This document shows, in pieces, positions 1-64,000 of a DNA stretch of 64,000 bases. Positions within the stretch are counted from its first letter, which is position 1. Every line of letters starts with the position of its first letter. This DNA comes from Polyangiaceae bacterium (GTDB lineage: Bacteria > Myxococcota_A > Polyangia > Polyangiales > Polyangiaceae), in NCBI GenBank assembly GCA_023150915.1, contig JAKLKA010000015.1, forward strand, positions 1 to 64,000, written 5' to 3'. The notes under the pieces were generated by a model. The model made no database searches. It worked only from the letters and a program-made list of their open reading frames with translations, and was not told the DNA's origin. Both the position numbers and the translations under genes were made by a program.

Positions 1-1
1 T

Positions 2-76
2 TGCAACAACCTTTACGCCCGCCAGGTCGCCATCTTCTGCCTCCACCGAAGCCGCCCGCGCGACTGGACCTCCTGA
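2..76 (+). CDS. C-terminal end of an unidentified protein (partial)
   Basis: An open frame enters from the left edge and stops at 74-76 (TGA). Only 24 residues are visible, including NLYARQVAIF, with nearly all codons ending in G or C as in the real genes around it. No function can be read from so short a tail. It ends just before a strong hairpin, as expected for a gene end. Confidence 0.45.
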   Translation, partial: CNNLYARQVAIFCLHRSRPRDWTS

Positions 77-100
77 AGCCTGCAGCCTGAAGTCTGTAGC

Positions 101-132
101 CTCGGCTTTCGCCCGAAAGGGCGAAAGCCGAG
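101..132. terminator. Perfect bidirectional hairpin between convergent genes
   Basis: A perfect 14-bp inverted repeat (101-114 against 119-132) closes on a GAAA tetraloop. It lies between the stop of the left-edge gene and the stop (133-135) of the minus-strand Hsp70-like gene. There is no T-run, so it may act as a rho-assisted terminator or an mRNA 3'-end stabiliser for both transcripts. Confidence 0.7.
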
Positions 133-1501
133 TCAGAGCACGAAGCGCGAAGCTCGTCCGGCGTCCAGATCGGTGATGGTCACGGCGATCACCCCCGCGG
201 CGTCCACCTCGTAGCGCTCTTCGACCCAGGGCCCGTCGCCGGGCAGCCGGCTGACCGGCGCGTCGGGCAGCGCGGCCCCGGTCAGATCGGCCGCGAATGG
301 GAAGAACACATCGGCGTGCGGGGTGAGGTCGCCGGTGGGGTCGCCGCGATCGTCCACGTGGGCCGACTCGACGAAGCGGAAGTGTCCGATGTTGTGCGCC
401 GCGCGGTAGCGGCGGACGGCGACCACCGGATCGGCACCCCGCGCCGGCATGGGCGTGCCCTTCTCGAACACCGGATCGAACACCGATCGCTTGCCGCGCT
501 CGGCCTCGCGGAACACGCCGAAGTGCCGCGACAGCCGCTCGGACAAGGCCAGCGGCTCGGCCGCCTCACCCTCCACGGCCAAGATCGCGCAACCGATGGC
601 GGTGGCCGCCCCAGGCTGGGGCGAGCGGTGGACGCGGCGACCGAAGTGCTCGCGCACCACTCGGTGGACGATCGGCAGCCCGCTGGCGCCGCCGACCATG
701 TAGATGCCGGCAATGTCGCCTGCGATCTCGTCTTGGCCCAGCGCGGAAACGATCGGCTCGAGGGCGGTCAGCGTTGCCTCGACCAGCGGCCTCACGCGGT
801 CGTAGAAATCCGACACGGGGATCACGACTGGCGTGTCGAGGCAGCGCGCGATCGAAGTCGTCGCCACCCAGTGCCGGGATGCCCGACGTGAGCGCCACGT
901 CGTGGTGGCCCCCGGCGATGTGGACCAGTGCCGCGTCGAATGTCCCGCCACCAAGGTCGTAGACGATCACGTGCTCGCGGCGTGCCGAGAGCGTGTTCGC
1001 GTGCCGGTGCGCGTATTCGATGCCGGCCGCCGATGGCTCGTTGATCACCGCGCGCGTCGAGAAACCTGCGCGTCGGAAAGCGTCCAGGGTGACGAAGCGC
1101 TGGGTGGAATGGGCGTTGGCCGGCACGCTGATGACCGCTTCGAGTGGCTCGCGGACCAGCTTCGCGACGTTCGACCGGGCCGCGAGGTCGCGGCGCAGCG
1201 CCGAGAGAAAGCCGGTCACGAGCTCGGCCGGCGTCACCGCCACCCGCCCGATGGTGATCGTCTCGTCTTGCCGGGTGGTGGCGAGCAAGCGCTTCCACGA
1301 GCGCAGGGCGGGCGCGCCCTCGCGCTCGGCGGCCTCGGCGTCCAGGCCGTGCAGAAGCTGCCCGTTCACCTCGGCGGTGACGGTCGGAAAGTGATCGACC
1401 CAGTCGCCTTCCGGCGTGACGAACGCCACGCTCGGGTAGTTGCCCCGGTCGTGGAAGGCCACGATGGTGCGGGTGGTGCCGAGATCGATCCCCAGGCGCA
1501 T
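133..1501 (-). pseudogene. Hsp70-family protein, frameshifted and missing a middle segment
   Basis: Two halves of an Hsp70/actin-fold ATPase lie in different frames. The first (ATG 1501 to about 845, some 218 residues) has the phosphate-1 motif GIDLGTT, EPSAAG, the phosphate-2 motif YDLGGGTFD and LGGDDFD. The second frame (about 845 down to 133) has the adenosine motif VGGASGLPIV, PGAATAIGCAI and a short divergent C-terminal region. Between LGGDDFD and the DFYDRVRPLVEATL helix DnaK has about 70 residues (subdomain IIB), but here there are only about 15. So sequence is missing as well as the frame being broken. It is either a decaying gene or an assembly deletion. Without repair it cannot make a working ATPase. 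A TATGTT box lies 8 bases before the ATG. Confidence 0.8.
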
Positions 1502-1509
1502 GCCGGCCG

Positions 1510-1515
1510 AACATA
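1510..1515 (-). promoter_or_regulatory. Putative -10 box (TATGTT) of the Hsp70-like gene
   Basis: Read on the minus strand, TATGTT ends 8 bases before the ATG at 1501, with no ribosome binding site between. It fits the leaderless pattern seen at several other genes in this window. Confidence 0.35.
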
Positions 1516-1610
1516 CCAGGGGTCGGCCCAGCGGGGTGCTCTCCCCGAAATCGGCCCAGCTGACGCCCGGGTGGGGTTCGTGTTACTCCGGAGGGTGGAG
1601 GGTTCGTTTC

Positions 1611-1979
1611 ATGAAAATCTCGCGCCGCATTCTCGCTCCGCTGCCCATCGTCGTGGTCGCCATCGCGCTTCTGGCCTGCAAGAAGGGCGGCAGCCCTGGG
1701 GAGGTCAAGGGGAGCTGCGACATGCGCAACAGCTCGGGCGGCGGCAGCAAGATGTGCCTCGATTTTCACAGCGAGCCGAATGACCGCGTCCGCGCCATCT
1801 GCTCACCTGCCAGTGGCTATTCCATGAACACGACCCGCTGCGACACGTCGTCGGCGCTCGGCGGCTGCCAGAAGGGGAAGATCACCAACTGGTACTACAG
1901 CTCGAGCCGTCACTCGTCGGCGGACGACGTCAAACGCGAGTGCGGCTCGGATCCGTTCGTGGCGCCCGGCGCGCAGTAG
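1611..1979 (+). CDS. Small hypothetical lipoprotein
   Basis: A 122-residue protein with a classic lipoprotein signal: SRR basic start, hydrophobic stretch and lipobox LLAC with the lipidated Cys at residue 23. The mature part is polar and holds six further Cys, suggesting disulfides in the periplasm. ATG 1611 was chosen because a GGAGGG-type ribosome binding site lies about 15-20 bases upstream and the signal peptide begins there; the same frame is open further upstream without coding character. No family recognised. Confidence 0.8.
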   Translation: MKISRRILAPLPIVVVAIALLACKKGGSPGEVKGSCDMRNSSGGGSKMCLDFHSEPNDRVRAICSPASGYSMNTTRCDTSSALGGCQKGKITNWYYSSSRHSSADDVKRECGSDPFVAPGAQ

Positions 1980-2012
1980 CTCTGGCACGAACGCCGTGCT
2001 ACTAGGGGCGCC

Positions 2013-2408
2013 GTGGCTGCACGAAGAATGAACCGGCCCCCCAGCGAGGCCTCCCAACGTGCCGCCGAGCGGCGGGAACGAGAAGACGCGGCGCCCCGCA
2101 TTCACACGGTCTTGCCGCGGCTCGCCAGCCTGCGGCTCGAGATCGACGAGCGCACGGCCGGCGGCGGGCAGGCCGGGGCTGCCCACATCCGGCGCATCGT
2201 GGTCGAGCACGCACCCGCGTTGTTCTTGCTGGCCTGCGGGGACTCGGCCTGTCGCGACGGCGGGCACGACATCACCCTTCCGGTGATGCGCGCGCTCGAT
2301 CGCGGCGAGACGCGCTTCGACGGCGAAGACGCCTGCCGCGGCTCCATCGGCTCGGGCTACTGCTCGCGAATCGTGCACTGGGTGGGCGTGGCCACGTTCA
2401 ACCCGTGA
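2013..2408 (+). CDS. Conserved hypothetical protein with four clustered Cys
   Basis: 131 residues. The N-terminal 50 residues are charged and Arg-rich; the rest is compact, with CGDSAC, DGGHDIT, a central RALDRGETRFDGEDAC and a final YCSR. The four spaced Cys could bind a metal, but this is inference. No signal peptide, so probably cytoplasmic. Start is GTG 2013 (a TACTAG box ends 7 bases before it) or ATG 2028. Its 3' end overlaps the convergent dehydrogenase gene by 11 bases. The family looks like a small uncharacterised myxobacterial one, from memory of similar proteins only. Confidence 0.75.
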   Translation: MAARRMNRPPSEASQRAAERREREDAAPRIHTVLPRLASLRLEIDERTAGGGQAGAAHIRRIVVEHAPALFLLACGDSACRDGGHDITLPVMRALDRGETRFDGEDACRGSIGSGYCSRIVHWVGVATFNP

Positions 2409-3210
2409 CGCCCAGCTCGCTCGCCAGCTTCTTCACCATCAGCTTCTCGTAGACGCCGGGGGCGAGCCTGGACAGCGCGAAGGCCAGCTTGCCCACCGGG
2501 GTGTGGACCAAGAGGCGCTGACGGCGCCGCGCCGCATCGAAGATCGCCCGGGCAACGTCGTCGGGCGCGGCCTCGGTACCCACCCGAGAGCGCCCCCGCG
2601 TCACGCGGCCTCCGTCGGCGTCGAGCGCCCGCTGCTCGAAAGCCGAGCGGGTGAACGACGGGCAGACCATCAAGACCTCGAGCCCCGAGCCCGCCAGCTC
2701 GGCGCGCAGCGACTCGAACAGGCCATGCAGCGCGTGCTTGCTCGCCGAATACCCACTGCGGCCGTAGAGCGGCGCCACCCCGGCCACGCTCGACACGACG
2801 ATCACCAGCCCCTGGCGTGCAATCAACGCCTCGAGTGCCGCTTTCGTCATCTGCAGTGAGCCGAAGAAGTTCACCTCCATCACGCGCCGAAAGACGTCGA
2901 GCGCCGTGTCGCGAAACGCCGAGCGGTGCACGATGCCCGCATTGTTGACCAGCACGTCGATCTGACCGAAGCGTGCAATGGCTTCGCGGACCGCCCGCTC
3001 GCAGTCGTCGGTGCGGGTGATGTCACAGCGCAGGCTGACGACCGAGTGACCCGTCAGCGCACGCTCGGTCTCGACCAGGCCGTCGGCGTCCACGTCCAGC
3101 GCGACGATGCGCGCGCCGGCCCGGGCGAAACGCCGGGCGATCGCCCGGCCGATGCCGCCGGCGGCCCCGGTGATCACCACCACGCTGTCCTCGAAGCTGC
3201 GGTCGGTCAT
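2398..3210 (-). CDS. Short-chain dehydrogenase/reductase (SDR)
   Basis: 270 residues, a normal length for a classical SDR. The Rossmann glycine motif TGAAGGIG is at 14-21, D39 at the end of strand 2 favours NAD(H), NNAG is at 89-92, and the catalytic Ser141, Tyr154 and Lys158 (YSASK) are all present. The substrate cannot be told; the C-terminal hydrophobic and basic region resembles SDRs acting on lipids or steroids. ATG 3210 starts right at the fold. It diverges from the DUF362 lipoprotein gene with 33 bases between start codons. Confidence 0.92.
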   Translation of the reverse strand: MTDRSFEDSVVVITGAAGGIGRAIARRFARAGARIVALDVDADGLVETERALTGHSVVSLRCDITRTDDCERAVREAIARFGQIDVLVNNAGIVHRSAFRDTALDVFRRVMEVNFFGSLQMTKAALEALIARQGLVIVVSSVAGVAPLYGRSGYSASKHALHGLFESLRAELAGSGLEVLMVCPSFTRSAFEQRALDADGGRVTRGRSRVGTEAAPDDVARAIFDAARRRQRLLVHTPVGKLAFALSRLAPGVYEKLMVKKLASELGVTG

Positions 3211-3231
3211 GTCAGCGGCGCACGATAGCGC

Positions 3232-3237
3232 TAGGCT
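3232..3237 (+). promoter_or_regulatory. Putative -10 box (TAGGCT), leaderless promoter
   Basis: TAGGCT is followed by exactly 6 bases and then the GTG start at 3244, with no ribosome binding site. This spacing would put the transcript start on the start codon. Confidence 0.5.
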
Positions 3238-3243
3238 GGGCCG

Positions 3244-5253
3244 GTGCGAAGGTTCGTGCTGCTCGCTCTCGCTCTGCCGGCTTGCAGCAAGGCTGCGCCG
3301 TCGGATCCCGCCCCCGGAACCACGGCGCCGGCGCCCGCGGCCTCTTCCGCCGACACCGTCTCGGCCGCCAGCGAGCCCGCGTACGACGCCGGCCCCAGCG
3401 TGATCGGTAGCGACAAGGTGGACGGGGCCGCATTGCGCAAGCGCCACGTCGCCCGCCTGAAGCAAGACCGAAGCCCCGTCACGGTCCTGTCGGGCAAGAC
3501 GTCGCGCGAGCTGGGCGAGGCGATCTGCGAGCGGGTGATGCCGCGTCGGCCGAAGGCCACGCCGATCTTGCTCAAGCCAAACCTGTGCGGCTTCGACGGC
3601 ATCGTCGACCCCGACAAGCGCAAGGGTGACGACGGCGTGGTGGGGCGCACCACCGAAGTGGACTTCACACGCGGCGTGGTGGCCTGTCTGAAGAAGCGCG
3701 GGCACGACCGGATCACGATCGCCGAGGGCTGCGGGATCTCGCACGAGCACTGGAGGCGCGTGGTGGCGCTGACCGGCTACGAGAGCATGGCGAAAGAAGA
3801 GGGCGTGCGTCTGGTCGCCATGGACGACGACGGCGTCTACGACGTGGAGGGCGACCGTCCCGGATTGCCGCTGCCGATCACCGGCATCGCCAGCTCGCGC
3901 GTGCCGACACTGCTCATGCCCAAGGTGCTTGCCGAGCACCTGGACCGGGGGCTCTTCGTCTCGCTGCCCAAGGTCAAGGCGCACCGCTTCAGTGTCACCT
4001 CGATGGCCATCAAGGGCATGCAGGGCACGGTGATGCTCAGCGACGCGCGCCCGACATACAAACAGAAGTTTCGCACCCACCGCGAGCTGAACGAGCAGAT
4101 CAAGGCCAAGAAGGCCGCCAAGGCTGCAGACGCCAGCTCCGCGGATCCGGCCGAAGCGCGTCAAGCGCACGTCGGCGCCCTCGTCGCGTTCGCCGAACGC
4201 ATGGCCGACGTGCTCGAGATCTCGACCCCCGACGTGGTGCTGGCCGAGGCCGCACCCGGCATGGGCGGCGACGGCTTCTGGCAGCTCTATCCGACCGACG
4301 AGCGGGTCGCGATCGGGGGCACTCATCCGGTCAGCGTGGATCGTGCGGGCGCCGAGCTGCTCGGGCTCTGGAACAACCCCCGCCTGGCCAGCGAGCTGGG
4401 CGGGCACAAGACCTCGCCGCTGATCACCGTGGCGGCCAAGCGTTACGGGCTGGATCTGAACGCGGTTGCCTTCGAGGGCGACGCCGCCGGCCTGCTCGGC
4501 AAGCCGCGACCATTTCATTTCCGGTCGATGGCCGGTTTCGAGCTGCACTCGTCCTCGGCCGAGCCCTGGCAGCCCACCCGGAACGCGGCTCCTGCGGTTG
4601 CCGCTTCGGCGCCCATCGCTGCCGCCCCGACCCGCGAGGCCATCGCCGTTGCACTCGGGGCCGACAGCGTGAAGCTGGACGGCAAGGGCGACGACTCGAT
4701 CTGGTCGCGTGCCCCGGCTGTCAGCTGGGACACCGACTGGTCGGGCGCTGCAACCGGGATCGTGACCCGCGCGCGTTTTGCCTGGTCCAGCTCGGCACTC
4801 TACGCACTGTTCGAGCTCGAAGGTGCGGGGCTGAACGTGGACCGTGCGCGCCCGGTCGCTGCGGAGCGCGACAAGCTGTATCAAGAGGATTGCGTCGAGA
4901 TCTTCTTCGGCCACGACGCCACGGACCCCAAGCACTACGCGGAGATCGAGCTCGGCCCCTTCGGGCACTGGTTCGATCTGGACGTGCAGAAGGGCGGTGC
5001 GAGCGACACCGCCTGGTCCAGCGGGCTCACGGTCGCCACCACCCGCGACCCAAGCGCTCGCCGTGCCACGATCGAGGCCACGTTCACCGCGAAAGAAATC
5101 CTCGCCGCGCTGCGCCCCGGGGCGCGCGTCCCGCTGGGCCTCTATCGGATGGAAGGCGCCGGTTCGCGCAAGTACCTGGCCTGGAGCCCCACGCTGACGC
5201 GAAAACCCAACTTCCACGTGCCCGACAAGTTCGGAGCGCTGGTCGTCCGATGA
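3244..5253 (+). CDS. DUF362-domain lipoprotein with C-terminal CBM9-like domain
   Basis: 669 residues. The N-terminus is a short lipoprotein signal (lipobox LPAC, Cys14) followed by an Ala/Pro/Ser linker. Residues about 75-430 form a DUF362 domain, with KPNLCGFDG, a GRTTEVDF segment, AEGCG and KVKAHRFSVTSMAIKGMQG. DUF362 proteins are often iron-sulfur linked, but no CxxCxxC cluster motif is seen here. Residues about 460-669 look like a family 9 carbohydrate-binding (CBM9-like) beta-sandwich: LDGKGDDSIWSRAP, YQEDCVEIFF, HYAEIELGPFGHWFDL. It probably works at the outer membrane or in the periplasm. The next gene overlaps its stop by ATGA. Confidence 0.85.
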   Translation: MRRFVLLALALPACSKAAPSDPAPGTTAPAPAASSADTVSAASEPAYDAGPSVIGSDKVDGAALRKRHVARLKQDRSPVTVLSGKTSRELGEAICERVMPRRPKATPILLKPNLCGFDGIVDPDKRKGDDGVVGRTTEVDFTRGVVACLKKRGHDRITIAEGCGISHEHWRRVVALTGYESMAKEEGVRLVAMDDDGVYDVEGDRPGLPLPITGIASSRVPTLLMPKVLAEHLDRGLFVSLPKVKAHRFSVTSMAIKGMQGTVMLSDARPTYKQKFRTHRELNEQIKAKKAAKAADASSADPAEARQAHVGALVAFAERMADVLEISTPDVVLAEAAPGMGGDGFWQLYPTDERVAIGGTHPVSVDRAGAELLGLWNNPRLASELGGHKTSPLITVAAKRYGLDLNAVAFEGDAAGLLGKPRPFHFRSMAGFELHSSSAEPWQPTRNAAPAVAASAPIAAAPTREAIAVALGADSVKLDGKGDDSIWSRAPAVSWDTDWSGAATGIVTRARFAWSSSALYALFELEGAGLNVDRARPVAAERDKLYQEDCVEIFFGHDATDPKHYAEIELGPFGHWFDLDVQKGGASDTAWSSGLTVATTRDPSARRATIEATFTAKEILAALRPGARVPLGLYRMEGAGSRKYLAWSPTLTRKPNFHVPDKFGALVVR

Positions 5254-5744
5254 AGGATCCGTATCGCTCGCCGCCCCAGGCCGAGCTGGTGGTCGCGGGG
5301 GGCCCGCGGGCGACCGTGCTCTTCGCAGGCGCCGGGCTGGCGGGTGCGGGCTTGATTGTGGGCTTGGAGCTGGGCGCGCCGATCCGCTGGCTCGCGGTGC
5401 CGCTCGTGGTCGCGGGCGCGGCCCTGGGCGTGTTCGCCCAGGCACGGCGGGTCTCGTGGGTGTTCACGCTCGAGGGCAAGCGGCTGCGCGTCGAGCACCG
5501 CCAGGCCGCGGGGCGGGCTCGGCTCGGGGTGCTCGAGGTCTCGGACGGGATCCGCTTGTCGGTCGACGTGCCCGAGGGCGGCGGCGGTGTCGAGCCGCGA
5601 CTGCTCCTTGCAGCTGGCGGAGACACGATCGAGCTGTTCCCCGGCACGCGCTATCGCGAAGTGCACGCCGAGCTGGTGGCCTTTCTGCTGAAGGCCGAAG
5701 TCCAGCTAGACGCGGCGAAGGATCTGCCGAGGCTCTTGCCCTGA
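5250..5744 (+). CDS. Small membrane protein, hypothetical
   Basis: 164 residues with two adjacent membrane helices (about residues 23-42 and 46-65) and a C-terminal soluble beta-rich part that looks PH-like (VFTLEGKRLRVEH, GDTIELFPGTRY). The start ATG overlaps the TGA of the DUF362 lipoprotein gene, so the two are translationally coupled and likely work together. The bacterial PH-like resemblance is weak and inferred from the strand pattern only. Confidence 0.8.
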   Translation: MKDPYRSPPQAELVVAGGPRATVLFAGAGLAGAGLIVGLELGAPIRWLAVPLVVAGAALGVFAQARRVSWVFTLEGKRLRVEHRQAAGRARLGVLEVSDGIRLSVDVPEGGGGVEPRLLLAAGGDTIELFPGTRYREVHAELVAFLLKAEVQLDAAKDLPRLLP

Positions 5745-5847
5745 GGTCACACCACCAGCCTTGCCTCGCCCGGCTCCGCGAACCCGTTGCGTCGCCGGAC
5801 GTCCTCGTGATGTGGCAGGCGTGTCGAATTCTGGTCGTAAGAGGTCG

Positions 5848-7836
5848 TCAGTCCAGTGTTGCGCTTTCGGGCATCGCCTCTTCGCGCTCGGCCTCTTCCA
5901 CCACGCGGTGGCGCCAGAGCGCGAGGGCCACGCACGGCGGCGTGAGCACGCCCGCCAGCGAGAACACCACCGGCGACAGGCTGGGCGACGCCAGGCAGTA
6001 CGCGGCACCCGCCACCATCAACACCGCCAAGGGGGCCAGCCAAGGCAGCATCGCGACCGAGGCCACGGCGGCGACGGCGGCGAGCACCAGCAGGTCTTGG
6101 GTGAAGATCAGCGGCGCGGGCATGCGCATCCAGAGCCCGAACGAACGACTCACGAGCAGCAAGGCGCCCGAGAGCAGCATCAGCCCGGTCATGCGCCGGC
6201 TGAACTGATTGGCAAAGAGCCGCTTTCGCCAAAGTGCCGTGACCAGCAGCGTGACCGCGAACACCACCACACCGAACACGAACAACCCCTCGGGTTTGAT
6301 CTTGGCCGGGTTCGGTTGGGAGAGGGCGAACGCCGAGAGCGCCATCGCGGCTCCCGTCATGGCGGCCAGGCCCTTGGTACGCTCGCGACCGGCGACGCTG
6401 CTGTCTTGCTCGTGGGCCAGGGCACGCAGGCGTTCGTCTTCGGCCCGGGTGCGCGCTGCGTCTTTCTGGGCGCGCCGCACCCGCTCTTTCAGCTCGGGCG
6501 GTGGCGTTCCCAGCTCGGCCAAGAGCGCCTCGGCCACTTGCACGTGCCCCTGTCGCAGCTCCAGATCCACGGCCTGCATCACCGTGCGAACCAGTCCGTC
6601 GCGTGCATGCGTGTTGTCGTTCCACTCTTTCAGCGACTGCGCGAAACCGAAACGGCACTCCGAAACCAGTTGATATGCACGCCGCAGATCGCTGGGCGCG
6701 CACCCGTCGGCGTTTTCGGCCAAGAGCGCCTCGAGGCGAGCCAGGCGCTCGCTGGCCTCGTCGGCCAGCACGATCGAGCCCTTGTGCTGCAAGTAGTCGG
6801 CGACTGCCTGCCGGAGCTCGAGCGCGCTGGCGTGCCGAGCATTCGGATCCCGGCGGGTGGCGCGGTTGCAGAGCGCCGCCAGCTCTTCTGGCACCGAGCT
6901 GTCGTACGTCGCTGGTTCGGAGAGGAAGGCGGACATCAGCGCGTCTTGCAGCTTCTCGCCCTCGTGCCGGAACCGCCCGGTGAGCACGTGGTGCAGCGTC
7001 GCGCCGAGCAGGTAGACGTCGGTCCACGCGCCGATGGGGCCGCCCGACACCAGCTCTGGCGGCATGTACGCCGGCGTGCCCACCAGGCCCGAGCGTTCTG
7101 CCATTCGCGGGTCGTCGCTGCGCATCGCGATACCCCAGTCCACCAGGTAGACCTCGCCGTAGTTCCCGAGCATCACGTTCTCGGGCTTGATGTCGCAGTG
7201 AATCACCCCCCGATCGTGGGCGAAGTGCACCGCCTGGCAGATCTGCATCAAGATCTCGAGGTGCACCTCCAATCGATCCCCGGGGTGCAGCTTCCAGGCC
7301 GGGTGGTGGGCGTCCGCCAAGAGCGCACGCCACTCGACGCCCTCGACGCGCTTCATCACCAGCACGGGCGCGCCGCGGTCGTCCAGCCCCAGGGCGTGCA
7401 CCGGGACGATGCCCGGGTGCTCGAGGCGCCCGGTGACGATGGCTTCGCGGAGCAGCGCGGCGGTCGGTCCGTCGCCGGCATTGGGGCTCTTCAGCGTCTT
7501 GAGCGCGACCTCGCGGTCGAGTGAGCGCTGGCGCGCCGCATGAACCACGCCCATCCCGCCCTCGCCGATCACGCCGTGCACCTCGAGATCGGCACGCGTG
7601 CGCGCGTCCGGATTCGAAGGCGGCATCGAGGACTGCGCGAACGACAGCGAGATGCGCGGCAGCGCGTCGGGCTCGGGCCGGGTCCACGCCCGGCCCGACG
7701 GCACGGCTTCAGGGCGCTGGGTGGCGTCCAGCGCGCCGGCCAACGCCGTGTCGGCGATCCCGAGCTGACTCACTCGCTCGCCAAAAGTTCGCAGAAGCTC
7801 CCGTCGCTGGGTCACGTCCCACCGGCATCTTCGCAT
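5848..7836 (-). CDS. Membrane Ser/Thr protein kinase (Hanks type) with atypical HCD and DWG motifs
   Basis: 662 residues. The kinase domain (about 86-345) has the Gly loop IGEGGMGVV (90-98), the ATP-binding Lys in ALKTLK (113), the catalytic loop HCDIKPEN (213-220, Cys for the usual Arg) and DWG in place of DFG (233-235), then GTPAYMPPEL. Catalytic Asp, Asn and Mg-binding Asp are kept, so it is probably active. A helical region follows (345-490), then four to five membrane helices in the last 160 residues. The first 80 residues are polar with no clear fold; an internal ATG at 7626 (MPPSNPD) is an alternative start. GGTTGGCA repeats lie at the start codon. Confidence 0.9.
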   Translation of the reverse strand: MRRCRWDVTQRRELLRTFGERVSQLGIADTALAGALDATQRPEAVPSGRAWTRPEPDALPRISLSFAQSSMPPSNPDARTRADLEVHGVIGEGGMGVVHAARQRSLDREVALKTLKSPNAGDGPTAALLREAIVTGRLEHPGIVPVHALGLDDRGAPVLVMKRVEGVEWRALLADAHHPAWKLHPGDRLEVHLEILMQICQAVHFAHDRGVIHCDIKPENVMLGNYGEVYLVDWGIAMRSDDPRMAERSGLVGTPAYMPPELVSGGPIGAWTDVYLLGATLHHVLTGRFRHEGEKLQDALMSAFLSEPATYDSSVPEELAALCNRATRRDPNARHASALELRQAVADYLQHKGSIVLADEASERLARLEALLAENADGCAPSDLRRAYQLVSECRFGFAQSLKEWNDNTHARDGLVRTVMQAVDLELRQGHVQVAEALLAELGTPPPELKERVRRAQKDAARTRAEDERLRALAHEQDSSVAGRERTKGLAAMTGAAMALSAFALSQPNPAKIKPEGLFVFGVVVFAVTLLVTALWRKRLFANQFSRRMTGLMLLSGALLLVSRSFGLWMRMPAPLIFTQDLLVLAAVAAVASVAMLPWLAPLAVLMVAGAAYCLASPSLSPVVFSLAGVLTPPCVALALWRHRVVEEAEREEAMPESATLD

Positions 7837-7873
7837 GCCAACCCTGCCGCGAGGCTGCCAACCGCCGGTTGGC
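7836..7873 (-). promoter_or_regulatory. GGTTGGCA repeats at the kinase start, possible operator
   Basis: On the minus strand GGTTGGCA occurs at 7856-7863 and again at 7836-7843, 20 bases apart, the second touching the kinase start codon. An inverted copy (7867-7873) pairs with 7857-7863 to form a 7-bp hairpin with a 3-base loop. Two direct copies and one inverted copy suggest a binding site, or a structure limiting translation. Confidence 0.3.
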
Positions 7874-7942
7874 GGAAACGCGCGCTAAGCCAGCGAAACC
7901 ACGTCGCCTGGGCCTGGTGCGCGAATTGCGAAGGGTGCGGGC

Positions 7943-10048
7943 GTGCTGCCGCGTCTCGCCTGGGTGCTGGTGATGGTTTCGCTCGTCGTGGTGGGCTGCG
8001 GCCCCTCTGGGCAAGACGCGCCCCGCCGCGCCCGCGCCCAGCTCTCGGGTGACTCGCCGCTGGTCACGCACTTTCGCGCTGCCGAGAAAGAGAGCGGTGT
8101 TCCCGCCGAGCTCTTGGCGACCGTCGCCTTCGTCCAGACTCGGCTCAGCATGAACCTTGGCGCCCAGGTCGACTCGCACGACTCGGACCACGGGCACGCG
8201 CCGCGCGAGTGGGGCGTGATGGCCATCGGCACCGGTGGCCTCACGACCGTGGACGCCGCGGCCCTGCTCTCGGGCACCACCGTCGAGCGCGTGAAGACCG
8301 AAGCACACGCCAACATCTCGGCGGCCGCTGCGCTGATCCGCACCTCGGGTCACGCACGGGGTGTCGGCGCGGGTGATGATCTGGTCGCGTGGGCGCCGGT
8401 CCTCGAGGCGTACGGCGGCGACACCTTGGTTCGCGAGGTGCGCGCGCTCTTGGTGAGCGGCTGGAGGGGCCACGACGATCAGGGCTTCGAAGTCGTGGTC
8501 GGCGGCGTCGGCCTGGGCGACGACGAGCTCGGTGCCGTGCAGCAAGGCCTGGGCTTTCCCGGTGCCGTCTGGAGCCCTGCCTACTCGGGCAACTACACCA
8601 ACGCCTCGCGAGGCGCGGCGCAGATCAACTACGTGGTGATCCACACCACCCAGGGCAGCTACGCCGGGGCCATTTCGTGGTTCAAGAACTCGTCGTCCAA
8701 CGTGTCGTCGCACTACGTCATTCGCTCGAGCGACGGGCAGGTCACGCAGATGGTGGACGACGCCGACATCGCCTGGCACGACGGCTGCTTCAACACCAAC
8801 AGCATCGGGATCGAGCACGAGGGTTTCGTGGCCGATCCGGGCAAGTGGTACACCGAGGCGATGTACAAGTCGTCGGCCAAGCTGACGCGCTGGCTCTGCG
8901 ATCAGTACGGGGTCCCCAAGGATCGCAAGCACATCATGGGTCACGGTGAGACGCCGGACTGCTCGGACCACACCGACCCGGGCAGCGGCTGGAACTGGAC
9001 GCACTACATGGACCTGGTGGTCAATGGCGAGTGCACGCCGAAGACCGAGGTCTGCAACGGCAAGGACGACGACTGTGACGGCAAGGCCGACGAAGGCGAC
9101 GTCTGCAACAAGCCACCGAAGGGCCACATCGACGAGGCGAGCTGCGACGCCATCCGCGGCTGGGCCCAGGATCCCGACGCCGCGCAGAAGTCGATCGACG
9201 TCCACCTCTACTTTGGCGGCCCCGCGGGGTCGGGCGCACCCGGCGTGCCGCTCACCGCCAACCTGAAGCGCGACGACCTGTGCACCGCCATCGGGTCGTG
9301 CAACCACGCATTCGACGTCTTGCCGCCGCTTTCGTTGTTCGACGGCAAGCCGCACGCCGTGCACGCTTACGGCATCGACAGCGCCGGCGGCGACAACGCT
9401 CAGCTCGGCGGCAGCCCCATGAGCTTGAGCTGCGCCGCGGCCGTGCCCCAGGGGGTGCGCCGGCACGTGGTGGATCCGGCCAGCCTCGAAGCGTGGAAGC
9501 TCGATCTGTTCTGGGACGCGCTGCCCCTGTCGGACGCGCAGATCGCCACGCTCGACGAAGCCGAGGCCTGGCCGGCCGCGCCGAAGCTGATCCAGGCGGA
9601 TGACGGCTCGCCGGAGGTCTGGCTGGTGGACGGCACGTGGCGGCGTCACGTGCCCAGCGCCGAAGCCATGGCGACCTGGTCACTGTCGTTCGACGCCGTG
9701 AAGCAGGTGCCGGCCTCCGAGGTGGCTGCGCTGTACGAGGGCCCCAAGCTGCGCGCTCGCCCGGTGCTGGTCAAGAACGCCGCCGGCAAGGTCGACATGA
9801 TCGACGACGCGATGCCGGCCCCTGGAAAAGCTGCCGCCATGCCCACGCCCGGCGAGCAGGGCTGGGGCGGCAGTGGCGGGGTGTCGCCGAAGCCGGGTGG
9901 CTCGGCGGGCTCGAGCTCGGACCACGAGTCGAACGCCGACGAGCTGGGCGCGTCGTGCAGCACCCACCCGCGGCCGGCCTCCGGCGCGCCGGCCTGGGTG
10001 TTGCTCGCGGCGCTGAGCCTGCCCCTGGCCCGGCGCCGGCGCCGTTGA
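7943..10048 (+). CDS. Secreted N-acetylmuramoyl-L-alanine amidase lipoprotein with MYXO-CTERM-like tail
   Basis: 701 residues. Lipoprotein signal with VVGC (Cys19). A helical region (about 40-190) is followed by an Amidase_2 (peptidoglycan amide hydrolase) domain at about 205-355: YVVIHTTQGS, SSHYVIRSSDG, IGIEHEG and GHGETPDCSDHTDPG supply the zinc-ligand His and the catalytic pocket. Then comes a MopE-like Cys/Asp segment (CNGKDDDCDGKADEGD), a beta domain with GHIDEASCDAIRGWAQDPD, and a Gly/Ser linker. The C-terminus has Cys, one hydrophobic helix and RRRRR, as in MYXO-CTERM sorting signals. It should cleave peptide stems from glycan at the cell surface. Having both lipobox and C-terminal signal is notable. 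GTG start. Confidence 0.9.
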   Translation: MLPRLAWVLVMVSLVVVGCGPSGQDAPRRARAQLSGDSPLVTHFRAAEKESGVPAELLATVAFVQTRLSMNLGAQVDSHDSDHGHAPREWGVMAIGTGGLTTVDAAALLSGTTVERVKTEAHANISAAAALIRTSGHARGVGAGDDLVAWAPVLEAYGGDTLVREVRALLVSGWRGHDDQGFEVVVGGVGLGDDELGAVQQGLGFPGAVWSPAYSGNYTNASRGAAQINYVVIHTTQGSYAGAISWFKNSSSNVSSHYVIRSSDGQVTQMVDDADIAWHDGCFNTNSIGIEHEGFVADPGKWYTEAMYKSSAKLTRWLCDQYGVPKDRKHIMGHGETPDCSDHTDPGSGWNWTHYMDLVVNGECTPKTEVCNGKDDDCDGKADEGDVCNKPPKGHIDEASCDAIRGWAQDPDAAQKSIDVHLYFGGPAGSGAPGVPLTANLKRDDLCTAIGSCNHAFDVLPPLSLFDGKPHAVHAYGIDSAGGDNAQLGGSPMSLSCAAAVPQGVRRHVVDPASLEAWKLDLFWDALPLSDAQIATLDEAEAWPAAPKLIQADDGSPEVWLVDGTWRRHVPSAEAMATWSLSFDAVKQVPASEVAALYEGPKLRARPVLVKNAAGKVDMIDDAMPAPGKAAAMPTPGEQGWGGSGGVSPKPGGSAGSSSDHESNADELGASCSTHPRPASGAPAWVLLAALSLPLARRRRR

Positions 10049-10072
10049 ATCGACCCGTCGCACGAAGTCCGC

Positions 10073-10078
10073 TACGCT
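10073..10078 (+). promoter_or_regulatory. Putative -10 box (TACGCT), leaderless promoter
   Basis: TACGCT ends 7 bases before the GTG start at 10086. No ribosome binding site lies between them. Confidence 0.45.
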
Positions 10079-10085
10079 CAGGCGC

Positions 10086-10937
10086 GTGCGTCGACTCTTC
10101 GCTCTCACCCTGACCGCGGCGGTGCTCTCGATCTCGCCTGCTGCGCGCGCCGACAGCACCAAGCAAGCGTGCGTGCAGGCGTACGTGGACGCTCAGCGTC
10201 TGCGCAAGGCGGACAAGCTGACCGAGGCCCGACAGAAGCTCGAGCTCTGCGCCGACGATGCCTGCCCCGCAACGGTGAAGAAGGACTGCAAGCCGTGGCT
10301 CGAGGAAAACGAGCGTGATCAGCCGACGCTCGCGTTTTCTGCGCTGGACCTGGCGGGGAAGAAGACCACCACGGTGCGGGTGATCGTCGATGGGGCCAAG
10401 CTCGGGGATCAGCTGCCCAGCGGCCCGCTGAAGGTGGACCCCGGTGCGCACACGATCCGCTTCGAAGCCGAGGGGCTCGAGCCGATCGAGATCGAAGTGG
10501 CGCTCCAGAAGGGTGAAAAGGCTCGCGAGGTGCTGGCCGACTTCTCGAAGCAGAAGAAGGCCGCAGAGCCCGCTGCGCCCGAGGGCCCCGCCCCTGCCGC
10601 AGCGGAGACCGCAGGCCGCAAGACCCCGGTGCTGGTCTACGTGCTCGGTGGGGTGGGGGTGCTCGGGCTGGCGTCGTTCGCCTACTTCGGCTCGACCGGG
10701 AAGAGCGAAGAAGACGACCTGGCCGACAGCTGCGCTCCGGGGTGCGACCCCGCCGACGTGGACGCCGCCCATCGGAAGATGCTGATTGCCGACATCTCGC
10801 TCGGGGTCTCGGCGGTGGCGTTCGGCGCTGCGGCGTACGTGTTCTTCACGCGCCCGGCGAAGACCGAGAGCGCCACGCGGCTGGGGGTCACGGCGTTGCC
10901 GGGGGGGGGCGGGGCTTTCGTGCGCGGTGCGTTCTAG
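10086..10937 (+). CDS. PEGA-like protein with two membrane helices
   Basis: 283 residues. A Sec signal (cleavage near ARA-DS) is followed by a helical Cys-containing region (about 25-75) and a PEGA-like beta unit (about 85-150; GPLKVDPGAHTIRFEAEG) of the kind found on many myxobacterial surface proteins. Two hydrophobic helices (about 181-201 and 238-258) flank a loop with two Cys (CAPGC). It is probably an envelope protein facing the periplasm. It converges with the kinase gene and overlaps it by 4 bases. Exact role unknown. Confidence 0.85.
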   Translation: MRRLFALTLTAAVLSISPAARADSTKQACVQAYVDAQRLRKADKLTEARQKLELCADDACPATVKKDCKPWLEENERDQPTLAFSALDLAGKKTTTVRVIVDGAKLGDQLPSGPLKVDPGAHTIRFEAEGLEPIEIEVALQKGEKAREVLADFSKQKKAAEPAAPEGPAPAAAETAGRKTPVLVYVLGGVGVLGLASFAYFGSTGKSEEDDLADSCAPGCDPADVDAAHRKMLIADISLGVSAVAFGAAAYVFFTRPAKTESATRLGVTALPGGGGAFVRGAF

Positions 10938-12472
10938 AGGCACTCCGGCTTCGGGATCCGCGTGCCGTCTTTGTCGAGCGTGTAGGGCGGGTTGCAGTTG
11001 CCCTTGGGCGCGACGGGTTGGACCTTGGTCGCCGCCGGCTTCTTCTCAGCCGGCTTGGGCGCGGGCGCCACGCTTGCCGAGGGTGGCGGTGCTGGCGCGG
11101 GGGCGGGTTCGGGCTGGGGGGCGGCCGCAGGCGCGTGGGGCTCGGGTGCCGCGCTGACCGTGGGCAGTGACGGCTCCGAGAGCGACTCGATGCTCGACCC
11201 GCTCTCGACGGGACGGGCGGCACGTCGGGCCAGCAAGAACCCACCCAAGATCACCAGGAAGCCCAGCACCCCCGCGACACCCCCGAGGATCCACATCAGC
11301 TGGCGCCGATCGCGCTGTGCCGGTGGCAGCGTGCGGCCGCGCGCGACCGAGATGCTCGACAGGTTCGAGTTGCCGCTTGCCTCTTCGCGCGGCAACTGCT
11401 GCGGCATGGGCTGGGTCGGCGCCAGCGCGGGCGGCGCAATGCCCGGGGACGAGATCGCGCTCGGGTCCGGGTTGCCCACCAGCGCGACGACCGCTGAATG
11501 GCTCTCGAGCTCGCGCACTTGATCGGCGCGGCGGGCCAGCGACTCGGCCGCCAGCTCGCGCACCCAGCGGCCCAGCTCGCGCTGGGTCGGACGCTCGCGA
11601 GACACCTGCTCGAGCGCTTCGGCCATGTCGAGCGCGGTCGCGTAGCGGTCGTCCATGTTCCTGGCCAGGCCTTTGAGCACGATGGCGTCGAGCTCGGCAG
11701 ACAGCTCGGGCTGGAAGCTGCTCGGAGCCGGGACCTCGGCGGTGAGCACCTTGCCGAAGGTTGCGGCGTCGTTCTCGGACTGGAACAGGCGCCGGGCCGT
11801 GAGCAGCTCCCAGAGCACGATGCTGGCGGCGAACACGTCGGTGCGCCGATCGACCGCCTCGCCCTTCAGTTGCTCGGGCGCCATGTACGACAGCTTGCCC
11901 TTGAGTTGCCCGTCGCGTGTGGTCTGCAAGCGCCCCACGGCCTTGGCGACGCCGAAGTCCACCACCCGACCGCTGCCGTCGATGTCCAGCAAGATGTTCT
12001 GCGGTGAGATGTCGCGGTGCACGATGCCCAGGGGCTCGCCCCGCTCTCCCTTTGCCTCGTGCGCCCCGTGCAGGCCGTAGAGCACGTTGGTCATCAGCGC
12101 GATCGAGTTCTTGATCGGCACCCACTCGCCGCGCCCTTTGGCCACACGGATGAGGCGCGCGAGGGACTCGCCCTCGACGTAGTCCATGACGATGAAGAGC
12201 TCACCGTCCAGAGCCACCACGTCGAGCGTCGAGACCACGTTGGGGTGGCGAATCCGCGCCGCGACCCGGGCCTCGTCGAGGAACATGCTGACGAACTCGG
12301 GGTCTTTGGCGAACTGGGCGTGCAAGCGCTTGATGGCCACGGTGCGCGAGAACCCCGCCGGGCCGAGCAAGCGCCCGAGATGGACGGTGGCCATGCCGCC
12401 CGCAGCGATCTCTTGGTGGAGCGCGTAGCGGCCGATGATTCGGATGGGCTCGACGGTCGGGCTTTCCGTCAC
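10934..12472 (-). CDS. Membrane Ser/Thr protein kinase (PknB-like)
   Basis: 512 residues. The kinase domain (about 14-290) is complete: Gly loop IAAGGMATV (22-30), Lys48 in AIKRL, HRDISPQN (152-159), DFG (172-174), SYMAPEQL. HRDxSPQN is the usual form in myxobacterial kinases. A Pro-rich linker precedes one membrane helix (392-414), and the last 95 residues form an Ala/Pro tail outside the membrane ending with two Cys that may make a disulfide. The layout suits a receptor kinase, with no recognisable sensor domain. The GTG start sits 9 bases after a TAGGCT box. Confidence 0.93.
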   Translation of the reverse strand: MTESPTVEPIRIIGRYALHQEIAAGGMATVHLGRLLGPAGFSRTVAIKRLHAQFAKDPEFVSMFLDEARVAARIRHPNVVSTLDVVALDGELFIVMDYVEGESLARLIRVAKGRGEWVPIKNSIALMTNVLYGLHGAHEAKGERGEPLGIVHRDISPQNILLDIDGSGRVVDFGVAKAVGRLQTTRDGQLKGKLSYMAPEQLKGEAVDRRTDVFAASIVLWELLTARRLFQSENDAATFGKVLTAEVPAPSSFQPELSAELDAIVLKGLARNMDDRYATALDMAEALEQVSRERPTQRELGRWVRELAAESLARRADQVRELESHSAVVALVGNPDPSAISSPGIAPPALAPTQPMPQQLPREEASGNSNLSSISVARGRTLPPAQRDRRQLMWILGGVAGVLGFLVILGGFLLARRAARPVESGSSIESLSEPSLPTVSAAPEPHAPAAAPQPEPAPAPAPPPSASVAPAPKPAEKKPAATKVQPVAPKGNCNPPYTLDKDGTRIPKPECL

Positions 12473-12481
12473 GGATCCCGA

Positions 12482-12487
12482 AGCCTA
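12482..12487 (-). promoter_or_regulatory. Putative -10 box (TAGGCT) of the kinase gene
   Basis: TAGGCT on the minus strand ends 9 bases before the GTG at 12472. It is the same hexamer as before the gene at 3244. Confidence 0.4.
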
Positions 12488-12524
12488 TCACGCGGCTTTG
12501 CCGGACCCAGAATCCGCGGGGCAC

Positions 12525-14699
12525 TCAGCGCGGGACGCGCTTCATTCCAGCGGAATCGATCCAGTAGACGTGGGTACCGTCGACCTCGAGGCACGAGACG
12601 TTGGTCAGTGAATCCGCGAGCTTGGTCGGGGTGCCCCCGGTCTTGAGGCCCTTCCACAGGCCGCCGCTGGCCTTCGACGCCCAGAACAACTCGGTGCCGT
12701 CCTGCGCCAGGGCGTACGGACTCTGAAGGCCGCTGAACACGGTCGTCACCCCCGTGCTCGGCTTGCTCGCGCGGCGGATGGCGCCGTCGGTGGTCGCCGT
12801 CCAGAACACGTAGGTCGCGTCGACCTTCACGAAGCTCGGCTCGCCCTGCGCCGTCGCGACCTTCTGCACGTTCGGAACGGTGCTGGACGAATACCGCACT
12901 TCGCCGAGCGAGGGCATCGTCCAGAACACCAGGCCGGGACTCGAGTCGTAGCGCAGCCCGAAGGTGCCCGGCGAGGGGTCGAAGACTTGGACGGGCCCGC
13001 CCCCCGCGTCGACCTTCAGCAATCCGGCAGAGGCCGTGAAGAACACGTCGTTGCCGTTCGAGTCGAGTTGCTTGCCGCCCTGGCCGGCACCCAGCAAGGT
13101 GGCCGCACCGCCTCCGGAAAGCACCCGTTTCGCGCCGGTGTCCGCGTCGGTGAAGAAAGTGTAGGTGGTGACCACGTCGACGGAGGTGGCGTTCTGATTC
13201 GCGACGATCGTGGTCACGGCCTTGGTCGACTTGTTGACCCGGTACACCCCACCGCCGGCGCCTCCCCGGGTGAAGACCAAGCTCGTCGCCGACGAGTCCC
13301 GATCGACGCTGGTCAGATTGGGTCCGGGCACGACCAGATCGGGCAGACAGAAGCCGCCGGCGCAGGTCGTGCCGCCGCACGAGTGGCCGCACTGCCCGCA
13401 GTTCGTGGGGCTGGTGGCGACGTTGGTCTCGCACGAGCCGTTGCCGTCGCAGTCAGCCGTTCCCGTGGCGCAGTTGAAGGTGCAGGTGCCGCTCGCGCAG
13501 CCGGCCTGCGTGCCCGGAGGCGCCTTCGTGGTGCAGTCGTTGCTGCAGCTTCCGCAGTGCAGGGGGTCGTTCGAGAGCTGCGACTCGCAGCCGTCGGTCG
13601 CGGAAGCGTTGCAGTTCCCGAAGCCCGCGCTGCAGAAGAGCTGGCAGCCGGTCGCGATGCAGGTGGCGGCCGAGACGTTCTGCCCGCCCGAGCACTGGTC
13701 TCCGCAGCTCTTGCAGTTGGTGGTGGTGCCCAGCTGGGTTTCGCAGCCGTTGGCCGCGATTCCGTCGCAGTTGCCCCAGTTCGCCTTGCAGCTCGCCACG
13801 GCGCACTTGCCCGCGCCACAGGCCGCGTTGGCGTTGGCCAGGGCGCACGGGTTCTTGCAGAAGCCACAGTGCACCGGTGAGGTGTCGGTGTTGGTCTCGC
13901 AGTCTCCGGGGTTGGTGTCGCAGTCTGCCATCGGCGCGGTGCACGACGAGACGACGCACTTGCCCGCCTGGCAGACCTGCCCGGTGGTGCACTTGGTGCC
14001 GCACTTGCCGCAGTTGTTCGGGTCGGTCTGGGCGTTGGACTCGCAACCCGTCTCGGGTAGGCCATCGCAGTCGGCGAAGCCTCCGGTGCACGCCGTCAAC
14101 TTGCAGCCGTCGGTTTCACAGCTGGTCGTTGCGTTGGGCAGCGTGCAGGTGGCGCCGCAGTTCACGCAGTTGGTGGCGGTGTTGAGCGGCGTCTCGCAGC
14201 CGTTGCTCGGGATGCCGTCGCAGCTCGCGAAGCCGGCGTTGCATTCGTCGATCTGGCAACCCTGGTCGCAGGTGGGCTTCGCGTTCGCCAGGGCGCACGG
14301 GTAATCGCAGTAGCCACAGTGGTCGATCGAGGTCGAGGTATCGGTCTCGCAGCTGCCGTCGCCGTCGCAGTCGGCCATCGGCGAGCTGCAGTTCGACACG
14401 CCGCACGTGCCGTCGGTGCAGGTCGGCGTCTTTCCGTCGGTGCTCGGACACGCCTTCCCGCAAGCGCCGCAGTTCTTCGGATCCTTGGCGATCACCGTCT
14501 CGCAGCCGTTGGCCCCGACGTCGTCGCAGTCCAGGGTGCCCGCCGAGCAGTTGCCCGCGCCGCCGCCCCCGTCGGCCCCGCCTGCGCCGCCGCCGTGCTG
14601 GCCCGACAGCTCGTCGGCGTCTCGGGCCCCCAAGGTGCAGGCGCCGACCAAGAACCCCGCGACCAGCGAGGCCCTGACCCAAGCTCGAATCGAAGACAC
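12525..14699 (-). CDS. Cys-rich repeat lipoprotein with C-terminal beta-propeller-like region
   Basis: About 724 residues. Lipobox LVGAC follows a short signal; then a Gly/Asp linker. The middle (about 50-460) is a run of Cys-rich units of roughly 45 residues built on ADCDG..CET and NCGxCGxxC, typical of Polyangia surface lipoproteins. The last 260 residues lack Cys and repeat short YVFWTATTDG / ELFWASKASGG strands, suggesting a beta-propeller with about six blades. Likely a surface-exposed binding protein. GTG 14699 was chosen because it gives a normal signal length and has a TAGTCT box 8 bases upstream; the frame also stays open to an upstream GTG at 14753. Confidence 0.85.
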   Translation of the reverse strand: MSSIRAWVRASLVAGFLVGACTLGARDADELSGQHGGGAGGADGGGGAGNCSAGTLDCDDVGANGCETVIAKDPKNCGACGKACPSTDGKTPTCTDGTCGVSNCSSPMADCDGDGSCETDTSTSIDHCGYCDYPCALANAKPTCDQGCQIDECNAGFASCDGIPSNGCETPLNTATNCVNCGATCTLPNATTSCETDGCKLTACTGGFADCDGLPETGCESNAQTDPNNCGKCGTKCTTGQVCQAGKCVVSSCTAPMADCDTNPGDCETNTDTSPVHCGFCKNPCALANANAACGAGKCAVASCKANWGNCDGIAANGCETQLGTTTNCKSCGDQCSGGQNVSAATCIATGCQLFCSAGFGNCNASATDGCESQLSNDPLHCGSCSNDCTTKAPPGTQAGCASGTCTFNCATGTADCDGNGSCETNVATSPTNCGQCGHSCGGTTCAGGFCLPDLVVPGPNLTSVDRDSSATSLVFTRGGAGGGVYRVNKSTKAVTTIVANQNATSVDVVTTYTFFTDADTGAKRVLSGGGAATLLGAGQGGKQLDSNGNDVFFTASAGLLKVDAGGGPVQVFDPSPGTFGLRYDSSPGLVFWTMPSLGEVRYSSSTVPNVQKVATAQGEPSFVKVDATYVFWTATTDGAIRRASKPSTGVTTVFSGLQSPYALAQDGTELFWASKASGGLWKGLKTGGTPTKLADSLTNVSCLEVDGTHVYWIDSAGMKRVPR

Positions 14700-14707
14700 C
14701 AGGAGCG

Positions 14708-14713
14708 AGACTA
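14708..14713 (-). promoter_or_regulatory. Putative -10 box (TAGTCT) of the Cys-rich lipoprotein
   Basis: TAGTCT ends 8 bases before GTG 14699 and supports that start over the longer one. The same hexamer precedes the other Cys-rich lipoprotein gene (GTG 57382). Confidence 0.4.
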
Positions 14714-14867
14714 GCAGCCTCGGCTCAGGGCGGTCAGGTGCCTGGGGTGCCACCTCGGCTTACACGTTCACGCGCCTCGTGTGACGGCGTGTTCACCCCC
14801 GCCGGGCTTTTCCCCCGTTGTGGGCCATTTCGCGCTGGTACGAATGCTGCTGTGATGGGGCGATCCC

Positions 14868-15662
14868 ATGCGCGCTCCTCTCTTCGTGTCGTTGCTGGTG
14901 CTCAGCTCTGTCGCCCACGCTCAGCCCGAGGCGGCGCCACCCCCGCCTCCGCCCCCACCGCCTGCGTCGCCTCCACCGACGCCTCCGCCCCCACCGCCCG
15001 GCCCGTCGCCGGCGCCCGCGCCCAGCGCCGAAGCGCCTCCCCAGAAACCACCGACTTTCGCCCGGCAGCCGGTCGAGCTGCACCTGTTGCTCGGCTACGG
15101 CAACGCGGTGTGTGACAACGACAAGCCCGACAGCGACTGCCCGGTGGATGGCGGGGCGGCGTTTGCCCTCGGCGGCGGTTGGCGCTTTCACGACCACTGG
15201 TCCGTCGGGCTCGAGATCGCCGCCTGGAGCTTCAAGGTGCGCCAGTCGTGGCGCGGGCAGCTGCAAAGTGATGCAGACGAGGTGAAGTTCAGCTCGAGCT
15301 ACTTCGCCCCGTTCGTGCGCTGGTACTGGTTCGACCCCGGCACCATCAATCCTTACCTGCAGGCCGGGATCGGCTTCGGCGCCGTGACCGCCGAGGCCTC
15401 GAACAAGACCGACACCTATACCTACAGCGCGCGCGGAATGGTTTACCCGATAGCGCTCGGCGCCGAGTGGCAGGTCTCGAAGCTGTTCCGCATCGGCCCC
15501 CAGTTTGGTGCGTATCTGCACGTGTCGAACGAGATCTGCGAAGAGAGCTCGGGCGGCAGCGAGAAGTGCCACGACGTCGGCAAGGACGAAGACGGCAAAC
15601 GGGAGGGCATCGCCTTGCCCTGGCGGCTGGTCGCCGTGGGCACGTTCACGTTCGGCAGCTGA
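14868..15662 (+). CDS. Outer-membrane beta-barrel protein (OmpW/OmpA-barrel-like)
   Basis: 264 residues. Signal peptide cut near AHA-QP, then a long poly-Pro/Ala stretch (about 24-60) and a beta-barrel region of about 190 residues with alternating hydrophobic strands (VELHLLLGYG, FALGGGWRFHDHWSVGLEIAAW, FAPFVRWYWF, INPYLQAGIGFG) ending FTFGS with an aromatic near the end. Length suits an eight-stranded barrel. The Pro-rich spacer probably crosses the peptidoglycan layer or stays periplasmic. Function unknown. Converges with the lipoprotein gene at 15703. Confidence 0.82.
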   Translation: MRAPLFVSLLVLSSVAHAQPEAAPPPPPPPPPASPPPTPPPPPPGPSPAPAPSAEAPPQKPPTFARQPVELHLLLGYGNAVCDNDKPDSDCPVDGGAAFALGGGWRFHDHWSVGLEIAAWSFKVRQSWRGQLQSDADEVKFSSSYFAPFVRWYWFDPGTINPYLQAGIGFGAVTAEASNKTDTYTYSARGMVYPIALGAEWQVSKLFRIGPQFGAYLHVSNEICEESSGGSEKCHDVGKDEDGKREGIALPWRLVAVGTFTFGS

Positions 15663-15686
15663 GCGGCGGCGCCTGAGCACCGCCGC
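15663..15686. terminator. GC-rich hairpin between convergent genes
   Basis: A 7-bp perfect stem (15663-15669 against 15680-15686) with a 10-base loop lies directly after the stop of the barrel gene and before the stop of the opposing lipoprotein gene. No T-run. Confidence 0.4.
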
Positions 15687-15702
15687 CCGCTGCTGCCCCG
15701 GC

Positions 15703-16242
15703 TCACTTGGCCTTGAGCGTCTTGCAGGCCGTCAGGTGCTTCTCGGCGACTTCGACCGAGGGCACGCCGTCGAGGCCGGTGGTCTTGCAGAGATAGGCCT
15801 TGCCCCCGACCTCGACCAGCGTAAAGCCCATGTACCCCTTCTTGCCGTCGCTCTCGAACTGCAGCACGGCCCCGGAAGCGTCCTCTTTCTCCCACTTCTT
15901 GAAGGGGAAGAGGATGGTGTCCCCCTGATAGGTCTTCTTGACCTGGGCCAGCTTGCGCTCTTCCGGCGAGACGTTGAGCGACGCGCCGTCGCCGATGTCG
16001 ACCGTCACGCTCTTCTTGTCGTCCATCGACATGTCCATCGCGCCCATGCCCCCTGCCTTCACCTCGATCTCGAGCGGCAGCGGCGTGAGGGCCACTTTGA
16101 CCCGGTCGCCCGCGGCCGAGGCCGAGCTCGCCGACGCCGGGCTTGCAGTGCCCTCGCCTGCCTTGTCTCTCTCGATCTTCTTCCCCCCGATGCTGCAAGC
16201 GGCCAGAAACGCCAGAACCGGAAACCAAACGACGTGACGCAT
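15703..16242 (-). CDS. Hypothetical lipoprotein
   Basis: 179 residues. Lipoprotein signal with LAAC (Cys at about 15), an Ala/Ser linker, then a mixed alpha/beta domain of about 130 residues (VKVALTPLPLEIEVKAG, TILFPFKKWEKED, YLCKTTGLDG) with two Cys near the C-terminus that could form a disulfide. No family recognised. ATG 16242 was chosen because GGAGA lies 7 bases upstream. Its promoter region holds four CGGTCAAA repeats spaced about one helical turn apart. Confidence 0.82.
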   Translation of the reverse strand: MRHVVWFPVLAFLAACSIGGKKIERDKAGEGTASPASASSASAAGDRVKVALTPLPLEIEVKAGGMGAMDMSMDDKKSVTVDIGDGASLNVSPEERKLAQVKKTYQGDTILFPFKKWEKEDASGAVLQFESDGKKGYMGFTLVEVGGKAYLCKTTGLDGVPSVEVAEKHLTACKTLKAK

Positions 16243-16318
16243 GACGATTTCTCCTGTTTCGGGCCGGCCCGTCGCCGCCCGTTTCGCCCGCACCTACGCC
16301 CCGGCGGGCGTCGCTCTG

Positions 16319-16362
16319 CCGTCAAATGCCGGTCAAACCGCGGTCAAAGATCGGCGGTCAAA
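16319..16362. repeat. Four CGGTCAAA-type direct repeats, operator-like
   Basis: Copies start at 16319 (CCGTCAAA), 16330, 16341 and 16355 (CGGTCAAA), so the spacing is 11, 11 and 14 bases and sites lie on nearly one face of the helix. On the minus strand each reads TTTGACCG. They lie 77-120 bases upstream of the lipoprotein gene and run into the last codons of the kinase gene. A regulator binding cooperatively is the simplest reading. Confidence 0.45.
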
Positions 16363-18092
16363 GCGTCGGCCGCGGGGATGGCGGCGAGCTCGGCGAGCAG
16401 CGCCCGGACGGTGGGCGGGCGGTCGGCAGGCGCAGGCGAGAGCGCCCGCTGGAGCGCGGCGTCGAGCGCCGCCGGACAGGTTCCGGGGGCCACCTGATCG
16501 AGCCGCGGCGCCGTCTCGCGCAAGAGGCGTGCGTACACTTCGGCCACCGTCTTGTCGAAGAACGGCGGAACCCCGGCCACCATCTCGTAGGTGACCACGG
16601 CCAGGCCGTACACGTCCGAGCGAACGTCGAGGGGCTCACCGCGCGCTTGCTCGGGCGACATGTAGAGCGGCGTCCCGGCGACCACGCCGCTGGTGGTCAT
16701 GCGCGAGACCGCAGTCTCGCCCAGCGGCTTGACCAGCCCGAAGTCGAGCAGCACTGCGCGCTCGGCGGTAACGAAGACGTTGGCCGGCTTGATGTCGCGG
16801 TGGATCAGCCCCGCATCGTGGGCCACCGCTAGCGCTTCACCCACCTCGACCGCGATGCGGCGCGCCTCGACCCAAGGCAAGACTCCGCGACGCTGCAGGC
16901 GTGTCTCGAGCGTCTCGCCCTCGAGCAGGTCCATCACCATGTAGGCCGCGCCTTCGGGGCTGCGACCAAAGTGGTGGATGCGCACGATGCCCGGGTGCCC
17001 GAGCCGGCTGGCGCTGATCGCCTCGAGCTCGAAGCGGCGCAGCGCTTCTTCGCTACCCATGGCCTCGGGCAGCAGCACCTTGATCGCCACCGGCTGGCCG
17101 CCCTGCAGCCCTCGACCGCGGAACACGGCCCCCATGCCGCCGTGGGACAGCGGCGCTTCGACCAGCCAGGCGTTCTCCAGGGTTCGCCCCAGCCAGGCGC
17201 TGAGCGGGATGGGCGACGGCGGTGGCTTCGAGCCACCGGCGTGCGAAGGCTCGAGCAGGCGGGCCAGCGTTGCGCGCGGCACCAGCCCGAGCTCGAGCGC
17301 CTCGAGCGCCGTGGAGCGCGCGGCGCCCGACCCCACGCCCATGCGAGCGGCCAGGTCGTCCATGCTGGTCACCGTCCGCGAGGCCAGCGCGGCGGCCAGG
17401 CGAGCTGCCCGCGCCGAACGACGCCAGCTGACCAGCGCGCGCCACGCGAGCGCCGTGGCGCCGGCCATCGGAAAGGCACCGCCGGGGATCAAGAGCAGCA
17501 GGCCCACCAACCACTCACCGGTGGCGATGCCCGCGACGCCGACCACGATCCACAGCGTGGCGAAGGCGAGCACGGCCAGGGCACACAGCGCGAGGACCAA
17601 CGCGCGTCGCAGCCGAGAGCGCCGAAACGCGGTGAGCGCTTCGGTGTTCACCGCCACCGGCGCCGGCGGGCGGAACCCCGAGCTTTGCACCGGCGTCGCA
17701 GCGCCGAACTGGCCGGCAAGGCGCATCAGCCCCGTGGGGTCGCGGCCGAGCAGCGCCGCAGCCTCGTCCAGCGTGACGTCGGGGCGACCCTCGGCCAGAA
17801 GCCGGACTTCGATCAGCGCTTCGGCGTCTCGTCGCCGCCGCACGCCGGCCCAGGCGACGATGGCTGCGCCCAGGGCGGGCCCCGCCCCGCCGAAGAAGAA
17901 CACGATGATGCCGTTGCCGATGCCGACGCCGGTCAGCACCACCACCACGCCCCAGAGCATCCAGAACGAGCCGAACAGCATGCCGAAAGCCCCCAGCGCG
18001 AGGAGCCAGGCGCCGGCGCGCCCGCGCCTTCGCGACAGCTCGGCCATCCGGGCGCCGTCGATGCGGAATGCCAAGGCTTCGTGCATCGTCAC
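16344..18092 (-). CDS. Ser/Thr protein kinase with N-terminal membrane helices
   Basis: 582 residues. The order is unusual: membrane helices first (about 27-80 and 163-215), each pair followed by a short helical cytoplasmic segment (TLDEAAALLGRDPTGL, SMDDLAARMGVGSG) resembling small helix-turn-helix units, then the kinase domain at the C-terminus (about 312-575). The kinase has SHGGMGAV, Lys338 in AIKVLL, HRDIKPAN (431-438), DFG (450-452) and PLYMSPEQ, so it looks active. GTG 18092 overlaps the stop of the upstream STAND gene (GTGA); ATG 18086 is two codons further on. The two genes are coupled and probably act in one signalling path. Confidence 0.9.
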   Translation of the reverse strand: MTMHEALAFRIDGARMAELSRRRGRAGAWLLALGAFGMLFGSFWMLWGVVVVLTGVGIGNGIIVFFFGGAGPALGAAIVAWAGVRRRRDAEALIEVRLLAEGRPDVTLDEAAALLGRDPTGLMRLAGQFGAATPVQSSGFRPPAPVAVNTEALTAFRRSRLRRALVLALCALAVLAFATLWIVVGVAGIATGEWLVGLLLLIPGGAFPMAGATALAWRALVSWRRSARAARLAAALASRTVTSMDDLAARMGVGSGAARSTALEALELGLVPRATLARLLEPSHAGGSKPPPSPIPLSAWLGRTLENAWLVEAPLSHGGMGAVFRGRGLQGGQPVAIKVLLPEAMGSEEALRRFELEAISASRLGHPGIVRIHHFGRSPEGAAYMVMDLLEGETLETRLQRRGVLPWVEARRIAVEVGEALAVAHDAGLIHRDIKPANVFVTAERAVLLDFGLVKPLGETAVSRMTTSGVVAGTPLYMSPEQARGEPLDVRSDVYGLAVVTYEMVAGVPPFFDKTVAEVYARLLRETAPRLDQVAPGTCPAALDAALQRALSPAPADRPPTVRALLAELAAIPAADALTADL

Positions 18093-20368
18093 TCCGACGC
18101 GCGCACCAGCGGCAGGCTGGCGTCGAGCAGGTACCCGGTGCCTCGGGTGAGCAGGTGCGGCGCGAGCCCGAGCTTGCGCAGCGTCGAGATCGCCACCCGC
18201 ACTCGGTGGGCGCCCGCCTCGGGGAGCACGCGCTCACCGGGCCACCCGGCGGCCTGAAGCTCGCTCCAGGAAAGGCACGCATCATCGCCCGCCAGCCGCG
18301 CTCGTGCCAGGCAGTCCACGATCTTGGCGAGTGGCTTGCGGCGTTCCAGGCTCACGGGCAGCGCGCCCGGCGCTTGGAACCAGCGACCGTCGGGCCCGAC
18401 CACCAGGGCGTTTGCCGGCAACGGCGGCGCCTCGGGGGCCCGCAGCAAGCGGGCCGCCGCCCGTGACCACCACCTCCCCGTGGGCGCCGGCAACGCTTCG
18501 CTCGCATCGGCCCCGGGCAGAACGCGCGCGTCGAGCCAGCGCGCCAGCGCGCCGAAGAACGCTCGCTCGGGGAGCTCGGAGAGCCCCAGTGCCGCGCTGA
18601 CCAGCGCGTGGGCTTCGCCCAGCTGGCCCTGCTCGGCAGCCGTGAGCCCACCCAGCCCCAGCGCCAGGCCCTCGACGTCGCCGAGGCCCTGCTCGCGCGC
18701 TGCCTGCGCGAGCGCGGCATAGCGCGAGGGTGCGGTCGCGCCGCGGTCGTGTTCGATTCGCACGCTCATCAGTGCGCAGGCGGCTCGGTCGCGCGGCGTG
18801 CTCGCGTGCTGGCGCGCAGCTTCGACCCAGGTTTCGGCCCGTCCGTGCGCTGCGTCGTCCAGGCACGACTCGGCGCGCGCGAGGTCGATCTCGACCCGTG
18901 CCCCCGCGTCGCCCAGCGCTGTGCTCAACGCTGCGGCGCGCTCGAGCAGCGCCTCGGCCCGGCCGGGTTCCACTTGCGCCAGCGTGATCAGTGCCAGCAC
19001 CTCGAAGCGCCGGTCGTCCGCCCGCGTTGCAGCGCTCAGCGCAGCCTGCGCGTGCTCACTTGCCGCGGCGCGCTCGCCCCGCGCGGCGAGCAGCTCGGCC
19101 AGCTCGGCCAGCACCCGACTCTCGACCCCGGCGGCCGAGATGCTGCGCGCGACCTGCAGCGCGCGGCCCAGGTCGCCGAGCGCTCGCGCGTCGTCGCCGG
19201 CGCGTCGTCGCGCGCTGCCCGACATCCACAGCGCGTGGGCCAAGAGCCCCGGATCGGCCCCCGAGTCCCGGGTGCGTTCCAGCACCGGCTCGAGCAGCGC
19301 CAGGTAACGGCGGTCGGGCCCCTGTCGAGTCCCCGCTGCGAGCGCGATCAGCACCCGCAGCGCAGGTTCGGCCTGGCGCGCCGTTACCGGCCCCGATTCG
19401 AGCACGGACTCGAGCACCGCCTGAAGGTTCTCTCGCTCGGCCGCGGGCGCGCTCGCCCCTTGGGCCCAGGCGGCGAACCACTCGGCGTGCCGCGCACGGG
19501 CGCGCGCCAGTCGCTCTGGCGCCGCCTGATGCCGGGCGAAGTCTCGCACCGAGCCGCTCAGCGACAATCGAACCTCACCTTGGCCCAGCTCGCGAGCCAG
19601 AACCCACGACTTCTGCCTGAGCTGCGCGACCCGCTCGAGCGCCGGCGCTTCGAGCACGCCCTCGGCGGCCTCGAGTGAGAACCCGCCGGCAAACACCGAC
19701 AGGTCCACCAGCGCCGCTTGCTCGGCCGGCTCGAGCGCCGCGAAGGCGCCGGCCATGGCCCGCTCGAGCGCCCCCGGTGCTCGGTTCTGCCGAGTGCGAT
19801 GGAGCAGCGCTGCGGGGCCCATTACCGCCAGGCGCGGCGCGGTGAGCTCGATCGCCAAGGGCAGGCCGTCGAGCTCACGCAAGAGCTCGACCACGACCGC
19901 TGCCTCGGCGGTCGACGGCGAATAGCCCGGGCGCGCGCGACGCGCGTGCGCCAAGAACAACTCGGCTGCCGGCCCGGACAGCTCCGCCACGGGAACCGGC
20001 AAGGGGGCCACTTCGAGCACCCCCTCACCGGGCAGCCCGAGCGATTCACGCGCGGTCACGAGCAGCGTGAGGCCCGGCGCTCGCTCGAGCCATGCCCCCA
20101 AGCGGGCGCGCAGCGCACCCAGCACACCGTCCGCGCCGTCGAGCACCACGAGCTCGGTGTCCCGTTCGAGGTCGTCCAGGGCCTCGGGGGCACTCTCGGC
20201 ATGTAGATCCACGGTCACCACCGACGGCAGCTCTCGGGTCACCTCCCGAGCCAGGCTCGACTTGCCCACACCGATCGGGCCGCGCAGCGTGACGATCCGG
20301 GCCTCGGAGGCGAGCAGCGCCGACAGCGCTCGAAGCTCGGAATCGCGGCCGACCAGTGGCTCTTTCAC
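18089..20368 (-). CDS. STAND-type NTPase/TPR regulator with C-terminal winged helix
   Basis: 759 residues. The P-loop GPIGVGKSS (about 30-38) and Walker B ELVVLDGAD (about 72-80) mark a STAND/AAA-like ATPase (NB-ARC-like, including LDGLPLAIEL at about 165). Residues about 330-640 are Ala/Leu/Arg-rich helical pairs in the style of TPR repeats. The last 90 residues resemble an OmpR/PhoB-type winged helix (SWSELQAAGWPGE, RVRVAISTLRKLGL, GTGYLL). Such proteins act as ATP-gated switches that bind DNA; here the DNA-binding part is C-terminal. Start GTG 20368 lies 6 bases after TACCCT. Coupled to the kinase gene downstream. Confidence 0.88.
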   Translation of the reverse strand: MKEPLVGRDSELRALSALLASEARIVTLRGPIGVGKSSLAREVTRELPSVVTVDLHAESAPEALDDLERDTELVVLDGADGVLGALRARLGAWLERAPGLTLLVTARESLGLPGEGVLEVAPLPVPVAELSGPAAELFLAHARRARPGYSPSTAEAAVVVELLRELDGLPLAIELTAPRLAVMGPAALLHRTRQNRAPGALERAMAGAFAALEPAEQAALVDLSVFAGGFSLEAAEGVLEAPALERVAQLRQKSWVLARELGQGEVRLSLSGSVRDFARHQAAPERLARARARHAEWFAAWAQGASAPAAERENLQAVLESVLESGPVTARQAEPALRVLIALAAGTRQGPDRRYLALLEPVLERTRDSGADPGLLAHALWMSGSARRRAGDDARALGDLGRALQVARSISAAGVESRVLAELAELLAARGERAAASEHAQAALSAATRADDRRFEVLALITLAQVEPGRAEALLERAAALSTALGDAGARVEIDLARAESCLDDAAHGRAETWVEAARQHASTPRDRAACALMSVRIEHDRGATAPSRYAALAQAAREQGLGDVEGLALGLGGLTAAEQGQLGEAHALVSAALGLSELPERAFFGALARWLDARVLPGADASEALPAPTGRWWSRAAARLLRAPEAPPLPANALVVGPDGRWFQAPGALPVSLERRKPLAKIVDCLARARLAGDDACLSWSELQAAGWPGERVLPEAGAHRVRVAISTLRKLGLAPHLLTRGTGYLLDASLPLVRASE

Positions 20369-20374
20369 GCCGCC

Positions 20375-20380
20375 AGGGTA
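20375..20380 (-). promoter_or_regulatory. Putative -10 box (TACCCT), leaderless promoter
   Basis: TACCCT on the minus strand is followed by exactly 6 bases and then GTG 20368. No ribosome binding site is visible. Confidence 0.5.
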
Positions 20381-20417
20381 GCGCGTGCGCGCCGGATCGA
20401 GTTAAGCGATAGTGGCG

Positions 20418-21230
20418 ATGCGACTGTGTCACCTGGGGCCGCCGGGCACGTTCGGCGAGAGCGCGGCGTTTGTCTGGTCGCCCGACGCCGAATACCTGCC
20501 GGTCGCGAGCCACGCGGCGGTGGTGGCTGCGGTGGACGGTGGCGCGGCCGATGCCGGCGTGCTGGCCATCGAGAACAGCATCGAGGGCTCGGTCAGCGAG
20601 ACCCTCGACCTGTTGATTCACGACACCGGTCTGGCGCTGTGCGGCGAGGTGATCGTGCCGGTCGAGCATTGCCTGATCGCTCGCGCGCGCGGTGAGCTCG
20701 TCCGCGTGGTCTATTCACACCCGCAGGCCCTGGCGCAATGTCGGAAGTACTTGGAGCGTGAGCTGCCTCTGGCACGCGTCGAGGCGACGTTGTCGACGGT
20801 GCTCGGCGTCGAGCGCGCGCTCGAAGAGCCCGCCGCCGCCGCCATCGGCTCGGCACGGGCAGCCGCGCGCTTCTCCGCCGAGATCCTGGCGCGCGGCATC
20901 CAGGATCGCCCGGGCAACGTCACTCGGTTCGTGATCGTCGCAAAGCACGACGCCGCGCCGACCGGACGCGACAAGACCAGCCTGGCCTTCAAGACCGCGC
21001 ACGACCGCCCCGGGACTCTGGTCGAGGTCTTGACCGAGCTTGCGAGCCGCGGCTTGAACCTGACCAAGATCGAGTCGCGCCCCTCGCGCGATGCCCTCGG
21101 CGTATACGTGTTTCTGCTCGATCTCGAGGGGCACCGGCTGGACGCCACCGTCAGCCAGGCCCTGGCGCGGCTGACCGACAAGACCAGCTGGCTGAAGGTC
21201 TTCGGGTCATACCCGCGGGCGGCGGCGTGA
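20418..21230 (+). CDS. pheA: Prephenate dehydratase
   Basis: 270 residues. It turns prephenate into phenylpyruvate in phenylalanine synthesis. The catalytic domain (1-180) has LGPPGTFGESA at the start, the ENSIEGSVSETLD loop, the SHPQALAQC motif and the catalytic NVTRF. An ACT domain (about 190-265) follows, with the feedback-binding ESRPSR motif, so Phe should regulate it. It is a monofunctional form without chorismate mutase. ATG 20418 begins the fold; GTG 20412 in the same frame is possible. It ends 1 base from the convergent DUF350 gene. Confidence 0.95.
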   Translation: MRLCHLGPPGTFGESAAFVWSPDAEYLPVASHAAVVAAVDGGAADAGVLAIENSIEGSVSETLDLLIHDTGLALCGEVIVPVEHCLIARARGELVRVVYSHPQALAQCRKYLERELPLARVEATLSTVLGVERALEEPAAAAIGSARAAARFSAEILARGIQDRPGNVTRFVIVAKHDAAPTGRDKTSLAFKTAHDRPGTLVEVLTELASRGLNLTKIESRPSRDALGVYVFLLDLEGHRLDATVSQALARLTDKTSWLKVFGSYPRAAA

Positions 21231-21231
21231 G

Positions 21232-22089
21232 TCAGCCGATTCGCACGATCATCAGCGCCGTCGCCAGGTAGGTCATGGCCTCGATGGCGCCCATGCCGGC
21301 GTTCTTGTCCCGAGCAATCTCCGTGTCCAGCGTCCCGCCGCGGAGCGAGAACGAGCCCAGCAAGATGGTCTGCACGATCAACTGCCGCACCACATAGAGC
21401 CCTGCGCCCCAGGTGAGCGCTTTGCCATAGGCCATCAGCGAGCTTCCCCATCCGGTGAAGGTCCCCTCGACGGCTTGCCCCACGATGATGGCGACGGCCA
21501 CCGTGAGCCCGGCGTAGCTGATCGCCGCAGCCACGTTGCCGCCCTGGATCTCGGCGGCGTCGTCGTACTTGGTGAGCAGGCGGAAGAGCAGCACCAGCAC
21601 GTGCAGCGTGACCTGCGCCAGCGCGAAGAAGACCAACGAGAGACCCAGAGTCTGCAGGTCGCTTCCGGCCACGGCTCGCGCCACGATGATGCCCGTGGCC
21701 AGCGAGTGCGCGCCCCCCGCGATGCCGGCAGCCACGTTGCCCGCCTCGATTTCGGCCATCATGCGCGACCTGAGCAGCGCCCGCACGCCGATGCGCGACG
21801 TGACGAAGAACAGCAGCAGCGCCGCCACACCGAAGGCCGAGACCCACACGAGGTCGGCCTTCCAGCTCTTTTCTTGCATGCTGCCCGTCGCGATGTTGGC
21901 CGCGATCAGGAAGATGCCGAACACGTCGCCGCCGTGGAGCAGCGCCCGGGCGGCATTGCCTTGCTCGAGATCGGCCTTCACTGTCTGCTTTGGGGACAAC
22001 AGGCGCAGGCCGAGCTGAAACAGCAACAAGAGCACGAGCGTTGCGCCGAGCGCGAACGCGAGGCGGTAGAGCGGGCTGTCGGGTTGCAT
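21232..22089 (-). CDS. DUF350-family membrane protein (YjfL-like, two DUF350 units)
   Basis: 285 residues with about eight membrane helices in two similar halves: each half has an EAGNVAAGI / QGGNVAAAI signature followed by a long small-residue helix (the DUF350 pattern). Fusion of two units is common in this family. In enterobacteria YjfL (DUF350) is encoded with a glutathionylspermidine-synthase-like ATP-grasp protein (YjfC) and a Gly/Ser-tailed YgiB/YjfM protein. Here a GSP-synthase-like gene lies 2 kb away, so the same grouping is suggested. Biochemical role unknown; ion transport has been proposed for the family. A TACCCT box lies 10 bases before the ATG. Confidence 0.85.
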   Translation of the reverse strand: MQPDSPLYRLAFALGATLVLLLLFQLGLRLLSPKQTVKADLEQGNAARALLHGGDVFGIFLIAANIATGSMQEKSWKADLVWVSAFGVAALLLFFVTSRIGVRALLRSRMMAEIEAGNVAAGIAGGAHSLATGIIVARAVAGSDLQTLGLSLVFFALAQVTLHVLVLLFRLLTKYDDAAEIQGGNVAAAISYAGLTVAVAIIVGQAVEGTFTGWGSSLMAYGKALTWGAGLYVVRQLIVQTILLGSFSLRGGTLDTEIARDKNAGMGAIEAMTYLATALMIVRIG

Positions 22090-22166
22090 GGCGAGGGTCA
22101 GGGTATCATGACCGTGGAGCCCGCCTTGACCCCGTCGGGGTCAGGGACGATGCTGCGGGTGAAGTC

Positions 22167-23312
22167 GTGCCACGCCTGCCGTTTTCGGCCGCCGAGCTCG
22201 GCTCGGTGCTCGCGCCCCTGGCGCAGGCCAAACCCTTGCCGCCTGCCGCCTACCGCGACTCGGCGGTGTTCGAGCTCGAGCGTCGCGAGCTCTTCGGGCG
22301 CGCCTGGCTCGCGGTGGCTCGGTCCGACGAGCTGGAAGACCCGGGCGCGTTCGTGCGGGCCCCCATCACCCCGGAAGGTGTGCTCGTGGCTCGCGGCGCC
22401 GATCTCGTGCTGTACGCCCACTTCAACGTGTGCCGGCATCGTGGCGCGCTCGTGTGTCGCGCGCCTCACGGGCGCACCGAAGCGTTCGTATGTCCGTATC
22501 ATGCTTGGCGCTACGAGCTGACCGGCCGATTGTCGTCGGCGCCTGGGGCTGAGGGGCTCGAGGGCTTCTACGCCGCCGACCACGGGCTGTCTTCGGTGAG
22601 CGTCGCCGAGTGGAAGGGCTTCGTGTTCGTGAACCTCGCCGCCGACCCGCCGGCCTTGGCCGACGCGCTCGCGCCGATCCCCGAACATTTGCAGCGGCTG
22701 CACCTGGCACCGCTGCGCATTGGCAGACGTGTGGAGCACGACGTGGCCGCCAACTGGAAGCTTCTGATCGAGAACTTCCAGGAGTCACACCACTTTCCGA
22801 GCGTGCACCCGACCCTCGAGCGCATCACGCCGTTCGCGCGTTCGTCGAGCTTCATCGCCGACGGCGCCTGGCTGGGCGGTACCATGGAGCTGGTGGATGA
22901 AGCCGAGACGGTGTCGGTGGATGGTCAGCGGCACGGGCGGCCGCTGCTCGGCGGAACGAGCGAGTCCGATCGGCGCAAGGTCTACGACTACTTCTGCTGG
23001 CCGAACCTGCTGCTCAGCGCCCAGCCCGACTACCTGCTGACCTATCGCATCTGGCCCCTCGGGCCGGATCGAAGTCGCGTGACCGCCGACATTCTCTTCC
23101 ACCCTGGGGCCATGCTCGACGGCTTCGACCCGCGAGACGTCTTCGAGTTCTGGGACGTGACCAACCGTGAGGACCGTGAGATCTGCGAGAGCCAGCAGAT
23201 CGGCGTTGCTTCGGAGGGCTTCGGGGGTGGCCGCTTCGCGACCAGCGAAGACGGAACGCACGCCTTCGATCGTCGCATGGCACACTTCTACTTGGAGCAC
23301 CTGTCGGCATGA
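22167..23312 (+). CDS. Rieske non-haem iron oxygenase, alpha subunit type
   Basis: 381 residues. The Rieske [2Fe-2S] domain (about 35-140) has CRHRG and CPYHAW as the CxH...CxxH cluster ligands. The catalytic SRPBCC domain carries ENFQESHHFPSVHPTL, the two-His part of the mononuclear iron site; the downstream Asp is likely in the FEFWDVTNRED segment. The ENFxExxHxxxxHP form resembles betaine/carnitine/choline-type N-demethylating or hydroxylating Rieske enzymes more than aromatic dioxygenases, but substrate is inference. No reductase or ferredoxin gene is adjacent. GTG 22167 chosen to begin at the conserved fold. Its stop overlaps the ATG of the next gene (ATGA), making a two-gene operon. Confidence 0.88.
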   Translation: MPRLPFSAAELGSVLAPLAQAKPLPPAAYRDSAVFELERRELFGRAWLAVARSDELEDPGAFVRAPITPEGVLVARGADLVLYAHFNVCRHRGALVCRAPHGRTEAFVCPYHAWRYELTGRLSSAPGAEGLEGFYAADHGLSSVSVAEWKGFVFVNLAADPPALADALAPIPEHLQRLHLAPLRIGRRVEHDVAANWKLLIENFQESHHFPSVHPTLERITPFARSSSFIADGAWLGGTMELVDEAETVSVDGQRHGRPLLGGTSESDRRKVYDYFCWPNLLLSAQPDYLLTYRIWPLGPDRSRVTADILFHPGAMLDGFDPRDVFEFWDVTNREDREICESQQIGVASEGFGGGRFATSEDGTHAFDRRMAHFYLEHLSA

Positions 23313-24130
23313 GCCAGCTCTGGGGCATCTTCGGCAAACCGTTCATCGACCTCGAGTGCCACGTGGATCTCGAGCTGCTCGACGCGCTCGACGACGAGAT
23401 CTGTGCGGGCCTCGCCGAGGTCGAGGTCGGCTATACCGGTGGCAGCCTGAAGTGGATGGGGGTCGCTGCACCCTGGGTGCTCGGGGACCCGTACGAGGAC
23501 CTGGGCTGGGTGATCGAACGCATGACCCGCGCCGAGCGCGCAAAGCTGGTGTCGTTGGCTGACGATCCCAGCGTGTTCGACCCGGCGAAGTTGATGGACT
23601 ACCGCTTTGGCGACGAGACCGACCACCCGCTCGGCGAAAAGCAGGCCCGCTGGCTCGAGTACAAGTTCGGCGTCTACTTCCCCTGGAAGGTCGTGTTCCA
23701 CCTGCTCGAGAATTTCAGCTGGGAAGACAACCACAGTGGGCGCGGCAAGCAGTGGAGCCCACAGGCTCTGCGCTTCTTCCCCAAGACCGTGGCGTTCATC
23801 CAGAGCTTGCCCTTCACCGAAATCGGCCGCTGTGTCCTGTTCGGGCTTCAGCCCAACGACCATGCAACCGTGCACCGCGACAGCGAGCCGGGCCAGAGCG
23901 TGGGGGTGGCGCAGTGCATCAACATCTGCCCGCGCGGGGACAAGCGCTTCTTCTTGGTCGACCCCGAGGGCGAGGCCCAGACGTTCGTGACGCCGCGGGT
24001 CTACTGGTTCAACGACATGGACTATCACGGCGTCGAAGCGGATCCGTGGTTCCGCTACTCGATTCGAGTCGACGGCAAGCTCGACCCTGCGTTCGTCGAC
24101 CGGCTCGGTCGCGAAGCGCGCGTCAAGTGA
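23309..24130 (+). CDS. 2OG-Fe(II) oxygenase-like protein, paralogue A
   Basis: 273 residues. A candidate iron site is HRD (in ATVHRDSEPG) with a distal His in DYHGVE and an Arg (FRYSIRVDG) placed to bind 2-oxoglutarate, on a jelly-roll-like C-terminal half. It is clearly paralogous to the protein at 25484: shared GxPFIDLE start, YTGGS, LEYxxGVYFPWKV, FFPKTxAF, LPFTxIGRC and YWFNDxDYHGVE. No named subfamily recognised. Translationally coupled to the Rieske oxygenase upstream; its 3' end overlaps the convergent ATP-grasp gene by 8 bases. Likely a tailoring hydroxylase, substrate unknown. Confidence 0.82.
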   Translation: MSQLWGIFGKPFIDLECHVDLELLDALDDEICAGLAEVEVGYTGGSLKWMGVAAPWVLGDPYEDLGWVIERMTRAERAKLVSLADDPSVFDPAKLMDYRFGDETDHPLGEKQARWLEYKFGVYFPWKVVFHLLENFSWEDNHSGRGKQWSPQALRFFPKTVAFIQSLPFTEIGRCVLFGLQPNDHATVHRDSEPGQSVGVAQCINICPRGDKRFFLVDPEGEAQTFVTPRVYWFNDMDYHGVEADPWFRYSIRVDGKLDPAFVDRLGREARVK

Positions 24131-25373
24131 CCGTGCCGATCAGGGTCGCCACGCTCAACGCTTCGTCCGTGGTCGCACCCTTGTGCGTGCGAGCGTAGAT
24201 CCCCGCGGCACAGCCCGCGACCAGATACACGCCGTAGTTCACCACCTCGCCGGCCTGATTGGTGCTTGCCTCGAAGTAGCGCTGCGCCACCCAGTGCCCT
24301 GCGCGGGCGTGGGTCAAGCACTTCTGCCAGTCCTCTCTGGTCGCCAGCCTGCCGATGATGACCTCTTCGCCTTCGGCTCCGTAGTCGCTCTTGAGCACCC
24401 ACTCGTCCTTGTCCGCGGTGAGCGCCGTCGCATCCAAGGTCTCGAGGCGGAAGGTGGCCGGAATGAAGCGTCGAATCACCTCTTCTGCAGCAGGGCCGAA
24501 ACGATGGATGTGCTCCCACATCAGCGCCATGGCCCGCTTGTTCTGGGGCAGAACGGCCCCGAACGGGTTCACGATGCACAACTTCCCGGCCAGCGAGGCC
24601 GCCAGCGCGATGCCCAGTGGCTCGCGTAACGGCTCGGCGTCTGGGACGTTCTCGTCGTCCCATGCGCTCACGCGCTCGCCCCACCAATCCGTCTTGTAGT
24701 GGCGCAGCATCACACCGAACGGGACGTCGAACAGGCACGCGCGCCCCTGGCTGTCGAGGGTCAGGTTGTAAGGTGAGCCCAGCACCACCTCCCAACCGCG
24801 CTCTTCGAACCAGCGCTTGAACAGGCGGATCACCCCCAGGTCTTCCGTGAACTCGGTGGGGTAGACGATGCCGGCCACGCGCGAGTGCCCCTCGCCCAGT
24901 GTGTACCGTGCCAGCCCTTCCACCATGTCGCAGTACGTCGCGCCGAGCGCGGCGTTCGGGTCTCGAGTGCCCGGGTGCAGCGGATGCACGACTCGATTGA
25001 GCACGGTCGCTTCGGCTTCGCCCGTGGGGGTGTCGCTGTTCAGCTCGGCAAACGCCAAGCCTTCGTCAGTGACGAACACGTCCGCGCGCGCGATGCCGTG
25101 CCACATGGGTCGGGACGACTCCCACATCGCCTTCTGGTAGGAAGTGAGCCGGAAGAACGAGTCGAGCAACTCCGGGTCGTCCGCGCACATGCGGCACACG
25201 TCGTTGTAGACGCTGGCGACCTGCTCCGTTGCCCGGTAGAGCGCGGCTTGCTCTCGGGGTGAAACGATCAGCGGGGTTGCGGCCAGGCGTGGTTTCCCGC
25301 GGATCCACGGGTCGGTGACGATGCCCGACTCGACCACTCGTGCGGCGAAGTCGTCGTAGCTGGGGTCGCTCAT
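24123..25373 (-). CDS. Glutathionylspermidine-synthase-like ATP-grasp ligase
   Basis: 416 residues, close in size to E. coli YgiC/YjfC (about 386). Matching segments recalled from that family: ELNSDTPTG (ENNADTPTS in YgiC), FGVMLRHYKTDWW, NKRAMALMWEH, WVLKSDYGAEGEEVIIG (the ATP-binding Lys and Gly loop), HWVAQRYF and a final NYGVYLVAG...GIYART. The family forms an amide bond between a carboxylate and an amine using ATP; the amidase half of true Gsp synthase is absent. It lies between the two paralogous 2OG oxygenase genes and near the DUF350 gene. The true substrates are unknown; peptide tails, polyamines or small amino acids are possible. Confidence 0.88.
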   Translation of the reverse strand: MSDPSYDDFAARVVESGIVTDPWIRGKPRLAATPLIVSPREQAALYRATEQVASVYNDVCRMCADDPELLDSFFRLTSYQKAMWESSRPMWHGIARADVFVTDEGLAFAELNSDTPTGEAEATVLNRVVHPLHPGTRDPNAALGATYCDMVEGLARYTLGEGHSRVAGIVYPTEFTEDLGVIRLFKRWFEERGWEVVLGSPYNLTLDSQGRACLFDVPFGVMLRHYKTDWWGERVSAWDDENVPDAEPLREPLGIALAASLAGKLCIVNPFGAVLPQNKRAMALMWEHIHRFGPAAEEVIRRFIPATFRLETLDATALTADKDEWVLKSDYGAEGEEVIIGRLATREDWQKCLTHARAGHWVAQRYFEASTNQAGEVVNYGVYLVAGCAAGIYARTHKGATTDEALSVATLIGTVT

Positions 25374-25483
25374 GTCAGCGGCGCCAGCGTATCGCAGTCG
25401 GGCGAGCTCTGCGCCGCCCTCGGGCGAGCCGGCGCGAAAGGCTTGGTGCCCCGAGCCTCGTCGCGATAGCCTGACCCTCCGCG

Positions 25484-26308
25484 GTGATTCACGGAATCTG
25501 GGGGCAGCCCTTCATCGATCTCGAGCAGCTTCTGGACCTGTCGGAGCTCGACGCCATCCACGAAGAGGTGTGCCTTGGGCTGGCGCAGGTTCCGGTGGCG
25601 TACACCGGGGGCAGCCATCGCTCGATGGGGATCATGCCGCCGTCGCTGGCCGCCGAGGCGCTGGGCGACTACGGCAGCGTGCTCCGGCAACTGTCCCGCG
25701 AAGACCGCGCGGTCTTCGCGTCGCTGGCCGACGACCCCATCGCCGCCCGCGACCAAGACACCCTCGACTTCGGCGAAGAGCGCCCGCGTGCGCTTTCGCG
25801 GCGTCAGCAGCTCTGGCTCGAGTATCGCCACGGCGTCTACTTCCCGTGGAAGGTGTACTTCGAGATGATCCCCAACCACTATTGGGACGAGAAGGCCAGC
25901 GCGGAGGGCAAATCGTTCACCCGCGAAGCGCGCACCTTCTTCCCGAAGACCATCGCATTCGTGAGGGGGTTGCCGTTCACGCAGATCGGCCGCTGCAACG
26001 TCATGGGCCTGCGCGCGCTCGACTACGGCACGGTGCACCTGGACGGCGACCCGGCCAAGAAACCCGAGGTCGACCACTTCATCACCTTCTGTCCAGGCGG
26101 CAACAAGCGCTTGTTCTTGTGGGACGAAGAGCGCCAGGAACGGCTGTTCATCGACCGCCGCGCGTACTGGTTCAACGACAGCGACTACCACGGGGTGGAA
26201 AGCGCCCCATACTTCCGTTATTCGATCCGAGTCGACGGGGTGTTCCAGCCGGAGTTCCTGCGGTCGCTCGAGGCTCGGTACCCCGAGCGACCACGAGGTG
26301 ACGAGTGA
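25484..26308 (+). CDS. 2OG-Fe(II) oxygenase-like protein, paralogue B
   Basis: 274 residues, a diverged copy of the protein at 23309. The iron-site motif is HLD (in GTVHLDGDP), the distal His is in DYHGVES and the 2-oxoglutarate Arg in FRYSIRVDG. GTG 25484 follows a TAGCCT box by 11 bases. It heads a tight three-gene operon: its TGA overlaps the GTG of the membrane-protein gene, which in turn overlaps the next gene. Arising by duplication and then placed on either side of the ATP-grasp gene, the two oxygenases may act on two positions or two products. Confidence 0.82.
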   Translation: MIHGIWGQPFIDLEQLLDLSELDAIHEEVCLGLAQVPVAYTGGSHRSMGIMPPSLAAEALGDYGSVLRQLSREDRAVFASLADDPIAARDQDTLDFGEERPRALSRRQQLWLEYRHGVYFPWKVYFEMIPNHYWDEKASAEGKSFTREARTFFPKTIAFVRGLPFTQIGRCNVMGLRALDYGTVHLDGDPAKKPEVDHFITFCPGGNKRLFLWDEERQERLFIDRRAYWFNDSDYHGVESAPYFRYSIRVDGVFQPEFLRSLEARYPERPRGDE

Positions 26309-27756
26309 ATCCGAACGACCCGTCTTTCAAAGAAGCGTATCGCGTCGACAAGCCTGGGATCGTCGGCGCCAAGTGGTGGCAAGAGGGGCTGGCCGAGCAG
26401 ACCGCGGTGGCCGTGCCGCGCCGCACGGCGCTCGCGGGAATGCTGGGCATGGCCACGGTGATCGGCGGCATCGCGGTGATCGGCGGTGCGCTCGCCATCT
26501 GCGGCGCAGCGGCCGGGGAAGACGAGGTCGACTTCAAGACCGTCGACCAGGCGTCGCTGGAGACGCAGCGCAACTACGGCTGGAACTTCGGGGCAATCAC
26601 CGAGAACCTGGTGTTCGACGGCGAGCAGAAGACCGCGTTCGATCGCAGCGCGCTCGGCCGGCTGCGCGCCGAGCTCATGCCCGTCAGAGGTGACCTGCGC
26701 CCGTTCCACTGGCCGACCTTGTTCGAGGCGCCCACCGCCATGCCGAAGACGCCCGTCGCGGGCGAGTCGCCCACCACGCCGCTCGGCGACGTGCTCAAGC
26801 CCATCTTCACGTCTGCGATGGATGTCGCGTACCGTCGCGGAAGGGCCATCGCGGCGCTGTTCGACAAGGCAGCCGCGGGCACGGCGGTGCTGGTCGACCT
26901 GCCGGGCCCCGAGGCCGTGGCGCTGGCCGCCGGCATGGCCGATCGCTTCGACCCGGTCTCGACCTTCGACAACTGGCCGCACCCGCGGGGCGTCGTCCCG
27001 GCGCACCTCACCCTGGCCGCCGTGGCGTATTACCAGCCGCTCTTTGCCAAGGCCCAACAGCGCCGCACGCTGGCCGCGCTGCCGCTCTTGGTGCTCGATC
27101 GAAAGCGCCTGAGTCCGTACACCGACGAGACACGCCAGTTCGACAATCGCTACGTCGCCAAGCTGCCGCCGCCCGACGGGCTCAAGAGCCTGGGGGTGAA
27201 ACGCCTGCTTTACGTGGTGCCGGGCAGCGGCGAGTCGGCCGAGCTGGACGACCTGAACCAAGACTTCGTCGACTACGAGAAGGCGGGCATAGACGTGAAG
27301 ATGGTCGCAGCCACCGATTTCTCTGCGGGCAGCCCCAACCTGTCGCCCGACGAGAGGCAGAAGCTCGAGCAGGCTGGCGAGTGGCCGCCCTACTACTACG
27401 GCGGTGATGCCGGGTCGTCGGAGGGTTTCTGGTCGGATTACGGCTGGGAGTCGGGAACCACCGCGCCGGCGAGGAAGCTCTCGGCGGGTCGTCGGTCGTC
27501 CTCGCTCAAGGGCTGGGCACCGACCGCGCGCGCGACCGCCTTCGGTTCGAGCACCTCGGCGCCCAGCGCCAGCCCCGATGGCACCGGCTCGATGAGCAAG
27601 GCTGCCAAGGTCGCCATCGGCACCGTGGGTGTCGCGGTCGCGGTCGGCACCGGGGTGGTGCTCGGAACGCGCTACGGCACGGGCCGCACTTCTGGCCCGC
27701 GCACGGGCGGGCGCAGCGGTTCGTTTGGCCGCTCTACCGGGTCGGGCTCGGGCTGA
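26305..27756 (+). CDS. Unknown membrane-anchored protein with Gly/Ser/Arg C-terminal tail
   Basis: 483 residues; no known domain recognised. Residues about 33-68 are strongly hydrophobic and small (one or two membrane helices, MLGMATVIGGIAVIGGAL). The central 300 residues read as a mixed alpha/beta domain (AVLVDLPGPEAVAL, PLLVLDRKRL, RLLYVVPGSGES), followed by a YYYGGDAG aromatic/acidic patch, a low-complexity Ser/Ala stretch, a second hydrophobic helix (about 433-455) and a tail rich in Gly, Ser, Thr and Arg. The tail recalls the Gly/Ser-rich end of YgiB/YjfM proteins encoded beside GSP-synthase-like ligases, so it may be the ligase's protein target (inference). Starts and stops overlap both neighbours. 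Confidence 0.82.
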   Translation: MNPNDPSFKEAYRVDKPGIVGAKWWQEGLAEQTAVAVPRRTALAGMLGMATVIGGIAVIGGALAICGAAAGEDEVDFKTVDQASLETQRNYGWNFGAITENLVFDGEQKTAFDRSALGRLRAELMPVRGDLRPFHWPTLFEAPTAMPKTPVAGESPTTPLGDVLKPIFTSAMDVAYRRGRAIAALFDKAAAGTAVLVDLPGPEAVALAAGMADRFDPVSTFDNWPHPRGVVPAHLTLAAVAYYQPLFAKAQQRRTLAALPLLVLDRKRLSPYTDETRQFDNRYVAKLPPPDGLKSLGVKRLLYVVPGSGESAELDDLNQDFVDYEKAGIDVKMVAATDFSAGSPNLSPDERQKLEQAGEWPPYYYGGDAGSSEGFWSDYGWESGTTAPARKLSAGRRSSSLKGWAPTARATAFGSSTSAPSASPDGTGSMSKAAKVAIGTVGVAVAVGTGVVLGTRYGTGRTSGPRTGGRSGSFGRSTGSGSG

Positions 27757-28313
27757 TGGCAAACTCGGTCTTCGCCATCGAGATCGCCGCGCGTACCTAC
27801 CCGAACGATCCGTTCCGACGAGCACTGCACGGCTTGATTCGATCTCAACCGTCGATGCAGAGCCCGATCCAGAAGCGCCAGCTGTATTTCCAGGCGGCGC
27901 AGCACATTGGCGTGAACTTCGCCTCGGTCGACTACGGCTGCTGGGATTATTGGCCCGACCACGACAAGGCCGTGGCCGACTTCGAGATGTGGACCCAGGG
28001 CATGGTGACGGAAGAGGGCGCTCGTCAGGGGCCGGCCTACGACGGACCGCCGCGCTACTTGACCTTCACCATGGCCTTCCTGATGGTGCACGGGTCGCCC
28101 ACCGACCAGGCCATCGCACAGCGCTGCAGTGTCCAGCAAGACAGCCTCTGGCGTCGCGACGTGTTCGGCTACATCGTGCAGGCCGTCGCCGCCATCGACT
28201 TTTCCGACGTGCAATCCGACGTCGTCTACCTGATCCCCGGTGACGACGCCTTCGCGCTCACCCCGCAAGATCTGTCACTGCCGAAGTTCCAGTACCTGCG
28301 GCAGCTGACCTGA
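27756..28313 (+). CDS. Hypothetical protein, third gene of the 2OG-oxygenase operon
   Basis: 185 residues, soluble, no signal or membrane segment. It has an aromatic-rich segment (VDYGCWDYWPDHD) and helical C-terminal half. No family recognised. Its ATG overlaps the TGA of the Gly/Ser-tailed membrane protein gene by one base, so it is almost certainly co-translated with it. The helical DPFRRALHGLIRSQPS start and the YLTFTMAFLMVHGS segment suggest an all-alpha fold, perhaps an adaptor for its neighbour. Functional statements beyond linkage would be guesses. Confidence 0.8.
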   Translation: MANSVFAIEIAARTYPNDPFRRALHGLIRSQPSMQSPIQKRQLYFQAAQHIGVNFASVDYGCWDYWPDHDKAVADFEMWTQGMVTEEGARQGPAYDGPPRYLTFTMAFLMVHGSPTDQAIAQRCSVQQDSLWRRDVFGYIVQAVAAIDFSDVQSDVVYLIPGDDAFALTPQDLSLPKFQYLRQLT

Positions 28314-28316
28314 GCT

Positions 28317-29072
28317 TCAGAACCAGACTTCCCACTGGTTTGGCTCGACCTCGGCGGCGTGCGCGGTGACGCTGACGCGATCGCGACGGCCGCCGAACGG
28401 CTGGATCTGATGGAGCCGATAGCTGTCGAATACGCACAGTTCGCCCACGCCGTACTCAACCAGGGTGCTGGGCCTCTCTAGCTCGTCTGCCGTGGCTTCA
28501 TCGGCGCCCGAATGCAGCACGTCCCACAGCGCAATGCCCCCGCCGCGCTGCGGAGCATGCAGCATGAGCAGCAGCGAGAGCGCAGGCTTCTTCGCGCGCA
28601 CGTGCTCGTCCGTCAGCCCCTCGGTGTCGAAGTGCACGACACCCCCACGACGTGCCACCACCTCGCCGTTCGGGAACACGTGTACACCCGGGCCGCACCA
28701 CCCGGCGCGGACCGTGGCCGAGCCACCCGAGAGCGCCTGCACCGTGTCGAGCACGCGCTGCTGCATCCCCGGCAGCGTGGCCTCGACCAGGCGATTCGAG
28801 GCGGCGGCGTTCTCGAAGTAATCGTCCGACAGGTCCTCTTCGAGGTGGGTGTACCAGGCCCGGCCCAGGGAATACTGCTCGCCGCCGAAGGCCGGGGTCC
28901 AGTGCGCGCGCGCGCGATACACCGCGTTGGTCCAGGCGTGGCACTCTTCCCAGGGCGAGAACCCGGGGAAGCGCAGCGCGAAATGGCGGCTCACATCCGT
29001 GAGCAGGCGGTCACGATCTCCGGGCTCGGACGGCGGCCATGCGACTTCGCGCGGCATGTCGCTCGGGAGCAT
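28317..29072 (-). CDS. 2OG-Fe(II) oxygenase (prolyl-hydroxylase-like)
   Basis: 251 residues. The double-stranded beta-helix core (about 105-245) shows HFD (in VVHFDTEG) as the HxD motif, the distal His in YRLHQIQP and the 2-oxoglutarate-binding Arg in RRDRVSVTAH, plus a GGGIALWDV strand. The first 100 residues are helical and acidic. It is not closely related to the two paralogues at 23309 and 25484, so this is a third, separate oxygenase in 6 kb. It converges with the three-gene operon, with 3 bases between stop codons. ATG 29072 or the in-frame ATG at 29057. Confidence 0.85.
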   Translation of the reverse strand: MLPSDMPREVAWPPSEPGDRDRLLTDVSRHFALRFPGFSPWEECHAWTNAVYRARAHWTPAFGGEQYSLGRAWYTHLEEDLSDDYFENAAASNRLVEATLPGMQQRVLDTVQALSGGSATVRAGWCGPGVHVFPNGEVVARRGGVVHFDTEGLTDEHVRAKKPALSLLLMLHAPQRGGGIALWDVLHSGADEATADELERPSTLVEYGVGELCVFDSYRLHQIQPFGGRRDRVSVTAHAAEVEPNQWEVWF

Positions 29073-29153
29073 GACCCGAGAACCGTGTCCAGCCAGGCGT
29101 CAGGCGTCAAGCAAAGACTCGCCGCACTCGCTGCGCTAGCGTTGCCGTCGATC

Positions 29154-29798
29154 ATGCTAGTGCTCGCCGGCACCGAAGAGCTGAGCTTCGAGCTCACCGG
29201 CAGCGCCGCGCCGATCGCGGCGCGAGCGCACCTGCCACCCCAGGTCGAGCTCTGGCAAACGGGGGGCGCTGCGCGGGTCGCCCTCACGGTCTTTCGGATG
29301 AGGGGACTTCGCTTGCGCGGCCAACCGGGCCCGGGCTTCGACTATTCCGAGGCGCTGTGGCGAGTGGCCGTGCGGCACGAAGACCAGCTCGCTTGGCTGG
29401 CCGTCAGCTGCGATCTCGACTCGGCGCTGGTGCGGGGCATGGGCCGTGCGCTGATCCGCTACCCGGTGCGTGCCGGGGCCTTCGCTCTGGCCGCCGACGG
29501 CTTCTCGGCGCGCGCCGGCGGTGGCGTGCTGGCGGTCGGTCTCGGCGGCGTGGTCGCGCACGACGTCGAGTCTCCCGGGGCCCGCCCCCTGCTCGTGGCG
29601 AGCGGCGGCCGCCTCTGGCGCGTGCCCTGGGCGGAGGTCGCCGGGCTGGACGCCGGTGCGCGTGAGGTCAGCGTGAACGTCGACACCCTGAGCGCCCTCA
29701 CCCTGGGTGCCGTGAAGTGGGATCGCGCGGCCCTGTGCTTGCGCGGCCGCGGTCACCGTTGCGGCCGAGCCCGCCCGGTCGCCCGTCAGCGCGGCTGA
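29154..29798 (+). CDS. Conserved hypothetical protein (weakly DUF2071/YqjF-like)
   Basis: About 214 residues. The body reads as a beta-barrel-like fold: FELTGSAAPIAARAHLPP, VALTVFRMRGLRLRGQPGPGFDYSEALWRVAVRH, LAWLAVSCDLDSALVRGMGRALIRYPVRAGAF. The last piece, two strands around a small-molecule pocket with a conserved Arg and YPVR, weakly recalls DUF2071/acetoacetate-decarboxylase-like proteins. Codon third positions support this strand. The start is uncertain: ATG 29154 or GTG 29085 upstream in frame, which would add a hydrophobic segment. Overlaps the convergent phosphofructokinase gene by 13 bases. Confidence 0.65.
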   Translation: MLVLAGTEELSFELTGSAAPIAARAHLPPQVELWQTGGAARVALTVFRMRGLRLRGQPGPGFDYSEALWRVAVRHEDQLAWLAVSCDLDSALVRGMGRALIRYPVRAGAFALAADGFSARAGGGVLAVGLGGVVAHDVESPGARPLLVASGGRLWRVPWAEVAGLDAGAREVSVNVDTLSALTLGAVKWDRAALCLRGRGHRCGRARPVARQRG

Positions 29799-31081
29799 GG
29801 CTCGATCCGCGTCTCGAGCTGGCGGGCGAGCCGGTGGAAATCGCTGCTGGTGCGCAGGTAGCGCACCCCGGCGATCAGCGTTTCTGGGTCGACCAGCTCG
29901 CGGAACGGCACGAACTGCAGATCGAGCTGGCCGCTGACACTGACCATGTGCCCGTCGAGGCCTTCGTCCACCAGGCCACGATAGGCGCCCAGGCCCAGCT
30001 GGCTGCCCAGCATCACGTCGAAGGCGTGGGGGGCCGCGCAGCGCGAGGCATAGCCGAGCTGCACGCCGGTGAGTCGCTTGTCGCGCCCCGTGCGCTCGCG
30101 GAAACGCTTGGCGGCCAGCTCGGCCACCAGCTTGCCGATGTCGATTCGCCCGAGCGAGACGTGCCCGTGCTCGTCGCGCGGCACGCCCTGCAAGAACGAG
30201 TGGGGCAGGATCTCGGCCAACCCCTCGGCCAAGACCACGGTACCGTAGTGCTTGCCGCGCTTCTCGCGGGTGAGGATGAGATCCACGATGCGATCGCACA
30301 GCGCATCGAGCGAGAGCCGCGTCTCTCGGTGAGTCACGCCGGCTGCATCGGTCACCTCTTCTTCGACTGCCAACGCGCCCTCTACGTCTTCCACGCCGAC
30401 CACCATGTGCGCCTCGCCGGCAATGGCTACCCCGTAGGCGAGCCAGCCGGTCTTTCGGCCCATGGTCTCGACGATGAAGTAGCTCTTGGTGGCCATCGCA
30501 TCCGCGCGCAGATTGAGCAGCTCTTTGCCCATGAAGTCGACCGCGGTGAAGAACCCGAAGGTGAAGTCGATGCCGCGATAGTCGTTGTCGATGGTCTTGG
30601 GTACGTGCACGATGTGCACGCGCTTGTCGCCCGCGGGCAGCTGCTTCTGGTACTCGAACAGCAGGTTGGCGCTCTTGAGCGTGTCGTCCCCACCGATCGA
30701 CACCAGCGCGTCGATACCCAGGTCGAGCAGCCCCCGGTGCACCCGCCGAAGCGGCGCAGTCTTGACCGGATCGGACAGATCGGCGCGCGAGCGCACCGCC
30801 TTGCCGGGATTGGCCCGAGCGGTGCCCACCAAGATGCCGCGCGCGTTCCGGAGCCCGCGCAGGTGGTGATCTTGGAACACGAAATAGTCGCTGCCCTCGG
30901 CCAGCGGGCGGGTTTCGGCGTCGTATTCCTGCAGGCCCGAGTAACCGTTCATGAAGCCGACCACCTCGCGCCCGTTGCGACGGAACGCCATGGTGGCAGC
31001 GGCGATCACCGAGTTGGCTCCGGGGGCGGGCCCGCCGGCGAACACGATCCCCGCCCGACGAATGGAAGGCTTGCTTTGCAT
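29786..31081 (-). CDS. pfp: 6-phosphofructokinase, PPi-dependent type
   Basis: 431 residues. Phosphofructokinase signatures: GGPAPGANSVI at the N-terminus, IGGDDTLKSA, PKTIDNDY, the MGRKTGWLAYG substrate motif and AEGLAEILP. In ATP-dependent enzymes the first two motifs read GGDGS and PGTIDND; GGDD and PKTIDND with Asp and Lys mark the pyrophosphate-dependent group, so it should use PPi reversibly in glycolysis/gluconeogenesis. Length fits PPi-type bacterial enzymes. Its ATG overlaps the stop of the Cys-rich lipoprotein gene upstream, an odd coupling of a cytoplasmic and an exported protein. Confidence 0.92.
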   Translation of the reverse strand: MQSKPSIRRAGIVFAGGPAPGANSVIAAATMAFRRNGREVVGFMNGYSGLQEYDAETRPLAEGSDYFVFQDHHLRGLRNARGILVGTARANPGKAVRSRADLSDPVKTAPLRRVHRGLLDLGIDALVSIGGDDTLKSANLLFEYQKQLPAGDKRVHIVHVPKTIDNDYRGIDFTFGFFTAVDFMGKELLNLRADAMATKSYFIVETMGRKTGWLAYGVAIAGEAHMVVGVEDVEGALAVEEEVTDAAGVTHRETRLSLDALCDRIVDLILTREKRGKHYGTVVLAEGLAEILPHSFLQGVPRDEHGHVSLGRIDIGKLVAELAAKRFRERTGRDKRLTGVQLGYASRCAAPHAFDVMLGSQLGLGAYRGLVDEGLDGHMVSVSGQLDLQFVPFRELVDPETLIAGVRYLRTSSDFHRLARQLETRIEPQPR

Positions 31082-31974
31082 CACTTGGTGTTCGATGTGC
31101 CCGTGCACATGGTCTTGGAAACGAAATCCGAGCCGCACTTGCCGTCGTCGCACTCGTGCGAGGCGCACTCGACCCAGTCCCCGCACGCGGCACCCGTGGC
31201 CTTCTCGGCAACGCACTTGCCGCCCCCGCAGTACGCACCGTCGGCGCACTGGCCCTCACCCGTGCACGTGCCCCCCAACGCCACGCGGGCGACGCACTTT
31301 TCGGCGGACATGTCGCAGTAAGCGCTCGCGACGCAGTCGTCATACGAGCAGGTCTCGCCGATCTTGGCGGCGGCGCCGCACTTGCCGTCGGAGCGGCACA
31401 CCAGCCCGTCGTTGGTGAAGCAGCTGGCGTTTCCGCCGCTGGCGCCACCCATCCCGCCGCTGCACGAGGTGGTGGCCCCATCCTCGGTGCAGGTGCTCGA
31501 GCACCCGTCGCCCAGCTTGCCGCGGGGCTCTTGCACGCAAACGCCGTCGTTGCAGTCCGCGTCGCCGCCGGCCGGCGCGATGCACTCGGCGCTGGACGTG
31601 CATTTGCCGCCCGCCGCCACGGTGCCGACCACCACGTTCTCGCAGGGACCCGGATCCGGAGCGCCGCCACAGGCCTTCACCATGCTCGCCGCGTGGGCCA
31701 CGCAATCGCCGCCCCTCTGCGGGTCGTACTGCACCGCGCCGGTGGTCATGTTCTTGTACATGCCCTCGAGCAGCACCGCGCACTTGGCGGCATCGTGTAC
31801 ATAGCCCGCCTGCTGGCAGCACGAGCCGATGTTGTCGCAGACCGCGCGCGCCAGCTCTGCCGGGAATTTCTCTTTTGCAACGGGGGCCGCGCTGGTGCCG
31901 CCCCCGTCGGTCGAGCCCCCGCAGCCCGTGAAGGCGACCCAGCCCAATAAAACCCCGCCGAACAAGCGCTGCAT
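31081..31974 (-). CDS. Cys-rich lipoprotein (Dickkopf-like repeats)
   Basis: 297 residues. Signal with lipobox FTGC, Gly/Ser linker, a helical domain with paired Cys (CDNIGSCCQQAGYV, about 45-110) and then repeated GxxCxxxxxC...ADCxxGxC units (GKCTSSAEC, GDADCNDGVC, GETCSYDDC, SAYC, GGTCTGEGQC, GAYCGGGKC) ending in a short tail. This arrangement is common in Polyangia exported proteins. ATG 31974 has TACGCA six bases upstream and no ribosome binding site. The stop TGA overlaps the phosphofructokinase ATG. Confidence 0.85.
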   Translation of the reverse strand: MQRLFGGVLLGWVAFTGCGGSTDGGGTSAAPVAKEKFPAELARAVCDNIGSCCQQAGYVHDAAKCAVLLEGMYKNMTTGAVQYDPQRGGDCVAHAASMVKACGGAPDPGPCENVVVGTVAAGGKCTSSAECIAPAGGDADCNDGVCVQEPRGKLGDGCSSTCTEDGATTSCSGGMGGASGGNASCFTNDGLVCRSDGKCGAAAKIGETCSYDDCVASAYCDMSAEKCVARVALGGTCTGEGQCADGAYCGGGKCVAEKATGAACGDWVECASHECDDGKCGSDFVSKTMCTGTSNTK

Positions 31975-31980
31975 GCTCGC

Positions 31981-31986
31981 TGCGTA
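31981..31986 (-). promoter_or_regulatory. Putative -10 box (TACGCA), leaderless promoter
   Basis: On the minus strand TACGCA is followed by exactly 6 bases and ATG 31974. The last base differs from the TAnnnT pattern. Confidence 0.35.
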
Positions 31987-32038
31987 CCACGGCGGCTCTC
32001 GACCTTCCAGGCGACTTCCGGGTACGCTCCCGTTCACC

Positions 32039-32632
32039 ATGAAGCGAGTCTGCGCCCTGGTGATTTCCTTCGCGTGTGCGGCGTGCGGTGGCGAGTCGTC
32101 GGAAGACGGCGGCGCCACGGGCGGAAGCGGTGGCAGCGGCGGCGCTGGTGGCAGTGGCGGCAGCGGCGGCAGCGGCGCGACCGGTGGCGGCGGCGCTGCT
32201 GGCAGCGGCGCGACCGGTGGGAGCGGCGCGACCGGTGGGAGCGGCGCAACCGGTGGGAGCGGCGCAACCGGCGGCGCCGGCGGCAGCGGAGGGGGCGCGA
32301 CCGTGGCGTGCGACCCGAGCCCCGTGAACTGCAAATCGATGCCGCCCACCTGCGCCAAAGGCGAGGTGCCGTCGGTCCAGGGCACCTGCTGGGGGCCGTG
32401 CGTGCCGATCTTGACCTGCGCCCCGGTCAAGGACTGCTCCACATGCACCAAGGGCTTTTGTGCCGAGTACAAGGCAATGGCCACCGAGTACCGCTGCGTG
32501 CTTCCGGGCATGACCTGCGCGGCCCTCGCGTGCTCGTGCCTCGCCGACTACTTCTGCGTGTCGCCCTACGACGCCTGCGCCACACCGGCGAGCAGTCCGG
32601 CCAAGGTCTCTTGCGAGTGCACCACCTGCTGA
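32039..32632 (+). CDS. Lipoprotein with Gly-rich spacer and Cys-rich C-terminal domain
   Basis: 197 residues. Lipobox CAAC near residue 16, then a spacer of about 70 residues made almost only of Gly, Ser, Ala and Thr (GATGGS repeats), then a compact domain of about 105 residues with some 16 Cys (GTCWGPC, CSTCTKGFCAEYKA, CSCLADYFC, CECTTC). The Cys count and spacing suggest a small knot-like surface module held away from the membrane. No family recognised. A TACGCT box lies 10 bases upstream of the ATG. Confidence 0.82.
   Translation: MKRVCALVISFACAACGGESSEDGGATGGSGGSGGAGGSGGSGGSGATGGGGAAGSGATGGSGATGGSGATGGSGATGGAGGSGGGATVACDPSPVNCKSMPPTCAKGEVPSVQGTCWGPCVPILTCAPVKDCSTCTKGFCAEYKAMATEYRCVLPGMTCAALACSCLADYFCVSPYDACATPASSPAKVSCECTTC
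32204..32275 (+). repeat. 18-bp tandem repeat (four units) coding for SGATGG
   Basis: Units start at 32204, 32222, 32240 and 32258 and differ at only one or two bases; a fifth looser copy begins at 32171. In frame, each unit encodes Ser-Gly-Ala-Thr-Gly-Gly in the lipoprotein spacer. Such a tract can change length by slippage without breaking the frame. Confidence 0.85.
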
Positions 32633-32692
32633 GGCGCAATTCTTTCACGGGCAATTGCTCCCTGTTTGTTCGACGATGGCGGCGTGATCAGG

Positions 32693-34042
32693 ATGCGCTG
32701 TCGCTGCGTGGCCGTGGCCGTCGCCTGGTCGTCGGCCGCCCTGGCTGAGCCGGTGGTCATCGACGCACCGGCGCCCGAGGTGCTGGTGCGCAGCGAGACC
32801 CACTTCCGGCTCTATCAGCGCGCGCTCGCGCCTGGGCCGAACGGCGCGCTCGTGACCGAAGAGACCGCGGCGCCCATCGTCGAATACGTGTCGCTCACCG
32901 CGCACGATCTCGATGGTCCGGGGCAGAAGCGAAGCCTCGACGTCGAGCTCGATGTCTGGGGAAGCGCCACCTTTGGCGAGGCCGGGGCGGGGCGCCGAAT
33001 GGACGGCGACGTGCAGAACGCCAACGTGCGCTATCGCAATGGCCCCGGTTGGCTGCGGCTGGGCCGCCAACACGTTGCCGGCGGCGCTGCCCGTTACGCA
33101 CGCTTCGACGGTGTGGCCGGTGGCGCAGCGCTTCCGCTGGGCCTGGGCGCCGATGCCTACGCGGGGCTCACGGTCTTGCCGCGCTGGGCGGCGCGACCGG
33201 GCTATCACCAGCTCGGCTCGGCGGCAGACTCCTTGTGGCGCGACCCAGCCGCGTTCCCCGAGCCGCGTCGCGCCGAGCACTGGCTGGCAGGTGGCCGCAT
33301 CCATTACGACTCACCCCGGCTCGACGTCGGCGCCTCGGTCCACGAGCAACGCGAGGCTGGCGGGCTCGCGTACCGGAACCTGGGCGCCGACGCGCGTTAC
33401 GATCCATCGCAGAAGGTCACGGTCGGCGGAACGGCGGTGCTGGAGCTCGACGCGCGACGCATGGCGGACGGCCGGCTGTGGGCCCACTACACCCCGCTTC
33501 TCGCCCTCGAGCTCGAGGCCGAGGTGTTGCACGCCGAGCCCGCGCTGTTTCTTTCGCGCCAGAGCGTGCTCGGAGTGTTCTCGACCGACGCCTACGAAGA
33601 GGCGGGTGGCAGCTTCCGCGCGAAGCTCTGGCGGCAGCTGACGCTGACTGGGTCGGGCTTCGTGCAGGTTCACTCGCGCGCCGACCTGGGGCAGCGCAGC
33701 GAGCTGGGCGCGCGCATCACCCCGGGCCACACTGATCGGACCGTGCTCCTGCTCTCGGTGGCGCGGGTCGACGCGTCGGAAAACGGCTATGTGTCCATGC
33801 GCAACGCCTGGCGCCAGCGCATCCAGCTCGATCTGCACGCCACGCTCGAGGCATACCACTACCGCTACGACGAGCCGATCGCGGGCTACGACACGTCCAG
33901 CGTTTATGCGGGCACCGTCGAGTGGCTGCTCTCGCGCCACCTCTCTGCCCTGTGGGGCGCGTCGTATGCGCGCACGCCCTACGCCGCGGCCGACGCGCAG
34001 ACCCAAGTTCGGCTTCGCTATGCCTCGGGGGGGGTGAGGTGA
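32693..34042 (+). CDS. Outer-membrane beta-barrel protein of a multihaem cytochrome operon
   Basis: 449 residues. Sec signal (cleavage near ALA-EP), then beta-strands alternating aromatic/polar residues across the whole length (RSLDVELDVWGSATF, WLRLGRQHVAGGAARYARFDG, LTVLPRWAARPGYHQLGS, LWAHYTPLLALELEAEVLH, LRYASG at the end). Predicted as a porin of perhaps 18-22 strands. It has no haem motif. Its TGA overlaps the GTG of the 12-haem lipoprotein gene, so barrel and cytochromes are made together, as in porin-cytochrome conduits (MtrB-like or Geobacter-type porins). ATG 32693; GTG 32684 is also possible. Confidence 0.82.
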   Translation: MRCRCVAVAVAWSSAALAEPVVIDAPAPEVLVRSETHFRLYQRALAPGPNGALVTEETAAPIVEYVSLTAHDLDGPGQKRSLDVELDVWGSATFGEAGAGRRMDGDVQNANVRYRNGPGWLRLGRQHVAGGAARYARFDGVAGGAALPLGLGADAYAGLTVLPRWAARPGYHQLGSAADSLWRDPAAFPEPRRAEHWLAGGRIHYDSPRLDVGASVHEQREAGGLAYRNLGADARYDPSQKVTVGGTAVLELDARRMADGRLWAHYTPLLALELEAEVLHAEPALFLSRQSVLGVFSTDAYEEAGGSFRAKLWRQLTLTGSGFVQVHSRADLGQRSELGARITPGHTDRTVLLLSVARVDASENGYVSMRNAWRQRIQLDLHATLEAYHYRYDEPIAGYDTSSVYAGTVEWLLSRHLSALWGASYARTPYAAADAQTQVRLRYASGGVR

Positions 34043-35064
34043 GGGGCCTGATGCTCGCGCTGGCGTGCGTCGCCGCTCTGGTCGCGGCGTGCGCCGACCG
34101 TGCGCCGAGCCGCTTTCCGCATGCGCGCCATCTGTCGGGGCTGCGCTGCGGTGGCCCGGGCCTCCCCGAGTGTCTGAGCTGCACCACCTGCCACAAGCTG
34201 ACTGCCACCCCGAAGCAGGTGTTCCCCGAGAAGCGACTGTGCACGCGCTGTCACCGCGGCGACGACCCGGAGATGCTGGCGGTGACGCCGCCCACGCACG
34301 TGCCGCCGCCGCTGGCGTACACCATCCGCTTCAGCCACCAGAAGCACCTCGCCATGCGTGACGTCAAAGGGCAGTGCGTGCCGTGTCATGCTGGCGCCAC
34401 CGAGCGCGACTCGGCGCTCTTCCCGGTGATGGAAAGCTGCTTTCAGTGTCACGAGCACCAGAAGCAGTGGGACCGTGCCGAGTGCGCGCCCTGTCACGAA
34501 AAGCGCGACCTCGAGCGGCTCTTGCCCCAGTCGTTCGCCAAGCACGACGCCGGCTTTCAGCGCAACCATGGGCAGGCCGCACGCCAGCAGCAGAAGCTCT
34601 GCCAGCAGTGTCACACGCAGCAGCATTGCGACGACTGCCACGACGCGAGCCAGGACCTCTCGGTGGAAAAGCGCCGGCCCGAGTCCATCGAGCGCAGCCT
34701 GGTGCACCGCGGTGACTTCGTCACGCGGCACGCCATCGAGGCGCAGTCCCAGCCCGCGCGCTGTGCCCGCTGTCACACGCCGGCCAGCTGCGACGGCTGC
34801 CACCTCGAACGCGGCGTGAGCGGTGGCCACAAGAACGGCCGGAACCCGCACCCGGCCGGCTGGATCACCGGCGCGCCGAGCGGGCACGGGCGCGACGCCC
34901 GGCGCGACATCTCGAGCTGCGCGGCCTGTCACGATCAGGGCCCGGCCACCAACTGCATCCGTTGCCACACCGTGGGTGCCTACGGTGGCAACCCTCACCC
35001 CAAAGGCTGGAAGAGCGCGCGCTCCGAGGGCTCGACCATGTGCAGGTACTGCCATGAGAATTGA
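34039..35064 (+). CDS. 12-haem c-type cytochrome lipoprotein
   Basis: 341 residues with twelve CxxCH haem-binding motifs (first CTTCH, last CRYCH) and many extra His for axial ligands, one haem per 28 residues. The N-terminal signal ends in LVAAC, so it is a lipoprotein. Coupled to the barrel gene by GTGA and overlapping the next cytochrome gene by 11 bases. Probably the periplasmic-side or barrel-embedded electron carrier of the conduit, like MtrA/OmaB in known systems, but not obviously homologous. GTG 34039 or ATG 34051. Confidence 0.93.
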   Translation: MRGLMLALACVAALVAACADRAPSRFPHARHLSGLRCGGPGLPECLSCTTCHKLTATPKQVFPEKRLCTRCHRGDDPEMLAVTPPTHVPPPLAYTIRFSHQKHLAMRDVKGQCVPCHAGATERDSALFPVMESCFQCHEHQKQWDRAECAPCHEKRDLERLLPQSFAKHDAGFQRNHGQAARQQQKLCQQCHTQQHCDDCHDASQDLSVEKRRPESIERSLVHRGDFVTRHAIEAQSQPARCARCHTPASCDGCHLERGVSGGHKNGRNPHPAGWITGAPSGHGRDARRDISSCAACHDQGPATNCIRCHTVGAYGGNPHPKGWKSARSEGSTMCRYCHEN

Positions 35065-36691
35065 CCTGAGGTGGGCGCTGCTCGTTCTGCTCGGCGCGGC
35101 GCTGGCGCCCAGCTGTCAGCGTCCGCGCGACGACCAGCGCCGGCAGAACGCTTCGTCGTGCAGCGCGTGCCATGGCGACGCCGCACGCGGCGGCAGCGAG
35201 CTCGAGCGGGCGGCGCCGCCCCGCGACCTGGCCGGCAACACCCTGCCCGCGCAGCCCGGGGTCGGCGCGCATCAAATCCATCTGCGCGCGGGCGCGACCC
35301 ACGGCCCCGTGGCGTGCAGCGAGTGCCATGTCGTTCCGGAAGAAACCGGCGACATTGGCCACGCCGACGACCCGCTGCCCGCCGAGGTGGCCTTCGGTGC
35401 TCGGGCCAAGCTGGGGAACCGGGCGCCCAGCTACGACCCCGCCAGCGGCCGTTGCACCGATTCGTACTGTCACCGGGGCTCCGACGCGGCGTGGACTCTG
35501 CCGCGCGCGTCCGACGCGGCGTGCGGCACCTGCCACGGGCTGCCCCCGCCGGCGCCGCACCCACAGCGGGACAGCTGCCACAGCTGCCACGGCGAGGTGA
35601 TGGGCCAGAGCGGCTTCGTGAACGCTGCCCTTCACGTCGATGGCAAGGTCCAGCTCGGCAACTTCGCCTGTGATGCGTGCCACGGAGGCGAGGGGGATCC
35701 CGCGCCGCCCCGCGATCTGGCCGGCAACACCGCGGTGAGCGCGCTCGGCGTCGGCGCCCATCGCGTTCACCTGGCCGGCGGGGCGGCTGGCCGGGCCGTG
35801 GCGTGTGGCGAGTGCCATCAGGTGCCCGCGCAGTACGGTGACCCTGGCCACGCAGACTCCGACTCGCCCGCCGAGGTGATGTTCTCGGGTGTGGCCCTCT
35901 CCAAGCTCCGGAGCCCCAGCTGGGATCGGCAGGCGCGCGTCTGCAGCGATGCGTGGTGCCACTCGCCCTCCGCAACCGCCGCGTCGCCCCCGTGGACCAG
36001 CGACGCAGGCCGGCTCCCCTGCACGGGTTGCCACGCCATGCCGCCGCCAGCACCGCACGTGCAGATGGCGGCCTGCGGGCGCTGTCATGGCGCGGTGGTG
36101 GGCGACGACCACGTGACCATCAAGGACCGCTCGAAGCACATCGACGGCAACGTCGACGTGGTCGTTCCCACCCAGTGCAACGGCTGCCATGGTGGCACGA
36201 ACGACGCGCCGCCCAGCGATCTCTCGGGCAGCGCGTCGACCACCTCGCCCGGCGTCGGTGCTCATCAGGCGCACCTGGCCGGCAGCGGGCGCGCGCGCGC
36301 CGTGCCCTGCGCCGAATGTCACGTGCTTCCCAAGGCCGTGAACGATCCCGGTCACCTCGACGGCGCGGCCTCCGCCGAGCTGGTGTTCGCAGGCGTTGCG
36401 CTGACCGCCGGCGCCAGCCCCAGCTACTCGAGTGGCACGTGCGGCAAGAGCTACTGCCACGGCGCGGCCTTCCCCGGCGGCGCCCCTTCCGGTGGCAAGC
36501 ACACCGCGCCCAAGTGGACCGTGGTCGACGGCAGCCAGACCGGCTGCGACGGCTGTCACGCCCTTCCACCCCCCGCGCCGCACATCCAGTCCTCGGCGTG
36601 TTGGTTCTGTCACGAGAACGTCGACTCGACGCTCAAGTTCCTGTTCCCCGACACCCACGTCGACGGCCTAGTGACCGGCGCCGTGCCGTGA
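35054..36691 (+). CDS. Multihaem c-type cytochrome lipoprotein with CxxxxCH modules (12+3 sites)
   Basis: 545 residues. Lipobox APSC near residue 21. There are twelve CxxCH motifs plus three CxxxxCH motifs (CTDSYCH, CSDAWCH, CGKSYCH). The protein is three to four copies of one module: ECHxVPxxxxDxGHxD...AEVxF, then CxxxxCH, then CxGCHxxPPPAPH, the GSu_C4xC__C2xCH type of module known from Geobacter outer-surface cytochromes. If all sites are filled it carries 15 haems. Probably the surface partner of the 12-haem protein and barrel. ATG 35054 lies inside the previous gene. Confidence 0.93.
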   Translation: MRIDLRWALLVLLGAALAPSCQRPRDDQRRQNASSCSACHGDAARGGSELERAAPPRDLAGNTLPAQPGVGAHQIHLRAGATHGPVACSECHVVPEETGDIGHADDPLPAEVAFGARAKLGNRAPSYDPASGRCTDSYCHRGSDAAWTLPRASDAACGTCHGLPPPAPHPQRDSCHSCHGEVMGQSGFVNAALHVDGKVQLGNFACDACHGGEGDPAPPRDLAGNTAVSALGVGAHRVHLAGGAAGRAVACGECHQVPAQYGDPGHADSDSPAEVMFSGVALSKLRSPSWDRQARVCSDAWCHSPSATAASPPWTSDAGRLPCTGCHAMPPPAPHVQMAACGRCHGAVVGDDHVTIKDRSKHIDGNVDVVVPTQCNGCHGGTNDAPPSDLSGSASTTSPGVGAHQAHLAGSGRARAVPCAECHVLPKAVNDPGHLDGAASAELVFAGVALTAGASPSYSSGTCGKSYCHGAAFPGGAPSGGKHTAPKWTVVDGSQTGCDGCHALPPPAPHIQSSACWFCHENVDSTLKFLFPDTHVDGLVTGAVP

Positions 36692-36692
36692 G

Positions 36693-37502
36693 TCACCGCA
36701 CGCTGACCGCGTCTTCGAGCAACGCGTCGTAGCGGTAGCCGGCGCCCAGATCCTTGTCGAGCACCAGCGTGCCCTCCAGCGTCACGGTCTGATCACGCGC
36801 CAGCTCTTCGGTGGTGGTCACGGTCAGGTCGTGGTTCTTCGCTTCTTCGCTGCCGGTGCCATCGCGCAAGTGCAAGAACGTCTTCCCCATGATGCCGCCG
36901 GTGAGCTTGACCACCGTGCCGCGCACGCGGACCTTCTTGCCCGAGAGCGCCTGCTTCTGAGCAAAGACCTCGGCAATGGTTCGTGCGGTCCCCCCGGTTG
37001 CCTTGCCCACGGCCGCGCTGGTGCTCGGCGCCGGCGCCGCGGGCGGGTGACCCGGGGGCAGTGCCGCGGTGGCCGGCGGGTGACCGGCGGGCAGCGGTCC
37101 GGCGGCCTGGCCGTCCACCAGCGAGCCGAAGTGGATCGAGGCGAAGACGCGACCGAGGGTCTTGCTCTCGAAGTTGCTCATCACCGTGTCCGAGCGGACG
37201 CGCACCAAGGCGCCGGCCTTCACGTTGGCGGTGGTGACCGCGACCCATTGCCCTTCGGACCCCGCGGCGCCCACCCGAATGTAGGTGTAGCCGGGCACGT
37301 CCAGCACCTCGAGCGCCGTGCCTTCGATCAGGCCGGCGGCCGCTGGCTCGGGCGACAGGTCGGGGAGTGGCGTGGCTGCGCGGGTCGACGCCGGCTCGGG
37401 CATCGGTCGATCCCTCCGGAAGCTCTCGCCGAACCACGCGTACCCACCCGCGGCCACGATCACCGCGCCCAGGACCCAACCCATTTTCATGTCGACAGCC
37501 AT
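36693..37502 (-). CDS. Membrane-anchored OB-fold-like protein beside multihaem cytochromes
   Basis: 269 residues. One N-terminal helix (about 8-24) anchors it. Residues about 55-115 (GTALEVLDVPGYTYIRVG, QWVAVTTANVKAGALV) and about 175-269 (KKVRVRGTVVKLTGGIMGKTFLHLRDGTG, TVTLEGTLVLDKDLG) both look like OB-type beta-barrels; the first resembles the NrfJ-like/GW-type domain often encoded with multihaem cytochromes. A Pro/Ala/His-rich linker with PAGHPPA repeats joins them and could bind metal. It starts 3 bases after the stop of the 27-haem gene with a good GAGGA site, so both are one operon. Possible role in haem or metal handling is inference. Confidence 0.8.
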   Translation of the reverse strand: MAVDMKMGWVLGAVIVAAGGYAWFGESFRRDRPMPEPASTRAATPLPDLSPEPAAAGLIEGTALEVLDVPGYTYIRVGAAGSEGQWVAVTTANVKAGALVRVRSDTVMSNFESKTLGRVFASIHFGSLVDGQAAGPLPAGHPPATAALPPGHPPAAPAPSTSAAVGKATGGTARTIAEVFAQKQALSGKKVRVRGTVVKLTGGIMGKTFLHLRDGTGSEEAKNHDLTVTTTEELARDQTVTLEGTLVLDKDLGAGYRYDALLEDAVSVR

Positions 37503-37505
37503 TCC

Positions 37506-39257
37506 TCAGCCGCCTTTGAACAGATGACACCCACTGCAACGCTCCGCTTCGGGGTGGTGTTTTTGCAGATTCGTGTGGCAAGCGCCACAGGCGGCGCGCT
37601 CGGGTCGCCGCTCGCCGTGGCCGGTGTGGCACTTGAGGCAGTCCCGGTGCCGCGCGTCGAGGTGCAGGCCCGCCAGGGAGCCTTGCTGGTGGCAACTGCC
37701 GCAAGCAGGGGGTTTTGCAACCCCGCCGGGGCCATGAGGCCGGTGGCACTTGGCACAGCTCCCGTCCACCTTCGCGTGGGGTGCCTTCTGCTGCGCCGCG
37801 TGGCACCGGGCGCAGCCCCCGGGCTTGTCGTCTCCGGTGTGCGCGTCGTGGCAAATCGTGCACTGCTTGTGGCCGGCGGGCGCCAGCTGGTGTTCCTGGG
37901 CATGGCAGCCATCGCAGCGCTTCTGCATCTTGGTGCTGTGCGGCTCGTGGCAGCGCTGGCAGTCCGCGTGGCCGCGGTTCACCTGCGCCGCGGGCTTCTC
38001 GTGGCAGCCCCCGCAAGGCTTCACCGGGCCGGGCTTGTGAGGCAGCCCCGCATGGCACTCGCCGCACTCGCGATGCCCCTCGCTCTGCAGGGTCAGCGAG
38101 ACCTGCTGGGTGTGACAGCGGGCGCAGGTGGCCGTGCTGGCTTTGTCCAGGGCAAAGCGGTGCGGCGCGTGGCACCCGGTGCACGCCACGCCCTTGGCGT
38201 GGAAGCCCTTGTCTCCCGGGGCCTCCGAGTGGCAGCTCGAGCAAGCGCGCGGCTTGGCCGCCACCGCGTTGCCGGGGTGCGGGTCGTGGCACGAGGTGCA
38301 GGGCGACGCTCTTCCTTTGGCCTTGGGGTGGTCGGTCTTGCCCGCGCCGTGGCAGCCGATGCACGCTCTGCTCGGATCGGCCTTCACGTCGTGCGGGCGA
38401 TGGCACGAGTTGCAAGCCGCGTGCTGCGCAATGCGTCCGCCGCCCAGCACGGGGCGGTCTTCGTGGCACGACCGGCAGCTGACCACGTTCTCGCGCCGGA
38501 AGTCGTGGGGGCGGTGGCATCCGGTGCAGGTGTCGTGTCCGCCGGAGAAGGTGGCGCTGGCCGGCACGAGGGGCTTCTGTTCGGCGTGGCACTTGGCGCA
38601 CTGCAGGTTGGCGGCCTTGCCCAAGGCGTGCTGCGACACGTGACAGGTGGTGCACACCCGCTCGGGCGACTTGCCCTCCGTGGCATGGGTTGCGTTCACC
38701 CCGCCGTGGCACGCCGGGCAGCTGGTCTGCTCGACGGGCGGCTTGGCGTGCGGCTCGTGGCAGCTGCGGCAGGCCTGCGAGCGGTGAACGACCACCGCCG
38801 GCGCGTCATCGGCCGGCGCTTCGCCATGGCAGCGCTGGCACTCCCAAGCGGTCGGCGCCGCCTTCGGATCCTCGCCGGGCTCGAGGCTGAACGCATGGCA
38901 ATCCAGGCAGCTGGCGCCCGCCAGCGCCCCATGCGCTTCTTTGGCCTTGCTCGCAGCGTGGACGATCTCTGCCTCGCCGGCGTGACACTCCGTGCACCGC
39001 TCTTGCCGCACACCGCCGAGCTCTCCCCGTTCGAGCTCGTGGCACTTGCTGCACTCGATCTTGCGCTTGCCCACGTGGCTCTGGTGGCTCTTCACCCGGC
39101 GGGCCTGGGCCCATTCGACGGGGATCTTGATGCCGCGGGGGTCGTCGCTGCCGCCGTCGGCACAGGCCCACGAGAGCGCGGCCGCGATGACGAGCAGGAC
39201 CCCGCTCCATCCGCGCCATGCAAACTCTGCGCATGATCGCCGCTGCTCCGAGCTCAT
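37506..39257 (-). CDS. 27-haem c-type cytochrome lipoprotein
   Basis: 583 residues with 27 CxxCH motifs, one every 19-20 residues of the mature chain, from CSKCH to CSGCH; nearly the whole protein is haem-binding. Many motifs sit in repeats of the form CxxCHxPHxxxxxxxxCxxCH. The signal has lipobox SWAC. With so many haems it should act as a nanowire-like conductor along the periplasm or at the surface. ATG 39257 is preferred because it precedes the signal helix; the frame is open a little further. It shares a 56-base divergent promoter region with the NapC-like gene. Confidence 0.93.
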   Translation of the reverse strand: MSSEQRRSCAEFAWRGWSGVLLVIAAALSWACADGGSDDPRGIKIPVEWAQARRVKSHQSHVGKRKIECSKCHELERGELGGVRQERCTECHAGEAEIVHAASKAKEAHGALAGASCLDCHAFSLEPGEDPKAAPTAWECQRCHGEAPADDAPAVVVHRSQACRSCHEPHAKPPVEQTSCPACHGGVNATHATEGKSPERVCTTCHVSQHALGKAANLQCAKCHAEQKPLVPASATFSGGHDTCTGCHRPHDFRRENVVSCRSCHEDRPVLGGGRIAQHAACNSCHRPHDVKADPSRACIGCHGAGKTDHPKAKGRASPCTSCHDPHPGNAVAAKPRACSSCHSEAPGDKGFHAKGVACTGCHAPHRFALDKASTATCARCHTQQVSLTLQSEGHRECGECHAGLPHKPGPVKPCGGCHEKPAAQVNRGHADCQRCHEPHSTKMQKRCDGCHAQEHQLAPAGHKQCTICHDAHTGDDKPGGCARCHAAQQKAPHAKVDGSCAKCHRPHGPGGVAKPPACGSCHQQGSLAGLHLDARHRDCLKCHTGHGERRPERAACGACHTNLQKHHPEAERCSGCHLFKGG

Positions 39258-39313
39258 GAGCAGTCGCGGAGATTGCCCCAGCCGAGCCGAAATGACAAAG
39301 AGGACACCGCGCA

Positions 39314-40015
39314 GTGCTGTCACACGTCACTCCCGTTGGGTATCTCTGCTTGGTCGCGGCCCTGGGCTCCGCCGCGATCGTGATCTGGTATCTGGTGAAG
39401 AAGCCCGCGCTGGGGGTCACCACCAAGCTCACGCTGCTCTTCGGAGTGGGCGTCCTTCCGGCCACCGTGGCCATCGCATCGACCACCCTCGGGATGCAAG
39501 AGACGACCGAGCGCAGATTCTGCGGGTCGTGTCACGTGATGCAAGGGCACACCTGGAACGCCGAGCAGGCCGCGAGCGACTCGCTGGCGGCCCGTCACGC
39601 GCGCAACCCGTTCTTCGGGGCTCGCAACTGCTACGTCTGCCACGCCGACTACGGAATGCTCGGTTACCCGATGACCAAGCTGAACGGCATGAAGCACGTG
39701 TGGCACTACTACTTCGGCGGGTACAAGGACAAGCCGCTCGACCGCGCCATCGACGAAATCGACCTCTACAAGGCCTATGACAACGTCAACTGCCGGCAGT
39801 GCCACTCGGGCACGCTGACTCACTTCAAGAGCATCTCGGATCACCAGTCGCTGGAGAAAGAGCTCAGCAAGAACGAAGTCAGCTGTACCAGCGGCGGGTG
39901 TCACGGCTTTGCCCACCCCTTCAGCAAGTTCGGCAAGAAGGCGCCGAAGCCGAGCACGGTGAAGCCGCCGAGCGCGACCAGCGCGGCACCGCCCGCGTCG
40001 GGAGGGGCGCCGTGA
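39314..40015 (+). CDS. NapC/NrfH-like tetrahaem quinol dehydrogenase
   Basis: 233 residues. Two N-terminal membrane helices (about 8-28 and 40-60) are followed by CGSCHVM, CYVCH, CRQCH and a fourth site CTSGGCH that has a CxxxxCH spacing in place of CxxCH. CxxCHxM after the anchor is typical of the NapC/NirT/NrfH family, where Met ligates the first haem. It should take electrons from menaquinol in the inner membrane and pass them to periplasmic multihaem proteins (the CymA role). The C-terminus is Pro/Ser/Ala-rich. GTG 39314; its stop overlaps the next start (GTGA). Confidence 0.9.
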   Translation: MLSHVTPVGYLCLVAALGSAAIVIWYLVKKPALGVTTKLTLLFGVGVLPATVAIASTTLGMQETTERRFCGSCHVMQGHTWNAEQAASDSLAARHARNPFFGARNCYVCHADYGMLGYPMTKLNGMKHVWHYYFGGYKDKPLDRAIDEIDLYKAYDNVNCRQCHSGTLTHFKSISDHQSLEKELSKNEVSCTSGGCHGFAHPFSKFGKKAPKPSTVKPPSATSAAPPASGGAP

Positions 40016-40296
40016 GCCTGCGCAGCGTTCTGGCGCGGCTGCCGCAGGGGCTCTTGCTGCGCACCGCGTGTTACACGGTGCTCGCGGCGCTGGCGGTCAT
40101 GAGCTACTCGATCGTCGTCCCCAAGCCGCTTCCGGTCATCGCCGCGATGAGCATCGGCCACGTGCTGTGCGTCATCGGTTTCGTGTGTTTCGGGTTGGCC
40201 GTGCTGATCGAGATGGCGACGCGCCCTGGCGCCCGAGGCTCGCTCCCGCCAACGTCGAAGCCGGCCCCGCGCTCGGAGCCGGCTTCGAAGGCCTGA
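40012..40296 (+). CDS. Small two-helix membrane protein coupled to the tetrahaem cytochrome
   Basis: 94 residues with two membrane helices (about 18-36 and 42-66), an Arg-rich N-terminus and a Pro/Ser-rich tail. GTG 40012 overlaps the TGA of the NapC-like gene, so the pair is translationally coupled. No family recognised. A His in the second helix (IGHVLCVIG) could be a quinone- or haem-site residue, but this is speculation. Likely a membrane subunit or stabiliser of the quinol dehydrogenase. Confidence 0.78.
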   Translation: MSLRSVLARLPQGLLLRTACYTVLAALAVMSYSIVVPKPLPVIAAMSIGHVLCVIGFVCFGLAVLIEMATRPGARGSLPPTSKPAPRSEPASKA

Positions 40297-40307
40297 GCGG
40301 CCAGGCG

Positions 40308-42395
40308 CTACTGCGCGAACGGGTGGCAGCTGCCGCACGCGTCGGTGTGCGGGATGGGCATCATGTCGGCGGCCTTGGTCGCGATGTCAGCCTTCCTGGG
40401 CACCTCGAACAGGTGGCTCGAGATGTCGCCGTGATAGTACGTGATCCCGCTCACCGACAGGCCGGGGAGGCCCGAGCCGGACTTCGCGGTCTTGGGCATG
40501 TGGCACGACACGCACTTGGTGCTGGCCTTGGGCACATCGGGGATGAAGTACTTCTTGTAGTGGGCGCGCATGCGGTCGCTGAAGGTGGCGCCCGTCGGGA
40601 AGGTGGCCCCGTGGCAGCTCATGCACTGGCCTTCGCCGGTGGCCGTGTTGTCTTCTTTGCCCCGCAGCTGGTGGTTCTCTTCCGTCTTGCCGTGCGCGTC
40701 GTGGCACGAGGCGCAGGTGACCAGCTGCGTGCCATTGCGGTACTTGCCCGACCGGATGAAGTCCGACGCCTGCTGGTGGTGCTTCTTCGAGTGCTTGCCG
40801 TCGCCCTTCACCGCGTCCCACAGGCCCTCGTCGAACTTCGACACGTGGTTCGCCAAGAAGGTGGCCCGTGACGAGCCGGCCACCAGCATGCGGCCGCTGG
40901 CGTCCATCGGTGTTTCTGTGTTCCCACCGCCCACGCCCAGCGGGCGGCTGTGGCACTGCGTGCAGATGGCCACCTCGCGCTCGGGCGTGAGCAAGTTCGG
41001 GCTCACCACCGCTCTGCCCTGACCGGCCCACTCCCAGTGCTCCGAGCCCGGCCCGTGGCAGGTCTCGCAGCCCATGTTGAGCTGTTCGAGTTGACCGTCT
41101 CCGTCGAAGTCCATCTCGCCCTTTTCATCGGGCACGCCGTGGGCGGCAAAGCCGGCGGTCGCGTTGCCCGTCAGCTTGAACCCGGTCATGTGACAACCGG
41201 CGCAGTTGTTGTCGAAGCTCTTGGTCTTGGCCGGCTCTTTCAGGCTCTTGGTGGCCTCGTCGTACCAGTTCTGAGCGTTGTAGTGCTGCCAGACCCAGCG
41301 CGCGTAGGGGTGCGACGCCTCGGCGGTCTGGCCCTGGAAGTTGAACTGCAGCGGCATGACGTACCAGCTGGGACCGATCTTGGTCAGGTAGCGCTGCTTG
41401 TAGAGCCCGCCACCATAGCTGATGCGCGTCTCGTAGGTCTTGGTCGCGGCCGTGCCCGCGACGTTCGTCAGATCGACGTAGTACTTGCCGGCGCTCGAGT
41501 AGAGCTTGATCGTGAAGCTCACCCCCGAGCCCGGGTTGGTCTCCGAAGCCTTCCAGTCGGGCGACGCCGAGTTGCCGTTGTAACCGTAGACGTAGATGGT
41601 GGTGCCTGCGGCCGTGAACTTGGTGTCGAGGGGTTTGTTCCAGTCGGCGAATCGGCTGTAGTTCTGGAGCCCGCCGGTCTGACCCATCACCCGCAGGCCC
41701 AGTGCGTGCAGCGTCTGCTTCTGATGGGTGACGCCGTGGCACGAGAGGCACACGCTGGTGCCGACGTATTCGGCCTTGGCGCTGGGCTTGGTGGAAAGAT
41801 CGATGTTCCACTGCTTGCCGACCAGTGCGGTCGACGCCGACGCCGTCCGGCACATGCTGCCGCCGGGCAGGTGACCGTCGTCGGTCTTGGCCGGCACCAC
41901 CGTCACGAAGTAGCTGCCCGCCGGCACGGTGGGGATCCGGTAGACCCCGTCGACATCCGTGACCGCCTGCACGTAGCCGGTGCCCTTGGTCGCGATGGGA
42001 TCTTCGAGCGGCTCGTCGATGGTACTGGTCTTCTCGACCGTGATGTCCTTCGGCTCCAGCGCGGCGGTGGGGATGTCGGCGCTCGGCACCAGGTAGACCG
42101 TGGCGCCCACCACCGGCTTGTCGGCGGTGTCTTTCACGAAGCCCACAATCCCGGCGGCTTCGAGCGCCAGGTAGCCCTGGCCCGGCTGGCCTGGCGGGCC
42201 CGCCTCGCCGGCCGGCCCGGGGTCGCCCACCGACCCATCCACGCCGTTCTGCCCCGGCTGCCCGGGCGCGCCGTCGGCACCGTTCACCCCATCCTTCCCG
42301 TTCTTGCCATCCGCCCCGTCTCCCCCGCAACCCGCAGCTACGGCAAACGTGCCCGCCACCAACCACCCGACAATCGAGGAACGGCGAATCGACAT
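40308..42395 (-). CDS. 8-haem cytochrome lipoprotein with collagen-like stalk
   Basis: 695 residues. After the lipobox (AAGC, about residue 23) comes a collagen-like Gly-X-Y tract (about 26-73: GKNGKDGVNGADG, GEAGPPGQPGQG), then a carboxypeptidase-regulatory-like beta-sandwich (about 82-185; VYRIPTVPAGSYFVTVVP). The rest is a multihaem region with eight CxxCH motifs: CLSCH, CAGCH, CETCH (with HGPGSEHW), CTQCH, CASCH, CMSCH, CVSCH and CGSCH. The CETCHGPGSEH segment is typical of octahaem-type oxidoreductase cytochromes, so it may be an enzyme and not only a carrier. A GGAGG ribosome site lies 6 bases before ATG 42395. The stalk would hold the haem domain off the membrane. Confidence 0.92.
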   Translation of the reverse strand: MSIRRSSIVGWLVAGTFAVAAGCGGDGADGKNGKDGVNGADGAPGQPGQNGVDGSVGDPGPAGEAGPPGQPGQGYLALEAAGIVGFVKDTADKPVVGATVYLVPSADIPTAALEPKDITVEKTSTIDEPLEDPIATKGTGYVQAVTDVDGVYRIPTVPAGSYFVTVVPAKTDDGHLPGGSMCRTASASTALVGKQWNIDLSTKPSAKAEYVGTSVCLSCHGVTHQKQTLHALGLRVMGQTGGLQNYSRFADWNKPLDTKFTAAGTTIYVYGYNGNSASPDWKASETNPGSGVSFTIKLYSSAGKYYVDLTNVAGTAATKTYETRISYGGGLYKQRYLTKIGPSWYVMPLQFNFQGQTAEASHPYARWVWQHYNAQNWYDEATKSLKEPAKTKSFDNNCAGCHMTGFKLTGNATAGFAAHGVPDEKGEMDFDGDGQLEQLNMGCETCHGPGSEHWEWAGQGRAVVSPNLLTPEREVAICTQCHSRPLGVGGGNTETPMDASGRMLVAGSSRATFLANHVSKFDEGLWDAVKGDGKHSKKHHQQASDFIRSGKYRNGTQLVTCASCHDAHGKTEENHQLRGKEDNTATGEGQCMSCHGATFPTGATFSDRMRAHYKKYFIPDVPKASTKCVSCHMPKTAKSGSGLPGLSVSGITYYHGDISSHLFEVPRKADIATKAADMMPIPHTDACGSCHPFAQ

Positions 42396-42556
42396 AGTGA
42401 GTCCTCCGGAGACTTCAGCCCGCGCTCGCGGCTGCAAGGCGCGTACCGATAGCGCATTCCGCAGTTCTTCGGGGCTGACTTCCGCGAAATCTGCGTCCGC
42501 CGGGCCTCTGCCGGTCGGGCTTGCGCGCGCCGTGGTACGCTCGGCGCGAGGGCTTC

Positions 42557-43855
42557 ATGCGATCTTGGCTATTTGGCGCGACACTCGCGTTCTCTTCGGT
42601 GGCTTGGGCTCTGGCCGGCGGGTGCTCGGCGTCGAGCAGCGGCGGAAGTGGGGGTTCGAGCGCGGGCGGGGCCGGGGGGGGCGGCGGCGGCGGCGGCATC
42701 GGCAACACGGGCGGGACCCTGCTCGACACCGGCCCGAACGACGGCCCCGCCGGGGACGCCTGCGCCGAGCTTCAGGTGGAAGCCAAGCAGGCCCCCCTCG
42801 GCATGTTGATGGTGATCGACAAGAGCACCAGCATGGCGCAAGCCGGCAAGTGGACCGCGGCGCAGCTGGCCATCGTGCAGGCCATCGACACCGCCGGCTT
42901 CGACAACCTCTCGCTCGGTCTCACCGCGTACCCCGCGGGCGAAGTGCCCGGCCCGCCCTGCGTGGCTGGCTTTCCGGTCTCTTGCGGGGTCTCGGCGCTG
43001 CCCCAGGTCCCGCTTGGGGACACCGGCAAGGCGAAGAGCAACACGCCCGGCGTTCGGCAGAGCATCTACAACTGGCTCGCCGGCACGCAGCCGAATGGGT
43101 CGGCGACGCCCGGCTACGACGCGCTCAAGGCGGCGATCGCCGGGCTCGGCTCGTTCTCGCTGCCCACGGGCGCCCTGCGGGTGGTGGTGCTGATCACCGA
43201 CGGTGGCTTCACCTGCACCTCGCTCGCCAGCCCGCCACGGCCGGCTTACAAGGATTCGATCGGCTGCGAGGACTGGGAGAACCCCGACAACGTGGTGAGC
43301 ATGCTCGACGCCGCGTACAAAGACGCGAGCAAGCCCACGCGCACCATCGTGATCGGCGTTCCCGGGTCCGACACCAAGCCGGGCGACGCAGAAGCACCGC
43401 CGTACTACATGCGTCGCGCGCTGTCGGCGTTCGCCAAGGCGGGTGCTCCCGACCTGGTGCCGGCGGGGTGCGATGGCACCTATCAGCAGAGCTCGGCTGA
43501 CCCCGCTGTGCCCTGCCACTATGATCTGACCAAGGGCACGTTCAACGCGCAGGCGCTCGCCGACTCGATCGTGAAGATCCGCGGCACGGTGCTCGGATGC
43601 GTCTACCAGCTTCCTGACCCCGGGCCGGGCAAGGCGATCGACAAGAACAAGGTGAACGTGGTCGTCACGCTGGATGGCAAGACCACCATCGTGCCCAAGC
43701 GCAGCAGCCCCACCGACACCTGCCAGGCCTCGCCCTGCTGGGACTACGACGCCGGCGGGCAGGTGGTGCTGATCGGCGCGCTGTGCTCCGACGTGCAGAA
43801 GTCGACCAACGCCAAGGTCGAGATCCAGGTCGGCTGCGCCACCATCGTGAAATGA
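42557..43855 (+). CDS. VWA-domain lipoprotein
   Basis: 432 residues. Lipobox AGGC (Cys23), then a Gly/Ser spacer of about 35 residues. A von Willebrand factor A domain (about 75-360) has the MIDAS motif DKSTSM (DxSxS), TPGYDALKAAI and VVLITDGG with the metal Asp, and cysteines in GCEDW and PCHYD. A beta-sandwich-like C-terminus (VNVVVTLDGKTTIVPK) follows. VWA lipoproteins with poly-Gly spacers are frequent in Polyangia and probably bind partner proteins or metal at the surface. ATG 42557; a TACGCT box lies 15 bases upstream. Confidence 0.88.
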   Translation: MRSWLFGATLAFSSVAWALAGGCSASSSGGSGGSSAGGAGGGGGGGGIGNTGGTLLDTGPNDGPAGDACAELQVEAKQAPLGMLMVIDKSTSMAQAGKWTAAQLAIVQAIDTAGFDNLSLGLTAYPAGEVPGPPCVAGFPVSCGVSALPQVPLGDTGKAKSNTPGVRQSIYNWLAGTQPNGSATPGYDALKAAIAGLGSFSLPTGALRVVVLITDGGFTCTSLASPPRPAYKDSIGCEDWENPDNVVSMLDAAYKDASKPTRTIVIGVPGSDTKPGDAEAPPYYMRRALSAFAKAGAPDLVPAGCDGTYQQSSADPAVPCHYDLTKGTFNAQALADSIVKIRGTVLGCVYQLPDPGPGKAIDKNKVNVVVTLDGKTTIVPKRSSPTDTCQASPCWDYDAGGQVVLIGALCSDVQKSTNAKVEIQVGCATIVK

Positions 43856-43979
43856 GCCCAAACCGGGCGTGGCATCCCCGCCGCGACCGGCGTCGGCGAA
43901 ATGACCATTGAACTGTGCTCCAGAGTCCTACATGGTGCGCCACTGTGAGACTCGGGCTTACATAAGCCATGGAGGACAA

Positions 43980-46013
43980 ATGAAAAGCATTTCGACCCTT
44001 TGGCGCATCGGTGGGCTCCTGACGGCTCTGGTTCCGGCGGTCGCGGTAGCGTGCTCCGCGGACAGCGGGGGTCCCGAGGCGGCCGGGGAAGAGGACTTCG
44101 ACGGCGAGGACGACCCGTTTCTGACCGGGAAGGCCGACGTGGCAGGCATCAAAGATGGCAGCCCGGAAGCGTGCGCAGTCCTCCGTCTGGCCAGCGAAGC
44201 CAGCCTCGAGGTCCTCGACGACGACGCGGCGCTCTACTCCAAGGCCGCGGCCAACATCGTGGCAGCGCGCAAGGGCGCCGACGGCGTTCTCGGAACGCAC
44301 GACGACAACTGGTTCAAGGATCTGGCCGCCCTCGACGCCGTCAAGTGGGTCGGCCCCAAGGCGTTCAAGCAGCTCCGCGCGTACGCCGTTGCTCACTCCG
44401 AATGGACCTGCGGCACGGTCCCGGTCCAGCTGCTCGCGTTCAACGACTTCCACGGCAACCTGAAGCCGCCGTCCGGGTCCACCGGCAAGATCACCACCGG
44501 TCCGAACCCCGCTACCGACTTCGTCGAGGCCGGTGGAGCCGAGTTCTTCGCCACGCACATGAAGACGCTGAAGGCGCAGAACGAAAATACGTTGATCGTC
44601 ACCGCCGGTGACATCATTGGTGCCACGCCGCTGCTCTCGGCGCTGTTCCACGACGAGCCCACCATCGAGTCGATGAACCTCCTGGGGCTCGACGTTGCCT
44701 CGGTGGGCAACCACGAGTTCGACGAAGGCGTCGACGAGCTGCTCCGCATGAAGAACGGCGGCTGTCACCCAGTCGATGGCTGCCTGGACGGCGACGACTT
44801 CGCCGGTGCCAGCTTCGAATACCTGGCGGCCAACGTGGTGGACAAGGCCACCAAGAAGACCATCTTCCCCAGCACCACGGTGCGCTCGTTCCGGGGCGCC
44901 CACGTGGGCTTCATCGGCCTCACCCTCGAAGGCACGCCGCTCGTGACCGCCCCCGACGGTGTCTCGGGCCTCGAGTTCAAGGACGAAGCCGAGACCATCA
45001 ACGCGCTGGTCCCCGCACTGCAGAAGCGCGGCGTCCAGAGCATCGTGGTGCTGATCCACGAGGGCGGAGCGGCCACCGGCCTGTACAGCGAGTGCGTGGG
45101 CGTCTCGGGCCCGATCTTCGAGATCGTGAAGCAGCTGGACAAGGCGGTCGACGTGGTGGTCAGCGGTCACACCAACGCTGCCCACGTGTGCGAGATCGAC
45201 GGCAAGCTGATCACCAGCGCCGCCCATGCGGGCCGCCTGATCACCGACATCGATCTCGAGATCGACGAGCTCACCGGCCACGTCACCAAGGCGAAGGGCC
45301 AGAACGTGATCGCGACCCGCACCGTGGCCAAAGACGCCGAGCAGACCGCGCTCATCACCAAGTACGACGCGGTGGCGGCGCCGCTGGCCAACAAAGTCGT
45401 GGCCAGCATCACCGGCGACATCCTGAAGACCCCCAACGCCGCCGGCGAGTCACCGCTGGGTGACGTGATTGCCGATGCCCAGCTCGAGGCGACCCAGGCG
45501 TCGAACCAGGCGGTGGCGGCCTTCATGAATCCGGGTGGCATCCGGGCCGACCTGGTGTTCGCGCAGTCGAGCGGCGGCGAGGCGGCTGGGCAGGTGACCT
45601 ACGGCGAGGCCTTCACGGTTCAGCCGTTCGGCAACACGCTGGTCACGCTCACCGTCACCGGCGAGCAGATCGACACCATGCTCGAGCAGCAGTGGTCGCT
45701 GGTGGGCGGGGTCGAGAAGGCCAACACCCTCCAGGTCTCGGCCGGCTTCTCTTACACCTGGGACTCGACCAAGCCCATCGGCAGCCGCATCGATCCAGCG
45801 ACCATCAAGATCGACGGCGTGGTCGTCGACCCGACCAAGAGCTACCGCATCACGGTGAACGCCTTCATCGCTGCCGGCGGCGACGGCTTCGCGGTGCTCA
45901 AGAGCGGCACCAATCCGACCCCCGGTGGCCTCGATCTGGACGCGCTCATGGGATACATGGCGGCGCATACGCCGACCGCCCCCGGGCCAGCGAATCGCAT
46001 CACGCGGCTTTGA
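43980..46013 (+). CDS. 5'-nucleotidase/2',3'-cyclic phosphodiesterase lipoprotein with N-terminal HhH-like domain
   Basis: 677 residues. Lipobox AVAC (Cys25), acidic linker, then a helix-hairpin-helix-like unit (about 60-135; LDDDAALYSKAAANIVAARKG, LDAVKWVGPKAFKQL) of the kind fused to several myxobacterial exported enzymes. The calcineurin-like metallophosphatase domain follows: FNDFHGNL, TAGDIIGATPLL, GNHEFDEG, SGHTNA. The C-terminal 5'-nucleotidase domain (about 470-677) has NPGGIRADL and AGGDGFAVL. It should hydrolyse extracellular nucleotides for phosphate and nucleoside salvage. The start has a strong GGAGG site 5 bases before ATG 43980. Confidence 0.93.
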   Translation: MKSISTLWRIGGLLTALVPAVAVACSADSGGPEAAGEEDFDGEDDPFLTGKADVAGIKDGSPEACAVLRLASEASLEVLDDDAALYSKAAANIVAARKGADGVLGTHDDNWFKDLAALDAVKWVGPKAFKQLRAYAVAHSEWTCGTVPVQLLAFNDFHGNLKPPSGSTGKITTGPNPATDFVEAGGAEFFATHMKTLKAQNENTLIVTAGDIIGATPLLSALFHDEPTIESMNLLGLDVASVGNHEFDEGVDELLRMKNGGCHPVDGCLDGDDFAGASFEYLAANVVDKATKKTIFPSTTVRSFRGAHVGFIGLTLEGTPLVTAPDGVSGLEFKDEAETINALVPALQKRGVQSIVVLIHEGGAATGLYSECVGVSGPIFEIVKQLDKAVDVVVSGHTNAAHVCEIDGKLITSAAHAGRLITDIDLEIDELTGHVTKAKGQNVIATRTVAKDAEQTALITKYDAVAAPLANKVVASITGDILKTPNAAGESPLGDVIADAQLEATQASNQAVAAFMNPGGIRADLVFAQSSGGEAAGQVTYGEAFTVQPFGNTLVTLTVTGEQIDTMLEQQWSLVGGVEKANTLQVSAGFSYTWDSTKPIGSRIDPATIKIDGVVVDPTKSYRITVNAFIAAGGDGFAVLKSGTNPTPGGLDLDALMGYMAAHTPTAPGPANRITRL

Positions 46014-46031
46014 GGGCCGGCCGCTGGCGCA

Positions 46032-46060
46032 GGCGGGGAAGGTGCCTTATCTTCCCCGCC
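46032..46060. terminator. Perfect 10-bp hairpin between nucleotidase and Bax-inhibitor genes
   Basis: 46032-46041 pairs perfectly with 46051-46060 around a 9-base loop. It lies 18 bases after the nucleotidase stop and 5 bases before the next ATG (46066). It could end the first transcript, or, if read through, sit at the ribosome start of the next gene and limit its translation. Confidence 0.55.
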
Positions 46061-46065
46061 GAGCC

Positions 46066-46770
46066 ATGAGCCAACTGTACGCATCGTCGGTCGCCAGGGG
46101 ACGGGTCGGGGCGGACCCCGTCGAGACGCGCGCCAAGTTCATCGTCCGCACCTACAACCACCTGTTCGCGGCGATCGTGCTGTTCGCGGGCATCGAGATC
46201 GGGTTGTTCGTCTCGGGCCTGGCGGGCGTGATTGCCCAGGCCATGCTGGGGCGGAGCTGGCTCTTGGTGCTCGGCGGCTTCGTGCTGGTCAGCTGGGGGG
46301 CGAGCCATGTGGCGCACCGCGCCCTCTCCAAGCCCGCACAGTACGCAGCGCTGCTGGCCATGGTCGTGGCCCAAGCCATCGTCTTCGTGCCGCTCTTGTT
46401 CATCGCCGACAAGGTGGCCCCAGGGGCCATCCAGAGCGCCGCGCTGGTGACCATGCTCGGCTTCTCGGGCCTCACGGCCATCGCCTTCGTCACCCGCAAA
46501 GACTTCTCGTTCTTGCGAGGCCTGCTGTTCTGGGGCGGCCTGATCGCGCTGATCGCCATCATCGCCGGCGTGGTGTTCAGCTTCCAGCTGGGCACCTTCT
46601 TCAGCGTGCTCATGGTGGGCTTCGCGGGCATCGCCATTCTCTACGACACCTCGAATGTCATCCACCACTTCCCCGAAGACCGCTACGTGGCGGCCGCGCT
46701 CGAGCTGTTCGCCTCGGTGGCGATGATGCTCTGGTACGTGCTGCGGATCTTCATCGCTTCGCGCGACTAG
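46066..46770 (+). CDS. Bax inhibitor-1 family membrane protein (YccA/YbhL-like)
   Basis: 234 residues with seven membrane helices after a 25-residue cytoplasmic start (VETRAKFIVRTYNHLFAAI, the usual lead-in of the family). Late motifs GFAGIAILYDTSNVIHH and a C-terminal AALELFASVAMMLWYVLRIF match the bacterial BI-1 signature, where paired Asp residues form a pH-sensitive calcium leak site. Role in bacteria is only partly known: calcium leak or modulation of FtsH proteolysis. No ribosome site is evident in the 5 bases between the hairpin and the ATG. Confidence 0.93.
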   Translation: MSQLYASSVARGRVGADPVETRAKFIVRTYNHLFAAIVLFAGIEIGLFVSGLAGVIAQAMLGRSWLLVLGGFVLVSWGASHVAHRALSKPAQYAALLAMVVAQAIVFVPLLFIADKVAPGAIQSAALVTMLGFSGLTAIAFVTRKDFSFLRGLLFWGGLIALIAIIAGVVFSFQLGTFFSVLMVGFAGIAILYDTSNVIHHFPEDRYVAAALELFASVAMMLWYVLRIFIASRD

Positions 46771-46778
46771 GTGAGCCC

Positions 46779-47735
46779 ATGCGTGCCCTCGAAACCAGTC
46801 TGGTTGCCGGTGCTCTCGCGCTGTCTTCAGTCGCCTGCTCGGTCACGTGCATCGAAGACGCGAGTGGCACCAAGTGCTCGGCCAAGAGCCTGGTGCGGTA
46901 CGACGGCGCCCCCAGTGCGCCCCAAGCCTTCGACCGGGCTCCGGGGTCGCCACTGACCATCGACGTCTTGTACGGAAACGTCGAGTTGCAGCGCAGCGCC
47001 TCGGGCAAGGTCGAAGTGCAGTTCTTCCCCTTTGCCTACGCCGGGCACGACGAGAAGGCCGTGGCCGACCAGCAGCTCGCCCAGAACCTTCGCACCGCGG
47101 CCAGCGGCAACACCGTCACGGTGGGTCGCGAGGGCGGCAGCAACGGTCTGGGGGCCAACGTGGTGGTGCGCGTGCCCGACGGCTTCGACGGGCCCCTGAC
47201 CATCGTCAACAAGGGCGGCGGCCCGCTCAACAACTTCGACATCAAGGTCGCTGCCGTGGGCAAGGCCACGGCGCTGAGCGTGACCAACCAGTCGTCTCTG
47301 GGTGCGTGTTTCATCCAAGCGGCGCCCAGCGTGCGCAGCACCACCGTGCAGTGCGGCGCGGGCATCAGTGTGTTCGACGTCAGCGACGAGGTGAACCTCT
47401 CGAACCTGGACCAGAGCCACGACGGTCCAAGCCCGGCGGTGACGCTGCGGCTGGCCGCGGTCACCCCGGGCAGCCGAGGCGGCCGCGTGACCAGCGCTTC
47501 GGGCAGCGTGGCGGTCACCCTCCCCCGCGCCGGCGGCTACGTGGTCGACGCCAAGAGCCCGGTGAAGGGCACGGTGCAAGACGGCGCGCTGCCGCCCAGC
47601 TGCCAGCGCCAGGGCGCGCCAAACCAGAAGACCATCCGCTGTGGCGCGGGCCCGGCGTACGAAGTGGTCGCGGGCATCCAGCCCAGCACGCTCGGGCAAC
47701 CCAAAGACCACGACGTCATCCTCGGCGTGCAGTAG
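46779..47735 (+). CDS. Hypothetical lipoprotein, beta-helix-like
   Basis: 318 residues. Lipobox SVAC (Cys20) followed by a further Cys pair. The body is rich in short strands with Asn, Asp and Ser turns (LTIDVLYGNVELQRSASGKVEV, GPLTIVNKGGGPLNNFDIKV, VTLRLAAVTPGSRGGRV, AVTLPRAGGYVVDAKS), similar in style to DUF4097-type beta-helix proteins though no strict repeat is seen. It starts 8 bases after the Bax-inhibitor gene and is probably co-transcribed. Function unknown. Confidence 0.8.
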   Translation: MRALETSLVAGALALSSVACSVTCIEDASGTKCSAKSLVRYDGAPSAPQAFDRAPGSPLTIDVLYGNVELQRSASGKVEVQFFPFAYAGHDEKAVADQQLAQNLRTAASGNTVTVGREGGSNGLGANVVVRVPDGFDGPLTIVNKGGGPLNNFDIKVAAVGKATALSVTNQSSLGACFIQAAPSVRSTTVQCGAGISVFDVSDEVNLSNLDQSHDGPSPAVTLRLAAVTPGSRGGRVTSASGSVAVTLPRAGGYVVDAKSPVKGTVQDGALPPSCQRQGAPNQKTIRCGAGPAYEVVAGIQPSTLGQPKDHDVILGVQ

Positions 47736-47783
47736 TCGCGAATCTCGCTCCGGCTGGCCAGCTGCGCTAGGACGGAACGGCCG

Positions 47784-49715
47784 ATGTTCGTCCTGGGCCA
47801 CGTCGCCGTGCTGCTGTTGATTGCCGCGGCGGTGCTGGCGTCGTCGTCGCTCTCGCGCTTTGCCAAGCTCGAGCCGGGCGCCGAGCACCTCTTGGGCAGC
47901 ATGCTCGGCGCCAGCGGCCTCTTGCTGGCGTCCATCCACGTCTTGGGCGTGACGAACGCGCTCTGGCCGAGTGCGCTGTTCGGCGTCGCCATTGCGCTCA
48001 GCCTGACTCTGGTCTGGCTCACCCGTGAGGGTGAGACCTTCACGGCGCGCGCGCGCGGCAGCGCGGGGGCGCTCTGGTGCAGCGCTCGGCGGCTCGGCGC
48101 CCTGGCACGCGAGCTCCGGGCCGCTGGTCCGGTTGCGCTCTTGGCCGCGGGGGCGCTGCTCTCGGCGCTCGGGTGGGCCACGGTGCTCACCTACGTCTGC
48201 CCGAGCGATAGCTGGGACGGCGTCTGGTATCACGACCTGATGGTGGGGTACGCGATCCAGGAGCACGGATACGCACCCATCGGGCTGCCCGACGTGAGCA
48301 TCGGCCCGCTCTTTCAGCAGGCCAACGGCTACCCCCGCAACTCGGAAATGCTGTCGCTGCTGTTCGCGATCTACACCGGCCGCACCTGGCTCGAGCTACC
48401 GAGCGTGCTCGGCGCGCTGACGCTGGCCCTTGGAACCTACGCATTCGTGCGTCGTGTCGCCCCGGACAGCCGCGCCGCGCCCTTCGTCTGGGCCGCGGCC
48501 ATCGTGCTCTTGCCGGGCGTGCGGCTGGTCATGCGCTCCACCTACGTGGACAACGCCTTCGCGGCGTTCAACCTCGCCGCCTTCTACTTTGCGTCCGATC
48601 CCAAGCTGGACCGGCGGCGGGCGGTGATCGCGGCCCTTGCCTTCGGACTGGCGCTCGGCACCAAGGGCATGGCGCTCTTGTCGGTTCCGCCGCTGGCTGT
48701 CCTCGCCACCACCCTCCTTTTGGCCCGCGGCGGACGAAGCGAGCTGACACGAAACCTGGCTGCCATCTCGGGTGCGCTCGTCTTGGTCGTCGCCGTGGGG
48801 GGCGTCAGCTACATTCTGAGCGCGCTTCGGTACAAGAACCCGTTCTGGCCCGTGACGGTGGACCTTGGCAGCCTGCACTTTGCCGGAACCGTCTCGGCGA
48901 GCACGGTCTTGGTCGGAGCGAAGTCCGACGTCGTGGCGAACTTGTTCGCGGTGCCGGTGCCGGGTCACGACTACGTCGACACGCGGATCACGGGCTATGG
49001 CATCGCCACCGGAGTGCTGCTGGTGCCGCTGGCCGCGCTGGGTGCCCTGGTCGCGCTGGGGCGGGCGGCAGTTGCGCTGGGTGCTCGGTGGCGTGAGCGC
49101 CGACCGCTCACCAGCGCCGAGCTCGGCGCCCTGACGCTCGTAGCCGCCGGCGCCATTGGAGTGCTGACCTTGTGGAAGTCACCGGCACTGTGGGGCGCAC
49201 GCTACAACCTGCATGGCGTGGCGCTCTTGATGGTGTTCGCCTGCGTGCCCCGGGGGGAGTGGTCACGCTTCGGGGCTGGCGCGGCCGTGGTGGTGACGAA
49301 CCTCTTGATGTGGCTCTGGTCCGAGCCCGGCTGGGGAGTGAAGTGGGGCGAAGCCCTGGCGCGCCTTGGACGCTCGGCTGCCGCACGCGAGGCAGATTCC
49401 CCGCTCTTCGTGAAGGCGACGCTTCGCGCCCGCGACAGCGAGCTCCGGCGCGGCGACCTGGTGATCTGGAGCGGGAATCTCGACTTCGCGTCGGCGCTCC
49501 ACAACACCAGCTACTCCAATCGGCTGAAATACGTCGGCGAAAGGCCGCTGGACCGCGCCGAGGCGGAAGGCGCGCGTTGGCTGGCGGTGCCTGCCGCCAG
49601 CGCCGACGCCGCCGCTGCGCGGGCGCGGGCCGATCGCTGGCAGACCGTGGGCATGCTCCACGCCCACCCGCAGACGCCCACCCTGGTGTTTCGCCGCGTC
49701 AGCTCGGCGCAGTGA
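47784..49715 (+). CDS. Polytopic membrane glycosyltransferase (GT-C, PMT/ArnT-like)
   Basis: 643 residues with about 12-13 membrane helices. The first outside loop carries SDSWDGVWYHDLMVGYAIQEHG, where the DxxxxYHD-type acidic pair is the usual catalytic and metal site of polyprenyl-phosphate-sugar GT-C enzymes. A soluble C-terminal domain of about 130 residues (GDLVIWSGNLDFASAL, RWLAVPAAS) follows. It probably moves a sugar from a lipid-linked donor to an outside acceptor. It leads a same-strand run of glycan genes to 51859. Confidence 0.85.
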   Translation: MFVLGHVAVLLLIAAAVLASSSLSRFAKLEPGAEHLLGSMLGASGLLLASIHVLGVTNALWPSALFGVAIALSLTLVWLTREGETFTARARGSAGALWCSARRLGALARELRAAGPVALLAAGALLSALGWATVLTYVCPSDSWDGVWYHDLMVGYAIQEHGYAPIGLPDVSIGPLFQQANGYPRNSEMLSLLFAIYTGRTWLELPSVLGALTLALGTYAFVRRVAPDSRAAPFVWAAAIVLLPGVRLVMRSTYVDNAFAAFNLAAFYFASDPKLDRRRAVIAALAFGLALGTKGMALLSVPPLAVLATTLLLARGGRSELTRNLAAISGALVLVVAVGGVSYILSALRYKNPFWPVTVDLGSLHFAGTVSASTVLVGAKSDVVANLFAVPVPGHDYVDTRITGYGIATGVLLVPLAALGALVALGRAAVALGARWRERRPLTSAELGALTLVAAGAIGVLTLWKSPALWGARYNLHGVALLMVFACVPRGEWSRFGAGAAVVVTNLLMWLWSEPGWGVKWGEALARLGRSAAAREADSPLFVKATLRARDSELRRGDLVIWSGNLDFASALHNTSYSNRLKYVGERPLDRAEAEGARWLAVPAASADAAAARARADRWQTVGMLHAHPQTPTLVFRRVSSAQ

Positions 49716-49778
49716 CCCAGCGCTCGGGCGCCGATGGGTGTTAGACGGCAGGGCCCGGAGCGGTGTAAGAACCCCGCG

Positions 49779-51071
49779 ATGGTTCGGTTCCCGGGCTGGA
49801 GGCGCGTCGTTCAGTCGATCCCTTTCCGCCTGATGGTGGCAGCGCTGGTGCTCGCGGCGCACCTGGGCGCCTTCGCCCACATGGCCAGCAGCCGCTACGA
49901 CATCCCGTTCAACACCGCGCCGGGCCAGCCGCCCACGTTGGAAGAGCCGACCCAACATCGCCCGACGAACTGGGACCGACTCGTGGTCGCTCGCTGGGAC
50001 GCGGCGCACTACATGGCGGTGGCGCTTCGCGGGTACTCGCAGTGCCCCAAGGCGCTCCCCGCCGGGACCGATCTGCGCCCCTACTTCACGCGCTGTGACA
50101 TCACCTTCTACCCGACCTACTCGGTGCTCGGCAGAGCCGTGATGTGGGCCACGGGGCTCCCCGTCGACTACTCGCTGCTCGCGGTGTCGCTCTTCTGCAG
50201 CTTCCTGTTCCTGTTCTTGTGGACGGGCAAATCGGTCGTCGACGTGTTCGGCCTGCGCGTGACCTGGATCGCCTTCGTGATCTTCAACGCGTTTTCCACC
50301 GGCTACACGCTGGTGTCCATCTTGACAGAACCGCCTGCACTGCTCTTCACGCTGTGTGCGTTCCTGGCGCTGCATCGGCGCTGGTGGCTGCTCGGCGCGC
50401 TGTTTGCGGGGGCAGCCACGGCGCTGCGCATCAATGCGGCGGGCACCGGGCTGGCGTTCGCGCTCACGCTTCTGGTGTCGCTGTTCGTGGTCCGCCCTCA
50501 GAGCATCTGGGGTTGGCTGTCCCGAATCATCGCCATGCCCCTCTCGGGCTGGGGGGTCATGGCGGTGATGGGCTATCACTGGTGGCGTTTCGGTGACCCG
50601 TTCTTGTACTCGAACGCGCATTCACAGGCCTACGCCCACTCCCCCGACCCCCTCGCGGCGCTCTGGCCCAAGCTAGAGTGGGTGCTGCGCGGCATCGACC
50701 ACCCCCTGCACGAGGTCGTGGTGCTGCTGCTCGTGACCATCGTCTTCTTCTTCGGGCACCGGCGCGCGATGCGCGGGGTGTTCCTTCCCGAGCAGGTGTT
50801 CTTCTATGGCCAAGCAGGCATCGGCATGGCCGTCAGTCTGCTGGGCTCGTCTGGCATCGCCTTTGCCGGCATGAACCGCTACACCATCATGGCGCTGCTC
50901 ATCTTCTTCGCGCTCGGGGCGGCGCTTCAGCGCCGCCCGGTGTTGCTCGCGGTTTGGCTCGCTGCCAGCCTGTTCCATTACTTCCAGGTCGACATGTGCG
51001 ACTTCGTCGGTGGCCTTGGGCCCAATCGTCTCGTCAAGTGCCACGTGCAGCAGTGGATGCGGGCCTGGTAG
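49779..51071 (+). CDS. Membrane mannosyltransferase-like protein (GT-C, PIG-V-like)
   Basis: 430 residues with about ten membrane helices. RWDAAHYMAVALRGYSQCP after the first helix is the (RWD..HY) motif typical of PIG-V/GT76-type and related bacterial GT-C mannosyltransferases, and CDITFYPTYSVLGRA follows as expected. The cysteines in these loops may form a disulfide. The C-terminus ends KCHVQQWMRAW on the outer or inner face. It likely adds a mannose-like sugar from a polyprenyl-phosphate donor, which the GT2 enzyme at 52852 could supply. ATG 49779. Confidence 0.85.
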   Translation: MVRFPGWRRVVQSIPFRLMVAALVLAAHLGAFAHMASSRYDIPFNTAPGQPPTLEEPTQHRPTNWDRLVVARWDAAHYMAVALRGYSQCPKALPAGTDLRPYFTRCDITFYPTYSVLGRAVMWATGLPVDYSLLAVSLFCSFLFLFLWTGKSVVDVFGLRVTWIAFVIFNAFSTGYTLVSILTEPPALLFTLCAFLALHRRWWLLGALFAGAATALRINAAGTGLAFALTLLVSLFVVRPQSIWGWLSRIIAMPLSGWGVMAVMGYHWWRFGDPFLYSNAHSQAYAHSPDPLAALWPKLEWVLRGIDHPLHEVVVLLLVTIVFFFGHRRAMRGVFLPEQVFFYGQAGIGMAVSLLGSSGIAFAGMNRYTIMALLIFFALGAALQRRPVLLAVWLAASLFHYFQVDMCDFVGGLGPNRLVKCHVQQWMRAW

Positions 51072-51082
51072 CGGAGGTTTTG

Positions 51083-51859
51083 GTGAACGAGCATCTGAAG
51101 AAGTTGGCGAGGCTCCCGGCCGACTATGTCGACATGCACCTGACCTGGCAGCGCCGAGTGCTGCCGAAGGTGGCACCGCTGGCGCGCGGGCGGCTGATCG
51201 ACGTCGGCTGTGGCGAGAAGCCGTATCTCGAGCTCTTCGCGCCGTACGTCGACGAGCACGTGGGCGTCGAATACGGCACCGCTTTCGATCGCACCCATGC
51301 CGCACAGCGAGCGCGCAAGCCCGACGTCTACTACGACGGCGTGACGCTTCCGTTTCCCGATGCCAGCTTCGACAGCGCAATCAACATCGACGTGCTGGAG
51401 CACACCGAGAGCCCGGCGACGGTCGTCTCCGAGATCGCGCGGGTGCTCAAGGGCGGGGGCGTCTTGATCATGACCGCCCCGTTCTCGTTTCGGATCCACG
51501 AAGAACCGCACGACTACTTCCGCTTCTCACCCCACGGTTTGCGCCTCTTGTGCGAGCGCGCCGGGTTCGAGGTCGAGCGCCTCACCCCCTACGGCTCGCT
51601 ACCCAGCCTGATCGCTCACAAGATCAACAGCTATCTCGCGTTCCGGGTCGCACGCCTGCAGGCGTTGGGTCAGGTGGTCGGCAAGCTGCCCCACGAGGCC
51701 GCCACCCGAGCCGGCCCCAACCTGGCCGCGGTCCCTTTCGTGGTGCCCGCGATGATCTTCACTGCAGCCGCTGCCCGGGCGCTCGAGCACGTCGTGGACG
51801 ATCCGACCGAGAGCTTGGGCTACCTGGTGGTCGCCCGGAAGCGTGGTGCCCGTGGCTGA
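51083..51859 (+). CDS. SAM-dependent methyltransferase
   Basis: 258 residues. Class I methyltransferase fold: motif I LIDVGCGEKPY (about 38-48), acidic VGVEYG after strand 2, LPFPDASFDSAINIDVLEHTE (motifs II/III region) and VLIMTAPFSFRIHEEPHDYFRFSP. The HDYFR segment is usual in methyltransferases found in glycan and O-antigen clusters. A hydrophobic stretch near residues 210-230 may touch the membrane. GTG 51083 has GGAGG 6 bases upstream and follows the mannosyltransferase stop by 11 bases. Confidence 0.9.
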   Translation: MNEHLKKLARLPADYVDMHLTWQRRVLPKVAPLARGRLIDVGCGEKPYLELFAPYVDEHVGVEYGTAFDRTHAAQRARKPDVYYDGVTLPFPDASFDSAINIDVLEHTESPATVVSEIARVLKGGGVLIMTAPFSFRIHEEPHDYFRFSPHGLRLLCERAGFEVERLTPYGSLPSLIAHKINSYLAFRVARLQALGQVVGKLPHEAATRAGPNLAAVPFVVPAMIFTAAAARALEHVVDDPTESLGYLVVARKRGARG

Positions 51860-51865
51860 GGCGGG

Positions 51866-52843
51866 TCACCGCGCCCGCTTGCCATAGGCCTCGACTTCCC
51901 CGAGCGCGAGGTAGCTGCTCGGATCCTTGCGGTCGACGCGCAAGCGTACATAGCGCGCGACCTGCCCCGTGAGCTGTACGCGCCACGGCTTCTTGTGGGT
52001 GAACGTCCCGTCGCGGACGGCGGCGCGCTGGAAGGTCTGCCCGTCCATCGAGAGCTCGAGCACCAGCGGCAGCACGTCGGAGTGGTAGCCGTCGCCCCGG
52101 TGGTAGACCACGACCCGTTCGAGACGGTGGGGCTCCAGCAGGTCGAGCATGAACCAGGCCTTGCCGTCGTTCTCGGTGTGACCGCCATAGCCGTCGGTCA
52201 CCGAGCCGTCGGTCAGGCCGCTGGGGGCCGGGGTGCCCGCACGCACGCTGCTGGCCGTCACGGGCTTGCCCCGCGCGATGTTGCTCGGCATCAGCGCCCA
52301 GACCAAGCCCCCGGCCAACGTGGCCAGCAGCACCACGACCAGAGCCGACAGGCGCGCCCAGCGAAGCACGCGGATCCGCCTCCGAGAGCGGACCTCGTAG
52401 CGCTTGCGAACGCGCTTCAGTGCGGCAAAAAGCAGTCCGATGGCGCCGAGCCGCTGCGTCTGCCCGAGCCGGTCGGCTGCCGAGGCGTCGTCGCTCGTGA
52501 TCACCTCGCTCAGCTCGCCGAAGCTCGCCGGCGGTCCCAACTCGGGGAGCTCACCGGATTCGATCACCCGGGCCAGCTCCGCGCGGCTCAGCACGCTGCC
52601 CGAAGGGCGCTCGCCCCGGCCGATCAACGCCGCCGACGCGGCCAGCTGCAGTGCCTGCACCAGCAGCACCAGTGCCACGGCATCGAAGTGCTCGTCGGCA
52701 GCCTCGCGGGCCATCTTGGCTCGAGCGTCGATGCCGGCGTCGAGCGCTCGCACCGCCGCGCGCGCGTCGTCGGTGCAGCCCTCGGCCAGGCGCTGCGCCT
52801 CTCGCAATACGAACCACTCGCGCACCGCCCTGAGCCAGGCCAA
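51866..52843 (-). CDS. Membrane protein with C-terminal discoidin (F5/8 type C) domain
   Basis: 325 residues. The N-terminal 180 residues are helical (AVREWFVLREAQRLAEG, ADEHFDAVALVLLVQALQLAASAALIG), then one membrane helix (about 172-195, LSALVVVLLATLAGGLVWALM), then a discoidin-like beta-sandwich (about 200-325: NIARGKPVTASSVRAG, LTDGSVTDGYGGH, WFMLDLLEPHRLERVVVYHRGD, ARYVRLRVDRKDPSSYLALGEVE). Sugar binding outside the membrane is likely. The start is most likely TTG 52843, preceded by AGGGG and 9 bases after the GT2-fusion stop, because no ATG or GTG suits. Same operon as the fusion gene. Confidence 0.82.
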   Translation of the reverse strand: MAWLRAVREWFVLREAQRLAEGCTDDARAAVRALDAGIDARAKMAREAADEHFDAVALVLLVQALQLAASAALIGRGERPSGSVLSRAELARVIESGELPELGPPASFGELSEVITSDDASAADRLGQTQRLGAIGLLFAALKRVRKRYEVRSRRRIRVLRWARLSALVVVLLATLAGGLVWALMPSNIARGKPVTASSVRAGTPAPSGLTDGSVTDGYGGHTENDGKAWFMLDLLEPHRLERVVVYHRGDGYHSDVLPLVLELSMDGQTFQRAAVRDGTFTHKKPWRVQLTGQVARYVRLRVDRKDPSSYLALGEVEAYGKRAR

Positions 52844-52851
52844 TGGTCCCC

Positions 52852-54192
52852 TCAGCTTCGTCGGCGGTCGTAGTGGCTGTGCCGGCCCCCCACGCGTCGG
52901 CCCTGACCGAACGCGCCGGCGATCCGGATGTAGGTCCAGAGCACGCCGCGGACCTTGGCCAGCTTCGAGACGCCCATCCGCTCTTTGTAGTCGATGGGAA
53001 ACTCGACCACACGGTACCCGCTCTTGGCCGGCAGAATCAGCGTGTCGAGCGGGATGGCGTCCCCCGACCCATCGAACGAGAAACCGCGGATCAGCGAGCA
53101 CCGGTAGCCACGCATGCCGCTGTGCACGTCGGTGGTGGGCAGGCCGTGGGCGACCTGCGCCGAGGCCGCCATGAAGCGGTTGGCCAGGAAGTTCGGCATC
53201 GGCATGGCGGCCTGGAACTTCGCCGTGCGGCTGGCGTTCACCACGTCGGCGCCATCTTCCAGCACCTTACGAATCACCGGGATCATCTCGGTGGGGTAGG
53301 TGAAATCGCAGTCCAGGTAGATCAGCGCCTCGGTGTCCTGAGCGGCCTCGTACATCAGCCGTTCCATCGCCGGGCCGTGGCCCTGCGGTGGCAACTGGCG
53401 GACCACGCGGGCACCCTTGGCCTTGGCCAACTCCGGCGTCCTGTCGCTCGAGCTGTCCACCAGCAAGATCTTGGCGTCGGGCGCCACTGCCCGAATGTCG
53501 TCGATCATCTGCTCGACGCTCTCGATTTCGTTCAGGGTGAGCATGCCCACCGTGAGCGTGAGCGGGCCGCGCTTCGGCGGCAGCCGCGCCACCCACACGT
53601 GATCGGCCGCGAACCGGTCCGGGTCGCGCATGGCCACCAGCTTCTCCATCGGGCGGGCCAGCTGGCGGGTGTAGCGGAACGACGTGGTGTGGGCGATGCG
53701 CAGGTCGTCCACGGCTTTGGCCGCACGCGTCAGCTCCGCGCGGAGGAAGCGCGGGTTCATGTCGTAACGCATCACCTCGAACCCGGCGCTCTCGAGCGCC
53801 GACTTCACTGCCCCTCGGGACGGACCGCCGCCTGCCGAGAACGACACCACCAGATGCCCGCCGTCCACCAGGTGCTCGCGCGCGCCGTGGAAGAAGTCGA
53901 CCAGGCTGGGCACCTGGTCGCACCCGCCCTCGACCGCGACCAGGTCGAAGCGGCGCCCCTCGGCGGGGCGGAAGACGTCGCCCTTGGCCAGATCGACCGC
54001 GTGAACCTCGGGCACGAGGTCGATGGCGCGGTCGAGCAGCTCGCCCGAGCCCTCGAGCGCGACGACCTTTGCGCCCAGGGTTCGCAGCGCGGACGCGCTT
54101 TCGGCGACGCCGACCCCCACGAACAGAGCGGTGCGTGGCCGGCCCAGGTTCTCGACCAGGGCGAAGTTGGTTTCCTTCAGAACGGGGACCAT
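52852..54192 (-). CDS. Methyltransferase-glycosyltransferase (GT2) fusion
   Basis: 446 residues. Residues about 1-165 form a class I methyltransferase-like domain (TALFVGVGVAESA, VVALEGSGELLDRA, FDLVAVEGGCDQVPSLVDFFHGARE). Residues about 205-430 are a GT2 polyprenyl-phosphate glycosyltransferase of the dolichol-phosphate-mannose-synthase type: TVGMLTLNEIESV, ILLVDSSSDRTPE, GHGPAMERL, the metal motif DCDFTYPTE, VNASR and SGMRGYRC. It lacks C-terminal membrane helices. It could load a sugar on polyprenyl phosphate for the GT-C enzymes, with the front domain modifying the sugar or serving as a relic. ATG 54192. Confidence 0.88.
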   Translation of the reverse strand: MVPVLKETNFALVENLGRPRTALFVGVGVAESASALRTLGAKVVALEGSGELLDRAIDLVPEVHAVDLAKGDVFRPAEGRRFDLVAVEGGCDQVPSLVDFFHGAREHLVDGGHLVVSFSAGGGPSRGAVKSALESAGFEVMRYDMNPRFLRAELTRAAKAVDDLRIAHTTSFRYTRQLARPMEKLVAMRDPDRFAADHVWVARLPPKRGPLTLTVGMLTLNEIESVEQMIDDIRAVAPDAKILLVDSSSDRTPELAKAKGARVVRQLPPQGHGPAMERLMYEAAQDTEALIYLDCDFTYPTEMIPVIRKVLEDGADVVNASRTAKFQAAMPMPNFLANRFMAASAQVAHGLPTTDVHSGMRGYRCSLIRGFSFDGSGDAIPLDTLILPAKSGYRVVEFPIDYKERMGVSKLAKVRGVLWTYIRIAGAFGQGRRVGGRHSHYDRRRS

Positions 54193-54257
54193 TGCGACCG
54201 GCGGCTCATAACATGGTCTCGGCGCCGCCGAGCGGGTCTTTCCCCGGATTTCGGCCC

Positions 54258-54887
54258 TTACGCCGGACGGAGCGGGACGAGCTTGGCCGTGAATTGCAGC
54301 TCCGACCACGCCAGCAGGCGCCAGGGCAGGTCGTGCATCTTCATGGGCCAGCGCAGCTCGGCGATGCGAGCACCGGCCACGTCCGCCATCTCGACCCAGC
54401 GATTGGGCGAGAAATAAGTGCCGCGAACGTGGATCGAGTCCTTGGCGTTCCCGAACAGGTCCATGAAATGCAAGATCTTGTGGCTGACCGGGCCGAAGGC
54501 GAAGTGGTCCTTCACCACCACCACGTGTTTGGCGACCCGCACGCACTCTCGCAGCACGGCCTCGGGGTCCTCGCAGTGGTGGAGCACGTCCACGATCATC
54601 ACCGCGTCGAACGACTGATCCGCGTGGGGCAGCGTCCGCCCGTCGTACAGCTTCACGTCGATGTGGTTCTCGGGGCGAAGCACCACGTCGACGCCCTCGA
54701 TACGAGTCGCGCCGACCTTGCTGCCCACCTCGAGAGTCAAGGCGCCGTTGCCGCAGCCCACGTCGAGCACTGAAGTGGCCCTGCCGATGTGGACCGCCAG
54801 CGCGTCCGAAATGCGCTGGTTGCGCGGAGCCGGGTTGGTCCGATGGTAGTGGTCGAACACGATTCGAAAGGGGTTCAAGCTCGCCAT
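54258..54887 (-). CDS. SAM-dependent methyltransferase (class I, Methyltransf_11 type)
   Basis: 209 residues. Motif [17 protein letters not shown] (about 40-55), strand 2 EGVDVV, then [27 protein letters not shown] and VKDHFAFGP. The N-terminal DHYHRTNP lead and C-terminal [14 protein letters not shown] are like methyltransferases found beside polyprenyl-phosphate glycosyltransferases. It is upstream of and on the same strand as the fusion gene (65 bases), so probably one transcript. ATG 54887. Confidence 0.88.
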
Positions 54888-54933
54888 CGCAGGGCACCGG
54901 GGTAGCAGGGTCGCGCGTCGGTGACCAGGGCCA

Positions 54934-56019
54934 TCACGAGCGCGACGAGCGCCGCACACTCTTCAGCGTCGCCTTGCGCTTGGGGCCGACGGTCTCGCGT
55001 GCGTCGGGGGTCCGGCTGGCGCTCTTGGGCTTGGGCCGCAGCGTGGGCGCCGCGCTCTTCCGGCTCGCGGGCGCTGGGCGAGGCTCGAGCCCCGGCCGAA
55101 GCTTGGGTCGAAGCTCTTCGGAGTGCGAGATCCGGACCACCTCTTCCAGCGTCACTCTCGGGGTACCGGGGAGCGAGAGCTTGGGCATGCCCGCGGGCAA
55201 CGTCGGCGCGCGACGGCTGGTGGACTCTCGGGACAACGCGGCGCGCTCGACGGGGGCCACCCGCACCACGCGGCCCATCTCTGTCGGCCAGCTCACCGCG
55301 GGCGGCGGATTGGCCGGTCGTGCGAGCAGAAAGCCCTGAGCCAGCTGCACGCCGAGGTCACGCACCGCCAGAAGCTCGTCCACACTCTCGATGCCCTCGG
55401 CCACGATCTGGCAGCCCAGATCCCGGCACAGGGCGACCATGTGGGACACCACGGCCCGCTGCCTGGGCTTCAAGTGAATGTCGCGAATCAGTGCCAGATC
55501 CAGCTTCACCACCGCGGGCTCGAGATCCAAGATGCGTGAGATGTTGGAGTAGCCGGCGCCGAAGTCGTCCACCACCAGGTGCGCACCGGTGCGGGCGCAC
55601 AGCTCTTTGAGCACGCTCGAACACAGATCGAAGTGGCTGAAGGCCGCGGCCTCGGTGATCTCCAGATACACCCCCGAGTCGTGAAAGCCGATCGGGTCGT
55701 CGGGCTGGATCAGCCAACGCGAGCTGAGCTCGTCGGGGTGCAGGTTCACGAACAGCGGCAGCCCAGGCTGCTCTCCGAACGCCACGTCGCGGATCAAGCG
55801 CCCCAGGCGCCCAGTGGCCCGCTCGGCCACCGCCCGCGCGAACAGCGCCAGCGGCGACGCCAGGCTCTCGCGCCGGCAACGCACCAACACTTCGTGCGCA
55901 AAGGTGACGCCGGTGCCCACGTCGACGATCGGCTGATACGCCACGCGAATGTCCTCTCGGAGGATTTCGCGAACGCCGGTGAGAGAGTCCGAGGTCCAGG
56001 TGAGCTTCGGCTTGGACAT
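54934..56019 (-). CDS. EAL-domain protein (c-di-GMP phosphodiesterase-like)
   Basis: 361 residues. The EAL domain covers about 12-255. Signature motifs: EVLVRC for EALxR (Val for Ala), [48 protein letters not shown] and AQGFLLARP. Metal-binding and catalytic residues of loop 6 (DDFGAGYSN) and the Glu of AEGIES are kept, so it may hydrolyse c-di-GMP; EVL for EAL does not itself abolish activity. No GGDEF or sensor domain. The last 105 residues are a basic Pro/Ser/Arg-rich tail with no fold, perhaps for nucleic-acid or protein contact. A TACCCT box lies 9 bases before ATG 56019. Confidence 0.9.
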
Positions 56020-56062
56020 GAACCCAGCAGGGTACGAAACTGGCGCGGGCGCTTCAACCCCC

Positions 56063-57382
56063 TCAGACCGGGCAGTTACACGTGGCGCACGCGCAATAGC
56101 CATCAGGGCAGCACTTCTGCGAGGTGGAACAGCACGCGGCGCCGGCGCACGCAGAGTACCCCACGTTGCACGAGACGCCGCAGTTGCCCGAGCTGCAGAT
56201 CGCCGTGCCGCTCTTCGGGGCGTTGCAGACCGTGCCACACGCGCCGCAGTTGGCCGGGCTGGTGCTCAGGTTGACGCACGAAGACCCACACTTCGTGTAG
56301 CCAGAGGTGCAGGTGAAGCCGCACGTGCCGTTCGCGCAGGTGGCGCTGGCGTTCGCCGGCGCGGTGCAGGTGTTGCCGCAGGCGCCGCAGTGGGCCGGGT
56401 TGGTGCTCAGGGTGACGCACGAGCCGTTGCACAGGGTGCCCGAGCACGTGGTCTGGCACGAGCCGCTCGAGCAGACCTGGCCGGAACCGCAGGCAACCCC
56501 GCACCCGCCGCAGTTCTTCGGATCGGTCTGGGTGTTCACGCAGCTCGAGCCACACTTTGCCAGCCCCGACTCGCACACGAACCCGCAGGCGCCGCCGCTG
56601 CAGCTGGCCGAGGCGCCCGCCGGCGGCGTGCACGCCTTGCCACATGCTCCACAGTGGTTGACGCTGGTGAGCGTGTCCACGCAGCCGCCAGCGCAGGCGG
56701 TGAGGCTCCCCGCGCAAAACAGCTCGCACGCGCCGCTTTCGCATTTGGCCTGGCCGCCGGTGCTGCTCTGACAGGTGTTGCCGCACTTGCCGCAGTGGCT
56801 GGGGCTGGTGCTCACGTTCACGCACGCACCGCTGCAGTTGGTGAGGCCGCCCGGACAGCTGCTGCTGCACTGCCCGTTGGCGCAGACCAGGCCGTCCGCG
56901 CAGGCCTTCCCGCAACCGCCGCAGTGGGCCGGGTCGCTGTTCGGGTCCACGCACGCGCCGTTGCAGGTGGCGAAACCCGCCACGCACTGCGTCGTGCACG
57001 TGCCCGCTTCGCAGGCCGCGATCGTGCCGGCCGCCGGCGAGCAGGCATTGCCGCACTGGCCGCAGTGCGCAGGGTCGGTGGTCGTGTCCACGCAGGCTGC
57101 ACCGCAGCGCTCCTTCGGCTTGCACGCGAAGTCGCACTGGCCGGCGGCGCACACCGCCGTGCCGCCGCCGGGCGCCGTGCACTCGGCCTGACATCCACCG
57201 CAGTGGTTCGGATCGGTACGGGTGTCGACGCACTTGCCGCCGCACACCGTCTGCCCCTCGGCGCACGCCCCGGGAACGGCCTCCCCCGACGAAAGGTCGT
57301 CCAGGTTCGAGGTGAGCGAGCAGCTCACCATCAGCGCGAGCAGCATCGACGAGAGGACTGTCGAGAGCCGCCGGGCGCGCAC
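56063..57382 (-). CDS. Cys-rich repeat lipoprotein
   Basis: 439 residues. Lipobox MVSC (about residue 21). The mature chain is about nine repeats of roughly 45 residues, each of the form CGxxCVxxxxDPxHCGxCGxxCxxxxxxxxxCxxGxC, with over 80 Cys; it ends in a dense CCxxxxxCCPDGYCAC knot. It differs from the protein at 12525 by lacking the propeller part. Probably an extended disulfide-held rod on the cell surface. Start GTG 57382 lies exactly 6 bases after TAGTCT. Confidence 0.88.
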   Translation of the reverse strand: MRARRLSTVLSSMLLALMVSCSLTSNLDDLSSGEAVPGACAEGQTVCGGKCVDTRTDPNHCGGCQAECTAPGGGTAVCAAGQCDFACKPKERCGAACVDTTTDPAHCGQCGNACSPAAGTIAACEAGTCTTQCVAGFATCNGACVDPNSDPAHCGGCGKACADGLVCANGQCSSSCPGGLTNCSGACVNVSTSPSHCGKCGNTCQSSTGGQAKCESGACELFCAGSLTACAGGCVDTLTSVNHCGACGKACTPPAGASASCSGGACGFVCESGLAKCGSSCVNTQTDPKNCGGCGVACGSGQVCSSGSCQTTCSGTLCNGSCVTLSTNPAHCGACGNTCTAPANASATCANGTCGFTCTSGYTKCGSSCVNLSTSPANCGACGTVCNAPKSGTAICSSGNCGVSCNVGYSACAGAACCSTSQKCCPDGYCACATCNCPV

Positions 57383-57388
57383 CCGACT

Positions 57389-57394
57389 AGACTA
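57389..57394 (-). promoter_or_regulatory. Putative -10 box (TAGTCT), leaderless promoter
   Basis: TAGTCT on the minus strand is followed by 6 bases and GTG 57382. About 70 bases away, the divergent gene has its own TATGCT box at the same spacing. Confidence 0.5.
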
Positions 57395-57462
57395 GCACGC
57401 GCGCTCGAGACTCGGGGCCGGCCCGCCGCACGGCGCGGGCCACCGTCGTTGCCACGTCGGTG

Positions 57463-57468
57463 TATGCT
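57463..57468 (+). promoter_or_regulatory. Putative -10 box (TATGCT), leaderless promoter
   Basis: TATGCT is followed by 6 bases and GTG 57475. This decides the start in favour of 57475 over the in-frame GTG at 57460, which lies upstream of the box. Confidence 0.5.
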
Positions 57469-57474
57469 GGGTCG

Positions 57475-57951
57475 GTGCAGGGCGATTGCCCCGGATGTTC
57501 GAGCGAGCTTGCCGCTGGCGCGGCAGACGGCGTGCTTCGTTGCGCGCACTGCGCCGGCACCTTCGTCCCGCGCCCGCTGCTCGAGAGCTTCCTTGCCACG
57601 GTTCCCGCCGAGGCCGCGGACAGCGCGTATCGGACCGGCGCCGCGCCGCATGCCGACCGCGCGCCTCCCCGCCCCGCGGGCGTCTGGGACCCGAACGTGG
57701 TCTATCGCATGTGCCCCGTGTGCGACGAGCCGATGCACCGCCAGAACTTCGCGCGTCGCTCGGGCGTGCTGGTCGACGTCTGCCCGGTGGACGGGACGTG
57801 GTTCGACGCCGGCGAGGCGTCGTCGGCGGCGGCTTGGGTCCGCGAGCTGCCCGCGTTGCGCGAGCAAGAGCGCGCCGCCGCGCGCAGTCAGCGTGCCGAG
57901 TCGCTTCGCCCGGCCGCGGCCGAGGCGCTCCTCGCTCTGCTCGGGAAGTGA
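57475..57951 (+). CDS. Zinc-finger protein (TFIIB-type zinc ribbon)
   Basis: 158 residues. Two zinc-binding Cys sets: CPGC...CAHC at the N-terminus (about 5-30) and CPVCDEPM...VDVCPVDGTWFDAGE in the middle. The second is the zf-TFIIB (PF13453-like) signature, CPxC followed by C..CxGxWFDxGE. The last 40 residues form one charged Ala/Arg/Glu helix. Such small proteins are common in bacteria and their role is unknown. Its TGA overlaps a tiny GTG-started frame. Confidence 0.85.
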   Translation: MQGDCPGCSSELAAGAADGVLRCAHCAGTFVPRPLLESFLATVPAEAADSAYRTGAAPHADRAPPRPAGVWDPNVVYRMCPVCDEPMHRQNFARRSGVLVDVCPVDGTWFDAGEASSAAAWVRELPALREQERAAARSQRAESLRPAAAEALLALLGK

Positions 57952-58025
57952 GCTCGTTGAGCGACGAGCTGCGGGCTCTCCCGGCGAACGCCTTCGAAGT
58001 GGCCGCCGTGCCGCCGATCGAGTGA
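57948..58025 (+). CDS. Possible 25-residue peptide coupled to the zinc-finger gene
   Basis: GTG at 57948 overlaps the TGA of the zinc-finger gene (GTGA) and opens a 25-codon frame ending at 58025, directly before a hairpin. 23 of 25 codons end in G or C, and the peptide (LSDELRALPANAFEVAAV in the middle) looks coding. It could be a small coupled peptide or the true C-terminus reached by a frameshift. No family can be assigned. Confidence 0.35.
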   Translation: MSSLSDELRALPANAFEVAAVPPIE

Positions 58026-58047
58026 GCGTCTGCGCGCGCAGGCGCTC
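58024..58047. terminator. GC-rich hairpin after the zinc-finger gene
   Basis: A 10-bp stem with one T-G wobble (58024-58033 against 58038-58047) and a GCGC loop. No T-run. A short TCGC tetranucleotide run follows at about 58056-58071. Confidence 0.45.
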
Positions 58048-58112
58048 GCTGGTCGGTCGCTCGCTCGCTCGACGCGAGCGCTGGCTTCGCGTACCTTCCA
58101 AGCCAACGCCCC

Positions 58113-59030
58113 GTGGCCTTTCGCCTCCTTCCGATCGCAGTCCTCGCGGGCTCGGTGGCCCTCGCGGGTTGCCTCGAGCTCGCGCCGGTCGAGCCCGGTG
58201 GCAGCGGTGGTTTCCTGGCCACGGGCGGTTCGAACGTCGGCGGCACTGCGGGCGCCGGCGGCGGCGGCGGGGGGTGTTCCTGCCCCAGCGGTGAATGGAC
58301 GTTTGGCTGGATGGCGGTCGGCAGCGGCGCCCTGGCCGCCCAGTGCCCGACCAGCGCGCCGACGCGGCACGAAGGTGGAGAGGGCCTGAGCGATCCAGGG
58401 TGTTCCCCGTGCAGCTGCGGTCCGGCGACCGGCGGCAAATGCGAAGTGCGGCGCACGCGCTACGCCGACGCGAACTGCAAGATCCTGAGCCAGCTCGACA
58501 CGGCCATGCTGACCGGTTCCGGTTGCGAGAGCTTCACCAGCACGGTGGTCAGCGTTCGCCTTCAGTTGAACGCCACCGCGGGAAAGTGCGCGGCCTCCAC
58601 CACCCCTTTGCCGGTGAGCTTCGCGACCGAAGGGGTCTTCTGCGCGGGGGGCGCCGCCTGCGACTGCGAGCCGCCGCCCGCGCCGTTCACCCGGCGCTGC
58701 GCCGCGCACGCCGGCAGCGAAGAGGTCGCGTGCCCGCCCGAGCTCCCGGTCCCCCATTCGCTGGTCGTGGCGGTGAAAGACACGCGCACCTGCACCGGCT
58801 GTTCTTGCGGAACCCCGCTCGGCCAGCCGTGCCTCGGGCAGAGCGCGGCCGCTTGCAGCGACGCCCAATGCGGCGGCTGCTTCTCCGGCTCCACCTGCGG
58901 CAACTCGGTGGGCTCGGTGCAATATGCGGCCGGTACGGCCAGCGGCGCTGGCTGCCCGCCAACGGGCGCGCCGCAGCAGATCGGCTCGGTGGCGCCGGCG
59001 TCGGTGCTCACGCTGTGCTGCGAAGCGTGA
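58113..59030 (+). CDS. Cys-rich lipoprotein, hypothetical
   Basis: 305 residues. Lipobox LAGC (about Cys20), Gly-rich spacer, then a chain with about 28 Cys in irregular spacing (GCSCPSGEWTFGW, GCSPCSCGPATGGKC, CAGGAACDCEPPP, CTGCSCGTPLGQPC, CGGCFSGSTC, LCCEA at the end). No clear repeat unit as in the proteins at 12525 and 56063. Likely a disulfide-rich surface protein. GTG 58113 gives a standard signal peptide. Function unknown. Confidence 0.85.
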   Translation: MAFRLLPIAVLAGSVALAGCLELAPVEPGGSGGFLATGGSNVGGTAGAGGGGGGCSCPSGEWTFGWMAVGSGALAAQCPTSAPTRHEGGEGLSDPGCSPCSCGPATGGKCEVRRTRYADANCKILSQLDTAMLTGSGCESFTSTVVSVRLQLNATAGKCAASTTPLPVSFATEGVFCAGGAACDCEPPPAPFTRRCAAHAGSEEVACPPELPVPHSLVVAVKDTRTCTGCSCGTPLGQPCLGQSAAACSDAQCGGCFSGSTCGNSVGSVQYAAGTASGAGCPPTGAPQQIGSVAPASVLTLCCEA

Positions 59031-59128
59031 GCGCGCGCTCTGTTTCACGCCCTCGCCCACGTACTTGCCGGCAGCCAGGCACACGCTGGGAAGCCGCGCC
59101 GACTTCGGCGCGTAGGAACGGGGTCGGA

Positions 59129-59827
59129 ATGAGGTCGCCCGCCATTGCCCTCGCGGCCCTGAGTGCCGTCGCCACGATCGACGACGCTCGGGCCGACACG
59201 TTCGGAGCCCAGGCGCACTACCTTGGCGGCACGACTCACGTGCACCAGCTCGAGCTCGCCGTGGCGCCGGGCGTCCAAGAGCCCGCAGCCCTGGCGGGCC
59301 GAAGCCCGAGGCTGTTCGGCTGGGGCACGCTGCGGGGCGTCGACCTGCGTGCCGACCTGCTCATCGACACGTCGCGGCTCGGGCTCGGGGTCTCGTACTT
59401 CGGTGTGGACGACGTCGCGCTCCGCACCGGCTCGCTCGACCCGGGCCTCTCTGCGAAGGCTGGTTCGATCACCGGCAGCAGCATCGAGCTGTTCTTCGGT
59501 CAAGAGATCGGCCAAGGGCCGGTCTATCCGTACATCGACGCGCGCGCGGCGTTCTCGTTGCTCCAGGTCGACGTCGAGACCCACGCCGAGCCCTACGGTC
59601 ACGTCGGCACGACCCACTACTTGGGTTGGCGCTTCGGTGTGGGGCCACGCTTCGGTGTGCTGATCCCCATCGGTCACTCGCTCACCGCCGACGTCGCCGT
59701 GTTCCAGCGCCTGGTCGGCGGCGTCGAAGAGACCACCTTCGGCTTCGGCGTTGGCTATTGGGAGAACGATCGCACCGACGAGTTTTCACAGTACCTTCGC
59801 GGGCACCATCTGCGCGGGCAAATCTGA
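59129..59827 (+). CDS. Exported beta-barrel protein, hypothetical
   Basis: 232 residues. Signal peptide (MRSPAIALAALSAVATIDDARADT, cut near ARA-DT), then an alternating strand pattern across the whole chain (LRGVDLRADLLIDTSRLGLGVSYFG, SIELFFGQEIGQGPVYPYIDARAAFSLL, YLGWRFGVGPRFGVLIPIG, TFGFGVGYW). This suits a small eight-strand outer-membrane barrel. It is followed by about 330 bases without an intact gene. ATG 59129 begins the signal. A TAGGAA sequence lies about 12 bases upstream. Confidence 0.78.
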   Translation: MRSPAIALAALSAVATIDDARADTFGAQAHYLGGTTHVHQLELAVAPGVQEPAALAGRSPRLFGWGTLRGVDLRADLLIDTSRLGLGVSYFGVDDVALRTGSLDPGLSAKAGSITGSSIELFFGQEIGQGPVYPYIDARAAFSLLQVDVETHAEPYGHVGTTHYLGWRFGVGPRFGVLIPIGHSLTADVAVFQRLVGGVEETTFGFGVGYWENDRTDEFSQYLRGHHLRGQI

Positions 59828-59902
59828 GCGCCCGCCCCAGCCGCGACGCCGGCCGCACCCCCCGCCCTTCTTCTCGTGGGCGCCACTGCGCCCGCCGCGG
59901 CG

Positions 59903-60091
59903 ATGCACGAGCTCTCCCACTCCCACACGTTCCCGCTCGAAGTGTCACTGCCGGTTCGGCGCGCCCGCGCGGAGCCGAAGACCGCACGGCGCCTCGAGCG
60001 CGGTGACGCCAACCCGACCCTGGCAACGCTTGTCAGCGTGGCCGCGGCGTTCGAGCTGCCCTTGCACGAGTTGCTTGCCGAGCTTGCCTGA
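59903..60091 (+). pseudogene. Remnant of an Xre-family helix-turn-helix regulator
   Basis: The last 35 residues of this 62-residue frame (RRLERGDANPTLATLVSVAAAFELPLHELL in two pieces) match the second half of an HTH_3/Xre DNA-binding domain: the LERG-xx-NPTL turn and the following helix. The first half, with its LSQxxLA recognition helices, is absent in all three frames upstream. So this is a truncated gene inside a 333-base gap (59828-60160) that holds nothing else I can support. Confidence 0.6.
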
Positions 60092-60160
60092 GGGCGAACG
60101 GCGGACCCGCCTCCGGTCGTGCAGATCTCGCACAACGCCCTTGGTGAGGACTGAACCCGC

Positions 60161-60652
60161 TCACGACACCGGTCGGCGCACCGGCTTCTCGAGGCACAAC
60201 CGCGCGGCTGGCTTGAAGCCCGCGCGCTGGAAGAACTTGAGCAGCTCGACCTGATCCCACTCCACCTGGGTCTGCAGGCGCTCGATGCCGAGGCCCGAGA
60301 GGTTCATCTCGAGCTGGCGCATCAGGGCGGCGCCGACCTTCTGGCCGGTGAACGCCGTCGAGACGCCCATCGAGTCGAGGATCGCCACCGGCTCGGGCTG
60401 GCCGAACTCGCCGTAGTACAGCCGGCCCATCAAGAAGCCGGCCGGCTCGCCCTTGACATAGGCCGCGAGCGAGATGCGCACGCCCGTGTCCTTGGCCACC
60501 TCGGCGAGCTTCACCTTGTAGAACTCTTTGCGTTGCTTGCCGCTGTGCTGAGAATCGATGCGGACGACCCAGTCCAGATCCTCTGCCTTCAGGTTGCGCA
60601 CCTCGACGTGGTCGGTCTCGAGGGTTCCGGGTTGCTCTTGCATGCTGCTCAT
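60161..60652 (-). CDS. GNAT-family acetyltransferase in the benzoyl-CoA reductase operon
   Basis: 163 residues. GNAT fold: VRNLKAEDLDWVVRIDSQH at strand 1, RISLAAYVKGEPAGFLMGRLYYGEFG on strands 2-4, the acyl-CoA-binding VSTAFTGQKVGAALM (motif A, the QxxGxA-type loop) and ERLQTQVEWDQVELLKFFQRAGFKPA at the end. It should acetylate an amine, small molecule or protein. It is the last gene of the operon, 17 bases after the reductase subunit at 60670, so it may act on that pathway, for instance by lysine acetylation of its enzymes (inference). ATG 60652. Confidence 0.88.
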   Translation of the reverse strand: MSSMQEQPGTLETDHVEVRNLKAEDLDWVVRIDSQHSGKQRKEFYKVKLAEVAKDTGVRISLAAYVKGEPAGFLMGRLYYGEFGQPEPVAILDSMGVSTAFTGQKVGAALMRQLEMNLSGLGIERLQTQVEWDQVELLKFFQRAGFKPAARLCLEKPVRRPVS

Positions 60653-60669
60653 CTCGAATCCTCCACTCT

Positions 60670-61566
60670 TCAAACCGAGGCCTGGGCGGCCAGCACGGCG
60701 GCCGCGCGCCCCTTCTTCTCGAGCTGCTCGTAGCGATACGCTCCGAGCAGCGCCGCGCCGACGGCGCCCGCCAAGATCCCGTCCGGGAACGTCTTGATCA
60801 CGACCTCGGCATGTTGCTTCTTGGTCTTCTTGGTCTTCTCTTCGGCGAACAGCTGCTCGATGGCGGCGACCATGCCGACGTCTTTGGAGAGGCCGCCGGT
60901 GATCACCACGTTGCCCTCGGCGCCCACCGCGCGGAGCAACTGGACGAGGCGACCGCCGATCGACATGTGAATGCCCTTCAAGATGTCCGACGTGCTGATG
61001 CCCCGAGCCACCATGTTGATCACGTCGGTCTCGGCCAGCACCGCGCAGATGCTCGACACCTTCTCCGGGCTCTGGCTCTGCTTGCTGAGCTCGCCGACGT
61101 CGTCCAGGGGCACGCCCAGGTAGCGGGCGATGTTCTCCAGGAACTGCCCGCTGCCGCTGGCGCACTGGCTGGTCATGCGGTGGCCGAGCACCCGCCCCTC
61201 TTCGTTCATCTTCAGACCGCGGGCGTGCAGCCCGCCGATGTCGAGGGCCGCGCGGGCCGTCGGGTCGAAGAAGAGGGCGCCACGCGCGTGGGTGGTCATG
61301 CTGTAGAAGTGGCCGGTGCGGAAGCCCACCGCGTCGCCGTCGCCGGTCGAGGCGACGTAGTCGAAGTCCTTGGGCTTCACGCCCGCGGCGGCGCACGCCT
61401 CTTCGAAGCCCGCAGTGACCACGTCGGCCACCTTGCGACGGCGGATGCGCTGCACGCTCTGGGCCAGAAGCTTCGCGTCTTTGCCCGCACGGCTCCTCAA
61501 GATTGCGACCTTCACTGCGCTCGAGCCGGGGTCGATGCCGACTGTCAGATGCTCACGGTCTGCCAT
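60670..61566 (-). CDS. bcrD: Benzoyl-CoA reductase-type ATPase subunit D (BcrD/BadG-like)
   Basis: 298 residues of the BadF/BadG/BcrA/BcrD ASKHA ATPase family. GIDPGSSAVKVAI is the phosphate-1 loop, ALDIGG the phosphate-2 loop and VVITGGLSKDVGMV the adenosine motif. The TSQCASGSGQFLE Cys and the SICAVLAETDVI Cys ligate the [4Fe-4S] cluster shared between the two ATPase subunits. It couples ATP hydrolysis to low-potential electron transfer. The shorter length fits the D/G subunit, with the 465-residue partner next to it. ATG 61566 has AGGA 7 bases upstream and lies 11 bases after the partner's stop. Confidence 0.88.
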   Translation of the reverse strand: MADREHLTVGIDPGSSAVKVAILRSRAGKDAKLLAQSVQRIRRRKVADVVTAGFEEACAAAGVKPKDFDYVASTGDGDAVGFRTGHFYSMTTHARGALFFDPTARAALDIGGLHARGLKMNEEGRVLGHRMTSQCASGSGQFLENIARYLGVPLDDVGELSKQSQSPEKVSSICAVLAETDVINMVARGISTSDILKGIHMSIGGRLVQLLRAVGAEGNVVITGGLSKDVGMVAAIEQLFAEEKTKKTKKQHAEVVIKTFPDGILAGAVGAALLGAYRYEQLEKKGRAAAVLAAQASV

Positions 61567-61577
61567 GTCTCGTTCCT

Positions 61578-62975
61578 TCACTCTGCGGGCGTTGCGGCGG
61601 CTGCGGCCGCTCCAGCTCGAACCTTCTCGACGAACGTCGGCAGAATCGCCGGGCGGCCCGCCTCGAGATCGTCCACTCCGAACAGGGCGGCGCCCAGCGC
61701 GCCCATGTAAATGCTGTCCGCGTGGGCGTTCAGCACCGTGTTCTTGTCGTAGTTCTCGTCCACCAGCTCGCGTAGCACCTTGGTGGCCATCGGGTTCTTG
61801 CAGACGCCGCCAGTGAACGTGAACTCGTTCATGATGCCGCCCGACCGGGCGAGCAGTGACATGGCTCGGAGCATGATCGAGCGGTGCAAGCCAGCCAGAA
61901 TGTCCTCGCGCCGCTCACCCAGGCCCAGGCGCTCGCGCAGCTCGGCGCCGGCGAACACCGTGCATGTGCTGTTGACCTTGACCGTGCGCTGTGCGCCCAG
62001 CGCCAGCGGGCCGAGCTCGTGCAGGCCCAGGTTCAGCTCGTCGGCGATGTAGCCCAGATAGCGCCCGCAGCCCGCGGCGCAGCGGTCGTTCATCTGGAAG
62101 CTGGTCACCACGCCGTGGTCGTCGACCTGGATGGCCTTGGTGTCCTGCCCGCCGATGTCGAGCACCGTGCGCGTGCCAGGGAACACCCGGTGCGCGCCGC
62201 GGCCATGGCACAAGATCTCGCTCTTCACCGCCTGCTTGGGGAAGGGCAGGGTCTGACGGCCGTACCCGGTTCCGACGAAGCTCATCTCTTCGATGGCCGA
62301 GCTCGCTGCACCCTCGACGGCCTCGAGCAGGGCCTTGCCCGCAGCGCTGCCGTCCTCTGCCGTGAGGCGATGCGCTGCTCGGCGCAAGATGGTGCCGAAG
62401 TCGCGCGACTGCAGCTTGGTTTCGACGTCCAGAATGGCCCGGTCGAACACGCCCGTGAGGCGCTCGTAGCTGACCGTGCCCTTGCTTGCCGAGGCAACGC
62501 GTTCTGCCGTGCTCATGTAGCTGGCCGCCGCCAGATCGCGGAAGAAGTCGCTGCGGCGTCCGGCCTTTTCGCCGAACAACGCCGGAGCCTCGCCCTTCAT
62601 CGAGCTGACCACGTCTCCGATGGCGGGCGACAGCTTGCTGCGGTCGCTGATGAAGCTCAGGCTCTTCAGCACCTTCTCCATCTCTTCGTGCAGCTCGCCC
62701 AGCTGGTCCAGGTAGATCTCGAGCCGGAAGGCCTCGCGCAGGGCGTATTCCCGCTCCGAGGGCTTGCCGCCGAGCACGGCCGCACGCCGCTCGAGCTCGC
62801 GCTCGAGCATGGTGAAGCGGGCGGCGGTCAGCGCCTCTTCTCGCGCCACCGCGCAGGCCACCTCGTAGTTCGAGCGGCTGTTGGTGATGCCCCGGCCCAC
62901 GATCCGCCGCTGCTCGTCGAGCAAGACGGCCTTGGTGGTGGTGCTGCCCAGATCGACTCCGACGACGACTTTCAT
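61578..62975 (-). CDS. bcrA: Benzoyl-CoA reductase-type ATPase subunit A (BcrA/BadF-like)
   Basis: 465 residues, same ASKHA family but with an inserted helical region of about 150 residues (ERELERRAAVLGG... to ...SKGTVSYERL), the mark of the longer A/F-type subunit. GVDLGSTTTKAVLL is phosphate-1, VLDIGGQDTKAI phosphate-2, FTGGVCKNP the adenosine motif; Cys in NDRCAAGCGRYL and VNSTCTVFAGAE bind the iron-sulfur cluster. With the 298-residue partner it forms the ATP-driven electron activator. A hetero-dimer of two different sizes argues for class I benzoyl-CoA reductase over the homodimeric activator of 2-hydroxyacyl-CoA dehydratases. Overlaps the upstream gene by 4 bases. Confidence 0.88.
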   Translation of the reverse strand: MKVVVGVDLGSTTTKAVLLDEQRRIVGRGITNSRSNYEVACAVAREEALTAARFTMLERELERRAAVLGGKPSEREYALREAFRLEIYLDQLGELHEEMEKVLKSLSFISDRSKLSPAIGDVVSSMKGEAPALFGEKAGRRSDFFRDLAAASYMSTAERVASASKGTVSYERLTGVFDRAILDVETKLQSRDFGTILRRAAHRLTAEDGSAAGKALLEAVEGAASSAIEEMSFVGTGYGRQTLPFPKQAVKSEILCHGRGAHRVFPGTRTVLDIGGQDTKAIQVDDHGVVTSFQMNDRCAAGCGRYLGYIADELNLGLHELGPLALGAQRTVKVNSTCTVFAGAELRERLGLGERREDILAGLHRSIMLRAMSLLARSGGIMNEFTFTGGVCKNPMATKVLRELVDENYDKNTVLNAHADSIYMGALGAALFGVDDLEAGRPAILPTFVEKVRAGAAAAAATPAE

Positions 62976-64000
62976 GCGCTGGCCCTCGATTTGCGAGCTT
63001 CCAGCATCTGCAGGTAGCTCTGAACGCGGTTTTCGATGTTCGCCTTGCCGAAATAGCGCGGGTCGACCAGATCGCTCTCGATGAAGCCACCGGGAACGCC
63101 GGTCTTCCGCTCGAGCTCGCGCAGCATCAAGAGCTGTCCGGCGCTGAAGCTGTTGCAGCTCTTCACGCTGTTGATCAAGAAGCCGTCAGCCTTGTACTTC
63201 TCGATGTAGCTCGCGAGCAGCTTGGTGCGCATCGGCAGGTTCAGGTTCGTGTAACAGCCGAGGCAGTAGTCCGCGAGGGTGCCCAGCGGGTCCTTCGGAT
63301 CGTGGCGGAACCCGGTGTCGTAGAGGCCGCCGACGCGGGTGTAGGTGCTCGACACCACGGTCGCGCCTTCGCGGCTGAACATCCGCCAGAAGTCGAAGAA
63401 GTTGGTCCAGTTCGGCGGCCCTTCCACCACCAGCCGGTACTTCTCTTCCGGCGCGTCGCCGTCCGGGGTGACCGGGCCCTTGCCCTCTTTCACCCGCTGC
63501 TCCACCTCGCGGCGCAGCATGGCGTAGTAGTCGCACGCGTCTTGGGTGCCGCGGAACGCGCTGAAGATCGGCCCGATGTAGTACACGCCGCCGAAGTAGC
63601 CGTCGATGGGCGAGGGCGTGTTCTGCGCGCTCTCCCACACCGCCACCAGATCGTCTTCGGCCTTGCGCGAACGCTCGAGCAAGTCCGAGAGCCGATCCAG
63701 GTCCAGCTTCTTGCCTGCGGCCTTCTCCAGAGCCGGGATCACTTCGCGCTCGAGTTGCTCGATCACGTAGGTGCGCATCTCGGGCGTGATGTGCCCGTCG
63801 CCCTGATAGGGCACGTGCAGCATCGCCACCGGGCAGTTGTACTCTTCCTTGAGCAGCTCGAACCACTTCATGAAGGTGAAGCAGCCGGTGTAAGAGAGCA
63901 GCAAGATGTTCGGGTCGGGCAGCTTGGTCCCCGTGGGCCCGATGTTGCCGCTCTTCATCATCCCGATGTCGCACTTGACGTAAGTGCACACGTCTTCGCT
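62972..64000 (-). CDS. bcrB: Benzoyl-CoA reductase/2-hydroxyacyl-CoA dehydratase family subunit, C-terminal part (BcrB-like)
   Basis: The 3' 343 codons of a gene that runs off the right edge. It belongs to the HgdB/BcrB/BcrC fold: SEDVCTYVKCDIG, SYTGCFTFMKWFELL, LHVPYQGDG, DGYFGGVYYIGPIFSAFRG, VEGPPNWTNFFDFWR, YCLGCYTNL and SVKSCNSFSAGQLLMLREL. Several Cys can ligate the active-site iron-sulfur clusters. Position before the A and D genes fits the bcrCBAD order and suggests BcrB; BcrC would then lie beyond the window. The holoenzyme reduces the benzene ring of benzoyl-CoA and is oxygen-sensitive. Aromatic versus 2-hydroxyacyl substrate cannot be settled from this part alone. Confidence 0.85.
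   Translation of the reverse strand, partial: SEDVCTYVKCDIGMMKSGNIGPTGTKLPDPNILLLSYTGCFTFMKWFELLKEEYNCPVAMLHVPYQGDGHITPEMRTYVIEQLEREVIPALEKAAGKKLDLDRLSDLLERSRKAEDDLVAVWESAQNTPSPIDGYFGGVYYIGPIFSAFRGTQDACDYYAMLRREVEQRVKEGKGPVTPDGDAPEEKYRLVVEGPPNWTNFFDFWRMFSREGATVVSSTYTRVGGLYDTGFRHDPKDPLGTLADYCLGCYTNLNLPMRTKLLASYIEKYKADGFLINSVKSCNSFSAGQLLMLRELERKTGVPGGFIESDLVDPRYFGKANIENRVQSYLQMLEARKSRASA

Follow-up and report, generated by a model that had tools for sequence, protein, structure and literature searches.

The window analysed here is a 64 kb stretch of a Myxococcota genome (8.0 Mb in 295 contigs, completeness 98.8%), and between positions 32693 and 42398 it carries an island of about 10 kb whose genes run, in order, as follows.

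32693..34042, forward strand: outer-membrane beta-barrel of 449 residues including its signal peptide, predicted to have 22 strands and no plug (AF2 model)
34039..35064, forward strand: c12, a 12-haem c-type cytochrome lipoprotein and the proposed filling of the barrel (12 CxxCH sites, 15 free His, lipobox)
35054..36691, forward strand: c15, a probable surface lipoprotein with 12 CxxCH and 3 CxxxxCH sites (TIGR01904, repeat alignment)
36693..37502, reverse strand: OB-fold-like, membrane-anchored protein (no Pfam match; the OB call is by inspection only)
37506..39254, reverse strand: c27, a 27-haem probable lipoprotein (haem count, lipobox-like signal)
39314..40015, forward strand: NapC/NrfH-type membrane quinol dehydrogenase (PF03264; 3 CxxCH and 1 CxxxxCH sites)
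40012..40296, forward strand: small membrane protein with two hydrophobic segments, its gene joined to the NapC-type gene by a GTGA overlap at 40012-40015
40308..42398, reverse strand: c8, an 8-haem lipoprotein with a collagen-like Gly-X-Y stretch and a DmsE/GSU2203-like haem region

By a six-frame count, only five frames in the whole window contain at least two CxxCH sites, namely the open frames of c12 (33736-35064, forward; 12 CxxCH), c15 (34820-36691, forward; 12 CxxCH and 3 CxxxxCH), c27 (37506-39326, reverse; 27 CxxCH), the NapC-type protein (39296-40015, forward; 3 CxxCH and 1 CxxxxCH) and c8 (40308-42554, reverse; 8 CxxCH). The 62 CxxCH and four CxxxxCH sites counted in a preliminary description of this DNA fall exactly in these five proteins and at these positions. 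The haem-site counts of the island proteins are far from chance: 2000 residue shuffles of each cytochrome yielded 0.01-0.5 CxxCH on average and never more than 4. All haem frames show the high third-position GC of the genome's real genes, and the same measure rules out as genes two shadow frames over c27, at 36831-39236 (forward, 801 residues) and 36793-38712 (reverse, 639 residues). Free His residues outnumber the haem sites in c12 (15 for 12), c15 (19 for 15) and c27 (30 for 27), and are thus sufficient for bis-His ligation. The OB-fold-like and small membrane proteins are additions to the gene list of the preliminary description.

The barrel was modelled from an alignment of 56 sequences that included homologues from public genomes. 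The model is confident (mean pLDDT 89.8, pTM 0.84) and has 22 strands by DSSP, with nearly all of its 431 residues in the barrel and no plug domain; this predicted strand number lies within the range of about 18-22 that characterizes the barrels of porin-cytochrome (Pcc) conduits. Pfam and NCBIfam returned no match to the barrel at E 0.01, and searches of the PDB by sequence and profile found no relative, MtrB included. By fold, the barrel comes nearest among solved structures to the 22-strand barrels of TonB-dependent receptors (Z about 20), and Foldseek and VIA-align returned importers, ushers and porins, with no MtrB among the matches listed, which excludes nothing. That import receptors are the best structural matches raises the question of whether the barrel and its cytochrome handle haem or metal, in storage, detoxification or import, instead of conducting electrons. 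The receptor alignments, however, cover 352-370 residues at 3.7-4.5 A with 8-12% identity and are accounted for by the common strand number, the protein is not long enough to include a plug, which the model also lacks, and a bis-His haem stoichiometry suits electron transfer, so that we consider such a role highly improbable. A plugless 22-strand barrel would instead be well suited to enclose a rod of many haems, and c12 may be that rod.

The barrel and c12 genes are joined by a GTGA overlap (stop at 34040-34042, GTG start at 34039) or, with an ATG start at 34051, are separated by 8 nt. With 12 haems and a gene adjacent to the barrel, c12 resembles Pcc partner cytochromes, which carry 5-14 haems on the periplasmic side. 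Nearly all of its haem Cys residues and many ligand-type His residues are invariant across 53 sequences, and the lipobox Cys, within the motif LVAAC in the window, is present in 32 of the 32 sequences compared. Its nearest solved relatives by profile are the Geobacter 12-haem protein GSU1996 (3ov0, 100 bits) and other multihaem proteins; the match to MtrA (6r2q_A; 33.5 bits, 2e-7) is at the level of those other multihaem proteins. The structure model of c12 is weak (pLDDT 74.6, pTM 0.37), and comparison of this weak model with PDB folds found none that matched. In the c12 tree, the window falls within a clade of 20 rows (support 100/99), separate from the Anaeromyxobacter clade, together with metagenome-assembled genomes that their submitters named as Polyangiaceae, Archangium and Myxococcus.

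The start codon of c15 (ATG at 35054) lies inside the end of the c12 gene. Repeat alignment resolves the protein into three tandem 5-haem units, each with four CxxCH sites and one CxxxxCH site and sharing the motifs GVGAH..HL and PPPAPH, and the TIGR01904 CxxxxCH/CxxCH domain scores 100.6 bits. Site numbers in its homologues range from 4+1 up to 28+8 or 34+2, suggesting that the outward cytochrome gains and loses entire units. A lipobox-like Cys occurs in most homologues whose N terminus is intact, the window's LAPSC being non-canonical, and from these signals we infer that c15 lies at the cell surface. In this predicted location it would correspond to the outer-membrane cytochrome usually found in Pcc clusters.

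The association of barrel and cytochrome extends well beyond the window. Searches with the barrel found a match in 29 of 144 genomes of the host's class, where nearly all loci read have an adjacent frame of 11-14 haems and the exceptions are truncated at a contig end or at the limits of the fetched stretch, and in 90 of 282 genomes across the phylum Myxococcota. Among 80 further hits read with their flanks, the barrel adjoins a cytochrome of at least 10 haems in 69. Three of the other 11 lie at a contig edge and seven have a multihaem frame that is truncated or lies nearby: the cytochrome is cut short beside the barrel hit at L157 and L231, a 13-haem frame is present at L211, L214 and L230, where the barrel frame is under the detection threshold, and other multihaem frames lie near the hit at L221 and L232. 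Barrels standing apart from cytochromes, which the preliminary description had held would speak against a conduit, thus come down to one clear exception in 80 hits (L217, with no such frame). A c12-seeded scan of named genomes gave 78 loci, nearly all from Myxococcota; remote c12 relatives occur in Zixibacteria, Ignavibacteria and Omnitrophota. Sufficient flank, set at 5 kb upstream and 3 kb downstream, was available for 38 of the c12-seeded loci; every one of them contains a barrel, and 32 contain a c15-like gene. Genes usually run barrel-c12-c15 in the window's clade and c15-barrel-c13 in most other clades. Linkage of the barrel to a 12-13-haem cytochrome is therefore near-obligate across the phylum and, together with the confident 22-strand model, upholds the original proposal of a porin-cytochrome conduit.

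The remainder of the island suggests how such a conduit would be supplied with electrons. The NapC-type protein, recognized as a NapC/NrfH-like quinol dehydrogenase from the outset, matches PF03264 well above the cut-off (55.4 bits versus 24.1), has four haem sites and aligns to NrfH (2j7a, E 2.8e-6). Proteins of the NapC/NrfH type usually oxidise quinol, as is established for NapC, NrfH and CymA. In c27, haems occur every 21.6 residues with an even spacing of 15-29 residues. This spacing has no three-haem period, and there are no tandem triheme c7 domains, so we rejected a c7 nanowire of the GSU1996 type as a description of c27. Its homologues beside the module carry 19-34 haems, and a c27-type gene is present in most well-flanked members of the window's c12 clade. 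The profile matches of c8 are PF01391, at cut-off, and NF041028 (46 bits) and TIGR03508 (39.8 bits), both below cut-off; its homologues lie near the module in other families, with E values down to 1e-152, and homologues of the OB-fold-like protein stand beside the module in several relatives. A PF14522 search of the host genome misses c12 and c27 themselves.

The whole set of module, NapC-type protein, small membrane protein and a c27-type cytochrome of 19-34 haems occurs at 21 loci, which are the window, L139, L051, L053, L054, L057, L059, L060, L061, L065 and L066, together with L147, L148, L152, L159, L162, L163, L171, L174, L175 and L180. They belong to several families and include Archangium-, Myxococcus- and Polyangiaceae-type genomes, and in each of the 20 loci other than the window a homologue of the small membrane protein adjoins the NapC gene. 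The composition of the chain is not fixed, since a genome of the window's own genus (G111) combines the module with a 33-haem cytochrome, and the 20 kb read there contain no NapC gene. The barrel is also patchily distributed inside the window's own family, suggesting that gain or loss is frequent.

The NapC-type protein and c27 might alternatively serve periplasmic reductases such as NrfA, or an electron store, with the neighboring conduit functionally separate. The host genome encodes an NrfA (202 bits) on another contig, C237, with no NrfH gene next to it, and the NapC-type protein of the island is the genome's only phmmer match; in addition, a charge-storing, capacitor-like role has been proposed for multihaem nanowires of Geobacter such as GSU1996 (PMC10138318). 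Against this separation, NrfA lies outside the island, and at all of the loci listed above the genes for the NapC-type, small membrane and c27-type proteins accompany those of the conduit, which makes it unlikely in our view. No nitrate or nitrite reductase partner gene stands beside the NapC-type gene in the island, and none of the island's cytochromes has a catalytic CxxCK motif. Because, in addition, NrfA is encoded elsewhere and is lipoprotein-like with an N-terminal haem extension, nitrite respiration is unlikely to be the purpose of the island, and the concern voiced in the preliminary description, that these cytochromes might be enzymes of nitrogen or sulfur respiration, gains no support. 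It is possible that the NapC-type protein also serves NrfA.

We propose, with a probability of roughly three in four, that the island is a self-contained unit whose products lead electrons from the quinone pool out to the cell surface. Menaquinol would be oxidised at the inner membrane by the NapC-type and small membrane proteins, and the 27-haem lipoprotein would carry the electrons through the periplasm. From there, c12 inside its plugless barrel would take them across the outer membrane to the triple-repeat c15, and perhaps also to the 8-haem stalked c8, for delivery to an outside acceptor; candidates are Fe or Mn oxides, humics, an electrode or another cell. The same conduit could be run inward, passing electrons from Fe(II), a mineral, an electrode or a partner cell to the quinone pool or a periplasmic reductase. 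Given that a NapC/NrfH-type protein usually works in the quinol-oxidising direction and that a large outer cytochrome such as c15 is typical of reducers, we find inward flow decidedly unlikely, although neither conduit anatomy nor sequence fixes the direction, and Fe(II)-oxidising Mtr-type two-gene barrel and cytochrome sets that lack an outer cytochrome do exist (PMC4245776).

If the proposed path from quinone pool to surface is functional, mineral or interspecies respiration would be far commoner among myxobacteria of soil and sludge than usually supposed: about a third of the sampled Myxococcota genomes encode a homologue of the barrel, and the whole quinol-to-surface chain stands in one island at no fewer than 21 loci. 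Trans-envelope electron cables are known from iron-breathing bacteria; to our knowledge, many of the myxobacteria with the fuller chain are not known to breathe minerals. We speculate, tentatively and with the odds against it, that the island represents a distinct class of extracellular electron transfer. In such a chain a single lipidated protein with 19-34 haems would bridge the periplasm in place of the usual soluble shuttle cytochromes and link a dehydrogenase of NapC-type and small membrane proteins directly to a 22-strand conduit, and many myxobacteria taken to be aerobic predators would owe to it a capacity for mineral or interspecies respiration. According to a title cited within PMC10138318, GSU1996 measures 12 nm for 12 haems; extrapolated to a c27 that is assumed to be linear, 27 haems would reach about 27 nm, near the width of the periplasm. 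A working island would also provide a small toolkit in which the passage of electrons through the periplasm could be studied with one 27-haem protein.

Among known systems, the closest is that of Anaeromyxobacter, an Fe(III)-reducing genus for which a two-gene Pcc cluster has been published (group IV; Shi et al. 2014, PMC4245776); our literature search for published Myxococcota porin-cytochrome clusters found that of Anaeromyxobacter only, with passing mentions otherwise. The Pcc partners of Anaeromyxobacter and Kuenenia have 12 or 14 haems and 338-344 residues (Shi et al. 2014, PMC4245776). We found a single c12 homologue in each of the nine Anaeromyxobacter genomes searched (E below 1e-20), with 12 haems and an adjacent barrel, and 344 residues long in three genomes, and their size and copy number suggest that these pairs are the published cluster. 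As in the island, they consist of a barrel and a 12-haem partner of about 340 residues encoded by adjacent genes, and the proteins are homologous. In contrast to the two-gene cluster, the island adds c15, the NapC-type protein, the small membrane protein, c27 and c8; the window's c12 belongs to another well-supported clade, and it has a lipobox, whereas the published partners are described as periplasmic. The preliminary suggestion of a distinct conduit is thus right only in part: the barrel and c12 pair has a homologous counterpart in Anaeromyxobacter, and the difference lies in the wider island.

The Pcc conduits of Geobacter sulfurreducens, OmbB-OmaB-OmcB and ExtABCD/ExtEFG (PMC6148476, PMC4245776), were compared by description only. 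They share with the island a barrel of 18-22 strands, a periplasmic cytochrome (12 haems in ExtA and ExtG, 8 in OmaB, the latter unlike c12) and an outward lipoprotein cytochrome, and the outer cytochromes of Pcc clusters often have atypical CX3-4CH sites (PMC6148476, PMC4245776), as c15 does here; the Geobacter clusters as described lack a NapC gene. The Geobacter multihaem nanowire cytochromes GSU1996 (12 haems) and GSU2210 (27 haems) (PMC10138318) resemble c27 in placing many haems on one chain, GSU2210 in the same number, whereas GSU1996 is built of triheme domains and c27 has evenly spaced haems and a lipobox-like signal. In its working, the island would resemble MtrCAB of Shewanella, with a sheathed multihaem cytochrome and a surface cytochrome. 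The early view that these are not obviously MtrABC proteins holds up: against the 26-28 strands of MtrB and the 10 haems of MtrA the island has 22 and 12, and its barrel matches no MtrB/PioB profile. Judged on its sequence, the island thus appears to be a genuine and conserved conduit of the Pcc kind, not MtrCAB, with an unusually complete upstream chain. What is new here is a Pcc module that travels with a NapC-type dehydrogenase, a small membrane protein and a cytochrome of 19-34 haems.

Among the 80 Myxococcota hits to the conduit barrel that were read with their flanks, one barrel-like hit, in another Myxococcota genome, is the sole case in which a multihaem gene is absent within ~6 kb on each side. 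The window's own genome carries a second, divergent barrel/cytochrome pair on another contig.

L217 (G153:C35) 5998-7305, minus strand: barrel-like hit
L134 (G000:C177) 7423-9084 and 8808-10367, both minus strand: second barrel/13-haem pair

The signal peptide of the second pair is not of the lipidated kind; the same divergent pair is found in the congeneric genome G111 (L138), and many other Myxococcota genomes hold a similar one, its barrel matching weakly.

The 15-site cytochrome of the conduit (c15) has larger relatives, with 28 CxxCH and 8 CxxxxCH sites in frames of ~1300-1640 aa immediately preceding the barrel (L099, L100, L117 and L142), or with 34 and 2 such sites (L146, L166, L168 and L177). 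An OB-fold-like membrane-anchored protein (window 36693-37502), for which no family match was found, recurs next to the conduit.

L137 (G000:C237) 7767-9581, plus strand: NrfA-type nitrite reductase (PF02335, 202 bits)
Window 28317-29072: weak match, score under cut-off, to WelO5-type 2-oxoglutarate halogenase/oxygenase profiles
Window 40308-42398, minus strand: c8, 8-haem lipoprotein
L135 (G000:C173) 339-3308, minus strand: 10-haem lipoprotein, 989 aa, with collagen-like stretch

The NrfA-type protein is lipoprotein-like, with an additional N-terminal haem region, and no NrfH gene adjoins its gene in the L137 flanks. In c8, a collagen-like Gly-X-Y stretch, perhaps a stalk, sits between lipobox and haem region. 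The 10-haem lipoprotein is, by inspection, similar to OmcA/MtrC-type surface cytochromes.
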